Both the position numbers and the translations under genes were made by a program. The notes below the pieces were generated by a model. It was not told the origin of the DNA. It saw only the letters and a program-made list of their open reading frames with translations, and made no database searches. Of a stretch of 64,000 nt of DNA, positions 1 through 64,000 are shown in pieces; position 1 is the stretch's first letter, and every line of letters begins with the position of its first letter. This DNA comes from Tubiluchus corallicola (lineage: Eukaryota; Priapulida; Priapulimorpha; Priapulimorphida; Tubiluchidae): contig JAQGDQ010000303.1 in assembly GCA_030141605.1 (NCBI GenBank), positions 124,001 to 188,000 on the forward strand, given 5' to 3'.

Positions 1-1453
1 AGAATAAAATATTTTGTGACTCTTGGTTGTCTATAATTTGGACGTCAAACATATTGCTATCGCTCCGCCTCTGTTGTGATGTAAGCACGCTGACGGGAAA
101 TCGGGGACATTAGTTTAAGGCGAACAATTACTCTTTAGTAAACAATATTACAACTATATTGTCTATGTCTAATCAGCAGATAAACTGTTTGTGCTTTTCA
201 TACACAAAATTTGCAAGGCAGGAATTATTTTTACAAGAAATTAAAACAAGTAGCCAAAAAATGTCTTTACAATTTAAGTAGAATGTAACGACAAAATTCT
301 ATTCCGTAGATGATACATAAGTCAAAATGGCATCTTTAGGCGCAAAAATGATTATTTCAGGATGCTAATATTACATAGATTTAAATTTTGACCGGCCCAA
401 CAAAACCATGTCCATGTGCTGGCATGTTTTTGTATGTTTGCCTGTTTATCTTTGTTTTATGACTGTTTATCTATCAAAGTAATTAGTCGAACATGTTCAA
501 GATTTTGTGCCCTCATCTTCGCCATCCCTACTGAGCGTATATTAGTTTCCTTATGGGAGCTATTTGCGTTAAAATAACATAGTGCCACTTTTCCCCCAGA
601 CATTTTTACCGTGTCATTTTTTTCTGTGCTATTCTGTCATGCTAGTAGTATGGCATTATTTGAGCATTTAGGATTTACCTTTTAAAATTTTCCAACATAA
701 CAGAATTCGAAGTAAGGAAACATTTATTTTGTTTTTACTTTGACATGGTCTTGGAGAGTGAGCCTATTTAGTTTCTGAACTGTGAACTTGAAGATTTCTC
801 TTACTTGCTATCATGTAAGTTTGAAAATCCGGCGAAACCATGTGGGCGAAACCACGTATGGGCTAAACACTCCGAAAGCTTCGTAAGAAAGTCTAAAGTC
901 TCAATCAAAAAGGAGGTTGTGGATGAAAATGTTGCGATTTACTAAGAATAATACTTGCATTTATTTAGTTTGTAACCTTGTACCAGTTCATGCAAATTGC
1001 TGAGTGAACGTTTTGAAATAATGTAAGTACCATTTACATGCCGTCTTATTGCATACAGGACTTGTGTTAGTAGCAACTATGCACAGAAAGCCATTTGAAA
1101 CAATATGTAGAGTTTGAAGAAATAATCAGAGCATTACTTTATAATTATTATAAATATAATGTAATTATGTTGTCAGTAAGATCAATAATCAGTGGTGCAC
1201 ACTGGGATGGGTGATGCAGTGCCATTTTACCATATGGTGGAAACATTTTAAATTATTAAGAATTTTCTTTTTCAATTACATTAATTTTTCAAACAGGTAG
1301 CATAGTGCTGAGTAATATAACTTTTTTATGGAAAATTCTTGCAGATACTATATAGGCCTACTGTAAAAATCCCTCTTTTTCCTCTTTAAGCTATACCTAG
1401 GTAAATATTTGAAAATTTAAATAATAATAATTTCACCATCTAGTTAACCTCAG
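1..1453. other. 5' flank or upstream intron of the nidogen-like gene
   Basis: AT-rich sequence with no exon I can support. The nidogen-like gene must have further 5' exons (signal peptide and the start of the NIDO domain), because the first clear exon at 1881 opens in the middle of that domain. I looked for the expected N-terminal motif on the + strand and saw none, so those exons may lie left of the window or be too short to see. Confidence 0.5.
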
Positions 1454-1487
1454 TGCCTCAATGGCTACAGTTGATTCAATGTTTTGG
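1454..1487 (+). CDS. Tentative NIDO micro-exon upstream of the first clear nidogen exon
   Basis: Between an acceptor-like CAG ending at 1453 and a strong donor (GTAAGT from 1488), 34 bases read in the right phase to join the exon at 1881. The junction gives DSMFW then VNSNGF, which lines up with the strand before the conserved V-x-x-NG turn of NIDO domains. The acceptor could instead be the TAG ending at 1443 (exon from 1444). It is very short and has no independent support. Confidence 0.35.
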
Positions 1488-1880
1488 GTAAGTTATCGTT
1501 TTCAGCACCTCGGCTAAAGCGAGGGATTGCCATGTTTTGCCACACTGCCACCTTTGACCTACTGTCGATTGTGCAGTTGCCAGCTTACTGAGTTATTAGC
1601 ATACAGCATTGCAGTATTTCTCGATTTTGCCTGTTTCCTGGTGATCCTGCTACGAAATCATTTTTGCAGCTAGTTTATTGTTTGAAAAGATCTCACAGCT
1701 CTACATGTGCTCGGAGGGTTTTTATAAACATATTTTATTGTTCACAGTTTGTAATGCTTAGGTTTGGAGCATTTCGATTTTTTGTCTATAACACACTTGT
1801 TTTTCTATTGTTATTGTATTGTCTTAAGTACTAGATTTGATTAAACTGTAAATCAAGATGTTTAAAAAAATTTTTTGTAG

Positions 1881-3512
1881 GTGAATTCTAATGGATTCGT
1901 GTCATTTGGGACAGAAGTACCTAGTTATAACAATGTACCACTACCGCTTAATTTACCAGTAATTGCACCTTTCTATGCAGATATTGACACAACAGGAACT
2001 GGAAGAATATTTTATAGGTTTATATTTTTGCACATATAATTTTAGCATAACTATGTCATTTTTAAAGGAAGTGAAAGATAAAGGTTTTTAAGTGATGCTG
2101 TTTAATTAACAATCAGGTAAATAGAGATGTGACTGTTTTTCATACAACTGTAAACATTGAAAGAGTATACTGAGTAAATTCAATTACCTGTACTTAAGTA
2201 AGTTTTTGTAAGTGTAGGTTGGAATGAATAGAAACTTACTTTTACAATTGGTAAGTGTAAAAAACAAAACATTTTCACTGACAGAGAAGCAAAAGACATC
2301 AGCACATTAGACAGAGCTACGGAAGATGTACGGGATCATTTTATCAATTATCCCACATTTGAAGCGACGGGGGTATTTATCGTTACTTGGGATAATGTCG
2401 GATATTATTCTGGTGGAAATGACAGGGTAGGTATATTTACTTTTAACTGCAAATTGTATATATTTATCATTTTTATTTAATTTTTGGAGGATATATCTGT
2501 ATGAGTTTTGGTAGCATACATGTGCTTCTTCTAAGGTGATAATTTTTAAATTAAGTGATTTGTAACCATTTTTGACAAGGCTAGTCCTGAGAGTAATCTT
2601 CATGTACAGGCTGTACGATATAAGTAATCCAAGTTTGCAAGGTATACCACTTTTGTAAGGGTATACTTTGTATTCCATTGTAAAGTACTTGTACAATATA
2701 GGTGCCATTTTTCTTTACTTTGGTACTTTTGTTAGTGAGTATCTGAAATTGCTACACGATAAATTCTCAAGGCAAACTTATCAGTAATAAATCGTATTAT
2801 ATTTACAATGGCCAGCATCTGTTAGGAAACCAATACATAAGTGCAGCATATTTACTCTGTTTGTTTGTTCGTTTGTTTGTTTATGTAACATCAAAATATC
2901 TAAGTGAAACCTTTGCTTTTGATTGAAACAACAAGTAGTAAAAGTTTGTCGTTGAGAAATTGAATGTTATCGTTAGCTATTAATGGGGAGTTGTATTAAT
3001 ATTTTGCACTTTTGCAACAATAATTTATCTAATTATTATTTAGGCAAACACATTCCAGCTGGTCCTTATCAGCGATGGTACAAATTCGTTTGCCATTTTT
3101 CTTTATATGGACAATGGTATTGAGTGGATCCGCAGTGAAGGCAAGAATCCCACAATGGAGGACACGCCTGGTCAGGTCGGCTTCGATTCTGGGGATGGAA
3201 TTCGATGGTACAAGTTACGTGGATCGGGAACACGCAGAATTAATGAGTTAGACCGGTCAGTAATTAATACCAATTACATATGCACAATATAGTATCCGTT
3301 CAACTTCTCTTGATTATAAGACTGACATCAAATATCTAGGTTAATGGCAAACAAAGAAACCTAAAAAAGATCATTAGCTTTTTATAATGATTCATTGCAA
3401 GCTTTTTATTTCAGCTTATCCAATGTGAATAAAAATGGAGTATGGATGTTCCAGATTGGTAATTTAGGAGAAAAAACTAATATTAAGGAGCCAGATCTGG
3501 TTGATGGAGTTA
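1881..3512 (+). CDS. NID: NIDO domain exons of the nidogen-like gene (4 exons)
   Basis: Exons 1881-2017, 2285-2426, 3044-3255 and 3415-3512. The translation contains [53 protein letters not shown] and [10 protein letters not shown]. These follow the NIDO order: NG turn, APF-x-AD-x-D, the TW-x-x-VG strand, then the FQ-x-x-L-x-SDG-x-x-S strand and a closing W-x-F-x-I-G. Phases run 0/2, 2/0, 0/2, 2/1. The start of the domain is missing from the clear exons. Introns of 267, 617 and 159 bases contain nothing recognisable. Confidence 0.9.
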
Positions 3513-6500
3513 GTAAGTAGTTGTTATTTTTCAAATTTTGAGGAAAGCTAACAAAACAAAATTAGTGCTACCTTTCTGCTCTTCAATTTCAGATCGTAAG
3601 GAACATTTACCTAGATGAAGTCTATCATTTATGTAAGATGGAGAAGAAACAGGATGAGTGCTGGATCTAATCTGTTTTGCACCTTTATTGAATTTGTCCA
3701 ATTGTATGTGAATTTACACTACATGTAGAACTTATTTTGCCTCTGTGTTGTTATTAACAAATACTGTCACAGTGTCAGGGCCCTGCATTGAAAAATGCTT
3801 GTGCTGTGGCCAAATATAATTTTGAACCAATCAGCTGTTTAAATGAATCTAGCAGAGCATTGCAGAAAGATGTGAGTTAGGTGTATGCATTCTGTTTACA
3901 TTACAAAAAATACAAAATAAGTCTAAACTCCAACTATGTACTTCTGAGACCATATATGGGAGGTAGTCACAAGAAGTCCAGTATCTGTAATAGTCTTTCT
4001 GGCTGCGTGACTATTCACATTGCGTGACTAGAAAGTGTAGGACGGGTAGATTATTTTCTGCCTATTGTAAACAACAGGATTTATGTGAAAATTTAGTCAT
4101 TAATATTAACAGCTATACGTAAGCATTTTGGGGGAGTATTACAACTGACATCTTCATCTCCTTATTTTTCCGTATATGCATGAATTTTATTAGTATGCAT
4201 ATGAATTTGCAGAAACAAGTGAATCATTTACACTGACATTGCTTGCAGCTTGGAATCCATTCCAATTTATAATTTAGTGCAGTACGCATAGCTGCAAACA
4301 AAGTTTCTCAAAAATGGAAAAATTGTTTTGTAACTTGCGTGTGCTCTCTTTAGACTGCTGTCTATGTAAACAAGCAAAAGCAGTCATAAATCGAGCCAGA
4401 AATGTCAAACAATAAAATTGACAAATGTTAACAAATCTCAAGCAGTGTTTTTTCTGATGGCAGTCTAGCTGCTTAATGACTCTATTTTCTGCCAAAATGC
4501 TTTATTGATCAGTTTGTTCAGTTTTAGAAGGACACCTTGGCACTGCAGTTGCTGTTGTTTTCGTATGTAATGCAAACCCTGCATTTAATTGGTTTTTTAG
4601 TATTCTATCCTAGTTTATAATGTAAACATGCATATAAAAGAGTGACGATTTTTTACACTTGATCTTAGAATTGCTGTTTTAATGTAATGGTGTTTGATGC
4701 CATGCTTGGTTGAATTTGAGTTATTCTACAAAAAGAAAACGCAGATAGCATGGAACTTTCGTGGTTTGATGTACGACTAAGCCACACCTGCTATATTAAG
4801 CAATTTTTAAAATTTTGTCGATTATCTTAACCGTAATAGCTTGACCCTTGATCCTTAAATGGACTTGATCCTTAATTTATAAAGCCTTGACGGCCTGTTC
4901 TACAAAGATTGCCCACTCAGGCGATTAGAAAGATCAATGCTCAGTATTACGCAGAGTCACAGACATGATTAAATGGGCTTTTCTTAATGTGTGTTAATTA
5001 ATGTTGTAATTCTTTAGTTCAGACATCTGCGTTGGATGAACAGAGACAGCAGACATGTGTAGAAGGAGCTGCATCGTGTCATTCAAGTGCGAGATGTATT
5101 GACTACAATCCGGGCTATTGCTGTGAATGCACTGGAGACTTGTCGCTGGGAAATGGCTTTGCATGTATTGACCCAAGTGAGTACTGGTTTGGACGGAAAA
5201 CACATATTTGTCTTGAAAGCTGTTAGCTGTGAAAATTGGAGGGAATGTGATTGTGCTGTTAGGCTGCTGTGCTGTGAATGAGACTTTAAGTTTTTTAATT
5301 AAAGAGAAATGTGTATGTTCATCAGCATAAAATAAATCACCGTGGCTAACTTGACCGAAATCTGACTTGGCACCAAAGACTTTAAGTCATTCAAAATTTT
5401 TAAAAATCGTGAAAAATAGTTTTGTTTATATTTTAAAGTCTGTAAAGTAGAGTGTATCAAAATAAGCCAAGATATTAGGTTTTAGAAGTGTTTGTACGGC
5501 AATAAAAATGCAGTCTTTTGTAAGTGTGCATGTTGTGACTGTTCTGTACTGCACAGATAACCACAACCTCACCTGTTTCGAAAACAATGTAAACAGATTG
5601 CTTTTATCAGTAGCACTTCTTTGGACACATTTTCATACTGTCATCTTTTTGCTGCAGCCCCTTGCTGTGAGTGGCCATTAGCTTTGTTTGGGACGATGTA
5701 TGTAAAAACTATGGCAAAATGCATAAAATAACATAATTACTGAGCATTTGCAATATTAGTTTCTTCCATAAATGAAAAATATTAACAGAAAGCCATGCAA
5801 ATTTTGTTTCAACCACTGAAATTAGAGCAAAGGTTTTTGGTGAATGAATGAAAATCTATGATTTTCCCACCATGCCAAATCTAACGCAAAAAGTGTTTGC
5901 ACAAATAGTTAACAACTCATTTTAATTGTTTTATTATATTGACATAATAACAGAGCTTATCGTCTTTTATTTATATGTTTATTTGATTGTTTATTTATTT
6001 ATTCATAATCCTGGTTCAGCTTGTCTGGCCGATTGCTTGGTTGCCTGTGTTCTATCTATTTGTTGCTCCTCTGACAAAATTTCAAACTGATGTAAATCTT
6101 ATCAGTGCTCTGAATATACTTTTGACTCCACTGCTTTATTTGAAACTTGAGATTTTTTAGAAGTATTGTTTATTCTGATGGCTTACTGTGATTTTATTTT
6201 ATGTAGATGAACCGCAAAGAGTTAACGGGGAGGTGACTGGGAAGGTGAATGGCTATGAATTCCATGACGTTTATTTACACACCTACATTGTTACGAAGGA
6301 CAGTCGGGCGTATACAGGAATTAGCCGTTTCACAGAGTCAGTCGGACAGTCCATGACACCTGCAATGCCTGTTGCAAGCATCTATGGATGGCTATTTGCT
6401 GCACCAACTAATGAACAAGCAAAAACAGGATTTCAGCTGACTGGTGGGAAATTTAATCGCACTGCGACCATACAGTTTAACAGTGGAGAGGCGCTGCACA

Positions 6501-9500
6501 TTCGAGAGACATGCACTGGACACGATGCTTCCAATTACATGCGAGTTGCAGTGCAATTGAACGGGAATGTTCCCGAGGTAGAAGCAGGAGCACGTGTGGA
6601 GGTCATTGATTACTCAGAGATTTACAGACATATTGAGCCAGGTCAGATTTGAAAAGTTTATTCATAGCATGATTACTAATAATGTTTTGAGTTGCAATTA
6701 TATTGCATCTACATAATTTTTGATTCAATTATTTATTTATAGCATGAAGAATATTTTTTGCAGTATAGTGTGAAGTTATTAAATAGAATACTATAGAGGT
6801 ACTATAAAAGCTAAGTGTGTGCAAATTTTTTTTTAATTCTGACACGTTAAACAAGGTCTGCTTTTTTTGGAAGTACTAAAATTTTTATTTTTTGTTTGCT
6901 GGAAATGCTATTTCATGCAGTTATTATAATAATATTTAAATAAACTCAACCCATATGTATTTACTCGCATATTTTTCAGGTTTGGTTAAATCGTATGCTA
7001 CACACACATACACTGTAAATGAAAGAGAATTTAGTTACAGTGTTGATCAGACGATCAGTTTTGATGAATGCAAGTATCAGTATTCTGACTCTGATGAAGG
7101 CCTTAAGACTTTGCAGTTATCCACATCAAGAAATTTTGTCACTTATGATGCAAGTGAACAAATTTTGCGATATGTGCAAGAAACGAAGATTTCTCCTCTT
7201 GGAGGTACGTTCATGTCAGAAATCTGAATGTGGAATATTCGGCTTTTGCTCAATGACTCATTAATTATTCTCCAGCAAGAAGAGACAGTTTCTCAAGAAA
7301 AAATTACGTTTAAGCAATGTTTATATGTACATAACTTGTGTGGAAGATGTCAATGTTCACAATGTCTGCAGTACATCGATGGTGACGTTAACACTCCTAT
7401 TAGTGCTTATTATACAATTTTTGATCCTAAAGTCAGTTATGTTATTAGAAAAGCCCGTAAAATTATACACCTATAAATAGTTATGACTTGTATAACGTGA
7501 GATTAGCTGTCATGTGACTTAGCCACCAAAGTTGAGTTACACCTAATTGGTCATAGAGTGATCACGGAATGAGATAAGAATATATATGTACTCAAACACA
7601 GCTTTAGATGACACCTGCTTTTGATATCATCTACTTTCTTCAGTATCTACTTTTATCCACTACTACTTTGTATAACTGGTATAACCCCCATTTTAATTGA
7701 TAAATTCAATGTTTACATTTTTGCCAGTGTGTATATTGTTTCCTGTGGCATGTGGAAAGATTTGGAACAATCGAGTAAACACAAGAAAACCACCTGCAGA
7801 AATAATGAGTGCTGATTGATAGTCGCTTATATTCACTTGATACATTTATGGTTCTTACACTTAGTATCATTCTGCTAAAGGGCTATGATTCATCCATTGA
7901 TGAAAAATGGAATCCCTAACAGTAATATGTAATTTAATTAAGGAAATTTCAAATGTTTCACATAATTTGCATATACCAACCTCACCAACATATGTTGACC
8001 GCATTAGTAAAAACTTATCTGCTGGTTATGACGTCGCATATGCCTGGTTTTACGTAGAATGTGAGGTGAAATTTCCATTTATATCTTATATCAACATGTA
8101 GTGTCTTCCACTCTGTGGCGTCAGTAAAAATACGACAGTTTTGATTATTATCTACCACGTAATACACTGTTATAAGCTTTTGTCATTGTTGGCTTCTGTC
8201 ACTAAATTTTCCTTCATTTCATTCCTTTTTATTATTACAAGTGAGTAAAATTTTATTCATTTTATTTGTGTATCAGTAGAAATCGTTTTTATGTTTAATT
8301 TTCACAAATTGCGTGTCAAACCTAGGACTATCCTTGATAAAGAGATAGCACAACCATCTACATTATGTGAAGTCTGTAATTGAGTACTGAGTGCTGGATA
8401 ATAGCTTGTAGAACTACTTATAAACAACGGCAAAATCTCTTTGTCATTGCAGGAAAAAATGGTAGAATGCACTAAACTCTTACACTTCTGGTTCTGGCAA
8501 ATATATAATGAAGTATGACATTAGTGAACATACCAGAAACTCAAATAGTAATGAAAATTTATATCTCGAGTAGTAGTGAATTTTGCAGCAGCTACTTTTA
8601 ACCATGCTCCAAGCAAACATTTTTTGTTATCTTGTAGATGATCCCTGCCGACGTATAACTTGCCATGCAGATGCTACTTGTGTGTTAGAAGGCACCACTC
8701 CACAGTGCATTTGTAACAATGGCTTTCGAGGCGATGGCACAGAATGCTCTGGTAAATAATAAGTATTTAGTTCCACGCACAATGACATCAAAGGTTGTAG
8801 GAAATTATTTGCTTGCAATTTGTTTTTGTTTTTGTTGAATTAATGAAATGCAGTCATTAATGAATAGTGAATTAACAAGACCTTTTTCATATCAGTTGTA
8901 TATAAATCATGAAAATATACTAGAAATGCTGACGCTTTTTGTTAAGAATGCAGCTATCAGTATGTTGTAAAATCACTAAAATATATTTTTTGTTGCATTA
9001 GCAGCAGCCATCACGTGACTACTGTTGTAATGAACTAATTAACAAGAATTACTGATATAATTACATTATTTTAATCCTGCTAGATATTGATGAATGCAGA
9101 GAAAGAATTGCACAGTGTGATATACGAGCTGCCCACTGTATCAACACAGCTGGATCTTACACCTGTAAATGCATAGAAGGCTGGACAGGAGATGGCAAAA
9201 CGTGTACAAGTATGTAGCATACATAGTTTACATATCTCTTCTTTTTGCGGTGTGCGTCTTATTCGAGAAACAACACAGTATATGCTGCAGCTGACTTTAG
9301 TATTAATTAGATATGACAACCAAACCAGTGTAGCATTACAGTGAAAATACAATCAGGCTGCTTCACTTAATTGTTTTTTTGTATACAATTGATTTTCACG
9401 TATTTGTAAATACTTACTCATGTAAATCGCTTTGCTTTCCAGAAAAAGTTGAAGAGGAAGATTCTTGTGAAGATCTGGAGTGCCACGATTATGCAATCTG

Positions 9501-12500
9501 TGTTCATGATCCGGCATCCAACCAGCCGGTGTGCCAGTGCCAACAAGGTTATTTAGGAGATGGTTTCTTTTGTGCTCCTGATCCATATGGTAAGTTATTT
9601 GAATGACAAACATTAATAATTTCTAAAGTTTGCTTTTTTGACAATCATTATCAGTTATGTGAACTAGGCTATTGAAAAGCCATTTTTGCAGTGGCACTTA
9701 CTAAACTCAAGTTTTCACTTCTCATTGTTTGTAACCAATTTTTAGTTTTTTTTTACAAATAATATTGTAGAATTCTACATAAAAATGCTTGATCTTCCTT
9801 TTCACTTCTTGTAGGTGGTATTAATGGAGGTGTTATTGAGCCAGTCATTCCGGATGAACCATATGACTGTCGAGTACAGCAATTGTGTGATGTGAACGCT
9901 GAATGTATCTACGATTACGAGAACGAACGGTTCAAATGCCAATGTATGGTTGGTTATGATGGCAATGGCTTCACTTGTTCACAAGATATAACAATAGGTA
10001 CCTTATTATGTGAATATGCTTTCCTTACTTGACATTCTTTTCAAGTGAACTGGCTGATATCTTAACACTTTCAACAACTTAGCATTAACAACTTTTTGCA
10101 TGTTTTGCAATTAATTTTTACTAGGATGTAGTGGTGAGACTAAATAATCAATTGTAATCGATTTGGTCTTTTATTTCAGATCGTCGATTATTTTTATTCT
10201 GCTGCCGAAAATCATTTGTGTTACCATTACAATTTGCAACTATTTTTTCCCAAAATCCAAATAATTGCACTGCACATATAGCCATCATTGGAGCAAAGTC
10301 AAGGAAAATGGTGCTATTTTTGCACAGCAACATATCATGCTGGCATTATTGCTTAGATGCGAAGTTTTCTCGTGTGGTTTTCATGTGCTTTTTGTAAAAA
10401 CCTATAGAAATCGATTATTAAATTGGTTTTGTATCTGATTTGTCAACGAAAATGCAACTATTAATTGTTCCACCACTGCTAGAAAGCTAGGGTGTGAAAG
10501 AAATTGCACATTGTTTTTTGGCCCTTCTTTGTCAGATAGCTATGAAAGTTTGTTTCTTGTTATTAGTTTGTGTGCTAGCCTAGAGTGAGTACTAAAATCA
10601 GCACTAAAATGAAACTGCTCTTTACTGGTGTAATTTTACTGGTTCTTAATTGACCTTAAAGACATTGATCTTCAAAATCCATCTTCATTTTTGATATAAG
10701 CCATGTTCAAACATGTCTTTATGTTCAAACAGGTGCCAGACCCCAACTCTGCTTTCTGGCTACTTATATTCATTGAAATAGCAACTGCCTATTTTGTATC
10801 AGTATAATTTCTATCAAATGTGTCAGTCGTTACATAGTGTCTGTTAATGTACAAGCCATAGGTCATTGTTTTTTCCCAGTTTTTTAGCTTGAATAATTTT
10901 TTCTTTTTTATGAGGACCCTTACCACATCTTTGGTTTTTTCTGTGTAAAACACTAATTTACAATTGTTGATGTATGTCTGTAACCTTGTCTGCTGTCTTG
11001 CTTACAGCTTTATTGTTTGTTTGTGCATTCAGTCTGACTGTATATTTGATGCTTTGTTTAGTAGCTTGATTTGTTTGTTTATTATCTGCAAATGTTTTTT
11101 GTTGTTTGCTTAAATGATGAGAATTCTTGTTAAAGTTGCTAATTTTGAGTTTTTTCTTGTAATAATTTTTTGTTCTGCATGTTCATGAGCTTTCTATGTG
11201 CTTAACGCAGCCCCTCAAGAACCGTGCACACAGTGTGATCCATTTGCTCGATGTGTGTACGACGAAAATGAAAATGAACATAGGTGTCAGTGTTACCTAG
11301 GTTTCCAAGGTGACGGGACCATTTGCTCCCCTGTAAGTGGTAAGTGATATGCTTGCTGTTGTGCAGTTCTCTGTGCATTTATGTTATGTGGAAAAATAAT
11401 TTATTTTTTGGTTTTTACGCATTTATGAAGAAATGTATTTGAAAATGGCAAAAATGTATACATTTTTTAGAAAACATTTTTTTAGAAAATGAAAAAATTG
11501 AAGCAAAAGTTTGAACTATGGATCATGGCATTTCTAATTCAGAAATCTCACAGATTTGTGTGTCATTGTTCAATGTTGGTATTGTGTCCGTTTGATTCTT
11601 TACTCACAAAATTTAACTATGCAAGCATTGGTCGGCTTTTGATTTATGGCAAATATTTTTTCTAAATTATTGTCTGTTCCAAGGAATAGGCAGTAACCAA
11701 GCAATGCAAACTGTTGATGTGTAAATGGTCTCTCTTGTGTGAGAGATGAATGTTAATTTTGTGTTAATTTTCTATGTAGATTTAGCATGAACAACAAACA
11801 TAAATATACTATAAACTAATATAAATGTTTAATCTTTATTGATAATAATTACTCAACAATGTTTACAACATTTAAAGTGACATATAAAGGTAATGTTTAA
11901 GTAATCTTTTATTATAGAAATTTGACAAATTGGAAATTAATTCACTGCAATATAATTTTGCTGAATCCTTCGTTTTCTTTCTAGAACAAAGCTGTGACGT
12001 GTTGAACGACTGCCATCCAAATGCTCAGTGTTTGTGGGATACTGTTCTTGTCAAATATGTCTGCGTGTGTGGTGAAGGCCTTGAAGGAGATGGTTACCAG
12101 TGCGATTATCCTGTAGGTAAGTAATGATAGTAATGACGCACATAAAAAAGACATAATTGGGACAACATTTTGAACTGAAAAGTGTTTGAATATAACAATG
12201 TTTCAGTGATTTCGTCTCTTCTCAAAAAATCTTATATTTAGGCAAGCTTGTATACTAGAATCTTAGACTGTTAAGAATGGTAAGAGTGATATTTTCCAAA
12301 ATCGGGATGTTGTGTTCATTGCTTTTTCGTTCGTAGATGGTTACATCAACATAGTATAAAAAGATGTTTTGTTTATTGTTTCTTTCTTGCAGTATTTACA
12401 TCACCTTACTTTACAGTCAAATTCACATTTCAGTCTTATTCTTTACAGCCAAATGTAAGGCTGTCTGTATAATTAGCATGTTTGTCTGTTAGATTAGGTG

Positions 12501-15500
12501 TCTATTTGTCTGTCTGCTTATAGATAATGCACTCATTAATCAATTTAATTAGTTTAGTTTTTTGTCTGGTCATACATTCTTTCACTGAAACAATCATCCC
12601 TCGTTCTGACTATCGTTTTTATTACTTCTTTAGAATTGTCTTTGTCTAGCACATCTGAAAAATCTGGCATTTTTTATTGCAGTGTTACCACCAGATAATG
12701 GTCAGTGTGCAAAATGTCACCGCTTTGCTGATTGTTTGTATGATGAATACTATAAACGTTATTATTGTCAATGTAAGGATGGCTATAGGGGTGATGGCTA
12801 TGAGTGTGCATATGAACAAGGTATGTATTCGTCCTTTGTTCAAATCTTTTCATGTTGCAGAACTGTCAAACTGACTTAAACGTAGGTCAATGCTTAACCG
12901 AAATTAAGGCTACTATGTTTGTTGTACTGATTCATAGCAGGCTAATAATAAAAATAATAATAATAATATTGATTTAAATTCAGCTATTTGGATCAATAAT
13001 TAACATAAGCTCCAAAGAGCTTTTCGGCCGACTGTAAATAACAATCTACAATTACGTAACAGAGACTATTATTACTCCACTTTTACCCTAAATACCACGT
13101 GCCAAGCAGGGCAACACTAGGTACCATTTTTAAAGTCTTTGGTTTGGACTTGGCCGTAGTATCGAACTGATGGAAGGTAGAATGGAAAAAATGTTTTATA
13201 GCGTATTCAATACTGAAACTCAAAGAGATAATTACATGCTAAAATCAAACTGAAAACTGATTTTGGAATTTTATTTAGAATGAGAGTTTTTTAACACTCT
13301 ATAAACTCTGCAGAATCCAGGTTGAAAACATTTTGGTATTATTGTTAAATTTATCTAGCTTATGTTGTGTGCCTAGTATTGTGAGTATTGCACTAAACCT
13401 GTGTAATCTAATTACTTGTATCTGCTGGTAAAGCCAACTGCTTATAAAAGAATCAAGATTGGTTTTTAAACTTTGTAATATAATATTTGTTCCTCGGGTG
13501 ATGAGTGGATTGGCAAATATAAACAGGGCCATTCCTTATTTTGAAAAAAGATTTAAATTAATTGTATATTTTTTGTGTGATATTACTAGTAACAAAAAAT
13601 TGTGAAAGCTACTTCCTACTACTGATATATTTCTTACATCAAAACTTTTATATTATAGATTTTTTACGTAATTAAATTATAGTTTATTTGATGTCAATAT
13701 TTCAGCTGCATACTGTCTACAGGATCCAGACCCAGGTCCCTGTGGACAGCCAACAGAACGTTGGTATTACGACAAGAAAACTCGCTCTTGCCAAACCTTT
13801 GAGTATGGTGGGTGTGTCGGAAATCATAACAATTTCCAGACTCTAGAGGATTGTGAATTGCGATGTAAACCGATACCACCCCCTGAGCCACCGATTGTGC
13901 AGACATCTAGGCCAGATACAGATGGACAAACTGGTATGTGAGTCATGCCTATAAATCTGTCAAGGACAAATGAAATAGCTTTTTAGTTAACTTTTATCGT
14001 ATAACAGTGTAGTTACATTTTATGGAACTTTAAATAATTATCTATATTATGCACAGAGATCTTTATTTTGATAATAGCTTTTTTATTTCCCAAAATAGGT
14101 GAGGAACTATAAATCCGAAAATTTTAGTTTTCAAGAAATGGCATAGTTGGCTGAGAAAGAAGTTGTGCAAAAATAGAACCAGATAAATCTAGAGTAAAAT
14201 GTTTTACATATATCACCTTTGCTAATAAATTGCTGATTTAAATCAACTTACCACATGTAAAATAAAGTAACTTGCATTAGAAACAGATAAAAACTATACG
14301 TAAGCTAGTAATTGTTTGTTCTTAAATTTTGAAATGCAGAATTATTGCGAACACAGAGCAAGCAACTATATTAGCTCAGAAGATCCACTGGTACAATGTT
14401 GCAGTTTCTACATGAAATTAGTTATACAGATACCTCTTATTTCCCAAAATTTGTTATTGTTAACTAGAGATCAGCTGTGAAATCGTGAATTGTGGTGTAT
14501 TATCTATTAACATTTTTTGTGCTAATTTCAGAAGTGACTGTTTAACTGGTTTGCTGTTTTTTTATATTTGAATGAGGCTATTTATTTGCTGTTGTTGAAT
14601 TTTGCTGGATTATTGTCAGTGATGGGCAAGTTCCACAAAATGTGAACTTGTTCAAGTTCAAGTTCTTAGGAGTAAAATGAGCTTCATTTAATTTCAAGTT
14701 CCTCCCAGCCAGAATGAACTTTTCTCATATTCAAGTTCACAAGCAGGTTTTGGTAAATTTCAAGTTCCAAATTGGTTGTAGCTACCTAAATGACCACTGT
14801 TACATGTAGTTATTTTACTAAGGTTCCTTAATTCACCTTGCAAATTTTTCACCTTTGGATTTGACTAAATTTGGCTGTGTTTGGCATAATTTTATCAGGA
14901 ACTTGGCTTACAAATGGTCTATACATGTAGTTATTTAACTAACATTCTGGAATTCTCTTTACAAATCTTTCACATTTGGATTTGACTAAATCTGGCTGTG
15001 TTTGGCTTAATTTTTCAGGAACATGGCTTACAAATGGCTCCGTCATCGTCAACCCTATCTGAAGATCTTGCATATAATTTATGCCATTATTTTTCTTTTT
15101 TTTCTAATTTCTTACTTGGTAGGTGAACTTGGAAATTAAGTTCAAGTTCACCTTTTCAGTGAGCTCATTCATGTAAAATTCAAAACACTTTTCCAATAAC
15201 TGCTAAGTTTCTAAATTCCCAAAAAGTGAACGAGTTCATTCTGTCGCTGATTATTGTTGTCATCTTCATTGAGATAAATGCACAACTGAAGAGGTACATT
15301 ATTTGATTTCTTCATTTAGATGATGATGTTTGTGTTATGGATCCTGACAGTGGACCTTGCATGGCTCATTTCATTCGTTACTATTATGATCCTAGACTGG
15401 ATCTTTGCTCAGAGTTTGTTTTTGGTGGTTGTCAAGGCAACAGCAATAATTTTGAAACCATCCAGGAATGTGAAGCCAAGTGCAAAGGTATTATAACAAT

Positions 15501-18500
15501 AATAAAAACAAGAACATTCACTAAAAAATCCATAATAAGCTTTTCTGACATTTTTATTACAAGGTTCTTTATTAATTTTGTTTGTTTTTAGCATTTTTTT
15601 AAAATGTTGAACTGGTGTAAGTACAACTATGTGAGTAATCTATCTTAATTTTTAAGTTATCTTTTAAGTGTAGTAGGGAAAACGTTTCACTAAAATCAAT
15701 AATTTGCTTATAATTACAAATAGACAATCTGGAAATATATGGTGTGATTACTACAGTGTGATTACTTTTATTTATTTAATATGTAGTTGATTAAATATCA
15801 ATAAGTGAAATTAAATAAATTTTCAGCTGTGAAGAAGTCTAAGAATGTTGAAAACCTTGCTGCATGCCCCTTAGTGATTTGTAAATATTAACATGTCTTG
15901 TAATTGTGAGAACTATGTTTGACTTAAAATTTTCAGTTATCTTTTTTTATTATGCTGTCATGGTTATACTACAATGCTAACGCCATAACTCATGTAAGTG
16001 TTTTAGTTTTCCCAGATAGTAGTTTCAGTAGCATCTTTCTGATAAAATAATTTTTTGCATTTAGGTAATGGTGGTATTGATATAAGTAAACTTGCTTGTC
16101 CAGACCTTCGTTACTTGTGGTACTGTCCAACTGATGATTCATGTGAGATGGATAACCAGTGTCCACAGGGTCAGTGGTGTTGTGAAGTTCGGCCATGTAC
16201 TCACAAGATTTGCTTAGAGCCTGAGATACCTAGAGGTAATTTCACAACCTCTTGTAGAAAAATAGATGTTACAGTGTTACCGTGTAACAAAGTCTTCTCT
16301 CAAATTTATAAATTTTCTTATTATACTGTATGATTGAAAGAAGACTAAACCTAAAATGTGTTTGGAAATAATATTAGATGCTTCGTACTTTATGTTCCTT
16401 GTGCCTTGTGCTTCACCTAACTGGTCACAATTTATTGTACAAAAATACGATACTAAACAACTGGTTTTAGAGCTTTTTCCTAAACTAAATGTGGATTTTT
16501 GTTTATTAACTTAACACTTACGACTTCCATATTGTCTTTAATTTATTTGAAAGTTAAATAATCTAATCACTAATCACAATTGAACTTGGCATAGCATTCG
16601 TTCTTAATTCATCACAAAAAAATGGGAAAAAAATTCATTTTTGTGCTGAATGGTATTCACAGTGTTGTTTTCTATTGCTACTCACAGTTGCCGCTGTCCC
16701 TGTTTCGTATAGGTCCATTTAACCCTTGCCCGGAAGGTGAAGCTTTGCTCGCTCCAGGATCTGATGAATTGTTGCCATGCTCACAGTGTCCCGGCACACA
16801 TTATTGTTTCACGGAATTAGCCGATGCACCCTCTGCTTGTTGTCCTAAGCAAGATGTACCCCATAAGTTGACAGTAACATCAACTGCAGAACCACAGAGT
16901 GAGTACTCAGTTTTAGGATTTCAGGGTTTATATCTGCATTCATTTCTGTATGGAATTCCCTGCCACTAACTAAATTACAATGCTGTATAATCCGCTTATA
17001 GCAAGTTTCAAGCGACTGTGAAAATCTGCTCTATATAACTGAATCTCGTTATAGCCGAAGTGGATTGTCTGAATGTATACAAGATTGAAAAGAAGCCTAT
17101 AAGTCAGATATGATGTAGCCATGAAAAAAACACTCTACTGAGACTGGCACAAGCTTCTTAACAAGTGCCAGTGTTCAACTATTTTATCACAAAAGAATAA
17201 ACTCTTTTGTTCATACTCATTTATTTCTAGGATTATGTCAGTATTTTGTGCTGCATAAAATCGCCATGCGAGTGCTTTTCTAAGTTACCACTTCTATGAT
17301 TCATTGTGTCGCCTGCTGATAGCTGAACTTGCTTTATGTGGGTGTTACAGTAATTACATAATAATCATTTAACATCTGCCTATGATACATATCAGATGGT
17401 TACAATTCTAATAATTTTCCTCTCTCATGGAACAAGGAAAATTTAGGCATGTTGTTTGATAGACTTAGATATTATCATTAAACAGTAAAATTGCAATGTA
17501 CTTCAGTGTTGGTATCATGTTTTGACTTTAATACGATGATTGTGTTGGTGCTTTATGGATCACTCCTTCGGCAGAGCTGGAGAAAAACGTAGAAACTTGC
17601 ATTTATTAGTGATTTGCCATAATTTTGATAGTTGTGAAACAGCCATGTTAAAATTATAATATAAACTTGCAGACTGTGCAAAAACTGCAAACTGCAAAAC
17701 AAGAACATTTTCCTGAGTTAAAACACATTGGACGTTGGACACGTATAAGGAAATTATGTTATAAGAAAAACTAAAGTAATCCTACTTAATCTACTCATTT
17801 TTGTTAAAATGCTCGAAAAATTTTATTATACACTTTCAGTAGGGAATGTATGTGAACTTCCATCGGATACTGGTCCTTGTCGTGGAGCATTCCTGAAATG
17901 GTTCTGGAATAGCGAAGCTGAACTATGTGAAGAATTTGTATATGGTGGCTGCGGTGGCAACAACAACAACTTTGCTACAAAGGAGGAATGTGCTGCTTAT
18001 TGTGGAGGAGGCGAACTTGGTAAACTTGTTGTTTGTTAAGTTTTATTATGTTAGGATCGTATGAGATTAGACTATGTGATGCTGTTATGCTTGGTGTAAG
18101 CTAATTAGAGGTTGATTAAATTGAGTTAAATTGTTTAGTTAGGTTACGCGAAGGTATATAAGGTCCGGTCACAGGGAATCAGATCAGGTTATCTAAGAAT
18201 TTATTCATATTATGGTTTAGTACTGTGACATCTGTACAAGCTGTTTTGCACTAAGACTAACCAGCTTCTCTTAATATTTAATATAAGAAATTTATTCGTG
18301 AATGCACATCTGGATGGACCTTCCCTTGTGAATTGAAAGCATCAGCATTGTTGATCATTTTTGAAGTGATAGATGCGATTATTTATTAGGCACTCTGTAG
18401 ATTTAGATTCAGCACATAAAATTCCGCCTTGTCAAGGCGTTTTTGAAACCATTTGTAAACTTGTTTTTACTTTTTAATAAGTCTTGCCAATTACTTGTTA

Positions 18501-21500
18501 GAAGTAAAGTAAACTGTCCTCAGAAGTAAGATGCCGTACCATCTGGGAAACAGGTCAGCATATCGGCTGAGACACTTTCCCTTATCTTGCTATAAACAAG
18601 TTGAACCAACATTAATAGTATATGTTTGTTCAATTTACCATCCACTATACTTGATAGTAACTTATGTAAATTAATTTTTAATATTTACTTTAGTCAACTT
18701 CAGTTGAATTCAGATTCAAGCTGGATTATTGTGGTTAATTGCTTTCCCTTGTTTTAGACGTTTGTAAATTGCCGGCAGAAATCGGACCATGTCGAGCCAG
18801 GGAGCAACGATGGTATTTTAATTCAAACTCTGAGCAATGTGAACAGTTTGTCTTTGGTGGCTGTCAAGGCAACCAAAACAACTTTGCTACCCACGAGGAT
18901 TGTCTTGCCAGATGCGGAGGTATTGTTTTTACAATGACACTAACTGGCTTGAGTTGGTACCTTTTAACTGTGGGGGCCACAATAATAGTGACAATCTCTT
19001 GATTGCTGGTTTATGATATTTGGACATCAATAAAATTTGATGTTGTTAATTCCTATTTTTTTGTTTTTATCTATTAAATTTTTAATGATTCGGGATTTTC
19101 CTAACTCTCATAATATTTTTTTAAGATTGCTTCACTAAATTAAAAATGTGGAGTAACATGCGATATCCAGTCAATTGAGTCTAGTTTTCTAGAATGAGAC
19201 GGTGCAACATTTATTAATTTGAATGCAAAAAATAAAAATTAATAACTTAATTAGGATTATAACATTGAAACATAGAAACATGAAAAAGCAGATCAGTTAA
19301 TTAGCCAAAATGCTTAATATACAATTATCGCATTCAATTATAATTATAAGTTTCTTTACTGCATCTTTTGTGAAATGCATAATCTGAATCTGCATTCAGT
19401 AGCAGAGTTTTTACACATGTTGAGTGACTTTTGGTTATTTCTAGTGTCAATTGTATGATCGCATTTCCCAAAAATAATTATTTCTGTGCTTGTAAAATGC
19501 ATGATCTGCATCTACATTCAGCAGCAGACTTTTTTACGTATGTTGAGTGAATTTTAGTTATTTTAGTGTCAATTACACGATCATATTCACAAAAATTATT
19601 ATTTCTGTGCTGATAAAAACTTGAAATAAATTTTAAAAGTTACTTTGTAGCTAAACAATGAACAAAGTTTGCATACTAGGTCAACTAATACAATAGGCAT
19701 TGCGTTTTGTAGGACAACATTGAAAGTGAAATTGTTTTCTTGCTTGAGTCAACATAGTGTATATTGATTCTTATACCCAAATGTATTGTGCTTAAATGAG
19801 CCGGTGCCCAAATGCTCGCATTGAATTTTCTCCTGCCCAAATGGTCTGTCCCCTGTGGAGCAATACTGCAATTACTTGAAAGCAAATACACCACTGAACA
19901 AAGTTTCAAGGTGAATATACTTTGAAATTTGGAACTTGTTCGGTGAATGTGAACCATTGAGTGGTAAAATTAACTTTTGTTTAGCGTAAGGTATGATCTT
20001 CAGTTCCTAATTTGTGCTGCACTATGTGACTGTTTGTTTGTCTAGTTTTTCACTTTTAGTGTAAACGTATGAAAGTTCGTAACTTGAAACCTCTTTTGCT
20101 ATTACATTTGCCACTGTTGCAGGCATTTTAGTAAAACAGAAACATTGATGTATGTGTATATGAAATTTCAAAAATTAGTTATCAAGGATTGTTAATCAAG
20201 TCTAGATACATGAGAATTATGCCAATCACATATTCTGTTTTGTAAATCTTAATTTGTAATAAAAACATGGTTTATTAATCTAGTGTTGCCATGAATGGCT
20301 GACTAGCTACCTGGATTGCTAGACTGGTAGTTTGACTACCCGTTCTTATAATTGGCTTGCTTGCTTGATTTATTTAATCCTTACTTTTTATTGTTTAGCA
20401 TTGTAACTTTATTCTTTTTATTTACACATGCGTACAGGGCCAGCTCTGACTTGCAATATCATCAACATTTGCGACTTCAATGCAGAGTGCATATACAACT
20501 TTGATGAAGCAAAATATGAATGTAAATGCAATGAAGGTTTTGAAGGCGATGGGCTCAATTGTGAAGATGCCCGTAAGTATTTTTCTTTCATGTTTTAAAC
20601 TGCCATTAATATTTTTTGTAACATAAGAATTGTTTTTAATATCACAGCCTTTTGGACAGTTAGTTCACTATAGTTATATACTTTTAATGTATACTCAAAG
20701 GTAGTATGTTATATTTTTATAACTATTTGTTGCTATGTCAAATATGTACAGTATAATTGACTCAGCTCAAATTGGTTTATCTAGTAAATACAGTAGATAT
20801 TTGATAAAATGTTCAATTTGGTTTTCATTATTAAATGTTTGAATGTCTGAAGGATGAGCAGTTTTTTATAGTAGTTTTTAAATAATGATTTTTTTCCTGT
20901 ATAGGTACGTGTAACGAAGTTCCTACCATGTGTGATAACAATGCTGACTGTGTTCATGATTCGTCGTCAGGCTCATATATCTGCAGGTGCAGACAAGGAT
21001 ACAGAGGCAATGGTCTTCAGTGTAGATGTAAGTGCCCAACCTTGTTCTGCAACACAACTGAGCATCATAATCGTCATCATTGGCACTGAATACTTTCTTG
21101 CTGTGTGTCTCTACATCAACACTGAAAACACCAAACAGGGAATATATATATATATAACATATCAACAATGTACTTAGTTTAACTTATTGTAGAGTTTTTT
21201 TGATAATATTAATATTTTGAACATGTAAAAATAATGCTGACTTTTACTCACGAGACTGTTCCATTTTTGTGTGAATAATTTTGATTTTGTTTTGAAATTC
21301 TGACATTGTAGTTAACTAAAAAGAATACTGAGGAGTTATGCATTCTTAACAGGTTATTTCCAACGTTATGGCATAAAATTGTTTTGGCCTTTTTTTAATA
21401 CTGTGTTTGAGGTGTATTTATATACAGCTGTACTTCTTACAGTGGCAGATTATTTGGAAGGACAATTTCTCTTATATGGACATGGCATGTCTGTCATGCA

Positions 21501-24500
21501 AGTACCATTTGATGCGACACTAGAAAATAGAGGAAAGCAAGCTGTTATGGTACCGGTAAGAGTTGTGTTATCCATTTTTACATTTATGTCTGTTGATTAA
21601 TTTCTGTTTTTTGCAAGTCTTATAACTGATTAATTAACATTTTGCAGAAATGATGTAAAGCAAACAGCAGTTTGTATAAAACTGGTGTTTATTTACTAGT
21701 CCTGATGCATTTCCTGCCGAAGCTCATTGTCACAAACAATTATAGTAGAAAGATCTATGACATTAGCTTCTATAATCTATATGATGATTTCCTCTATCTC
21801 TGTCCATCTCCTATCACTGTTGGTGAGATGTCCAGAGTGATTTATCGTGATACACGTGCAGCCTATGAAACTGTTTACATGGACCAAACCAAGCACCATG
21901 TCTCCATCAGGATTATCGAGTACGCATAGAGCTTCTTGTTCCAACTTCATCAACTATGTAACACTTTAGATACAGTGGGTTTAGTGGCCTTACTTATTAT
22001 CAAATACCAGCTGTTATTAAATACCCAGGATACTGCCAGTCAACGTTCACGTACTCTCCATGTCTGTGTCATTGTAGACAGTAAACCTGATTAAAGGTCA
22101 GTTTTGTACAACCACGTATTTGTCATCATTAGAATTTTTTGCTAGTAATGTTGTGATTAGAAACTACAGTATTTGTTTGCGAAAAGAAAATTTCCTTTGA
22201 CAATGTACCTTGGCAGGAAATGCATCATGATTGGTTAACAAACACCAACTTTATATACATTCCTAGAAAGTGGGTTTTTGCTATAATTACTTTATGAAGA
22301 CTTGCTTGTCTCTGCATGTATGATATAAAAAATTAATAGTTTTTTCTCTATTTCGTATCTGAGATATGATGCATGATTTTTCTTTAAGGCAGTTCACTTG
22401 AATTGTGACTTTTTAGTAATTAATCTTGCGCTAACCATAAAGCAAAAAGCTAGATCACCATGAATTAACAGTCTTTCGGTTGTTTATGGTGATTAACTAT
22501 AGTCTTATAACCGCAAGTGTACAGCGAGCAGCTTTTGTCTAGCTTTTTGTGGCTTCTTTCCATAGGGTTCAATAGCAGTTGCTGTAGATGCCGACTGCCA
22601 AGATCGTTATTTCTACTGGACGGATGAGGCATCTGGGAGCATTCGTAAGGCAACATACGATGGTGAAGATGAACGTGTTGTTATTAGTGGTAATGAGGTT
22701 TATTTCAATTCTTAGTTGACATAATGTGGTCTTGATGTATATTATATATTTTTTTGTTTTTCGTTATTGTGAGAGCTCAACCTAAAAATATGTTCCAACA
22801 CTGTTTTTGAAATCCTTAAGGAACGTATTGTTGTTTTTACTTCACCTGTGACCCTGAATTTGCAGATGTACTTAAGTTTTTCAAGTCTTTTAAAGGAGAT
22901 TGGAAATGTTAAAACATTATACTGGATCAACTCAATTTTGCTAACAGAATGCTGTTAAATCATATTATTCACTAAACCAAGGGGCAAATATAAAATTATA
23001 ATCACATAAATTTCAACATATTATTGATTTTACACACCCATTTCACAATTGTTATCGATCATCAGGAACTACTAGGAAAATTCACCAAACCACCAATAAC
23101 AGTTATTATTGTTTTCAATTAAAGAAAGACTATTCCAGCAATGATATTCTGATAAATAATACCTTGATTGTTTCAGAGTAGACTTGAAAGAAAAAGCCAA
23201 TTTTGTTAAGTTTTTCATAATAAAATGTTTGTTTTGTTTACAGATTTTGGTACACTATTGTTTTTAGCAGTTAAGCTAATGTTCTTTGTTAGCATGTTTC
23301 ATCTGTGAGTTGACATTATTTTGCATGCAGCTAAGCAGCAGTATTTCTAATTCTTTTAAATTGAGATCTGGATGTCAGTGTTTTGTTTGAATTGCATATG
23401 TCCTGGTCTTACAAGCATAAGTGAATTGTTTTTTGTTACCTGAATATACTAAATGCCTTTTGAAAACATTGTTGCATCTGCGTTGCATGGGAGTGATATC
23501 AGTAAAATTTTGAAGTGCTATTATTGTTCAATATTAAACATTTTTATTTTTGTATATTTTATAAATAATGCTAACAAGGCAATCTACAGTGCACATTCTG
23601 TTGTTACAATTAGTTATCAAATCTTTTTTAGGTCTTGGTTCACCAGAAGGTTTATCAATTGACTGGCTGTCCAGAAACATTTTTTGGACTGATTCAGAGT
23701 ACGATAACATTGGCGTGGCTCACTTAGATGGTTCTAATCGAAAAAGTCTCATTGATGAAGATTTAGTTAATCCCAGAGGCATTGCCGTTGATCCGTATAA
23801 AGGGTGACTAGTAATTTTGTTTATAAGTTACTATAAAAGCAACCCTCATGATACATTTTATGTACTATTACTTGCCATTTGCCAACAAAAATGTTTTTTC
23901 TTCATACAACTTGCAACAAATAAGGTCAGAGCACAACAAAAATGAATATTCCATAAGAAAATATCTAAAGTAAATCATCTTCTGCATCTTCTTCATCTAT
24001 CAAATTTCCTGTGCAGTTTTGCTGTGTGCCTGGTTTTTCGATATGATCATTTACAGAGGACAATGTATATTCCCTGTAAAATATTGACCTTGAAATGATA
24101 GAGAAAGAATATGATTTTTCTGTTAAGTGGCTTAAGGTAAAAGCTGTTTTATTTTATCTTAATCACAGGCGTATGTATTGGGCAGACTGGAATCGTGCTA
24201 AACCGAGGATTGAAACTGCTTGGATGGATGGCAGTAACAGAGAAGATTTTGTTAATGAAGGACTTGGACTACCTAATGGACTGACAATTGATTTTAACAA
24301 TGAGGAATTGTGCTGGGCAGATGCAGGTATTGCAGAATGCACCTTTGTGAACAGTGCTTTGACTACATTAATTTTCTTTTGTTAATGATATTATACTATA
24401 AGTGTATGTTAGTGTTTCATTGAGTAAATTATGTTTTAACAATAAGTAACATGTACAACTTTTCAGCTATGCTATAAGGCAGATTTTTTTGCTCATTTGC

Positions 24501-25372
24501 ATTTATGTAAAAAATTTAATGCCATATAGGTACACACAAGATTGAGTGCATTGGCTTGGATGGTAATGGCCGACGTGTTGTTTATGATAATGCTGAATAT
24601 CCATTTGGTCTCACAAATTATGGTGATAATTTGTACTGGACTGATTGGGATAAGTATGTTAATTTATTTATCACATTTAGATTTATTTAGAAGTCAAAAG
24701 AAATTAAATTTTCTATGTTTTCTTTTGCATATTAAGAAATTCACTTTTTAAAATACAGAATTTACTTAAAAATCAGAACATTACGCAAAATGTGATAAGA
24801 GCATAACATTAATGAAAGTGCAATTAAGAAGTGAATGTACATGTATATCAGCATATATACAATGTTACTGATGAAGTAAAGATTTGCACCTTTTTGAAGG
24901 GATTATATTTTGAGTAGTGTTTATATTTATCAAACTAACTTTTTCTGTGAACATTGTTTTCCAGTAAAGAGATTAATAAAGTCAACAAGTTGGGTGGATT
25001 GTGGTCATTCTTAGATGTACGACCGCTGGGAGGAAATGGTCGCCTGTATGGCATAGTTGCTGTGACTGCAACCTGTCCACGAGGTAAGTAAGTCAGGCTC
25101 TTAAAATCCATTGATTTTTGTTGACTAGTTATTTTCTTGTCACGCCTTGTGAGATATGTGGCATTGGGATAATGATACTTAGTTGTGATCTTTTATCAGT
25201 GCTTGTGCACAATCTTGTACATTTATTATGCAAACATTCATTTTTTTCAGCTATTAATGCTTGCGCTCAAAGAAATGGCAACTGTGACTTCCTTTGCGTT
25301 CCTACTCCTGGAAATGCAAGAGCGTGTTTGTGCCCTGACAATGAAACAAGTTGTGAGAAATTCAAAAAATAG
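1881..25372 (+). CDS. NID: Nidogen-like basement-membrane protein with Kunitz/WAP/lustrin insert (5' partial, 29 exons)
   Basis: Extracellular-matrix glycoprotein; nidogens link laminin and collagen IV networks in basement membranes. Coding exons read as 1881-2017, 2285-2426, 3044-3255, 3415-3512, 5018-5176, 6207-6641, 6980-7204, 8638-8751, 9084-9209, 9443-9589, 9815-9997, 11211-11339, 11985-12116, 12683-12820, 13706-13933, 15320-15487, 16065-16235, 16713-16898, 17840-18019, 18758-18919, 20438-20572, 20905-21027, 21443-21555, 22566-22689, 23632-23803, 24169-24326, 24530-24653, 24965-25083 and 25251-25372. All junctions are GT-AG, the phases agree throughout, and the total is 4662 bases (1553 residues plus stop TAG). 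The order NIDO-EGF-G2F-EGFs-propeller-EGF is the nidogen signature. Vertebrate nidogens have thyroglobulin type-1 repeats before the propeller; none is visible here, and a block of protease-inhibitor-type domains takes that position. The start codon is not seen. Calling it a nidogen is secure; laminin binding is inferred from the family. Confidence 0.93.
5018..5176 (+). CDS. NID: EGF-like domain 1 of the nidogen-like gene
   Basis: One phase 1-1 exon containing the six-Cys run from [15 protein letters not shown] to YCCECTGDL and GFAC. The paired Cys in YCCEC is typical of the first nidogen EGF, directly before G2F. Acceptor choice is forced: using the later CAG (ending 5022) would give an in-frame stop. 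The 1.5-kb intron before it and the 1-kb intron after it hold no recognisable element. Confidence 0.88.
6207..7204 (+). CDS. NID: G2F beta-barrel domain exons of the nidogen-like gene
   Basis: Exons 6207-6641 and 6980-7204, both phase 1-1. The first begins [15 protein letters not shown] and continues with [40 protein letters not shown] and [10 protein letters not shown]. The second has [20 protein letters not shown], then [10 protein letters not shown] and QILRYV. This is the G2F (nidogen G2) barrel, which in mammals binds perlecan and collagen IV. Its length, about 220 residues, matches the family. No residue-level claim about ligand binding is made. Confidence 0.93.
8638..9209 (+). CDS. NID: EGF-like domains 2 and 3 (domain 3 of calcium-binding type)
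   Basis: Exons 8638-8751 and 9084-9209, each one EGF and each phase 1-1. Domain 3 begins DIDEC and has the [12 protein letters not shown] core, which matches the calcium-binding EGF consensus (D-x-D/N-E, the Asn in the middle, then an aromatic). Domain 2 lacks that N-terminal acidic motif, so only domain 3 is expected to bind calcium at its N-terminus. Confidence 0.9.
9443..12820 (+). CDS. NID: EGF-like domains 4-8 (five one-exon domains)
   Basis: Exons 9443-9589, 9815-9997, 11211-11339, 11985-12116 and 12683-12820, all phase 1-1 and one six-Cys EGF each. Each ends in the G(D/N)G-x(2)-C turn usual for nidogen EGFs ([45 protein letters not shown]). Domain 5 carries a short Gly/Pro linker ([16 protein letters not shown]) before its first Cys. 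The 1.2-kb intron 9998-11210 has no recognisable repeat. Confidence 0.9.
12943..13180 (-). repeat. Truncated tRNA-derived SINE, minus strand, in a nidogen intron
   Basis: On the minus strand this contains a B-box-like GTTCGATAC near 13157-13168, a body with GTAATAATAGTCTCTGTTAC and TTGTTATTTACAGTCGGC, and an (ATT)n tail at 12943-12970. The same blocks occur in the same order in the + strand element at 36915-37204. The 5' tRNA-like head is degraded or cut off here. Confidence 0.7.
13706..15487 (+). CDS. NID: Kunitz domains 1 and 2 of the nidogen-like gene
   Basis: Exons 13706-13933 and 15320-15487, phase 1-1, each with the six Cys and the YGGC/FGGC and NxNNF signatures of Kunitz/BPTI inhibitors. 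The residue after the second Cys (P1 in BPTI) is Gly in domain 1 (GPCGQP) and Met in domain 2 (GPCMAH), so neither has the basic P1 of a trypsin-type inhibitor. Domain 1 is followed by a Pro-rich linker (PIPPPEPP). Known for the family: Kunitz domains bind serine proteases or act as structural modules in matrix proteins. Which applies here is not shown. Confidence 0.92.
14617..15249. mobile_element. Non-autonomous hAT-type element (MITE) in the nidogen intron
   Basis: Ends CAGTGATGGGCAAGTTC on the left and (reverse-complemented) CAGCGACAGAATGAACTCG on the right, flanked by a perfect 8-bp direct repeat ATTATTGT at 14609-14616 and 15250-15257. An 8-bp duplication and CAG-type ends are the hAT signature. 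There is no transposase ORF. The interior contains a direct duplication of about 120 bp (about 14797-14917 and 14918-15042) sharing GGATTTGACTAAAT and GGCTGTGTTTGGC. Confidence 0.85.
16065..16235 (+). CDS. NID: WAP-like four-disulfide domain of the nidogen-like gene
   Basis: Phase 1-1 exon with eight Cys in WAP order: [33 protein letters not shown]. The CC pair and the C-x(5)-C-x(n)-CC spacing match whey acidic protein cores, which are often protease inhibitors or antimicrobial modules. Spacing near the first two Cys is slightly non-canonical, so 'WAP-like' is the safer name. Confidence 0.75.
16713..16898 (+). CDS. NID: Lustrin-type cysteine-rich domain of the nidogen-like gene
   Basis: Phase 1-1 exon encoding [23 protein letters not shown] and APSACCPK. 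The pattern C-P-x-G, then C-x(2)-CP, x-Y-x-C and a terminal CCP matches the lustrin Cys-rich repeat found in molluscan shell lustrin and in many invertebrate WAP/Kunitz proteins. A Thr/Ser linker follows before Kunitz domain 3. Confidence 0.7.
17840..18919 (+). CDS. NID: Kunitz domains 3 and 4 of the nidogen-like gene
   Basis: Exons 17840-18019 and 18758-18919, phase 1-1, each a full six-Cys Kunitz domain ([14 protein letters not shown] and [14 protein letters not shown]). Unlike domains 1 and 2, both have Arg at the P1 position (GPCRGAF and GPCRARE), as in trypsin-like inhibitors. This pair resembles each other more than the first pair, suggesting a later duplication. Confidence 0.92.
19020..19862. 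repeat. Dispersed repeat in the nidogen intron, related to 56515-56830
   Basis: Two blocks of this stretch recur near 56.5-56.8 kb: ATTAAATTTTTAATGATTC with following sequence (19075 onward versus 56639 onward), and CATTTGG-type units (about 19790-19860, inverted relative to 56520-56590). It also holds a tandem duplication of about 120 bp (about 19377-19497 and 19498-19613) sharing TCTGTGCT and AGTGTCAATT. Probably an old non-autonomous transposon; its ends are not resolved. Confidence 0.45.
20438..21027 (+). CDS. NID: EGF-like domains 9 and 10 of the nidogen-like gene
   Basis: Exons 20438-20572 and 20905-21027, phase 1-1, one EGF each ([12 protein letters not shown] and [12 protein letters not shown] ends). 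They separate the Kunitz block from the propeller and use the same GDG/GNG turn as domains 4-8, so the inserted inhibitor block is bracketed by nidogen-type EGFs on both sides. Confidence 0.88.
21443..25083 (+). CDS. NID: YWTD (LDL-receptor class B) propeller exons of the nidogen-like gene
   Basis: Exons 21443-21555, 22566-22689, 23632-23803, 24169-24326, 24530-24653 and 24965-25083. Blade motifs in order: [24 protein letters not shown] with [32 protein letters not shown] with [32 protein letters not shown], and a closing [17 protein letters not shown] and WMDGSNR match nidogen propellers closely; in mammals this domain binds the laminin gamma-1 LE module. Phases are mixed here, unlike the upstream region. 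Confidence 0.93.
25251..25372 (+). CDS. NID: C-terminal EGF-like exon and stop of the nidogen-like gene
   Basis: Last exon, entered in phase 1. It encodes [20 protein letters not shown], then ACLCPDN, and ends SCEKFKK with TAG at 25370-25372. Nidogens finish in the same way with an LDLR-type EGF after the propeller and a CxCPDN motif. Confidence 0.9.
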
Positions 25373-25564
25373 GTTGTGATTTCGAGATCATTTCATGTTG
25401 CATATAGGTTTTAACGAAATTGCGCATGCATGTATGTATGTACAATGAAAATGATATGGAGTTTCTTACATAATGTGAGATACTTGAGCCAAATGAACAC
25501 AAACTTATCTCCTTGCATTTATAGAATTGTACAGACTAGATGCATTTTATTTGATGTGAAATAT

Positions 25565-25877
25565 AATAAAACATGTTGTGTCAGCACAGTTACTCCAACA
25601 TTTAAAAATGTGAGTCAAGCAGTTTCAATTGTCATCTATCAATTTCCAGTCTTGTTAGTCCTGTTGGCTAACCATTTTTCATTTGTTTCTTACTCTAGAT
25701 GTTCTCTAGTTCCATTTTAAAGGCAATTTAAATTGTTGATATTTAGTATGAAGCTCATGTTTTATGTTTCAAGCAATCTGTTTGTCTCAGTTCCTTTGTG
25801 CCTTAGAAGCATAGCTCATTTTAGTATTTTATCAATTTTTTTTTTATTTGAAATTCATAAGTGGTATTCAAAATAAA
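25565..25877 (+). terminator. Candidate poly(A) signals after the nidogen-like gene
   Basis: AATAAA occurs at 25565-25570 and 25872-25877, within 510 bases of the stop codon. In such AT-rich DNA chance matches are common, so these are candidates only. Confidence 0.3.
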
Positions 25878-27239
25878 TCAATCCATTTTTTATAAATTTG
25901 TTATCTTGTTTTTTTAACATTTCATACAAGTGTGTTTGCAGTAGAATCCTTACATTTTAATGGTCTAGTGGCTGGTTGAAACTCTCCTCCCAATTTTTTA
26001 GCCAAAGTTTTAGCCACAGCTGTATTTAAATGAATTTATGTTAATAGCCATTGAAAGCAGGTCAGTGTGCAAAGGTAGTTATTTTTGCCAAGAATTTCGC
26101 TACTTGATATTTTCTTTTATGTAATGTAAGTGCACCCTGCATAATACATTTTTTAACGTATTGTCCAGCATGTTATAACGCCCTAGCTTCTCTACATTTT
26201 AAATACAACGATTGCACAAGTCATCCGAAGCATGCAGAATTTGGTTGCTGTGCTACAGCTTTACAATTGATGTATTATCCCATAGCCTTATAAATTAGAC
26301 AACATTCCTTAGCAACAGGTACCATTCATCTGTAACTAAGCATAGCATTGATGACTTAAGCAGATGATGTCATTAATAATGGTGATGGCGATGTCACATG
26401 TAGAAGTGTTGCCTATCAACCGTGTCTAGTTTCCCACAGTGAAACTTCAACTTTGGTAGCTACTGCACGTCTTTTGTAAACTAGGTAAGTGGGTTCGTAA
26501 GTAAATCTTTTTTTTGTTAATCTTTGGTTTTGCTCATGTGAAATTGAATGTGCAATCATTATTTCGAAATGAAAAAAATCACATGCGTAGGTTACCAAAG
26601 ATTGGAGAGGCTCCAATGACATAATGGGCATTTTCTGAACCTTAGGAATGTTTTTGCTTCAGATGTCTTTAGTATCTAAACATATTTTTAAATGATTCTA
26701 ATGTGCTGATAAGGTGAGACACTGTGTCTTAACCATGTTCAGATGCGTAACAGTCAGAATCAGTATGACGAATGATGGTTATGCTTATGGTAACTCTGGA
26801 TGAAGACATCTCGCCCAGAGTAAGTATTGGACTTGACAGCTATCCATTTATTCACTGACCAACATCAACATTGCTTACGCTGGACAATTGGCTGTTACCC
26901 TGTTCTGCATGCTCGGGAATTCCACTTGTTTGTGGCACTTGTACACAAAATTTTTAGATGATTTTTTCTAGAATTGTTGGTGAACTTAACTAGGTAAACT
27001 CTCGTGTCAATGATTTTGTATCTACTACCTTTTTTACAAAATATTTCATAAAAGACAAGAATCATACTGAGCAACAAGGTTAGGTATAAAAGTACTAACT
27101 GTGGATTAGGTGTATGCAAAGATGTTGTACAGCCATTGTTTTAACAGATGGCCAGACACACTTTTTCACTCATTTGAATAGTTTTATGCAAGTGCAAAGC
27201 CAATATAAAGCCAATCGAAACATATAATTTTTTGCAGAT
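25878..27239. other. Intergenic stretch between the nidogen-like gene and the MSP-domain exon
   Basis: No exon, repeat or RNA gene recognised on either strand. It must contain the start of the MSP-domain gene or an intron of it, because the acceptor-like TTTTTTGCAG ends directly before that coding exon. Confidence 0.4.
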
Positions 27240-27245
27240 CTTGTA

Positions 27246-27992
27246 ATGGACGGAGACATACCTCCTATTATCAGTGTCCCTCAAGCTAATGTTTGTGTCT
27301 CCTCAAAACCAAGAGTGCCACTGCCAAATGTTTCTACGTGTGTCGCTGGACCATTACTCACCCTCAACCCAGGACGTCAGCTAGAGTACCGAAGAACCGA
27401 TCCCTCGCAAGAAGCTGTAGAAATTTTGAATCTGTACAATACAACTGATAAGTTTGTGGCGTATAAAATAAAGACCAACTCATATGACAAATTCCGGGTC
27501 AGTGGAGGCACAGGTAGAATTGGTCCATACGAAACGGGGCAAATTACCATAACTGTGTTCCCCTACGTTCAACTCTCACCCAAGGATAAATTTGTCGTTA
27601 TGTCAATGGCAGTCGGAGGGAATGTACAGACGCCGGTCCAACTAGCAGCGGCATGGGAAGTGGAAGGAGCAAATATCCACAAAAACAAGATCTTCTGTCA
27701 TATGCATCCACCAAATGGAGAAAAACATTATATAGCAACATTCAGGCTACCCAATGGTAACAGTCTAAAGGTGAACACTACAATTCTCAATCCAGATAAA
27801 AGAAGGATTGTGATGGCATATACAATGTTGATATTTGTGACAATTCTCGTGATGAGTGTTTGTTTAAAAGCCTTTTTCTCTCTACAGTGTAGGGTTGGCA
27901 ATTATCATTTGACACGACAGTTTCCATTTTTAGAATGTGGTATGTCGAGCTATAACATGCCATATGTTTACATGCCACCAATGCCAATATGA
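27246..27992 (+). CDS. MSP-domain (VAP/MOSPD-type) membrane protein
   Basis: Open frame of 248 residues with a major sperm protein (MSP) immunoglobulin-like domain at about residues 37-125 (LLTLNPGRQLEYRR, AVEILNLYNTTDKFVAYKIK, YDKFRVSGGTGRIGPYETGQ, KDKFVVMSM). MSP domains of VAP and MOSPD proteins bind FFAT-type motifs at ER contact sites. A hydrophobic stretch at about residues 189-212 could be a membrane anchor, followed by about 36 residues ending in a Met/Pro-rich tail. A perfect acceptor (TTTTCTCTCTACAG, ending 27889) lies in the frame, so the anchor-coding part might instead be an intron. A second acceptor sits just before the ATG (TTTTTTGCAG ending 27237), so an upstream exon is likely. 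It is convergent with SPATA17. Confidence 0.7.
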   Translation: MDGDIPPIISVPQANVCVSSKPRVPLPNVSTCVAGPLLTLNPGRQLEYRRTDPSQEAVEILNLYNTTDKFVAYKIKTNSYDKFRVSGGTGRIGPYETGQITITVFPYVQLSPKDKFVVMSMAVGGNVQTPVQLAAAWEVEGANIHKNKIFCHMHPPNGEKHYIATFRLPNGNSLKVNTTILNPDKRRIVMAYTMLIFVTILVMSVCLKAFFSLQCRVGNYHLTRQFPFLECGMSSYNMPYVYMPPMPI

Positions 27993-28481
27993 ATTTCCAA
28001 TTTACAGCAACTAATACGTTATCTGAATTTGTATTGATAATTTTTGAAAAACTAAAAAAGTTTTTTGCACATTTGTGGTCTAAATTACTGTAATAATTTC
28101 TGTTATTGGGAACTCTGATTACAAACTGCAAAATACTCCAATGAAACACATTAGCAGTCACTGAGACATTAAAAAGTCTTTAATTATTTGCGATAAGTAT
28201 AGAAATGACACTGCAAGCAACTCTATAGTTGTCAGTCGAGCAACTATGACAACAGCAACAGCACCTCTTATGGAAATCGTAAAATTTGAATTCGTTCAAA
28301 AACTTCACAGTTTTATAGTCATAATAGATAGACAAAAATAAGAAAAATCTAGCACTTATCTATAAACATCTGCTATTAAATAATAACACTAATAACATTT
28401 TATAAAAAAGCATTAACTTCTGTTACACAAAATAAGTTACATAATTACGTAACGCTACTAGACAGTGATGTAATTAATTAT

Positions 28482-31400
28482 TTAGTATGTGGCTCCCCTC
28501 GTGTATGTCTTTCCAAGTTTTTCAAATAGTGGTATTGGCGGCACAACTGGCTGAAATCGCTGAAAATAAGAAGAAACACTGCGTACTTTTAGAAACCTTG
28601 ATTAACTCAAGCCTTTGAGAACCAAAAGATGCACATATAAGTTAAATGATGTACATGTTGTGTTATGTGCATACAGAAACTCATTGGGCTATGTGATCTG
28701 ATGCATGATAACAAGACATCTGAATTAGTTACAACCATGATCCGTGTTATTGGATAGTTAATTGACATTCATCTTTTGAGAACATTAATTCATTTGTAAC
28801 ATGCTTGCTTTGCATCCTGAGAGGACATGGATTCAATTCTTTGCAGATTTGCTCTAGAAAGATTGAAATTATTTTAAAAGGTGGAGAGCTGTAGACCCTA
28901 GGTGATATACTGATTACAAATTAAAACACACCAGTAAAAGTTGTTGTTGAATTAAAACTAAATAAACTAACCTCAGTGGCCACTATCTTGTTTGGTTCTG
29001 GAGGGTCGCGGAAATGTTTTGATCCATGAGGTATATCGCCAAATTTTGAAGTTGTGTGAAGACAAGATATGTAAGCTAAAGGTGTCCTCCTGCGCACGGG
29101 CTGGAACCTAAAAAAATACCAGCCTCAGGTAATAATTGAAATTACTAATACTTTTACATGAACAATGTTCTTAAAGGAAAAAATAATGGTCGTCCTTGCC
29201 AAGATAATAAAATAATTCGATATCAAGCTCTACCGGCATTCGCAGCAGTAATGCAAGAGCTACATGAAACAAAAAGAAACTGCAATGTAAATCAATCAAA
29301 ATTTCTGTATTCACAAAGCTAGGTTACAATTTTACTTGCATTTTGGAACAAGGTAATTTTATAAGGTTACCTTATAAAGAGATAAGCAGTACATACGTTT
29401 TTTCAGATACTTGGTGGAGCCAATCGAGTCGTTTTTGTGTTTTAATGGCATCTTCTTCTGTAGTGAAAGATGTTGCAACTCTAATTGTAGGTTCTAATGG
29501 TTTGAAGCGTTGATAATAAACTTTTTCTGGTATTTCAAAAGGTCCCTAAGTAAAACAAAATAATAAGTAAATACAAGTCCATGATGTCCGTAATTTTATA
29601 TAGGTTAAAGGAATGATGCAATTGTAATTGCAAATTCCTTTTTGTAAATGTTTGGTAAATAATTGAGTCATCTGCAATGTTGTCTGCAAGACCAGACCAA
29701 CTTATTTAATAGATCAGCTAACACTAGGAAACTGCTAAATTGCTTGTAGGCATTTTCAATTGCCTCACTGGCCCAAAGGCTCCAGCCACATGACTCAGTA
29801 AGGCAGGGCATGTATATAATCAGATTGCAGCTAAAACACCACTGCCAGTTCACAGTCTTATAGGTGTCAGTGTATAACCACTGACATCTGATATAAAAGT
29901 TTGTAAAACAATTTTGTGGTTGTGCTTTGATGTATCAAAATTATGCATGATTACAGAACTGGCAGTCACCTGCCATTTGGAGCAGCTCTTCGTGATAAAC
30001 CCTCTTTCTCAAAGTAATGGGTGCATAGTTACAACACTGCTCCAGTTCGGTCAAAACCATTTAACATTAGTAGTAGCCACTAAGCGGTTTGATCTGGACT
30101 TCCAGAGTGCCAGTCTATATGAACAATATCAGTCTATAAAATTAGTTTAAGTACTAGCCATACTTCCAATCAAAAACATGCTGTAAAATCAAAGATTCTC
30201 AGGTGTAGTAAGCGAGTCACCTTTGCTGACGTCAAGTGCTTAAACTTACACAGTCCGTGATCTAGAAACTAATCATGTTCCATTCAGTAGGAATGGTAGT
30301 TTCATAGTGTCAGGAAAGTAAAACGTAAGAAAAACTTACCTGCGGCTTAGTAGCAAGGACAGGTGGCAGAGGACGATTTTGCTTGCAAATATCTACATAA
30401 AAGGGTGAGTCAGGTGCGATACATTGGGGTGACTCAGGTGTGATATGTTGTCCTGTCTGTCGCCATTCATGAGCTAGTTTAGGGGTGAGAGACCGCATTA
30501 AATCTTCCCTTTTTCTTTCATCCCTGGATAATCGTAAACAATATTCATAAAAATTTCATATGCATGTGTACAGCCACATATAAAGCTTACTATGTACCTG
30601 AGGCATTCCAGCAGAAAAATGCAGTTGTCCCCAAAAGTTGTATAGACACCATTGTCTGTACATGAAAAAATAGATATTTTGTTGAGAATGTTGACAAGTA
30701 TTGCGCAAATGTCAGCACATCATTGGAAAATTTCCCACTGAAAATGGCTTTAAACAAATTCAATTCTACCAGCATTTGGAGTCTAGTGGTTAGTTTATTC
30801 TTATTCTGCCACACTTCATTCTATTTCTTACAATTTTAGGTGCCCTGGTTACAACTGAGTCAAAGCCAATTCATCCTTAGGTGAAAGTAAGGAAGAAAAA
30901 AGATACACCGTGCTTCAGAAATATACATACACGGGATGTATAACGAATATAAATAGATGAATATAATACCACAACTAGAGCTTCAGTACCTTCACACACT
31001 TGAAAATTCATAGACCAAACGAAAGGTCTAAACTTAATGTCATCTCTCGATGATTTGTTTTTTTAAATATTGCTAAAGGAAGAAAATAACAAGTGAAAAC
31101 CCCCACTTTTGGGCACTTCTCTGCTACTTATTTTCACCAAACTTATAGTCCTAAGTTTGAAAAAAATGGAAAATGCCTGTTATAACTTGATAAAGGTTGG
31201 AGAGTCCATTCGACTATTTATATTATGTAGGTAATTTAGATATCTTGTTTAATTATAATATTTTAAAAAATATTACTTACGGCAATAGAGATGTCTTCAG
31301 AACACCAGGAATGATTGTAGTGCTCAAAAGGAAATGTTCTTTCATGGCTCGTGATTCTTTCAACTCTTGAATTTCCTTCTCTATCATTAGTCTGGTTTGT

Positions 31401-34400
31401 TCCATTTTGTTGGACCAATATTCGTTTACAGATTGCCTGCAATAATAGTTCAAAGGAAAAATGCAAAATGTATAATCGGAATAGCTGGAAGAAAATGGTC
31501 GTGATTTAACTAGGAAGGATTTAACTAGAAATCATGTTCAGTGTCAGCAACTCATGTAGAATTGTATTATAGGCCTGAATTTGAGGTCCAAATCCCCCTC
31601 AAACAGGTTTACACATAACTATATGAGTTAAAAATCTGATTTTACAGACTAAATTTAAGATTAAATTTCTAGAAATATAAAAAGCCCTAGCAAAATAACA
31701 TTAACTGGTAGTTACTGTCAGTACAGTAGACGTTGACATGACAACATATAATTTTGAGTGTGCAAGTTATAACAACAATATTACTTACTTTACATTTTCA
31801 TTTTGGATTTGAAGATTGTCAAGATAGCGCTTTCTAAAGTAGAAGTTGAGAATGTACTTGCGACAATACCAACCACGCCACACCTTCTGAATCTACAAGA
31901 TAGTCAAAATGCACAAGAACAAAATAAGAAAAGCATTTTAGATATTGTTTATTTAGTAATCCTCATATAATCCTCAGTAATAGAAATAACAATCTAAGGT
32001 GGATTACAATAACTTAACAAAACAAACCATGTCAAAAGTCTACATTAAAACACCCACTTCGGTACATGAGTGCGAGCCAGAATACCATCATTCAATGGCA
32101 GAACCTACTCAACATGAATTTGTCATGAGATTAGAGCCTTGCTCATTAAAAGGGAAGTTAAGGACATTATTAAGGCTATCCCCTTAAAATAAGCCACTGA
32201 ATTGGCTGGCATCCAATCATGTTCGGATATATGTACATGCATCCTCCCTCTACAAGATAAACAACTAAGATCAGCATGATGAATGAAACTGCCGCAAAAC
32301 TGGTTTCTGGCTGTTAGTTACAAAAAACTCAGCTAAGAGCATTTATTTGGCATACCAATGTGGCCAGTTTATTATAATGATTAATCTCCATCTGCCTGAC
32401 CAGTGCACGGAGATGTAAGCGATACTTGGCTCTTCCTAGATAGCCTCGCCATCGCCTTTGTATTGTTATTGCATTCTGATTCAAATACCTAAGCAGAAAA
32501 ACAAACAAATAGTAGATCTATTGTGTCAGAAATCTCAGGGGTATGCTACATGGCTACAGCAGCATTGTAGAGAATATCATGAAAGCAATAAATATTTTAA
32601 AAGATTACTAAAGTTAAACTGGCTGTTTGTTAAATTGATCACTCTTACCCAGGCAGCACACAATATTGTCACCATATGGTCACGATCTGGTCATGAAGAT
32701 AATAAAAATATGTTCAGAAAATATTGTCACCATGTTGGTGCAGTACTGATATTCGTGTTCAATAATAGTACAGTACTGGGCCAATATTGTCGTGCAATAT
32801 TGGAAATACAGTAAGCGCCGCTTAATAGACTCACTTTGGGACTGACGTGTTTTGACTCAATTAACCAAATGAACCTATTAACCGATGGGTGTAGTATTAC
32901 TGGTATAGAAGTATGAGTCATCAGCTTATTATGCATTGCAAAGATTTTTAATCAATTTTAGAAACGAAGTAATGCCTAAATGCTTTTGTGCAGTTAAAAA
33001 TTAGAAAATATATTTTAAAATATTAATTTATATAAGTGAATTAACAATAAATTAAAAAGTATACTTCTCTGTTTATTTGCAAAAAGTACAAAAATTCTTT
33101 CAAAGTCGGCTGCTTCATTTTCTCGCGAATAAGTTGGCACACAAAGTTCTCGTAATTATAAACACAAATCTGTTGCTATGTGATGCACATAAAACATTTA
33201 GCACCTGGCGTGCTTGAGCTGCAGTCGGTGGTGCTCTTGTTTCCTCGCAAGTGGTTTCATTATCCTCTTTCGGTTCTTCTTGACTCCTCCTTGCAATGGT
33301 GATGGTTTCGTCATCGGTTATTTGCGATGTGGCCAGAATGGCCAAATCAATTTCCACCCAGGTCTGAAACTCACTGCTGCTCATACCATTTGGAGCAGAT
33401 GGTGACAGGCTTTTCTCTTGCAATGTAGTGGGAATTGAATAACAAGTGATTCAAGCATGACTAAAACAGTTCTGAATTGTCTGCTGACTTACATTGTTCT
33501 ATGACATAGCCAGTAAATATAGTGTGTTCAGGAGGCTGGTTTACTGGCCAGGTCATTTGCAGTTAATTGATCAGCAGTATCGTCCGAATCTATTGCTTCT
33601 AACACTCTCGTCCACATTTTTCTTCTATAGTATGCCTTCAGTGTTCGAATAATGGCTTGATCACAGGGTTGAATAAGTGATGCGGTGTTTGCAGGCAAAA
33701 ACGCAACTTTAATGTGTTTCAATGATACGTTGATTACATGGGCAGTGCAGTTGTCTACCAGTAAAATGATGTTATGGTTTAAGTTCGCATGCCATTTCAC
33801 TAAACATTCATTAAACAATACCACTGTCATCCAAGCGTTCAAGTTTGCATGGTAAGTACCGGGGATTCTTGCTTTTTCCAATCACCAGCAGTTTTTCCTT
33901 CTTTCCTGACATGCTTACACAGCATAGCGCTGTCACACATTCTTTTGAAATCTTACATCCTTTTGCATTCTCATTCCCAAATAAGTAGGTGTGCTCAGGC
34001 AAAGCTTTAAAATAAAATTCAGTTTCATCCACATTGTAAATGTTGGGTGAATATCCTGCAATAATTTTTGGCCATTCTTCCATCCAATTTTGAGCAGCTG
34101 GAACATCAGCATCCTTTTCCTCACCATGGATACATTTGTACATGATGTTTTCACGCTTTCTCTATCACTGAAACCACCCCTCTGTTGCAACAAATTTTTC
34201 CATTCCTATCTTCTGCTTTCTGATGCATTAAAGGAGCGTTCACTTGAGCATCTTTTTCTTGTGCGTTTGTAAATCACACTTTTAATGCTGACTCCACTTT
34301 ACAGTCTTTTCCTGTGCATCACCTCTTAGATGTTAGATTCTCATTTTGGTCTGCCGACAGCTCAATTTCAAATCGTTTTTTCAGCACTTTTTCCGAGAGT

Positions 34401-36626
34401 ACTTTAGGAAATTTTCACCTGCGCTGCTGCACACCTCTGTCTCATCTTTGGAAGTTATCGTACTGCACTAAAATTTTCGGTTTCTCCTTAACTGTTAGTT
34501 CTTTACGATTATCCTCCATTTTTCAAACTTCTTAACTCTATGCTCTTATTTGCTGTATGATGTTTACTCTTGTAAGTCACAAGGAATACTGGCTGATTAC
34601 CGTACCTGCATCTTTGACTGTTAACTCATTAAGCCTGGAAGTGTGATTTGCAGTGACAGCATCAAAAGGAAACTGCTAGGTAAGTGATTAAACGTCTAGC
34701 TTCGGGAAATTCTTTGGGTACGAGGTTAATTGCAGTGGGTGAGCGCATAACAGATTCAAAGCAAAACTGCTACGCTAGCGTATTAGCAAATGATAAACGG
34801 TACTTATCATGATTGTTTCTACACAAATAGTGGACAAAAGGGAAGTAAAATGACATAAAAGTAGGAAAGACTCTTTGGGCACATACAAATGTCTTATTTT
34901 AAGTACATGAAGGAAAAATATTGAGTCAATTATGTGGAGTTATCTGAGTCAATTACCGATAGTTTTATGTATATTTGTGTAAAAGCGGCCCATTCTAGGT
35001 ATTTTAGAGTCAATTAAGCGATTGAATCTATTAAGTGGGTCTATTAAGTGGCGCCTACATGGTTTACACATATTGTTAAAAAATAAGTTCACATTTCCAT
35101 GTTGTCCAAGTATTTGCAAAAATGTTGCCTCAACATTAGTACAGTATTGTCGTGCTAGCTGGGTACAACATTATATATCATAGCTCCTGTGATTCTTGCC
35201 AATTAAGAATATCATGCATATTAATTTATTCTTGTACAATTATTGCAAGTAATTTTAAATAACTTCTAAGCATACCAAGAATAAAAAAAGTCTCAAAATA
35301 TATACTACATAGATATACAGAAGACTTCGGTAACGTCAAGTTTTACGTCAGCTACCTGTCCAACCTAAAAGCAAAGCTTGCCTCCAGTCAATATAGATAG
35401 GTAGTGAAAATTTACAATCACAATTTAACATTTCATTCCAAATTATTCAACATTAAATAAATGGTATCTTTCTAAAACATGACAGAAAATCTGACTTTTA
35501 CTAGTTCTGTGCAAGCTTCTCAATTCCTTAATCTCTCATCTATATTTTCTTTCTGTCTTTGGTTTCAGCCAATTCCAATTATCTGAGTTATAATTCCAGA
35601 CCTGAGATAGACTCGTACACGGAGTCCTCTAAACCAACTCTGTATTCGAACCGCTGCTTTGTACTCTTCACTGCGGCATGCATTGATTTCGCTGAAATAT
35701 ATCACTGAAATTAATACTTGTTCAATTTTAAATGAATGATTAGAATCAACTAAACAACAAAGTTTAGTAATGTATAAATTACATCTAATAATACTAAATG
35801 ATATTAGTCCACACTATTTTATAAGATATCTGCTCTATAACTGTGGCTACTCAACTTACACTTCAAAAATATTTTGTGATAGACACATAAGAAGCACTTG
35901 TTAATTAAGGAATGACAATTGACAATAAAATCTTCTAGATACTTTTTAGGTTATATTGTATTTTGTATACAAGATCTTTTGAATGTTAGCTTGAAATTTG
36001 TGGAGTATTTTTACATGCAACACATTTGAACAGAAGACAGAACAAGAGAAGTTTTGAGAAACACTAGTTCTTTGAAAACCTTTATTTTCGATACTGTTCC
36101 CAAAGTAAAAACAATATCATGAAAGTGAAAATTGAAGTACAATGATACCACATAACATTCAGAAGCACAAAACTCTGCAAATTTTAAGTTTAAAAATTTA
36201 AATTTCCAGTTTACTGCTGTGCTCACACATGAACTCTCGAACATGTGCAGTACATCACAACTGAACTACATCTGCAGTAAGAGGTACAATGCCTGTTTTT
36301 TAGTCTGTTCCGAGATGTAGGCATTTGTGCCCAACTAACTAGCGAAAGGTAAAATGTATGTGAAGATGAAGAGCTAGCTGTGCAAAAGCAAAATTAAGTT
36401 TCTTCACGTCGTTCTTTAAAAAATTAGTATGTACCCTTTCATTACTTTCATTATTCTACAGGGTAGATTGTTTTGAGCTATATATCATTTTAGGTTGGGT
36501 CTGTTTTCCTTTAAAAAGTGACAATTCTCATAATTATGTAAGCATACAAATTACTTGCCTGTTAACTACTCACTTTGTTGTATTGTAAATTTGTGAAACT
36601 ATTTCCTCCACTAGATTCTCGTGCAT
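28482..36626 (-). CDS. SPATA17: SPATA17, IQ-motif sperm/cilium protein (complete, 9 exons)
   Basis: Exons in coding order: 36574-36626, 35602-35691, 32356-32488, 31789-31892, 31281-31436, 30340-30523, 29397-29545, 28972-29107 and 28482-28559. All are GT-AG and in phase, giving 1083 bases (360 residues), the same size as human SPATA17. Three IQ motifs for calmodulin-type light chains are visible: AVRIQSWFRGLRVRVYL, AITIQRRWRGYLGRAKYR and IQKVWRGWYCRKYI. Downstream are LLSTTIIPGVL, PFEIPEKVYYQRFKPLEPTI, the SKFGDIPHGSKHF region and a C-terminus with FEKLGKTY, all in family order. The ATG at 36626 (MHENLVEEI) is the only start that keeps the frame into exon 2; the nearby ATG at 36634 is in another frame. 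SPATA17 acts in sperm tail and ciliary assembly. The 3.1-kb intron carries transposons. Confidence 0.92.
32809..35061 (-). mobile_element. Degraded Tigger/pogo-like DNA transposon in a SPATA17 intron
   Basis: Inverted ends sharing the core GCGCC(A/G)CTTAATAGA (left from 32809, right ending about 35061), preceded on the left by TA, as expected for pogo/Tigger insertion. Additional GACTCAATTAA-type blocks lie near both ends. The interior holds a broken transposase on the minus strand. The element interrupts another repeat. Confidence 0.75.
33115..34519 (-). pseudogene. Broken Tigger/pogo transposase
   Basis: Minus-strand remains of a DDE_1 superfamily transposase. The N-terminus begins MEDNRKELTVKEK (ATG at 34519). 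The catalytic region shows YNVDETEFYFKALPEH and then LLVDNCTAH and LPANTASLIQPCDQAI, which carry the three expected acidic residues. The C-terminal part (from about 33423) has an APPTAAQARQVL segment like other Tigger tails. Stops and frameshifts divide it, for example around 33850 and 34150, so it is not expected to be active. Confidence 0.8.
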
Positions 36627-36914
36627 TGTTCATAGGCTGGAACAAACATACAATAAACTTGCAGCAAGTTTCCACTCTTCTTGCAGCATTCTAATTTATA
36701 GAACATATGGCAATCCTGAAAAAGATTAAATTAAAAACAATTATTATTAATTATTTTTAAATTAGATCTTTGTTAGTTGGTGAATTTATTCTTTATACAA
36801 ATTTAAGAATAATGTACGGCATTTTATGAAAACACTATGAAAAACTACAAAAAAGTAAAACACTTAATGACAATGCAGTACTCCATTAACTTCTCTATTA
36901 ACATTAGTCTTTAC
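36627..36914. promoter_or_regulatory. SPATA17 5' flank
   Basis: Upstream of the SPATA17 start codon on the minus strand. AT-rich, with no clear TATA box, initiator or repeat; the + strand SINE begins directly after it. Promoter position is inferred from gene order only. Confidence 0.25.
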
Positions 36915-37166
36915 ACCAGATGGTGTAGTCTAGTGGTAATGCATCTGCTTTCCATCTGGAAAGTTGTGAGTTTGATACTGCGGCTAGGTCATACCGAAGA
37001 TTTTAAAAATGGTACCTGCTGTTCCTCTGCCTGGCAGGGTAATAACAGTCTCTGTTATGTAGGTGTATATTTGTTATTTACAGTTGGCAAAAAGGCTCTT
37101 TGAGCCTATGTTAGCTGCTAACCAAAAAGCTGACTTTAAATAAAGGTTATTGTTATTATTATTATA

Positions 37167-37202
<36 letters not shown>

Positions 37203-37204
37203 TT
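36915..37204 (+). repeat. tRNA-derived SINE with (ATT)n tail
   Basis: The head looks like a tRNA: A-box-like TAGTCTAGTGG near 36926-36936 and B-box-like GAGTTTGATACTG near 36968-36980. A non-tRNA body follows (GGTACCTGCTGTTCCTCTGC, AATAACAGTCTCTGTTATG, TTGTTATTTACAGTTGGC), then AAATAAAGG and an (ATT/TTA)n tail at 37148-37202. The related truncated copy at 12943-13180 shows that this is a family. Confidence 0.8.
37148..37202 (+). repeat. (ATT)n microsatellite forming the SINE tail
   Basis: Run of TTA/ATT triplets, slightly interrupted (AATTATT). It directly follows the SINE body and is best read as its 3' tail. Confidence 0.9.
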
Positions 37205-37360
37205 TAATTATGACCAGACGGTATAGTGTAGGGACCACTTGCAATTTAGATGGTTCACTGTTTGTTGCGCATAATGTCTGGAAACTCGAAAATGAAAATA
37301 TTTCGGTAAAACGACCATGCAATCTTCATTCGTCTTCGAGACTCTGACACCAACTTTTAA

Positions 37361-38110
37361 AAAATTTATTTTTATTAGATATGATGTAAATCGTTGTTTC
37401 CATTACATCAGTGTGCAGCGGTACACTGGCTCCTTGCCCAAAAAAATAAGGACCTAGATGGTAACTATCTATAAATGGAAATGGTCCTCTCTCACAAGCC
37501 TTTTGAAACTGTCAACTGTTGAAGCACTGATGGTTGATGAAGAAAGATGGTTCAGAGCTTAAACTACGTGATGCCCAAAGAACTTGGTTCTAGCTGGTTG
37601 GACAAATAACTGAGACTCATGAACACAAAGAACTCTGTGAGGCCTGGAAAAAAGTCTGCTTCAGTCAGAACAGTATTTCCACTTATTATTTTGACGCAAT
37701 TCACAAGGTCTACATTCTTACACCTTTACTCAAGAGTAGAAATTGAAGAGGGATCCAAATCAATAGCAAGACGAGTACATCTATCCTGAGTTCTTTTGAG
37801 AGCATTCTTGAGAGTAGTACTGAGGTGACCATACTTCCGACGCATATTCTAGAATGGGTCAAACAACAGCTTTATACTGAAAGGAAAAATACTGCTGCAT
37901 TTTTCGATATCACAAACCGCTTAATCATGCCAATACAACGGTTTGCTTTTGCAATGATATAACTCACATAGGAATTCCATTTGAGGTCATTAGAAATCAT
38001 TACTCCTAAGTCTCTGATATAACTTTTTTCAGCTATTTGAGCATTATTTAGAAAAGGTGTAATAGATTTAGGGCATATTCTTCGACTTGTCCCAGACTAA
38101 GTGTGCAAGA
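37361..38110 (-). mobile_element. 5'-truncated non-LTR retrotransposon (LINE) fragment, 3' part of reverse transcriptase
   Basis: Conceptual minus-strand reading gives YIRDLGVMISNDLKWNSYV then YIIAKANRCIGMIKR, the DLGV-x-x-S-x-DLKW and AKAN motifs that follow the catalytic core in jockey/CR1/L2-type reverse transcriptases. It is followed by LKRTQDRCTRLA and DLVNCVKIISGNTVL, with stops and frameshifts in between. The 3' end lies near 37361-37380. Inactive remnant. Confidence 0.75.
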
Positions 38111-38612
38111 GCAGAAATACTTTCTTCTGGCGGTCATTCCCAATTCCCCTTACGAATGTTACCCTTCCGCTTAAAAGATTTTCTATGTAAAGTGCTGAGA
38201 AGCATAGGATGCATCTTTGACTTTATATTGGAGCACTAGTTTCAGCGATATTTTGCATTTGGGCTATCTGGGAAAGTGTTAAAAAAGAACCACCTAAACT
38301 GCAAACTACCCTAGTCTTTTTTCTACCCTAGTACAAAAAAGTTTTTCTACTTACACACAGCTTTGTTATTGCACGACCCCTTAGAAATTAATATCATATT
38401 AAAACAGTAGGCTCCTAGACCTGCCAAATCATCACAACATTTCCCTCGCGACGCATGTACAAATGCTATTAGTAACTATAGTAACAGCCATGCATTGGCG
38501 CAAAATTATTCGCTGATTGTAAAGAATAAAACCGTGGCAACCATAGATATATCTTTTAATTGTGTGGTTTGTACGACGATGGCATAGATTATTTGGTACC
38601 ACCTGTGGAATT

Positions 38613-39663
38613 CTACGAAAGCGTATTAGGGCCATGATATCCGATTACAAAAAAATCTGGTTATAACCAGATTTTATAACCAAGACCGTGGAGATAATAA
38701 AAAAGAGAACCAAACACTCTCTCTGAGACCTCCGCTTCGAGAGTGTTTTTGTAGGTGGTGTTCGGTCAAGTTTTACGAAAAAGAACGGGCAAAAAATTGC
38801 CCATTTTGACACCCCATGTCCGCCTTCTCCATAAAGTTTTGTGGAAATCTGCTAAGTTGTTTTTGCGTAATAGCTATAACACACAAAAACAAACAAACAA
38901 ACAAAGTATGTTGACGCATAACTTCTTTGGCAGAGGTAAAAATAACTAAAATAATTTTCTCCCACAAAAACCCACACCCTTTAATTCTTTTTTTTTACTA
39001 AATATGCCATTTCTCTGTGCCATTTTACTGTATCATTTTTATCTATGCCATTTTTACCTATATTCAGCGAGGGAACAAAAGCTGCCACCAAGTACACAAG
39101 TACAAATTGAATAATGGCAAATAAACCAAATCGACTTTTTTCAGAGCCACCAAAATACATGTATGCGCGCACAATTTCCAAATTCACTATTTTGCTTTAC
39201 TTTGACTACTTTTTATATAGGTATAGTTCGATTAATGAATAGTATCTATGTGATAAAAAATTGAGCTATTTTTTCCAAATTGACTTTTTATAGGCAATCT
39301 GTTAGAAGTGGGGATTGTTATATAGCACATAATCAAAAAGGCTCTGTTGTTCTCTTGGGCTGATTACCCCGCGCAAATAAGTGTTTAAATTTTTTCGTCC
39401 GCTCATAAAAAATGCTGGTTATAACCAAATTTTTTGCCATCTGATTATAAAAAAATCTGGTTATAATTATTTTTTGCCGTCCAGTTATAAAAAAATCTGA
39501 TTGTAACTATTTTTTGCCATCTGGTTATAAAAATAATCTGGTTGTAACTAAATTTTTTTGCCATCCGGTTATAAGAAATCTGGTTATAACCATTTTTTTT
39601 CCACTCGATTGTAATTGCAAAACAATTTAATTCACTACAATGGCCCTAATATGCTTTCGTAGG
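38613..39663. mobile_element. 1.05-kb terminal-inverted-repeat element of unknown family
   Basis: The left end contains TACGAAAGCGTATTAGGGCC and the right end, reverse-complemented, TACGAAAGCATATTAGGGCC: inverted repeats of at least 23 bp with one mismatch, possibly extending a further 11 bp imperfectly. No transposase frame is visible. Both ends also border copies of a CTGGTTATAA-type motif pointing inward. No target-site duplication was identified. Confidence 0.65.
39409..39600 (+). repeat. Tandem repeat, unit about 40-45 bp, inside the 38.6-39.7 kb element
   Basis: About five diverged units each containing TTTTTTGCCATCTGGTTATA followed by AAAAATCTGGTTATAAC. Related single copies lie at the left end of the same element (about 38640-38685), so the array belongs to the element. 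Confidence 0.75.
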
Positions 39664-39797
39664 ATATCACCCATAGATTTCAATACACCGAGTGCGCTCT
39701 GCTCAGACAAATCTATGGACCACCCTCAATTATGTTACCAAAGTATTAAGTTTTTGCTCTTTCTGAATTGCACTGGGACGAATGGTCGCATAAACAG

Positions 39798-40133
39798 TAG
39801 CATCAAACTTGTTTTTTTAATTCGAATTCAATCCGGATTAAAAAATTATTGATTCGAATTTATTCACCACTGAAAGTTTTTTACTGCGATTGCTGTGCAC
39901 ACATTTAAACGCATTTTAGTGTTTTTGCTGCATAGCAAAAGCAAGTAAATGCATGATATCTGCGATACTGCTTTTTACGAATGATTCCAAAATTTATTCT
40001 AAAAACTTTAAATGAATTCGAATTTAACTCGAATTCGACAATGCCAAAATTCGTTCTCATTCGAGTTCGAAAATCACAAATTCGATTCGATTTGAATTAA
40101 TTTTTGCTTTCTAGTAGAGAGCGCTCACCCCTA
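39798..40133. mobile_element. Short hAT-type MITE
   Basis: 336-bp element with ends TAGCATCAAAC and, reverse-complemented, TAGGGGTGAGC, flanked by a perfect 8-bp duplication ATAAACAG at 39790-39797 and 40134-40141. The interior is rich in TTCGAATTC-type palindromes. The 8-bp duplication and TAGGGGTG end fit hAT elements. Confidence 0.75.
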
Positions 40134-40141
40134 ATAAACAG

Positions 40142-41434
40142 TAAATTACACTATAATAATGTAGGCCTTATAATTGTTAAAATAAATTCTTGTATAATAA
40201 CTAATTAGTAAGTTAATATTATTCTGTCTGTCTCATCCTGAATAATCTTACAATAACATCAAAATCCAAATAATTACCTTGCCACTACAGTGACTACACG
40301 AATGCTAAATCCGGGCCTAGCAATAATTAAAACTGTGTCTATATATCTAATTATTAAAATAAATTCATATATAGCATTATTTTTAGAGCTTTTTCAGTTA
40401 AATGCTTATGTGGGGATTGTGCTCGTACTGCTTAGTGAAGCGCAGTAGTAACAGTTAAGTATTCGTATTTTATTTTTCAAAAACAGTGGTGGCTTACCTT
40501 TATAAAATGTATCACTAATTTTATCAGTGGAACAGATGGAGCATGGAATCCTAATGGTAGTACCAAGAATAGTTAAATGTATCTGGTTAACAATTATTAA
40601 TAATTTTTAATTTCAGATATCAAATCAAACCAGAATTCTATTACACGGTTTCCGAAAGTACAAAAATAAGATTCAAAGTTTAATGTTGTTTAATTTCGCA
40701 CTTGTCCATTCGATGGCTTCGTGTAACATTTTAGATTACTTTCCAAAATCTCACACCAGTCGCGAGTATTGTTCGCGATTTCCTAAGTTTGTTATAGACA
40801 TGTCCATGGTAACTTTAAGTTTTGTCTTTGGTGTTATTTGAAATAAGACTAATGTTATAATTTTCTTCTTTGCAGCTAATAATAACGCTTAATTTATTAA
40901 TTAGTTTATTTATTAAAAGTAATGTTAATAATTCTTTGCAGTTGCTCGACAATGCTTAATGTTCCTTGAAAAGCTTTAAAACTTAAAATGTTTGATTGTT
41001 TCGATTGTTGATATAATGTCTTTTTGATCTGTTATATACTTGCTGGTTTGATGTGATGTTTTATACTAGTCTGTATAATAAACCTAACGTATGCTAACGT
41101 CATATCATTTTATTGTTCTTTATATTCACCATTTTTATGTTTGAATATTATACTTTATTTTAAAAGTCTAATGGGCAAGTGATTTGACTGCTGTGTTTTT
41201 GTTTGTTGACTAATTTAAGTTTACTTTATAGACTTCACAGGTAAGAATTTGACAACACTATTTCATGATAAAATAATTTATTAATCCAATGATAGGGGTG
41301 CCTGAGGTAGTAAATATTACTTTTACAGCCAATGTAGATTTTTATGGGCAGGTACAAGTTTCGCCTAATCAAAGTTGTCCCATTTGATATAAATCGAATA
41401 ATAACAATATAAATAAATTTAATAATTTTTTGTT
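40142..41434. other. Intergenic AT-rich stretch
   Basis: No gene, RNA or repeat recognised on either strand. Confidence 0.4.
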
Positions 41435-41932
41435 TCATTCACCTTGTTCACATGTGCCTTTTTGTGGTCTTGTTAACATTGCTAATTTATTAAAAAATTT
41501 CACGAAGTCATTAGCGTTTTGTACATCTTTAGATTGCAGTCTCTTTCTGGCGAAACGTAATAACGTCAATTTTCCTAATTTAGCGGAAAAGTTTATTAAG
41601 AGGTTTGGATCCGAGATATAGATTCTCCTAAATAAAGACAAGGCAAAAAATAAGTCCGATTGTTATCTCTTTCTGTGCTAGCACCATAAGCCATTACGTA
41701 ACATAATAAAATAGCCACAACACTCAAACAGCAACGGAATTATAACTAAATAATAAATAACTCTAATCTATTATTAATACACAATACAAAATTAACATGA
41801 AAAGAAAAAAAGCTTATCTAGTACACTATGAAAACTAGTTGATCTATACTTAAGCAGCGTCCTTTCTTCATCTGTGCGTCCTGTGCCCGATTTTGCTTCA
41901 CGCCAATTGTTTTCCATCCTGTGTGCAGTCCA
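41435..41932 (-). CDS. Candidate last two exons of an unidentified minus-strand gene
   Basis: Two stretches, 41850-41932 and 41435-41627, are bounded by a TTTTAG acceptor, a GTATAG donor and a TTTATTTAG acceptor whose phases agree (phase 2). Together they read WTAHRMENNWREAKSG, then TDEERTLLKRIYISDP and FARKRLQSKDVQNANDF, ending with TGA at 41435-41437. The W...NWR...G spacing vaguely recalls the segment after an F-box in FBXW proteins, but this is not enough for a name. No upstream exons were found between 41.9 and 44 kb. It could be chance. Confidence 0.25.
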
Positions 41933-42398
41933 CTAAAATTTAATAATGTTTCACCAATAGCAACACCAGGTGGCTGTGTTTCAGTAGCTTAACTAACAAG
42001 TTTATACTAACCACCCAGATGGCTACCACAATGCCATCAGTTATCAAGATAGTGTTATTCCTTTATAGCCTGCACTATAACATAACTCCAGCTCCAAAGC
42101 TTCAATCCCAACAAGTCAACTGCGTGAGGAGAGACAGATAATGGTGCTGGTCAGCTTGAAGCTCTAGCTACGAATGACGGACATCTAACAAAATTATAAT
42201 TATATAACGTCTAGAGCATGGATACTGATCTTCTAATTAGACTGTGTAAGAAAATGACTTATTTTGGTCTCAGATTGGCTAATGAGATGCCCTACTCACT
42301 ATCATAATTTTATAATGTTATTATGCGAGATGGAATTCTCGTAATGGATCTCAAGCTAGCAAAGTATTTCATATGGGAATAAGTATAGCGCACGTGTC

Positions 42399-42965
42399 CA
42401 GAGCTGTAAGTGGATCACCAAGTGTGACTCATCAGAACTTGACCCACAGGTATTATGACCTCGATCTACCCAGCCCACACCTATGACCCATTATAAGTAA
42501 AGTGACCCATGCCCTGACTATAACCCATATTGGCCTAGTATTAACTCCTCTTTGCAGTAAACGTCTGCTATATTAACATCTAAACAATTTAAAAAAAACA
42601 ATCGAATTTGTAAAAGGTAAATTCGTATGTATTCGTCGTATAAGTGTACTCATGTATACTCATGCATGTACTTGGGATTGGCAGAAGTGTTTTCTATGAA
42701 CGCCACCATTTTAGCACACGATTTTGACGTCATTGGAACAATTTTCACTATTTCCTGACTGTTAGAAAGTTCTTCAGCGAAGTGCCATTGTGATTTCATA
42801 GTATTCACTTAAAAATAGTTTTCAAAAAGTTTTCAAAAAATATGACTGTATAATTTTTATTGGGTCACGCGGGTCTGGCTTTAGACCCACGCTTTCGTAA
42901 CCCATTGGAAAATAGTGACCCAATTGACTCACGGCCCATGATCCATTGACCCATTACCAGTTCTG
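42399..42965. mobile_element. Possible hAT-like non-autonomous element
   Basis: Imperfect inverted ends CAGAGCTGTAAGTGGATC (left) and, reverse-complemented, CAGAACTGGTAATGGGTC (right), with GTGACCCA/GACCCA-type motifs scattered in both halves. No clean 8-bp duplication was seen, so the family assignment is weak. Confidence 0.4.
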
Positions 42966-44093
42966 GACCTGTTTTAGACGCAACTGAGGCATTCGCATTC
43001 GCACAGGCATTCGCTATCACTGGCCACGGCAAACGTAAAATTACTGGCATAAGAATGGTGAAGAATACTGTTTTAATCCTGTTATTTCGCTTTGTTCTCA
43101 TGATAGGAAGGATAAAGGCTCCATTGTTAGCCTAAGGGTAATCAAAAATAGGTTATTAAATCATTCACGTTCTCTAGAGTATGTAAATGTTATATAAATT
43201 ATTGATATATTAATGCCGTAGAGCTACGTCGTGCTTGGTTTGTCGGTGGTTAGACAAATCAGTATACAAATTAAGACATAGCATGAAATGTGCGACCAAG
43301 TTTATTTTACAGAAATCACATACATGTAGCTAGATTACGAAATCATATGTAAGTAGCGTAAGAATTAATCATATCAATATGAATATTATAATGTATGGCG
43401 CACTTGCCGTAAGAATTAAGAAACTGCTTTATGTGGGGTACATCCATGCATATTTAAATTTTTGCACATGTAGTAGTACTCTTAACAATCAGCATAGTAT
43501 TACCTGCTAAGCTTCATATAGGATAACTCAGAAAAACATGTTAAAGTTATTCCGATCGTTACTATAATTAAGTGCAAACAGCAGCAGTGGCAGCATGTCT
43601 AAATTTGGCTTCTGAATTACGAAGCATGTCAAAAAGCAGTATCTTAAATGTTTCATTTAAAATTTGCCATATTTTTATAAAGCTTCCAGTCATAAAGGAA
43701 TAAAATTTGCTTTTTGGGTGATCGTTATAGTCACAATGGCTTCGTTGTAGTAAATAAGTAAAATTAAAAGCTGGTTTACCCTGGGATGATTAACACTTTG
43801 TAGCCAACTTCTTATAATGTCACGACATTATATTGCGACGTCCTGTTAATTTGACTATGATTACCATATAACAGAGAAAAACATAAGTGAAACACAATGG
43901 CCACAAGCCACCTCAATCGTTAAATGCACAATTAATTAAAATTATATTTTTTTACTTTTTTAGCTATAAACCATTTCTAGAATAAAAGAGAGTTTTCCTC
44001 GTGAATTTCCGTCCCTTGCAGGTTTTTGAAATTCGCTCATATAGATTTTAGAACCTGTGGTTATTTACGTCTTCTGCAAACAGTCTTCTGCAT
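42966..44093. other. Intergenic stretch upstream of the transcobalamin-like gene's last exon
   Basis: No gene or repeat recognised on either strand; includes the presumed 3' UTR of the minus-strand gene ending at 44094. Confidence 0.35.
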
Positions 44094-47000
44094 TCATTCT
44101 TCTTTTGCAATTTGTTCGCATTTGATCTCAACTTCGTATCCAGGACGTAGTATCATCTGATCCTTGCGAGGAATGCAGTTTTCTTCAGTTAATTTCTAAT
44201 TAGAAAAAACATTTATAAACCTGGCTATACATAGATGCGGCAGTCATAGTAATAATAAACCTACAGTTTTATTATTAATTACAATTCTTGGTTATTCTTT
44301 ATTGCAAAAGGTTGTACAAGATGCAAACGTGCAGTTAAAATACATAGCAATTTTCCATAAAATTAGTTTAAAGAAATTGTTTAAAAACACTAGCAACATA
44401 CTAACAAAACTAAAAATATATACATTATTGTAACTATTGTATAGTTATATTACAAAACAATTTATAAGATATTGCAATACATGATACACTGGGAATTCTG
44501 CTTTCGCCCGTTTAATTGTAGGTGTATTTAGGGTTGGGACTTATCACATAACACTGTGCCCTGATTTAGGAAGAAAAAAGAAAGACGACTGATGAACGAA
44601 AGATGAAAGAAAAAAAGTGACATGGTCAACAAGAACAAAAATACCACTCCATAAGATAAGCATTATGTTAAGTTAGTTTTGATAATGAGACATGATGAAA
44701 AATATCATAACGTAATCATTATTCGCTTAGCACTAATTAATGCAAGAACAAATTTAACAGAAGTCCCGATTTATATAGGCAAATACAATAATCTACGACT
44801 TTCTTCAGAAGTAAAAGGCTAGTGAAATAGACCGTACACTTACATTGTTATTTTCATCGAAAACGGTTGTTATCCAATTACAAAAGCGATAATCGCCCAG
44901 CTTAGATATCTTGAAACAGCCTTTGTCTGCCACGTATTTATATTTTGTTGAGAACACACCATTCTGAAACAGTTTTTTCAAATACAAAAATTGTGAACAG
45001 TATAAATTGCGATTTTAAATTTATTTAGTTTCTAGCCTCTTTCTTGTTGAATATGTATAAAATTACAATTCTAAATATATTTAGCCTCTTACCAATTTTC
45101 TACAGTAATTTAGTGAATTTAGGTAACTGAAGTAACTATAGGTAAAAGTTTGATCAAGTAAGACCATTTTACAACTTAACAAAACGCAAGAGTATTATAG
45201 ATTTGTCGCAATGATTGAATCGTTGAGTTTTTTTCGTCATCTTTATAATTTATACATTAAATATTACAAACGAAGTAAATAAGATTTAAGAATTTAAAAA
45301 TTTTAAAATTGAAGATTTTGTATTAATTTAAAAATTCATAATTAAAATTTATAATTATAAAGCTTGTGATTGCAATATGATACAGTTATAGTATAAAGTT
45401 TATTAACACTCACATTACAGAAGACTGATTACAATGAGATTGTGTTAATTGATAAAAGTCAAGACCATTTAAAAAATAATAAAATATGAAAAGTTCAATT
45501 AAAACTATTTTAATTGATGTTTATCAGCTAGAGTAAAGTTTAAGAAAGGTTTAAAATATGGAATAGCAGAATAAAAGTTGTGATTAGTCAAACAGAATTC
45601 TTCAACAATGCTTTTAGCCGGATTTTCTTAAGTTAATTGTGCTGATTTGAATTAACGGGTAGCAAATGACAGTAAGCTTCTGATCGAAGAGCCTTACTTG
45701 CAAAATTCGACGCTAACTGTGTTCTTCTATCAATTAACGTTTTCATTCGAAGGGTATGCAATTACACTGTCATAAACAAAAATTTTGGACCCTAAATTAA
45801 TTTACATGCATGGATCTGAATTTTTTCCAAATCTTTTTCTTGGATTTTCGTAATTGCAGCATGCCAAACAAGAGCAAAGTTTTAAACATGATATCTAGTA
45901 TACGTTGTGTAAACTTATTAAGCGTGTTTATAAAGTGTTATAAAGAAGGCATTACATCGTGTGACGCAAGAAAAATGTGCCGATATTTAGACTACAATAA
46001 CATTGGAGGAAAATACTCTACAAAGATGAAATTTCACAGCACGATACTACAATTTACTAGACTTTAGTTGCGAAAGTTACCTGTTTACAGTATTAGCAAA
46101 TATTAAGTTATAGCCAAAAAAACTTTCGCTTATTAACAATGTTAGCTGTAATCGTCATCTGAGAAACAGTTGTGTTGCCATATTAAAGCACACAATACAT
46201 AGAAACAAAACAATAAAGAAATCAACCTTTTTTTACATTATGGTCGTCACCACGGAAAATAAAAATACTAATAAAGATCTAATAAAGGCGGTATCTGGAA
46301 TTCATATGGAACGTGCGCGACGACCGCACAGCTACAGCCATTTGATTGGAAGAAGTGTATGCGTCTAATTTGTAGTGAAAATGGTGGATACATAGAGCAC
46401 TAGTTGTAAATTTTAACTATAGTGACACACACTTTCCCGAGACTTATTATTTATTTATTTTTGATCTTTGGAAAATCTAAGCAAATGACCTTAGGTGATT
46501 GCAGGTAAGCGTTTGTAACATCAGTGTGGTAATTTTCAAGCAATTCTATTATTTTCTTATAATGATCAAAAGTTTGGCATATTTTTTGATTAGGGTTGCT
46601 CCTGTTCAGGGAAGTGATGAATATTACGCGTTCTTACCCTTATTTCGGCTTGCGTGAGTGCGTCTGATATTGTCATATCTGGCATGACACCCACCTTAAC
46701 TGACGCACCGTCCGATGGGTTGGGAAATACGACAGAAACTTTTATCATTCTCTGAAAGGCACAAAGGTGTTATAATAATTATTACAATGTTGGTGCCATT
46801 CAGGGACGTCATAAACATAACGCGTATTTGTCACGTCCTTGCGGTGCTGTTGTAAGTGAATCTTGCGTAAAATAAGCAACAAAGTACCAACGAAAGTCCA
46901 TTAGGATAATGTTCATTAGCGACTTTCATAAATGGCTTACGGCAATAATACACGCGTGCCTTTGAAATACGAAACTAAGTCACTAATATTCCAGCTTTTG

Positions 47001-48880
47001 TTGTTCACTTTGCTGAAGCTATATACCTAATGACATTTTGAGCAATGGAATATTTCAGGTTTACTATGAAAATCACGCATTTAGTGCTACAAAAATCTTC
47101 AAATTTCTGCTTCAGCCAGCGCGTAATTTACCAAGTGCAACAATAAAAATTTTATTTAACGACATTGATATAAGCGAATGCTTGTCGTCCAGAGCTTTAA
47201 AAATACATTCAGAAATGCATTAGAAATGCAGTAAAATAAATATAACATCGCGAGAAAGCCAAAAATTTTGTCTAGGTAGGGTTCAGTACGACAGCAGTTG
47301 TGCTAACTCCACTTGGAGGTGTGCTAGCTCAAAGAAAGAGTTCTCAATTAATTTAACTATACGTATACAGGATTCTCTGTAACTTACAGGTTTGCCTGGT
47401 AGCGACTCCCATGAAGAAGGAAACCAAAACGGTTCAGGCCCACCGGGGCCAATGATGCTTTTTGTATCGTCAGTCATTGGCAGAAAGAAAATGCCTGCTC
47501 GTTCAATAGGTTCTTGTGAATTTTCTCTACCGAAGTTAAATGGTCCTTTTTCTATAGCGTCGGAAGGCAATTTTGGTGACGCCGGCAACATCGATGGAAA
47601 CGGCAAATTCTTGTCTGGTGGTGACAAAGCGTCGGTGTAGTACGTACCGGGGCCAATGTCGCTTTCTGAATCGTCGGTACTTGGCAGAAAGAAAATGCCT
47701 GCTCGTTCTATAGGTTCTTGTAAATTTTCTCTACCGAAGTTAAATGGTTCTTTTTCTATAGCGTCGGAAGGCAATTCTGGTGACGCCGGCAACATCGGTG
47801 GAAACGGCAAACTCTTCTCTGATGGGGACAAAGCACCGCTGTATGTCGAAAAGTCCTTAATCGTACTATGAGTCTGCAAAACAGAATTTAAGAGAAAAAT
47901 GCATGCGTTTTACTAATAAAAAGCAATTTAACAACTATGTGTGTTAATCTTTTATTGTTCCATTACTGCTACTAGGGTTACTGTTCTGAATGATAGATTG
48001 CCTATTGTGTGTTGCTGTCGTTGTCGTTGTTGTGATTACTTATGTTGCAGCTACTGCTGCTGATAACATGTGATAGTTAGGATGAAGATAATAGTGATGA
48101 CAGACAATGACGACGACAACATTGATGATAAGGATGACGACTGTTGCGAGTACAGCACCCACGCCCTTTTGTTAAACGACATTATCCAGAATTCATTAAA
48201 GCTGTGCTTTGATCTATGCGAGATCAACCGTCAGTCATACACAGGTTCCTGTTCAAATTGCTCTGTTGTGACGTAAATTACGACTATGAGACCTTTTGCG
48301 TTCTAAATTAGAGGACTCAACAACTGTTATATCAGCTTACAGTTCAAAGGTTTCTGTTTTATCATATTTCTGGCTTTTAATGATGAATGTGATTACGATG
48401 GTGTAGATGATTATGATAATAATGATAGTGGTGATGCGTGATGATTTATAATGTTGGTGCTGGTGATGACGACGATGTTGATGATGATGATGATGATGAC
48501 GATGATGATGATAATGATGATGATGATGAAAAACTGGTGATTTTTGCGATGATGATGATGACAACAAGGGCTACGATAATGTTAGCAATGATAATGACGA
48601 AGATAAGCGTGACAATCATGATAGCTCTTCTACGTGCCTTTGGTATATTTTCTAGCTGATTCAATATCTCTACACAGAGTCGTCTTGAGAACTGAGCTGG
48701 TGGATTCCAAGAGGCGGCGTTCGACTGGACAAGCTGCTTACAACCGTTCACAAGCCTGGCATACTTCTTATTTTCCATCGAAAATCTTCCTTTGCGTTGG
48801 CTTTTCAACCTGTCCTCCCCGCTAACAATTATAGCTGATAGCATAGTGATGCCGAGGACGCCTGCACACCAATTCCGCAT
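44094..48880 (-). CDS. Secreted protein with duplicated Pro-rich segment and transcobalamin-like C-terminal domain
   Basis: Five exons in coding order: 48638-48880, 47388-47873, 46638-46751, 44844-44963 and 44094-44195, all phase 0 (355 residues reading them together). Exon 1 starts MRNWCAGVLGITMLSAIIVS, a plausible signal peptide, then a basic, two-Cys region. Exon 2 encodes two copies of a Pro-rich unit of about 70 residues (LPSDAIEK, PFNFGRE, EPIERAGIFFLP). Exons 3-5 give IKVSVVFPNPSDG, MTISDALTQA, GCFKISKLGDYRFCNW and MILRPGYEVEIKCE. This fits the transcobalamin/intrinsic-factor C-terminal (DUF4430-type) fold: beta strand, DAL-x-x-A helix, I-x-x-LGD turn, W, then PGYEVEI. The cobalamin-binding alpha-barrel is absent, so vitamin B12 binding should not be assumed. 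The exon 1 donor would be GC-AG (AAG|GCACGT) if it joins exon 2 directly; an unseen exon is possible. Confidence 0.65.
48466..48532. repeat. (GAT)n microsatellite in intron 1 of the transcobalamin-like gene
   Basis: Mostly GAT/GAC triplets, with looser GAT-rich DNA extending to about 48390 and 48600. It makes long open frames of Asp or Ser/His runs that are not genes. Confidence 0.85.
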
Positions 48881-50536
48881 TGCTGCCTAATAAAAAGCAT
48901 GTTTTAGGCCTAAATATATGTTATATTCAACGTTAATAATGAACAAAAAGTCAAGCATAACCAAGATTGCCGAAATTAACCAATGTCATAGAACTTGGAT
49001 GCACCTGCCTTTAAAAGTGGAAAACAACGATTGTATCAAACGTACTTGTCTTAAATAGGAGTCCCAGGAAATATGAAGATACTGCCTTAATTTATCTTAT
49101 GCCTAACTATTGTATTTGATTAAAAGTTGCGCAACAAAAAATTGCATGTCTTCACACTCTCAATGAAAACAGTATATTACAAAACAGTAGACCGGGAGCC
49201 CAGGGCTAAAAAAAATTGGTTTCGTTCGCTCAGTCTGGTGACCAGTTTTCACCTACATCAGATGAAAGAGGGACCTGGGTGGCAGTACTAATTTTCAGAT
49301 GGGCCTTGTCGGACCTCCCCCAAACACCCTTGTTAATGCAAATTTGTGCATGGCAAGCAAGAGGCTATTTCATGTTGCATCCATATAGGCATTGAACATT
49401 AACTTTATCTAGTATTATTCTACCGATCATTGTGTTCATTTGCTCAGTAGTAAAAAAATTTTGAATGGCCCATCATGGCGTACTGCTCTAAAAGCAGTTC
49501 CATCTCAGATAGCCCCAAAACATGTTTACTGAAAACCTGTTTATTTTTCATGGACTATTTTATTTTCCTACTGTAAGTTTTTATTTATATAGTGTACTAC
49601 TCTCGACATTGATGTATAAAATTCCCATACCAGTAGTAATTCAGAGTGGGCAGTAGTTGCGTAAGGTGCGTTTTGTGAAGCCACTCCCATAAAGGCGTGT
49701 TTGCTTAAATGTACTTATGTTCCGTTTCTTTTAATTTCACCACACACCAGCATTACAGAACTTATTCACAATAGTGCAATGCAGACAGTCACAGTGACTA
49801 TTAAAATAGTACATTGCATAATTCTTGTTGGACAGTTATGGCCCATTGGTGATAGAGTGCACCTCCGTCTCATTCGACTATAGCCAAAATATAGTATCAT
49901 CAGCTATTTCGCATGCCGTTTTTTAAATTTTACAATGGCGTAACTAAAATATTTGACAATTGTACAATTTTTAATTGCATATGTCTGCGCGCTTTCATAA
50001 TCGTTAGTTATTTACAGAATTGTTGCGAAACTTCTTGTAACTTCTTGTTGCGAAACTGGAAATTATTACCTAAGGTAATAAGCAGATACACTAGCCCTGT
50101 AACAGGAGTTAGATGCAAGTGCCTTTTTCCGATGTGTTCTAAGATCAGAACACACAAGTTAAAACCAAGCAAATGTACGGAAGACTAATCAGATACAGCT
50201 GAAGCACTCATATTATGGTACTGTAATACTATGCAACGTATATTGTGATGGGAAGAAAGGAAAGACACATTTTTTCTTTCACACAAACACATACAGAATC
50301 ACGCAAAAACGAATTTCTCTCTTTTACGTAAAATGTGACATACAATATCAGCTCCAGTTGAAAGGTTTCTCTTACGTAAATCATGAAATCTAATATCAAC
50401 TTCAGTTGAAGCCAAGGAAGCCAAGTCTGCGGTTAGGTTCGATCAAGCTATTTATTCGCTTTTAATTGTGAGTTGTACACAGAACGAAAAAAAGTCCACC
50501 ATTGAATCACACCTACTCATAAATGTTTAGGATTGT
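48881..50536. other. 5' flank of the transcobalamin-like gene and intergenic DNA
   Basis: No exon, RNA gene or clear repeat recognised. The minus-strand promoter of the secreted-protein gene should lie near its left edge, but no TATA/initiator pair stands out. Confidence 0.35.
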
Positions 50537-52690
50537 ACGTCGTTTCGCCAGGGCACAATTCGCCAGTACATCACTTCGCCAAATCTATCTTTTCGCCAGT
50601 GTATCGTGATTAACACAGAAAACTTAATTGACCTAGAAGTCACCATTGACCATTTGGTATCGACATGGTTTCATTTAAACGCTTTGTGAATGGAAGACGT
50701 AAGTCGTACAGAGGCATGCCATATATCATTGGATTTGCAATGAAACGTAGAATCTGATGCACCCCGTCAAAGTCACGAGACGAGTTTCACTTGGCCAAAA
50801 AATGGCAATAAAAAAGTTATCTAGTCAAAAATTTTGGCCAAATTTGATGTGCTTGTAGATAGAGTTAGATGCACTGTGCTAAAAAATGTCCTTGGCTTAC
50901 TAGCCTGAGAAGCTGTTGGGACCTCGAGAACCTAATTTTTTCTGGACTTCACCAGAATTAAACTCTTATGTTACTCAGGACAAAGGCGCCACGGGGCAGC
51001 ATAGAGCCGGGTGACGATAGTCCAATCAATTCTGTATCTATTATGTGTTATGCAGCCGCCACCTGTAAACGGTTTCCGCGAAACGACCGTTTTACTAGAC
51101 CCATGTTGGTACCGTGCTTAAAACTTATGACAAAAGATCAGCATTTTCAACTTTGGGAAGTCATAATTCTTCAAGGAAGCCATTTTAAATTACGTAGCTA
51201 ACACTGAAAATAGAACTGTCCTTGTGCTAGCTACCAGACTGGAAAGACAAAAGGACCTCAATGTCCTAATTTTTGCGGCAACTCGCCCAAACTTTTATCC
51301 TTATGTTATGCAAGACTGAAGCACCAGTTACCAAGGTGGCGGCCAATGGCAATAGTCCCATCGAACGTCTATCCAACGGTGTGCTATACTAGTACCATTT
51401 ACTTACAGTTATTGTGCAAAGGCCTTTTTTCAAATATTTCCTCTCATAGTTAAGGTATAAGGAAGCCAAAACCTTGACACCCATACTTAAGGTACAGGAA
51501 AAAAGGATGACTTTGAGGAGTCATTACTACCAAAGAAGCAGTTCCCAACTATCTTCGTCCAAGTGACAGTCCTATCAATTCTCTACCCGCATTCTAAACC
51601 ATGACATCCCCAACGTTCAGCACCTCGTCCACAATCGATTCACCAGACCCATTTTCACGCTCTTAAAACTAAGGAGTGACATCTAACCCTAATCCTGGCG
51701 AAATCCTGAAGTCCACACACCTAAGACAATTAGATGACCAGCATCGTAAGGACATTAAAACTAGCTGCAGTGCTTAAGAAAGCCAGTGATTAACAAAAAA
51801 AAAACAGGGAATCATCCAAAAAACACTAGAGAAAATGTTAATGGAACATGTTACTTTCTAGCTTAAAATTGTTAATCCCTAGTTTTGGTAGTTTAGTGCA
51901 GGACTTGTATCTTCCGTTCACAAAGCCTTTTTAAATTTATGAAACCATGTCGATACCAGCTATATAAGTACATAATTTAAGTATAGTACCGACATGCGTC
52001 CAGAAAAAAGGCAGTGGCAGCCCTGTAGCACTGGTGGCTGTGTGGCACATCATTGGATAAAGAATTGGTCGGGCAATCACCACTGGACGCCATCTTGGTA
52101 ATTGGTGCTTCTTGTAGGAGTAATATTACAAGCTAATGTGGCTTTCTACCCTAGCTACAAGCAGCCAAATTTGGTCGAGTAACACTATCTAATTTTTGGC
52201 TTATTCCAAAAAGATGCGTGTCTCGGAAACTAAACATTGCGGAACGAAAATAACAGCAGATTCCGAATTTTATATTTTCGACTAGACATCCTTTTTATCA
52301 CCGTTTTCTGGCTAAACGAATCTTGACTCGCGATCTTGACGCGTGCACCAGATTCTACGTTTCATTCTACGCTACATTGCAAATCCAATGATATATGATA
52401 CGCTGCTGTACGACTTAAGTCTTCTGTCCATAAAGTGTTTAAATAAAAATGACGATATTTAATGGTCAGTGGTGACTTCTACGTCAGTTAAGTCTTCAGT
52501 GTTAGTCACGATACACTGACGAAAAGATGCAGTGGCGAGAAGGGTACTCCTTTTTTAAATACTACACTATTTCTACCTACAACTTCTGAAACGACGCACT
52601 GGTGAAACGATGCACTGGCGAAAAGATAGACTGGTGAAAAGATAGACTAGAGAAAAAGATAGATTGGCGAAAAGATAATGGCAAAGTGGC
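50537..52690. mobile_element. Foldback-type element with inverted arms of more than 300 bp
   Basis: Left arm (about 50537-50850) and right arm (about 52258-52690) are inverted copies sharing TTTCGCCAGTG-type units, GAAACGTAGAATCTG, CATTGGATTTGCAATG/GCAAATCCAATGATAT and GTCTAGTC segments. Outer parts consist of short tandem units (TCTTTTCGCCAGT and variants), as in foldback elements. The middle has repeated blocks (AGTCC(C/A)ATC, CTTATGTTA) and no transposase frame. Confidence 0.7.
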
Positions 52691-54911
52691 TACTTATGTA
52701 ATGTTCAGAGGGCCTATCAGAGCAGAGAACAGCAAAAGGTTAAGCTAACTTAATTATTGAACGAGTTTATACTCACCTTCGTTTTATTGTCAGATCTTTC
52801 TTTTAAGAAACGTTATTTTTATAGTCACCAAAACAAGCTTCTATACTTGCAGCCCTCGTAAAAATTGTGGAACTGTTGATTAGGCAGCACAGAGCAAAAA
52901 AGCCGATTGTATTGTCATCTTCAGTAACTGCGTGTTCGTGACATTTTCCAATATGCAAGCACTTTGTTACAGGTGACAGAGATGCGTCGCGCACAAATAT
53001 ATTTATCGGACTCAAGAAATGCTAGGTCTAGCTATCGCATGTCAGATTGGCCAGATAGCAAACAGCATCAGCTTTAGTGCGAAAATTAGTAGATTAAGAG
53101 AGATACTGTTGATGCTAAATTAGATATCCCGAATTTACTTAGCTGCAATAGTGTTTTGAGAATTAACAGGGCATATGTAATTCCATTTAGGTGTCTTTCG
53201 TGTGTGGGCATTGTTTTTAAGTAACGTTTAACGTAATTTATATTAAAGGAAAAAATCGCAATTCGGCACCTCTCAACACTTTTAAAAAGCGAATTCGAAT
53301 ACGCTGTATTTTGGTGTTATAAGACTCATACTGCCACACTATACGATTCAATAATTTTATTTTTTTATAAAATAAGTAAGTCTGAAGACGAAAAGATACA
53401 GATCAGAGTAACATACATGATAAAATACTAAATTTAGCATCACTGTTGTTATAATATAGGAAACAATGCTATGCTTTTGTCTTTGCTGAATTTTAGATGC
53501 AAAATCCATTACTCAGCCCTGAAAACCAACACGAACACCGACATGCTTGCTGGTTAATAAGTAAGTTGCTTTAACAAACAGAATAAAAAACGTGGTATTG
53601 CATTTGTACCCTTCGAAACGGTACTTGCTATTTAAATTACGCAATTAAATTGATGTCACAGTGAAATTTTGACTAGTTATGGAAATTTGGTTACATGACA
53701 TTACATTTCATTACATGATACTCAAAAGACATTGTGCAAGTAATGCTTAGCGTGAAGTTAACGTTAGGTGAAACTGCAAATAAGCTATTCCACATTCTCT
53801 TGAATGTTTAGGCCAGTGCGCAAAATTGCGCACAGTAAATACATGTAATTTTAGGCAAAATCGACTTTTGGGGATCTGTGGCCGGCCGACTCGTTGATCG
53901 ACCTTTTAAAATCGCAAATAAATTTGCAGCGGCCTGCCAAGTGATATCAAGTGTTATATTAAATATCAAAATCCAATACATTATATTAAACTTTGCCCAT
54001 TGCCGTACAGTAGTACTTGCTTTTTGGCACCACAACTGTACGTTTCTCACAAGGCGGCAAAAGCAACACAAATCTCGCCAGTACCTATTCAATATTTCGA
54101 ATATTGCAGGTACTGTATCCAGTTGTAGAGAGACTTACCAGCAGGTAGACTGTTATTTAACTCAGTGACGCCCACCCAATCACGCAATTATTATAGAAGC
54201 TAATTGCATAGTATTACAGTGCCATGAACTGCAATCGACATAGTCAATTGTACATCGTATCACGTCCATCAATTTTGTGAGAATCGGATAAAATATCCCC
54301 GGTTGATAAAGATCCGTAATTATCGTCAACCTGCTAAATGTGACGACGTCATTTGTTTCCAAATATAAAACTAAAACGCGAAATTGCATTACAAATAATA
54401 CCCTATTGCCTATTGCAACAAGCGTAAAAATATTAAATCAAATTTGGGCAGAATCAAATTTATAAGAGCAATTAGGTATTGACTCAAATGACGTCGAGCT
54501 GTGCTTGCGTGGGTGTAAAGCAGCATTATGATCACTTGACTATATATTAGCTATATATAGAAGTGAATTTATAGAACATAATTTTTGTACTTTTATTTAC
54601 ATGAAAACTTCCATATGAATTCTAGTGAAGTTCAAAAAGTCAAAACGACCGTCAGATGTCAGAAACGACAGAATGGTGTAAAGTTTGTTATTCTGAATCA
54701 CACAAAGAATAATGCTCATTTCTCTCGTTTGGCCTTGTGCATAATTGAATCTAGTGATTACTCTTCCATAACAATAGCTATAAGTTTAACTAATAATTCG
54801 GTAAGCGTTTATTATTGAATGTCAAGGTCTATTAGGGCTTTGTGCAAAAATTACAGTTAAGAGAGAGCCGGATTCATGTATCTTGCCTACAAAACGCACC
54901 TACGCACGTTT
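52691..54911. other. Intergenic stretch without recognised genes
   Basis: AT-rich. Short open frames exist on both strands (for example 52803-53015) but have no recognisable domain, acceptable splice context or codon bias. Confidence 0.35.
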
Positions 54912-55057
54912 ACGTATGAGAACTTAATGCACGTTTGCGCAGTAAATTCATGTACATGTCTTAATTAAGGGTCTGCGACGCATGTTACGTAGGAGAACTT
55001 CAAGCATGTTTGCGCAGTAAATTCACGTACATGTACATGTCTTAATTAAGGGTTTGC
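54912..55057 (+). repeat. Two-copy tandem repeat, unit about 75 bp
   Basis: The block with GAGAACTT, GCGCAGTAAATTCA, GTACATGTCTTAATTAAG and GGGT(C/T)TGCGA occurs twice in succession, the second copy with an extra GTACAT. Confidence 0.75.
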
Positions 55058-56514
55058 GAAGGCAAGTTTGGCTTTTTATCATAAGTACGGTATTGGATGT
55101 GATTCAAGTAAGTCTTCGGGTTCACGCACACATGTTTTAGTGAATTGTACCTAAACTTTTCGTAAATAGATTTTTCTGTGCAGATTTTTTAGCCTTTGAC
55201 AACCAATAAACGCTTGACATTTTATATGGGCTCTACAGCCACCGCGGCGTTTCCGTTTACAGTGAAGAAAATGGTCAACTCGCTTCAACAAAACATAACA
55301 TTTGAATATTTGAAGAAATAAAACCCAACTAGAGGCTCGGGAAAATAGTCTTACATTATGAGTGGCTATCTTGAAGAAAAAGCAAGCAATGATTCAGGCC
55401 GTACTCCATTGTGACCTGCAGCCTAAATATACACTTTATTACTGTCGATGCCCCGTTCGTTGTATAACTGACGTATTGATCACTACGAACCGCTAGCGTA
55501 GATCAAGAACTGCGTTTTACATTTGCTCATTTTCTTAACTAATTTGTAATAAAAAAAAAACATAAACCGACATAAGGCTTCAGTTCATTGCAACTGTAAT
55601 TGTGATTATAATTGTAATTCTTAATCCACTTCAGCTTTAACATTATAATTAATGTTATGCATGTAATTACAGAACTGTATTTATATTATAGTAACAGGTC
55701 TACATTTAAAGTTACAGAATAAAAACAATAACAATTATGAAACTACGTAGTGGATAACAAAAAAACTAATACAGTGTAATAAAAACTCACTATACGACAA
55801 TACAACAATCATAATAAATTCAACATAATAAATCACCAAAAGAAAAGTAAGGATACACAGAGAGCAAGGAAGAGATGAAAAAAGAGAGAAGACGAAAAAC
55901 GAAAAGTAGTTCTGCAGAATACAGGACAAAATATAAGCAGCAATCAGTCAAGGGATGTACTGCGGTACCTAAGCGCACGAGTCGTCTTAATTGGGTCGGA
56001 TATTTAGAAACTAAACATACGGTCAAACTTCGTTATAACCCCCCCCCCCCCCCTTATAATGTCAGCCTCGCTTAACAACGGCAAAACAGTCTCCATATCT
56101 GCATAGACATATATGTATTAATGCACCACGTTAAAATGCCAAACTCACTTAACGCCAAGCTTTTTTGCAGTCTCAGATTTGGCTGTATTTAGGATAGATT
56201 TTTCTTAAAAGTGGCAAGAACAGGAATTTTTATTTTCACACCAAGCAAGTTCATTAAGAAGGTAGAAGAAGCAAGGCAAGTGTCAAACGTCAAAAGAGAT
56301 TGGAAGGAGGTTTTCACTGCGGAATCCGACCACTTGTAACTTTAAGCACGTTTCTACGTGGACAGTTTTGAGTTCCACGAAGTATACGATTGTATGTAAT
56401 ACATTAGTGTGCGCACGCCTAACTTTGCTCGTAAGTGGCAGCAGTACCGTATGAGTTACACATAAATCGTTTACGCATGTGGCGATTAAGTGCACTTAAT
56501 GTTTCATATTTACG
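55058..56514. other. Intergenic stretch with a poly-C tract
   Basis: Contains an uninterrupted run of about 13 C at 56040-56053 preceded by CTTCGTTATAA, a motif common at pogo-type element ends. No gene recognised. Confidence 0.4.
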
Positions 56515-56830
56515 GGTATGAGACGCTTGGCCTTGAGACATTTGGTCATGGGGCATTTAGACACAGAAGCACTTGAGCAGGATACATATGGGCAGTAGTA
56601 AAATTTAATGCTGTACCTAACTTTTAATTTTTTGTTTATTAAATTTTTAATGATTCATTATCTTCCCAACTCTTACAATACATTATCTCTCAACTCAAAG
56701 TGTACAAATTATGTATAAATAAAGATATTATGCATAATATTTTTTAAGATAATTTCTCTAAATTCAACATTTTCAAGAATATGTGCAGTAACTATCAAAA
56801 CCAGTCAAATGACTTTGCACTTTAGGTTTT
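56515..56830. repeat. Partial copy of the dispersed repeat seen at 19.0-19.9 kb
   Basis: Shares ATTAAATTTTTAATGATTC, CCAACTCTTACAAT and TTTTTTAAGAT-x-x-x-TTC with the nidogen-intron repeat, plus CATTTGG/GGCATTTAGACAC units at its left end. Diverged and incomplete. Confidence 0.45.
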
Positions 56831-57298
56831 CCACTCTTGTTGTTTATAAAATGAACGAAGCAGAAGACCCTGCAAGTTTACATTAGCATTTTCTCAAATA
56901 CGATAGCAATTTATTTCAGAAATATTAAATGCATTACAAAAACAGCAAATAACCGAAAATGTGAGTGATAAAAAGATCTAGTCACAAAAAAATTTAGCAC
57001 TGTTGAACAAATTCAACTAATACTTAGTGAATGTTTTTAATAATGGCAAAAACTGTGGTAAGATTCTGTTTATGTGACTGTTTATGATACTTAAGTCTAG
57101 TATCAGTAGGAAAAAATGCCACACGCCACAACATGCCACGTGAAAACATTCCGATTCCGATATAAGTGAAAACAGTTGGCCAGAGGAGAACATTTTTGCT
57201 CAACTCGACTTCCTGTTTTAAGACTTCTTGCACATGTTCATGTTTATCTTGCTTTTGGTGACCTGTGTTATGAAATTTTAGTTGTTCAAGTTAGTTTA

Positions 57299-57852
57299 CC
57301 GTATAAACTTATGTACAAGTCGAATTTTTGGGAGGTGATTTTAAGGTGAAATTCTTGGGGTCGACTTATATTTAAGATGTTTTTGGGAGATGTTGCTAAA
57401 GAATCGTCTACAATACGAACATGTAAAGAAATAATCCTTCATTATATGCTGGACTGAATGAACACTCATACTGTGATACTTCACATCAGAAAATGTTCGC
57501 ATCTTGACATTACTCCACAAACTTAACAAATATTACTGTAATTTATTTTAATGTATGTGAAATTAAGTTAGAATTTATATATTACTGGCAAATAAACTAG
57601 CGACGGAGCACTCGATCAGAACATGCAAACCGCTAATGTTGTGCAGGTGCTTCTGGGTGAAGTTTTACACGGGCTTTGTACATGCGTGTTTTACTGGCAA
57701 AATATCGATTACCAGCATACAAGCATATATAGAACACAACTACGTAGAGGTATTAATTTTAGTAAATTATTTTTTTCCTCAATTGGGAAGGTGATGAACC
57801 ACATCATTTACTCTGGAAGATCTTAATATTTTAGGGTCGACTTGTACACAGG
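57299..57852. mobile_element. Pogo-like non-autonomous element (tentative)
   Basis: Left end CCGTATAAACTTATGTACAA and right end, reverse-complemented, CCTGTGTACAAGTCGACCC share GTACAAGTCGA, and both are bordered by TA. GTCGACTT motifs recur inside. Its right 129 bp lie within the left arm of the perfect inverted repeat. Confidence 0.4.
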
Positions 57853-58049
57853 TAATATATAAAATGATGCAATTTTTGGTCTTAAAATGAACATCGACTT
57901 GTAAATAAGGTCAGATTGGTATGTAAGTACATATGGTACTTTACAGTGTAAACTCTTGTGTATTACACATACAGCTATACACATTACACTTATGTTCCAC
58001 ACAACTCTTCTTTTTCTGTCATTCCTTACAATATTAACTACATTAATTT
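57724..58049 (+). repeat. Left arm of a perfect 326-bp inverted repeat
   Basis: Reverse complement of 59663-59988, identical at every position I compared, including the boundaries TATATAGAACACAACTACG (outer) and ACTACATTAATTT (inner). Spacer 1613 bp. Confidence 0.9.
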
Positions 58050-58404
58050 TGGTATTTGACATAAGATATCTTGTTCTCAGATAATCTGAATTATTAGAAG
58101 TTATTTTTACACCAATGTTTGGTTTTGTGTAGAATTTTTAATGTTTTCAGACTACTTTTTTAATATCTTAACCTGTAAACTTCAAAATGCTTTCTAGCAG
58201 TTATTGTGTTATTCAACTGCCTGAAAGCCTTGTTTGGTTTAGTTAAAAATATACATGATATTTTTTGGTTAACTTAGTATAACTAATAATAGTTTATCTT
58301 TAACATTTATAATGCACACAATTTATGAAAAAAATGTTTATTATAATTTAATAAAAAAGAACGAATCTTCAACTTTATAACATTAGCATCTGTATGTTTT
58401 ACAG

Positions 58405-58728
58405 GACTCATTGTTCATTGTTGATTCTTTGGATATACCAACTAATGATTCTCAGTTTCTTGAGGACATGGCAGAAGCTAGAAATTGGGGACTGTCCGTC
58501 TTGTATGTGGACAACAGTGACATTATTCCAAGGAACATGGCCGTGGCTTTGGACAAACTGCCAAGTTTTAATGCAATGCCTGTTTATGGACTTAATGTAT
58601 ACAGTATGTTAAAACATCAGACGATTATTTTTACTCTTGCAGCATTAGAGAAAATAGAAGAAAAACTGTTGTATCACATGCATTCATTTCACAGTGTGGC
58701 TAAAAAATACCAGCTTTCAAGATGGTGA
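58405..58728 (+). CDS. MRPL4: Mitochondrial ribosomal protein L4 (uL4m), 3'-terminal exon only
   Basis: An acceptor (TGTTTTACAG ending 58404) is followed by 107 codons in phase 0 and TGA at 58726-58728. The reading DSLFIVDSLDIPTNDSQFL, RNWGLSVLYVD, MPVYGLNVYSMLKHQTII and LEKIEEKLLYHMH matches the C-terminal third of animal MRPL4, a mitochondrial large-subunit protein at the peptide exit tunnel. The frame is intact, with a normal C-terminus. The upstream exons, including the conserved Gly-rich GGGRKPW-type region, were not found on the + strand to the left. So this is either the end of a long-intron gene or an isolated copied exon. It sits between the arms of the 326-bp inverted repeat, next to a solo LTR. 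Confidence 0.85.
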   Translation, partial: DSLFIVDSLDIPTNDSQFLEDMAEARNWGLSVLYVDNSDIIPRNMAVALDKLPSFNAMPVYGLNVYSMLKHQTIIFTLAALEKIEEKLLYHMHSFHSVAKKYQLSRW

Positions 58729-59166
58729 CTTTATAGTGATTTTAATTAAACTGGACAAGTTTGTGTTCTCTGTTGTTGTATGTGATACATGATCATGATT
58801 TGTATTACATATAGAAAAGCCAGTAATATTACAGACTCCAACAGGATTCCACATTTATTTTTGCAGATTTGACTCGCCATGGACACATTTATTGCTTTAG
58901 TAAATTCATCTTCTATCCAACTGTCAAATAGCTATTAATATAATGATCTATTTTGAACTTATAAAGGTAATAAGAAGCTGTTTATATATATATTGTAAGT
59001 CACTTAAGTATAGCAATTTTTGAGGCAAAAGTTAACCAGAAAAGGTTGTTGCATATGCTCACTCATTGTTTGAAGTTTATGCAAAAGATAATACTGTATT
59101 TGTTGCATTGTTCTTGATTCTTGAAGGTCTTTTGTAAGTGAGGTATGTTTTACATTGTTATTGAAT

Positions 59167-59544
59167 TGTTGTGTTTCTTTCTCTCAGACGGCTCGTAGAG
59201 AAAACAAGAAAACACATTGTCAAATTAAATAGGTTTATTGTGTGAGAATTCCACAACACAAAAGTATGAAGGAACTCAAAATATGTACAGTCAAGTGATA
59301 ATCTGGAAACATGTAAGCGAGCGTGTGCGTATCTGAGAATATGAGAATAAACTTGAGCGGCCAGCTCCGCCTTATATATATCAATCCAAATGGACAACAC
59401 CAGAACGATCTAGAAACTACTACGCGCATCGCATATAGAAAGTTCTAGAATCTACAATTTCTTCTACAAGGTAAAAAGATTGGTTCTACTATACTATAGA
59501 ACATTCTACAATTTTCTGTTTATTTCTAATGAATCTCCACAACA
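59167..59544 (-). mobile_element. Solo LTR of an LTR retrotransposon
   Basis: 378-bp unit with ends TGTTGTG and CACAACA, flanked by a perfect 5-bp duplication TGAAT (59162-59166 and 59545-59549), as left by LTR retrotransposon integration. Read on the minus strand, a TATATATAAGG box precedes an AATAAA, giving the usual promoter-to-polyA order. No internal coding region is present, consistent with LTR-LTR recombination. Confidence 0.85.
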
Positions 59545-59662
59545 TGAATGTAGTGCACACTTGAGTATGATTATTTAGTGCAAAGCGCAAAGATAAACAG
59601 ATACAGTACTTGTATGGGAATTTTCTGCTGTGTATACTGAGCATAACAAACAGATATGACAG

Positions 59663-59988
59663 AAATTAATGTAGTTAATATTGTAAGGAATGACAGAAAA
59701 AGAAGAGTTGTGTGGAACATAAGTGTAATGTGTATAGCTGTATGTGTAATACACAAGAGTTTACACTGTAAAGTACCATATGTACTTACATACCAATCTG
59801 ACCTTATTTACAAGTCGATGTTCATTTTAAGACCAAAAATTGCATCATTTTATATATTACCTGTGTACAAGTCGACCCTAAAATATTAAGATCTTCCAGA
59901 GTAAATGATGTGGTTCATCACCTTCCCAATTGAGGAAAAAAATAATTTACTAAAATTAATACCTCTACGTAGTTGTGTTCTATATATG
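59663..59988 (-). repeat. Right arm of the perfect 326-bp inverted repeat
   Basis: Exact reverse complement of 57724-58049 as far as read by eye; sequence similarity stops abruptly at both ends. Confidence 0.9.
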
Positions 59989-60087
59989 ATAAAAAAAATT
60001 AAAAAACACTCAGCTATACTATAAAATTACGATAGAAACTAATAAAATTCTTTTCGCATTTAACGCCCTGTAATAAAACTTTTTCAG

Positions 60088-60323
60088 GATCTGTTAGAAA
60101 AACTGCTTATTCAAAAGAGCACGCAGATGACCAATACACGCGCACGTTCAGGAAAGGAGTAGAATGGGGCAACGCAGAAGGCGCCATCTATCCGGTCAAT
60201 AGCTTCGCCGATCTCTACTACCCGAGGCAGGGATTCTACGGCGGAAGTGGTTTAAAGCTCGGACTTCCGGCTTACGGATTCGCCGGCCCAAATGGCAGAA
60301 CGAGTTACGTTGAGAGGAGATGA
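60088..60323 (+). CDS. Orphan 3'-terminal exon of an unrecognised gene
   Basis: A strong acceptor (ACTTTTTCAG ending 60087) is followed by 78 codons open in one frame (two bases complete the split codon) to TGA at 60321-60323. It reads RKTAYSKEHADDQYTRTFRK, then EWGNAEGAIYPVNSFADLYY, RQGFYGGSGLKLGLPAYGF and ends RTSYVERR. Base composition is much more GC-rich than its surroundings, with many C/G third positions, which supports real coding sequence. It is rich in Gly and Tyr. I do not recognise the family. Upstream exons were not found; they may lie in long introns to the left. There is no link to the MRPL4 exon, which has its own stop. Confidence 0.55.
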
Positions 60324-61181
60324 TCTAACTGTGTAAAAAATTGCCATGTGTTTAAGAAAAAAGTATTAATTTACTAAAAAAACGTAATCACATATTTTTT
60401 TAAATTCTTTAAAATTTTTCGAAAAAGTTCTAAATATTTTAAGCATCGATGTACATAATATTTTAATGTTTTTTTTTCTGTCGGTTGCAAACAACCAGTC
60501 TATTTTGAAGTGTTAAATGAAATGATCAGTTTAATGGACTAATCCATCACTCATTGCAAATTATTGGCCCATCATCCTTCTTTTCAGAATTCTCTGAAAC
60601 TTTTTGAACAAATCAATCTCTGAAATGAGAGACAGTTTATAAAAAAATGTTCTTGTTAAACAGAAACTGCATACATCGTCATTTTCTAAACTCATCCGTA
60701 TTGGTCACGTGTTTGGGCATTACTGTCGGGTAAACATGCCTTGTGGTTTATAAATTATACAGGGTGTTCCAAAAGAAACAGCTCACTAACTAATGTTATC
60801 AGCATACCAATACTGCATCTGACAGAGCGTGCCCAATTGTAATGTAATGTGCAAAAATCAAGATATTGTAGTATAATCTCCTTACAGCCTCTGACTTGAA
60901 ACTCAAAGACATTTTTTGTGATACGTTTCAGCATTATTTCACAGCTGTTTCTTTTTGAACGAATTCAACTAAGTGAGTCATAAATTGCAATACCCAAATA
61001 ATAAACAGTTACGCAGGCGACGGTGTTAGTAACTAGAATGTCTAAACTAACCATTATGTTGTCCCCCAGAAAAAACTTCAAAAAATTTAGTACAAAAAAA
61101 TTCCAAAGTAGCACAACAAATTACGTCGTTACGTGAGTCTTTGTAATCACGACATTCTTGCAAATGTAATTTATTAATATA
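60324..61181. other. Downstream flank without recognised features
   Basis: AT-rich; no further exon, RNA gene or repeat seen. Confidence 0.35.
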
Positions 61182-61963
61182 GGTTTTACACGTCAAATGT
61201 AGACACAAGAAAGTTCAAATGTGACTTAGGTAAGTCAAATGTAGACATAAGAATTTCAAATGTGTTTTGGTAACTCAAATGTGACTTAGGTAAGTCAAAT
61301 GTAGATGCATTACTTTGAATAAATCGGTAATTAACTCATTTAAGAGCAAATTATAAAAAGATAAACCAAAGATAGTCATCACTTCTTTCATAACTTTGAA
61401 AAATGCGTTGTTTATCCTCAAACGAAATTCTTTGATAAACCATAACGTCTGTAGAAAAGAATAAATTGGTTCCCACTTCCCAATGAACAGTGAATCACTA
61501 ATTAGTTTTTTAAGTAATGCATTAGCACTGCATTAATGAATTGGTTTCTCTCAAGAAACATAGTTTATTTTAACAATGTATTGTTTTCTCTAACAGTTCC
61601 AATGGTATGTAAAGTTTACAGAATATTAGTGAACTATTATAGACATATAAAGTTATTATTTTCACAGCAATTATTAAATTAAGATTAAAGGACATTAAAT
61701 TTAACATGCTTAAACTTTACCACCTATCCACATTTGAAATACTAGTGTCACATTTGACTTGACATGTGTCTACATTTGACTTACCGTAAACGTTTAAGAT
61801 TTCTTGAAAACTATTGTTAACACATTTGCATTATCTAAGTCTACTTTTGAGTTACCAAGACAGATTTGAATTACCTAAATCTACATTTGAGTTACCAAGA
61901 CACATTTGAATTACCTAAATCTACATTTGACTTAACGTAGGTTTACATTTGACATGTAAAACC
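61182..61963. mobile_element. TATA-flanked inverted-repeat MITE with internal tandem units
   Basis: Ends GGTTTTACACGTCAAATGTA and, reverse-complemented, GGTTTTACATGTCAAATGTA, bordered by TATA on both sides (61178-61181 and 61964-61967). Both arms contain serial copies of a unit with GTCAAATGTAGAC or TACATTTGAGTTACC. No transposase frame. Confidence 0.75.
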
Positions 61964-62444
61964 TATACACTGCCGATAAGTATGCAGCTATAGTCACAAT
62001 TACAGACAGTTTAAACGTGACATAAATTACGAAAATTGTGTGAACTTGTCGTCGTCGGTAAATGGTAATAAAGTGTGGCGAGTTCATTATACATGCAAAA
62101 GATTTCCGTATTTTTCTTTTTGTTGAACTAGAATGGGGTTACGAAATTGATGGATTATTTGCGTTTTGAAATTTATTTTATTAAAATTAGCTTATATAAT
62201 TTGCAAAAACGATCCGAACCTTGTCTATTGCATAAAAAACTGTCCTTGTCGTCAAATATTTCACAATGCACATTCAAATTAATAAACGTTTAATTAGGCA
62301 CGCATATATTGTACTATAGGGCTGTGGTGAAATGAAATGTAATGCAGGCAGGGGAATACAGTAGACTTCTCAGGTATGCATGTGAACGTGGCTTTATCTA
62401 GCACACACTCGTATTCTGACCTTGTGTTAGTAAAAGCCACTAGT

Positions 62445-62500
62445 CACGTGCACACCTGAGCTTATAAAAAGGAAAGGTCTGTTGTAGACCCTTGTCAGTG
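62445..62500 (+). promoter_or_regulatory. Candidate core promoter: E-box, TATA box, initiator
   Basis: CACGTG at 62445-62450, TATAAAAA at 62463-62470 and an initiator-like TCAGTG at 62495-62500, 34 bp from TATA start to the A of the initiator. Spacing is close to the usual 30-32 bp. It is followed by a plausible first exon. Confidence 0.45.
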
Positions 62501-62564
62501 ATCGTGTCTTTCATTGCAGCTCTGTTCACATTTCACAGGCTTGCCGCAAACTCCGTTCTTCTAG
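62497..62564 (+). other. Candidate non-coding first exon
   Basis: About 68 bases from the initiator to a strong donor (CTAG|GTAAGC, intron from 62565). There is no ATG in it, so it would be 5' UTR of a gene continuing to the right, past the window. The minisatellite would then lie in its first intron. Confidence 0.4.
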
Positions 62565-62936
62565 GTAAGCTGTTTGTTCCTTATTCGGGGTGTGATATTT
62601 AGTAATAAAATTGTCATTTCGACTCTATTGTTCGGGTTTTGTTTTGGGTGAGGCGTGAAACGACTTAATTGAGACATGCCGCACGGTGTGGGCCGCGGTG
62701 CCATCCGTCCTGCATCCGTTAAAAGCGGACAGCAGTCCAATATCAATGCTCGAGGAAATAGCAAGATGACGATTATTTAACACAAATGCTGCACCATCGT
62801 TACTATTTGTTTTGTCAAATCCAATTTCTGTTCTCGTTGTCACTTCCAAATGGTTACATTAATTCGTATTTTACTACAAATATCAGAACTAACAACACAG
62901 CTACTGTTGTGAATAACATCCTGATTCTGCAATTGG

Positions 62937-62960
62937 TGGTGGTGGTGGTGGGGGGGGGGG
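62937..62960 (+). repeat. (GGT)n / poly-G tract
   Basis: GGT repeats running into about ten consecutive G. Confidence 0.85.
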
Positions 62961-63149
62961 ATGCGTGCACTGGCCCTTCATGCACCTAAGCACCTCAAAA
63001 TGCAAGTAGTTAGTACATGTACTTTGTTTTGACTTATTTTATCTATTGATGAGTTATGTCATGACTTGAAACGATGCACTAAGCTATTTACCAGCCAATG
63101 CATAACAATTTTGCAATTCTCATCGGTACCAAGTGTTGTTGTAAATTCT

Positions 63150-64000
63150 GTTAACGAGATGGCGCTTTTCCTGGTGTGTTAAATGAGTGTTTTGAGAATA
63201 CCACCACGAGATGGCACTTCTCTTCTTGCTTAGTCTTAAATGAGCTTTTTTGAGAATATCACCACGAGATGGCGCTTTTCTTAGTGTGTTAAATAAGTGT
63301 TTTGAGAATATCACCACGAGATGGCGGTTTTCCTGGTGTGTTAAATGAGTGTTTTGAGAATATCACCACGAGACGGCACTTCTCTTAGTGTGTTAAATGA
63401 GTGTGTTTTGAGAATATCACCACGAGATGGCACTTCTCTTAGTGTGTTAAATGAGTGTGTTTTGAGAATATCACCACGAGATGGCACTTCTCTTAGTGTG
63501 TTAAATGTGTGTTTTGAGAATATCACCACGAGATGGCACTTCTCTTAGTGTGTTTTGAGAATATCACCACGAGATGGCACTTCTCTTAGTGTGTTAAATG
63601 AGTGTGTTTTGAGAATATTACCACGAGATGGCGCTTATTTTAGTGTTAAATGTGTTTTGAGAATATTACCACGAGATGACACTTCTCTTAGTGTGTTTTG
63701 AGAATATCACCACGAGATGGCACTTCTCTTAGTGTGTTAAATGTGTGTGTTTTGAGAATATCACCACGAGATGGCACTTCTCTTAGTGTGTTAAATGTGT
63801 GTGTTTTGAGAATATCACCACGAGATGGCACTTCTCTTAGTGTGTTAAATGTGTGTGTTTTGAGAATATCACCACGAGATGACACTTCTCTTAGTGTGTT
63901 AAATGTGTGTGTTTTGAGAATATCACCACGAGATGACACTTCTCTTAGTGTGTTAAATGTGTGTGTTTTGAGAATATTACCACGAGATGACACTTATTTT
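63150..64000 (+). repeat. Minisatellite, unit about 54 bp, running off the right edge
   Basis: About 16 copies of a unit containing TGTTTTGAGAATATCACCAC, GAGATGGCACTTCTCTTAG and TGTGTTAAATG. Units are irregular on the left (63150-63360) and nearly identical at 54 bp on the right, with some shortened copies lacking the TTAAATG part (for example near 63545 and 63690). Because 54 is a multiple of 3, both strands show long repetitive open frames; these are not genes. Confidence 0.95.

Follow-up and report, generated by a model that had tools for sequence, protein, structure and literature searches.

An array of Kunitz, WAP and lustrin-type exons within the EGF rod of a nidogen gene from the priapulid Tubiluchus corallicola

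Nidogen is part of the conserved toolkit of basement membranes, and within this family the G1 and G2 regions bind collagen IV and perlecan, with the propeller binding laminin. Vertebrate nidogen-1 and nidogen-2 exhibit a signal peptide, NIDO, EGF, G2F, an EGF rod, an LDL-receptor class B propeller and a C-terminal EGF; their rod additionally contains thyroglobulin (Tg) type-1 repeats, with the Tg repeat adjoining the propeller directly. The domain composition of nidogen has been described as highly conserved (PMC10972974). Tg type-1 domains are absent from the nidogens of Drosophila and C. elegans according to a 2024 review (PMC10972974) and likewise from those of echinoderms according to an echinoderm survey (PMC10381214); these animals have a single nidogen gene, as Tubiluchus appears to, and, unlike for Tubiluchus, no Kunitz, WAP or lustrin modules have been described in their nidogens (PMC10972974, PMC10381214). 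Modules of this type are known from other proteins: papilin, a basement-membrane protein, combines many Kunitz domains with one WAP domain in protostomes (PMC3160391, PMC3427181), C. elegans MLT-11 possesses lustrin, Kunitz and Tg domains (PMC13181417), and WFIKKN/GASP contains a WAP domain and two Kunitz domains and was assembled via exon shuffling (PMC3427181). Papilin furthermore exhibits TSP1, ADAMTS spacer, Ig and PLAC domains and lacks NIDO, G2F and propeller, whilst WFIKKN/GASP is tied to the control of myostatin activity and not to a basement-membrane linker. Here, we describe a nidogen gene whose predicted protein includes Kunitz, WAP and lustrin modules. No description of such a protein was found in the open-access full-text literature, in agreement with the first-pass annotation, to which no described nidogen of this architecture was known; the architecture may nevertheless be present, unremarked, in databases.

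The window analysed is a stretch of 64,000 nucleotides of the T. corallicola genome (assembly GCA_030141605.1, contig JAQGDQ010000303.1, positions 124,001 to 188,000), and all exons given below lie on its plus strand. The first nidogen exon was missing from the window and was sought in 10 kb of sequence fetched upstream: this exon, encoding the signal peptide together with an N-terminal portion of G1, is located 2.55 kb before the window start (-2552 to -2361) and was placed by its splice sites and phases in the complete model. The gene is thereby complete over the window and 2.6 kb upstream, with 30 exons, 1617 amino acids, a single stop codon (TAG, 25370-25372) and canonical splice borders throughout. 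The NIDO (G1) exons (1881-2017, 2285-2426, 3044-3255 and 3415-3512) were assigned through splice sites and phases together with a Pfam NIDO match of 8.1e-63, which covers the full profile on residues 62-244 of 1617. The EGF1 exon (5018-5176) belongs to the G2 fragment, as seen from alignment with the nidogen-1 G2 structure 1GL4, and is followed by the exons of the G2F beta-barrel (6207-6641 and 6980-7204; Pfam G2F 8.3e-57), with G2 matching 1GL4 at 5.4e-46. EGF2 to EGF8 are encoded by seven exons, all of phase 1-1 (8638-8751, 9084-9209, 9443-9589, 9815-9997, 11211-11339, 11985-12116 and 12683-12820), whilst EGF9 and EGF10 are found at 20438-20572 and 20905-21027 (EGF_3 3.9e-8 for EGF9). The LDL-receptor class B propeller (G3) and the C-terminal EGF occupy the remaining exons (21443-21555, 22566-22689, 23632-23803, 24169-24326, 24530-24653, 24965-25083 and 25251-25372), G3 matching the nidogen propeller structure 1NPE at 7.8e-71. 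In the full protein, Pfam detects EGF_3 eight times and LDL-receptor class B at 2e-28; TSP1, ADAMTS spacer and PLAC, as present in papilin, were not detected by Pfam in this protein. With NIDO, G2F, an EGF rod and, after it, the LDL-receptor class B propeller and a final EGF, the host gene is a bona fide, canonical nidogen: the Pfam matches for NIDO and G2F and those to 1GL4 and 1NPE agree with the earlier description of NIDO, G2F and propeller as canonical. It is also apparently single-copy, with no second nidogen found on searching the genome (343.5 Mb in 2344 contigs). The sole other G2F match in the genome has thrombospondin type-1 and EGF exons around it and resembles hemicentin, and no Kunitz exons were present near the other NIDO places (C1408, C2262 and C2307) in the stretches examined. 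Among the homeodomains of the genome are Hox genes, including a posterior class, and one homeodomain is trailed by a UbdA-like peptide, which we read as indicating a protostome; searches for COX1 and innexins gave no match.

Between EGF8 and EGF9, the gene contains a block of 365 residues in the order Kunitz-Kunitz-WAP-lustrin-Kunitz-Kunitz. Its exons encode Kunitz domain K1 together with a Pro/Thr-rich linker (13706-13933; Pfam Kunitz_BPTI 4.3e-21), K2 (15320-15487; 6.5e-21), a WAP domain with eight cysteines (16065-16235; Pfam WAP 9.5e-5), a lustrin-type cysteine-rich domain with six cysteines (16713-16898; Pfam Lustrin_cystein 4.3e-5), K3 (17840-18019; 2.4e-21) and K4 (18758-18919; 1.2e-21). 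AG/GT borders, phase 1 at entry and exit and a frame devoid of stops were found for all six, and the frame is kept across the junctions with the neighbouring EGF exons (12820/13706 and 18919/20438). The first-pass reading of six consecutive in-phase exons spanning 13706-18919 is thereby confirmed in coordinates, borders, phases and Pfam matches. The Kunitz domains K1-K4 score 74.7-77.1 bits against a cut-off of 21, and each exhibits six cysteines with Kunitz spacing. The WAP exon reaches 23 bits against a Pfam cut-off of 20.8 and is recognised at 3.4e-7 by a profile of WAP domains from another gene of the genome (C2314, see below). The lustrin exon, at 24.2 bits, remains under the Pfam cut-off of 27; it is recognised at an E value of 3.3e-8 by a profile made from the genome's own lustrin repeats, and is 42-49% identical to 11 lustrin repeats of the genome with all cysteines aligned. 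The Kunitz scores lie well beyond chance, and those of the WAP and lustrin exons are good. A structure predicted for the lustrin exon from 12 sequences (pLDDT 73) exhibits a small beta hairpin, whilst the AlphaFold model of K3 from a single sequence was uninformative (pLDDT 50).

The position of these exons within one intron might also be accommodated by a separate Kunitz-WAP-lustrin gene nested, on the same strand, between EGF8 and EGF9: six such exons would make a self-contained inhibitor protein, nested genes occur in animals, and read-through past the K4 donor leads into a short hydrophobic tail and then a stop. However, the interval upstream of K1 (12821-13705) is without a signal-peptide exon with a phase-1 donor, the best hydrophobicity there being 0.83, whereas the actual signal exon of nidogen reaches 2.88; higher-scoring candidates occur in other introns (2.49 at 12364, 2.41 at 24337) but are at chance level within the nidogen gene. 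Moreover, the acceptor at the start of K1 and the donor at the end of K4 are both in the phase required for joining to nidogen, and we regard a nested gene as very improbable. Even harder to sustain is an assembly artefact in which an inhibitor gene was misjoined into the nidogen intron. Whilst the assembly comprises 2344 contigs and includes some duplicated stretches (C1518, for example), two misjoins would be needed, each within an intron and each respecting strand and phase; the region is of uniform GC content (0.32-0.35), and the block occurs only once in the genome. Contaminating relatives were not found among the prokaryote genome contigs searched.

Exon symmetry bears on how the block may be used: the run of 15 exons from EGF2 to EGF10, the entire block included, is symmetric (1-1) throughout, and therefore any subset of the block exons could be spliced in or out with the frame unshifted. 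Nidogen might then be made with, without or with parts of the block depending on tissue or stage, which is compatible with the insertion of an array into nidogen. In Drosophila, alternative splicing occurs in papilin, a comparable basement-membrane protein (Kramerova et al. 2003, as listed in PMC3160391). Symmetric exons are, however, the rule for extracellular modules and no proof by themselves; alternative splicing of the block is a possible addition, albeit less likely than not.

The first-pass annotation had placed the block in place of thyroglobulin repeats, and this part of the description is not supported. Vertebrate nidogens exhibit Tg type-1 repeats in the rod, whereas the predicted Tubiluchus nidogen has none and instead presents six other modules two EGFs before the propeller. 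Pfam does not detect Tg1 anywhere in the full 1617-residue model, and whilst there are 79 Tg1 matches in the genome, the nidogen contig has 0. Since the nidogens of Drosophila, C. elegans and echinoderms are already without Tg-1, there was probably nothing there to replace, and the block is best viewed as having been inserted into a rod that had no Tg repeats.

Comparison of the block with the rest of the genome provides an indication of its source. The best match after nidogen itself is contig C2314, a giant multi-inhibitor gene elsewhere in the genome: lustrin and K3 are matched together, without interruption, in three of its exons (51-53% identity, about 1e-23), and the nidogen WAP-lustrin-K3 segment is colinear with the WAP and lustrin-Kunitz exons of C2314 over 181 columns (41% identity, 6e-37; the C2314 WAP exon was joined by eye to the next lustrin-Kunitz exon for this alignment). 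A further gene, on the minus strand of C1961, exhibits the order Kunitz-Kunitz-WAP-Tg1-antistasin-WAP, three lustrin modules, Kunitz and Kazal repeats; the alignment of its WAP-lustrin pair to nidogen reaches 5e-16. Both multi-inhibitor genes share the colinear WAP-lustrin-Kunitz unit and are devoid of nidogen domains in the stretches examined. As the module order is common to the three genes, one or a few transfers of a ready-made array would explain the block, which was probably not assembled through six independent gains. Elsewhere in the genome Kunitz exons are mostly of phase 1-1, as in the block, and hence could enter an intron between EGF exons with the frame preserved. We infer from these matches and phases that exon shuffling in phase 1 moved the array, or at least its WAP-lustrin-Kunitz core, into nidogen from a gene of the C2314/C1961 type, and the direction of the move is part of this proposal.

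Two other sources were considered. Recent tandem duplication of one Kunitz exon was rejected, as K1-K4 resemble one another (47-57% identity where measured) to about the same degree as they resemble other Kunitz domains of the genome (best 53-63%), and a tree does not group K1-K4. Papilin is not favoured as donor: the WAP-lustrin-Kunitz unit matches C2314 and C1961, and the WAP-lustrin-K3 core is nearer to the C2314 gene than to any papilin-like sequence compared, the papilin-like contigs (C419/C1518) being recognised by an ADAMTS spacer and many Kunitz domains. Built from single Kunitz domains, this tree lacks resolution and offers too few columns for naming a donor; it joins the four nidogen domains neither to one another nor to one donor.

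The P1 residue of each Kunitz domain was read from the sequence: K1 exhibits Gly, K2 Met, and K3 and K4 Arg (within GPCRG and GPCRA, respectively). K3 and K4 would be expected to inhibit trypsin-like proteases, and K2 could perhaps act on an elastase- or chymotrypsin-like protease; K1, with its Gly, is probably not a classical inhibitor. According to the main rival to an inhibitory function, the modules no longer inhibit and instead act as spacers or as units for protein binding, lengthening the rod or contacting matrix partners. Gly and Met at P1 of K1 and K2 speak in its favour, as do the weak lustrin and WAP matches and the fact that many Kunitz domains of matrix proteins are not inhibitors or are without a known protease target. 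Against this, K3 and K4 keep the start of the reactive loop (GPCR-G and GPCR-A) and all six cysteines, features that drift might be expected to have worn away over the time that 41-60% identity to relatives implies; we treat the spacer function as a serious but minority possibility.

On balance, we lean towards an explanation in which nidogen gained an inhibitor array through phase 1-1 exon insertion from an inhibitor gene present elsewhere in the genome and thereby anchored it in the basement membrane. The contacts of G1 and G2 with collagen IV and perlecan and of the propeller with laminin would fix the array in the basement membrane, where the laminin and collagen IV networks are joined. 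In that position K3 and K4, both with Arg at P1, and perhaps K2, with Met, would act against serine proteases as standard Kunitz inhibitors and thereby slow the cleavage of nidogen and of the surrounding matrix. Secretion into the basement membrane, protease inhibition and the guarding of the matrix suggested in the first-pass annotation are all predictions. In Drosophila, nidogen shields collagen IV, with its loss speeding collagen IV turnover (PMC10972974), and cathepsin S cuts nidogen-1, upon which binding is lost (PMC3429489). Taken together, collagen IV turnover and nidogen-1 cleavage make local control of proteolysis at nidogen plausible, and would leave an inhibitor at this site with a substrate to shield. 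Three observations count against the insertion of an anchored inhibitor array: cathepsin S is a cysteine protease, unlike the serine proteases that Kunitz domains usually target, P1 of K1 is Gly, and the Kunitz tree does not place the four domains with one donor.

Uptake of the array would show that even a core linker of the basement-membrane toolkit can be rebuilt by exon shuffling. In vertebrates, this rod has a thyroglobulin (thyropin-type) module, so that modules of inhibitor type may have been added to it independently in two lineages. A more far-reaching proposal, which we offer tentatively and consider rather unlikely as a whole, is that an invertebrate clade has made its only nidogen an anchored carrier of protease inhibitors at the laminin-collagen IV node, with a composition adjustable via splicing of symmetric exons. 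The nidogen array would provide a direct test of whether a matrix-fixed inhibitor slows basement-membrane turnover. With respect to the residue on which such inhibition would depend, Arg is the commonest P1 residue among 33 sampled Kunitz domains of the genome (13 domains), and Arg and Lys (7 domains) together account for 20/33.

Modules of the kinds found in the nidogen block recur in other genes of the same genome. The gene on the minus strand of contig C1961 (552000-560700) carries Kunitz, WAP, thyroglobulin type-1 (Tg1), antistasin, lustrin and Kazal modules and looks to combine six inhibitor classes in one protein, and contig C2314 (66000-151000) holds Kunitz, lustrin, WAP and Tg1 modules in what is either one very large gene or a cluster of genes, with lustrin-WAP repeats numbering in the dozens. 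On contigs C859, C2307, C1755, C2138 and C1730 we observed giant uninterrupted reading frames of 1954 to 6684 codons with numerous WAP repeats and interspersed Tg1 repeats: these apparently represent single-exon giant inhibitor proteins. In the papilin-like gene of contig C1518 (1-24000), Kunitz exons form mirror-image pairs with identical scores within each pair (for example 1997-2152, minus strand, and 17551-17706, plus strand), reflecting either the duplication of a large stretch in inverted orientation or a fold-back in the assembly. Contig C1408 (233000-247000), as read by eye, may encode another unusual NIDO architecture, with a NIDO domain accompanied by many cysteine-rich EGF-like and chitin-binding-like exons.

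Within the nidogen gene, reading on past the donor of the fourth Kunitz exon (window 18920-19002) gives 28 residues and then a stop. If this intron were retained, nidogen would end in a hydrophobic tail; the read-through tail and its stop are probably due to chance. The intron between the first two Kunitz exons contains a 121-base unit in two tandem copies (14801-15037; 87%). Downstream, 1.9 kb past the nidogen stop and on the same plus strand, a frame at 27228-27992 resembles by eye a major-sperm-protein/VAP domain protein with a hydrophobic segment at its C-terminal end, and broken frames on the minus strand (33528-34161) resemble, again on visual reading, a Tigger/pogo-type DDE transposase.
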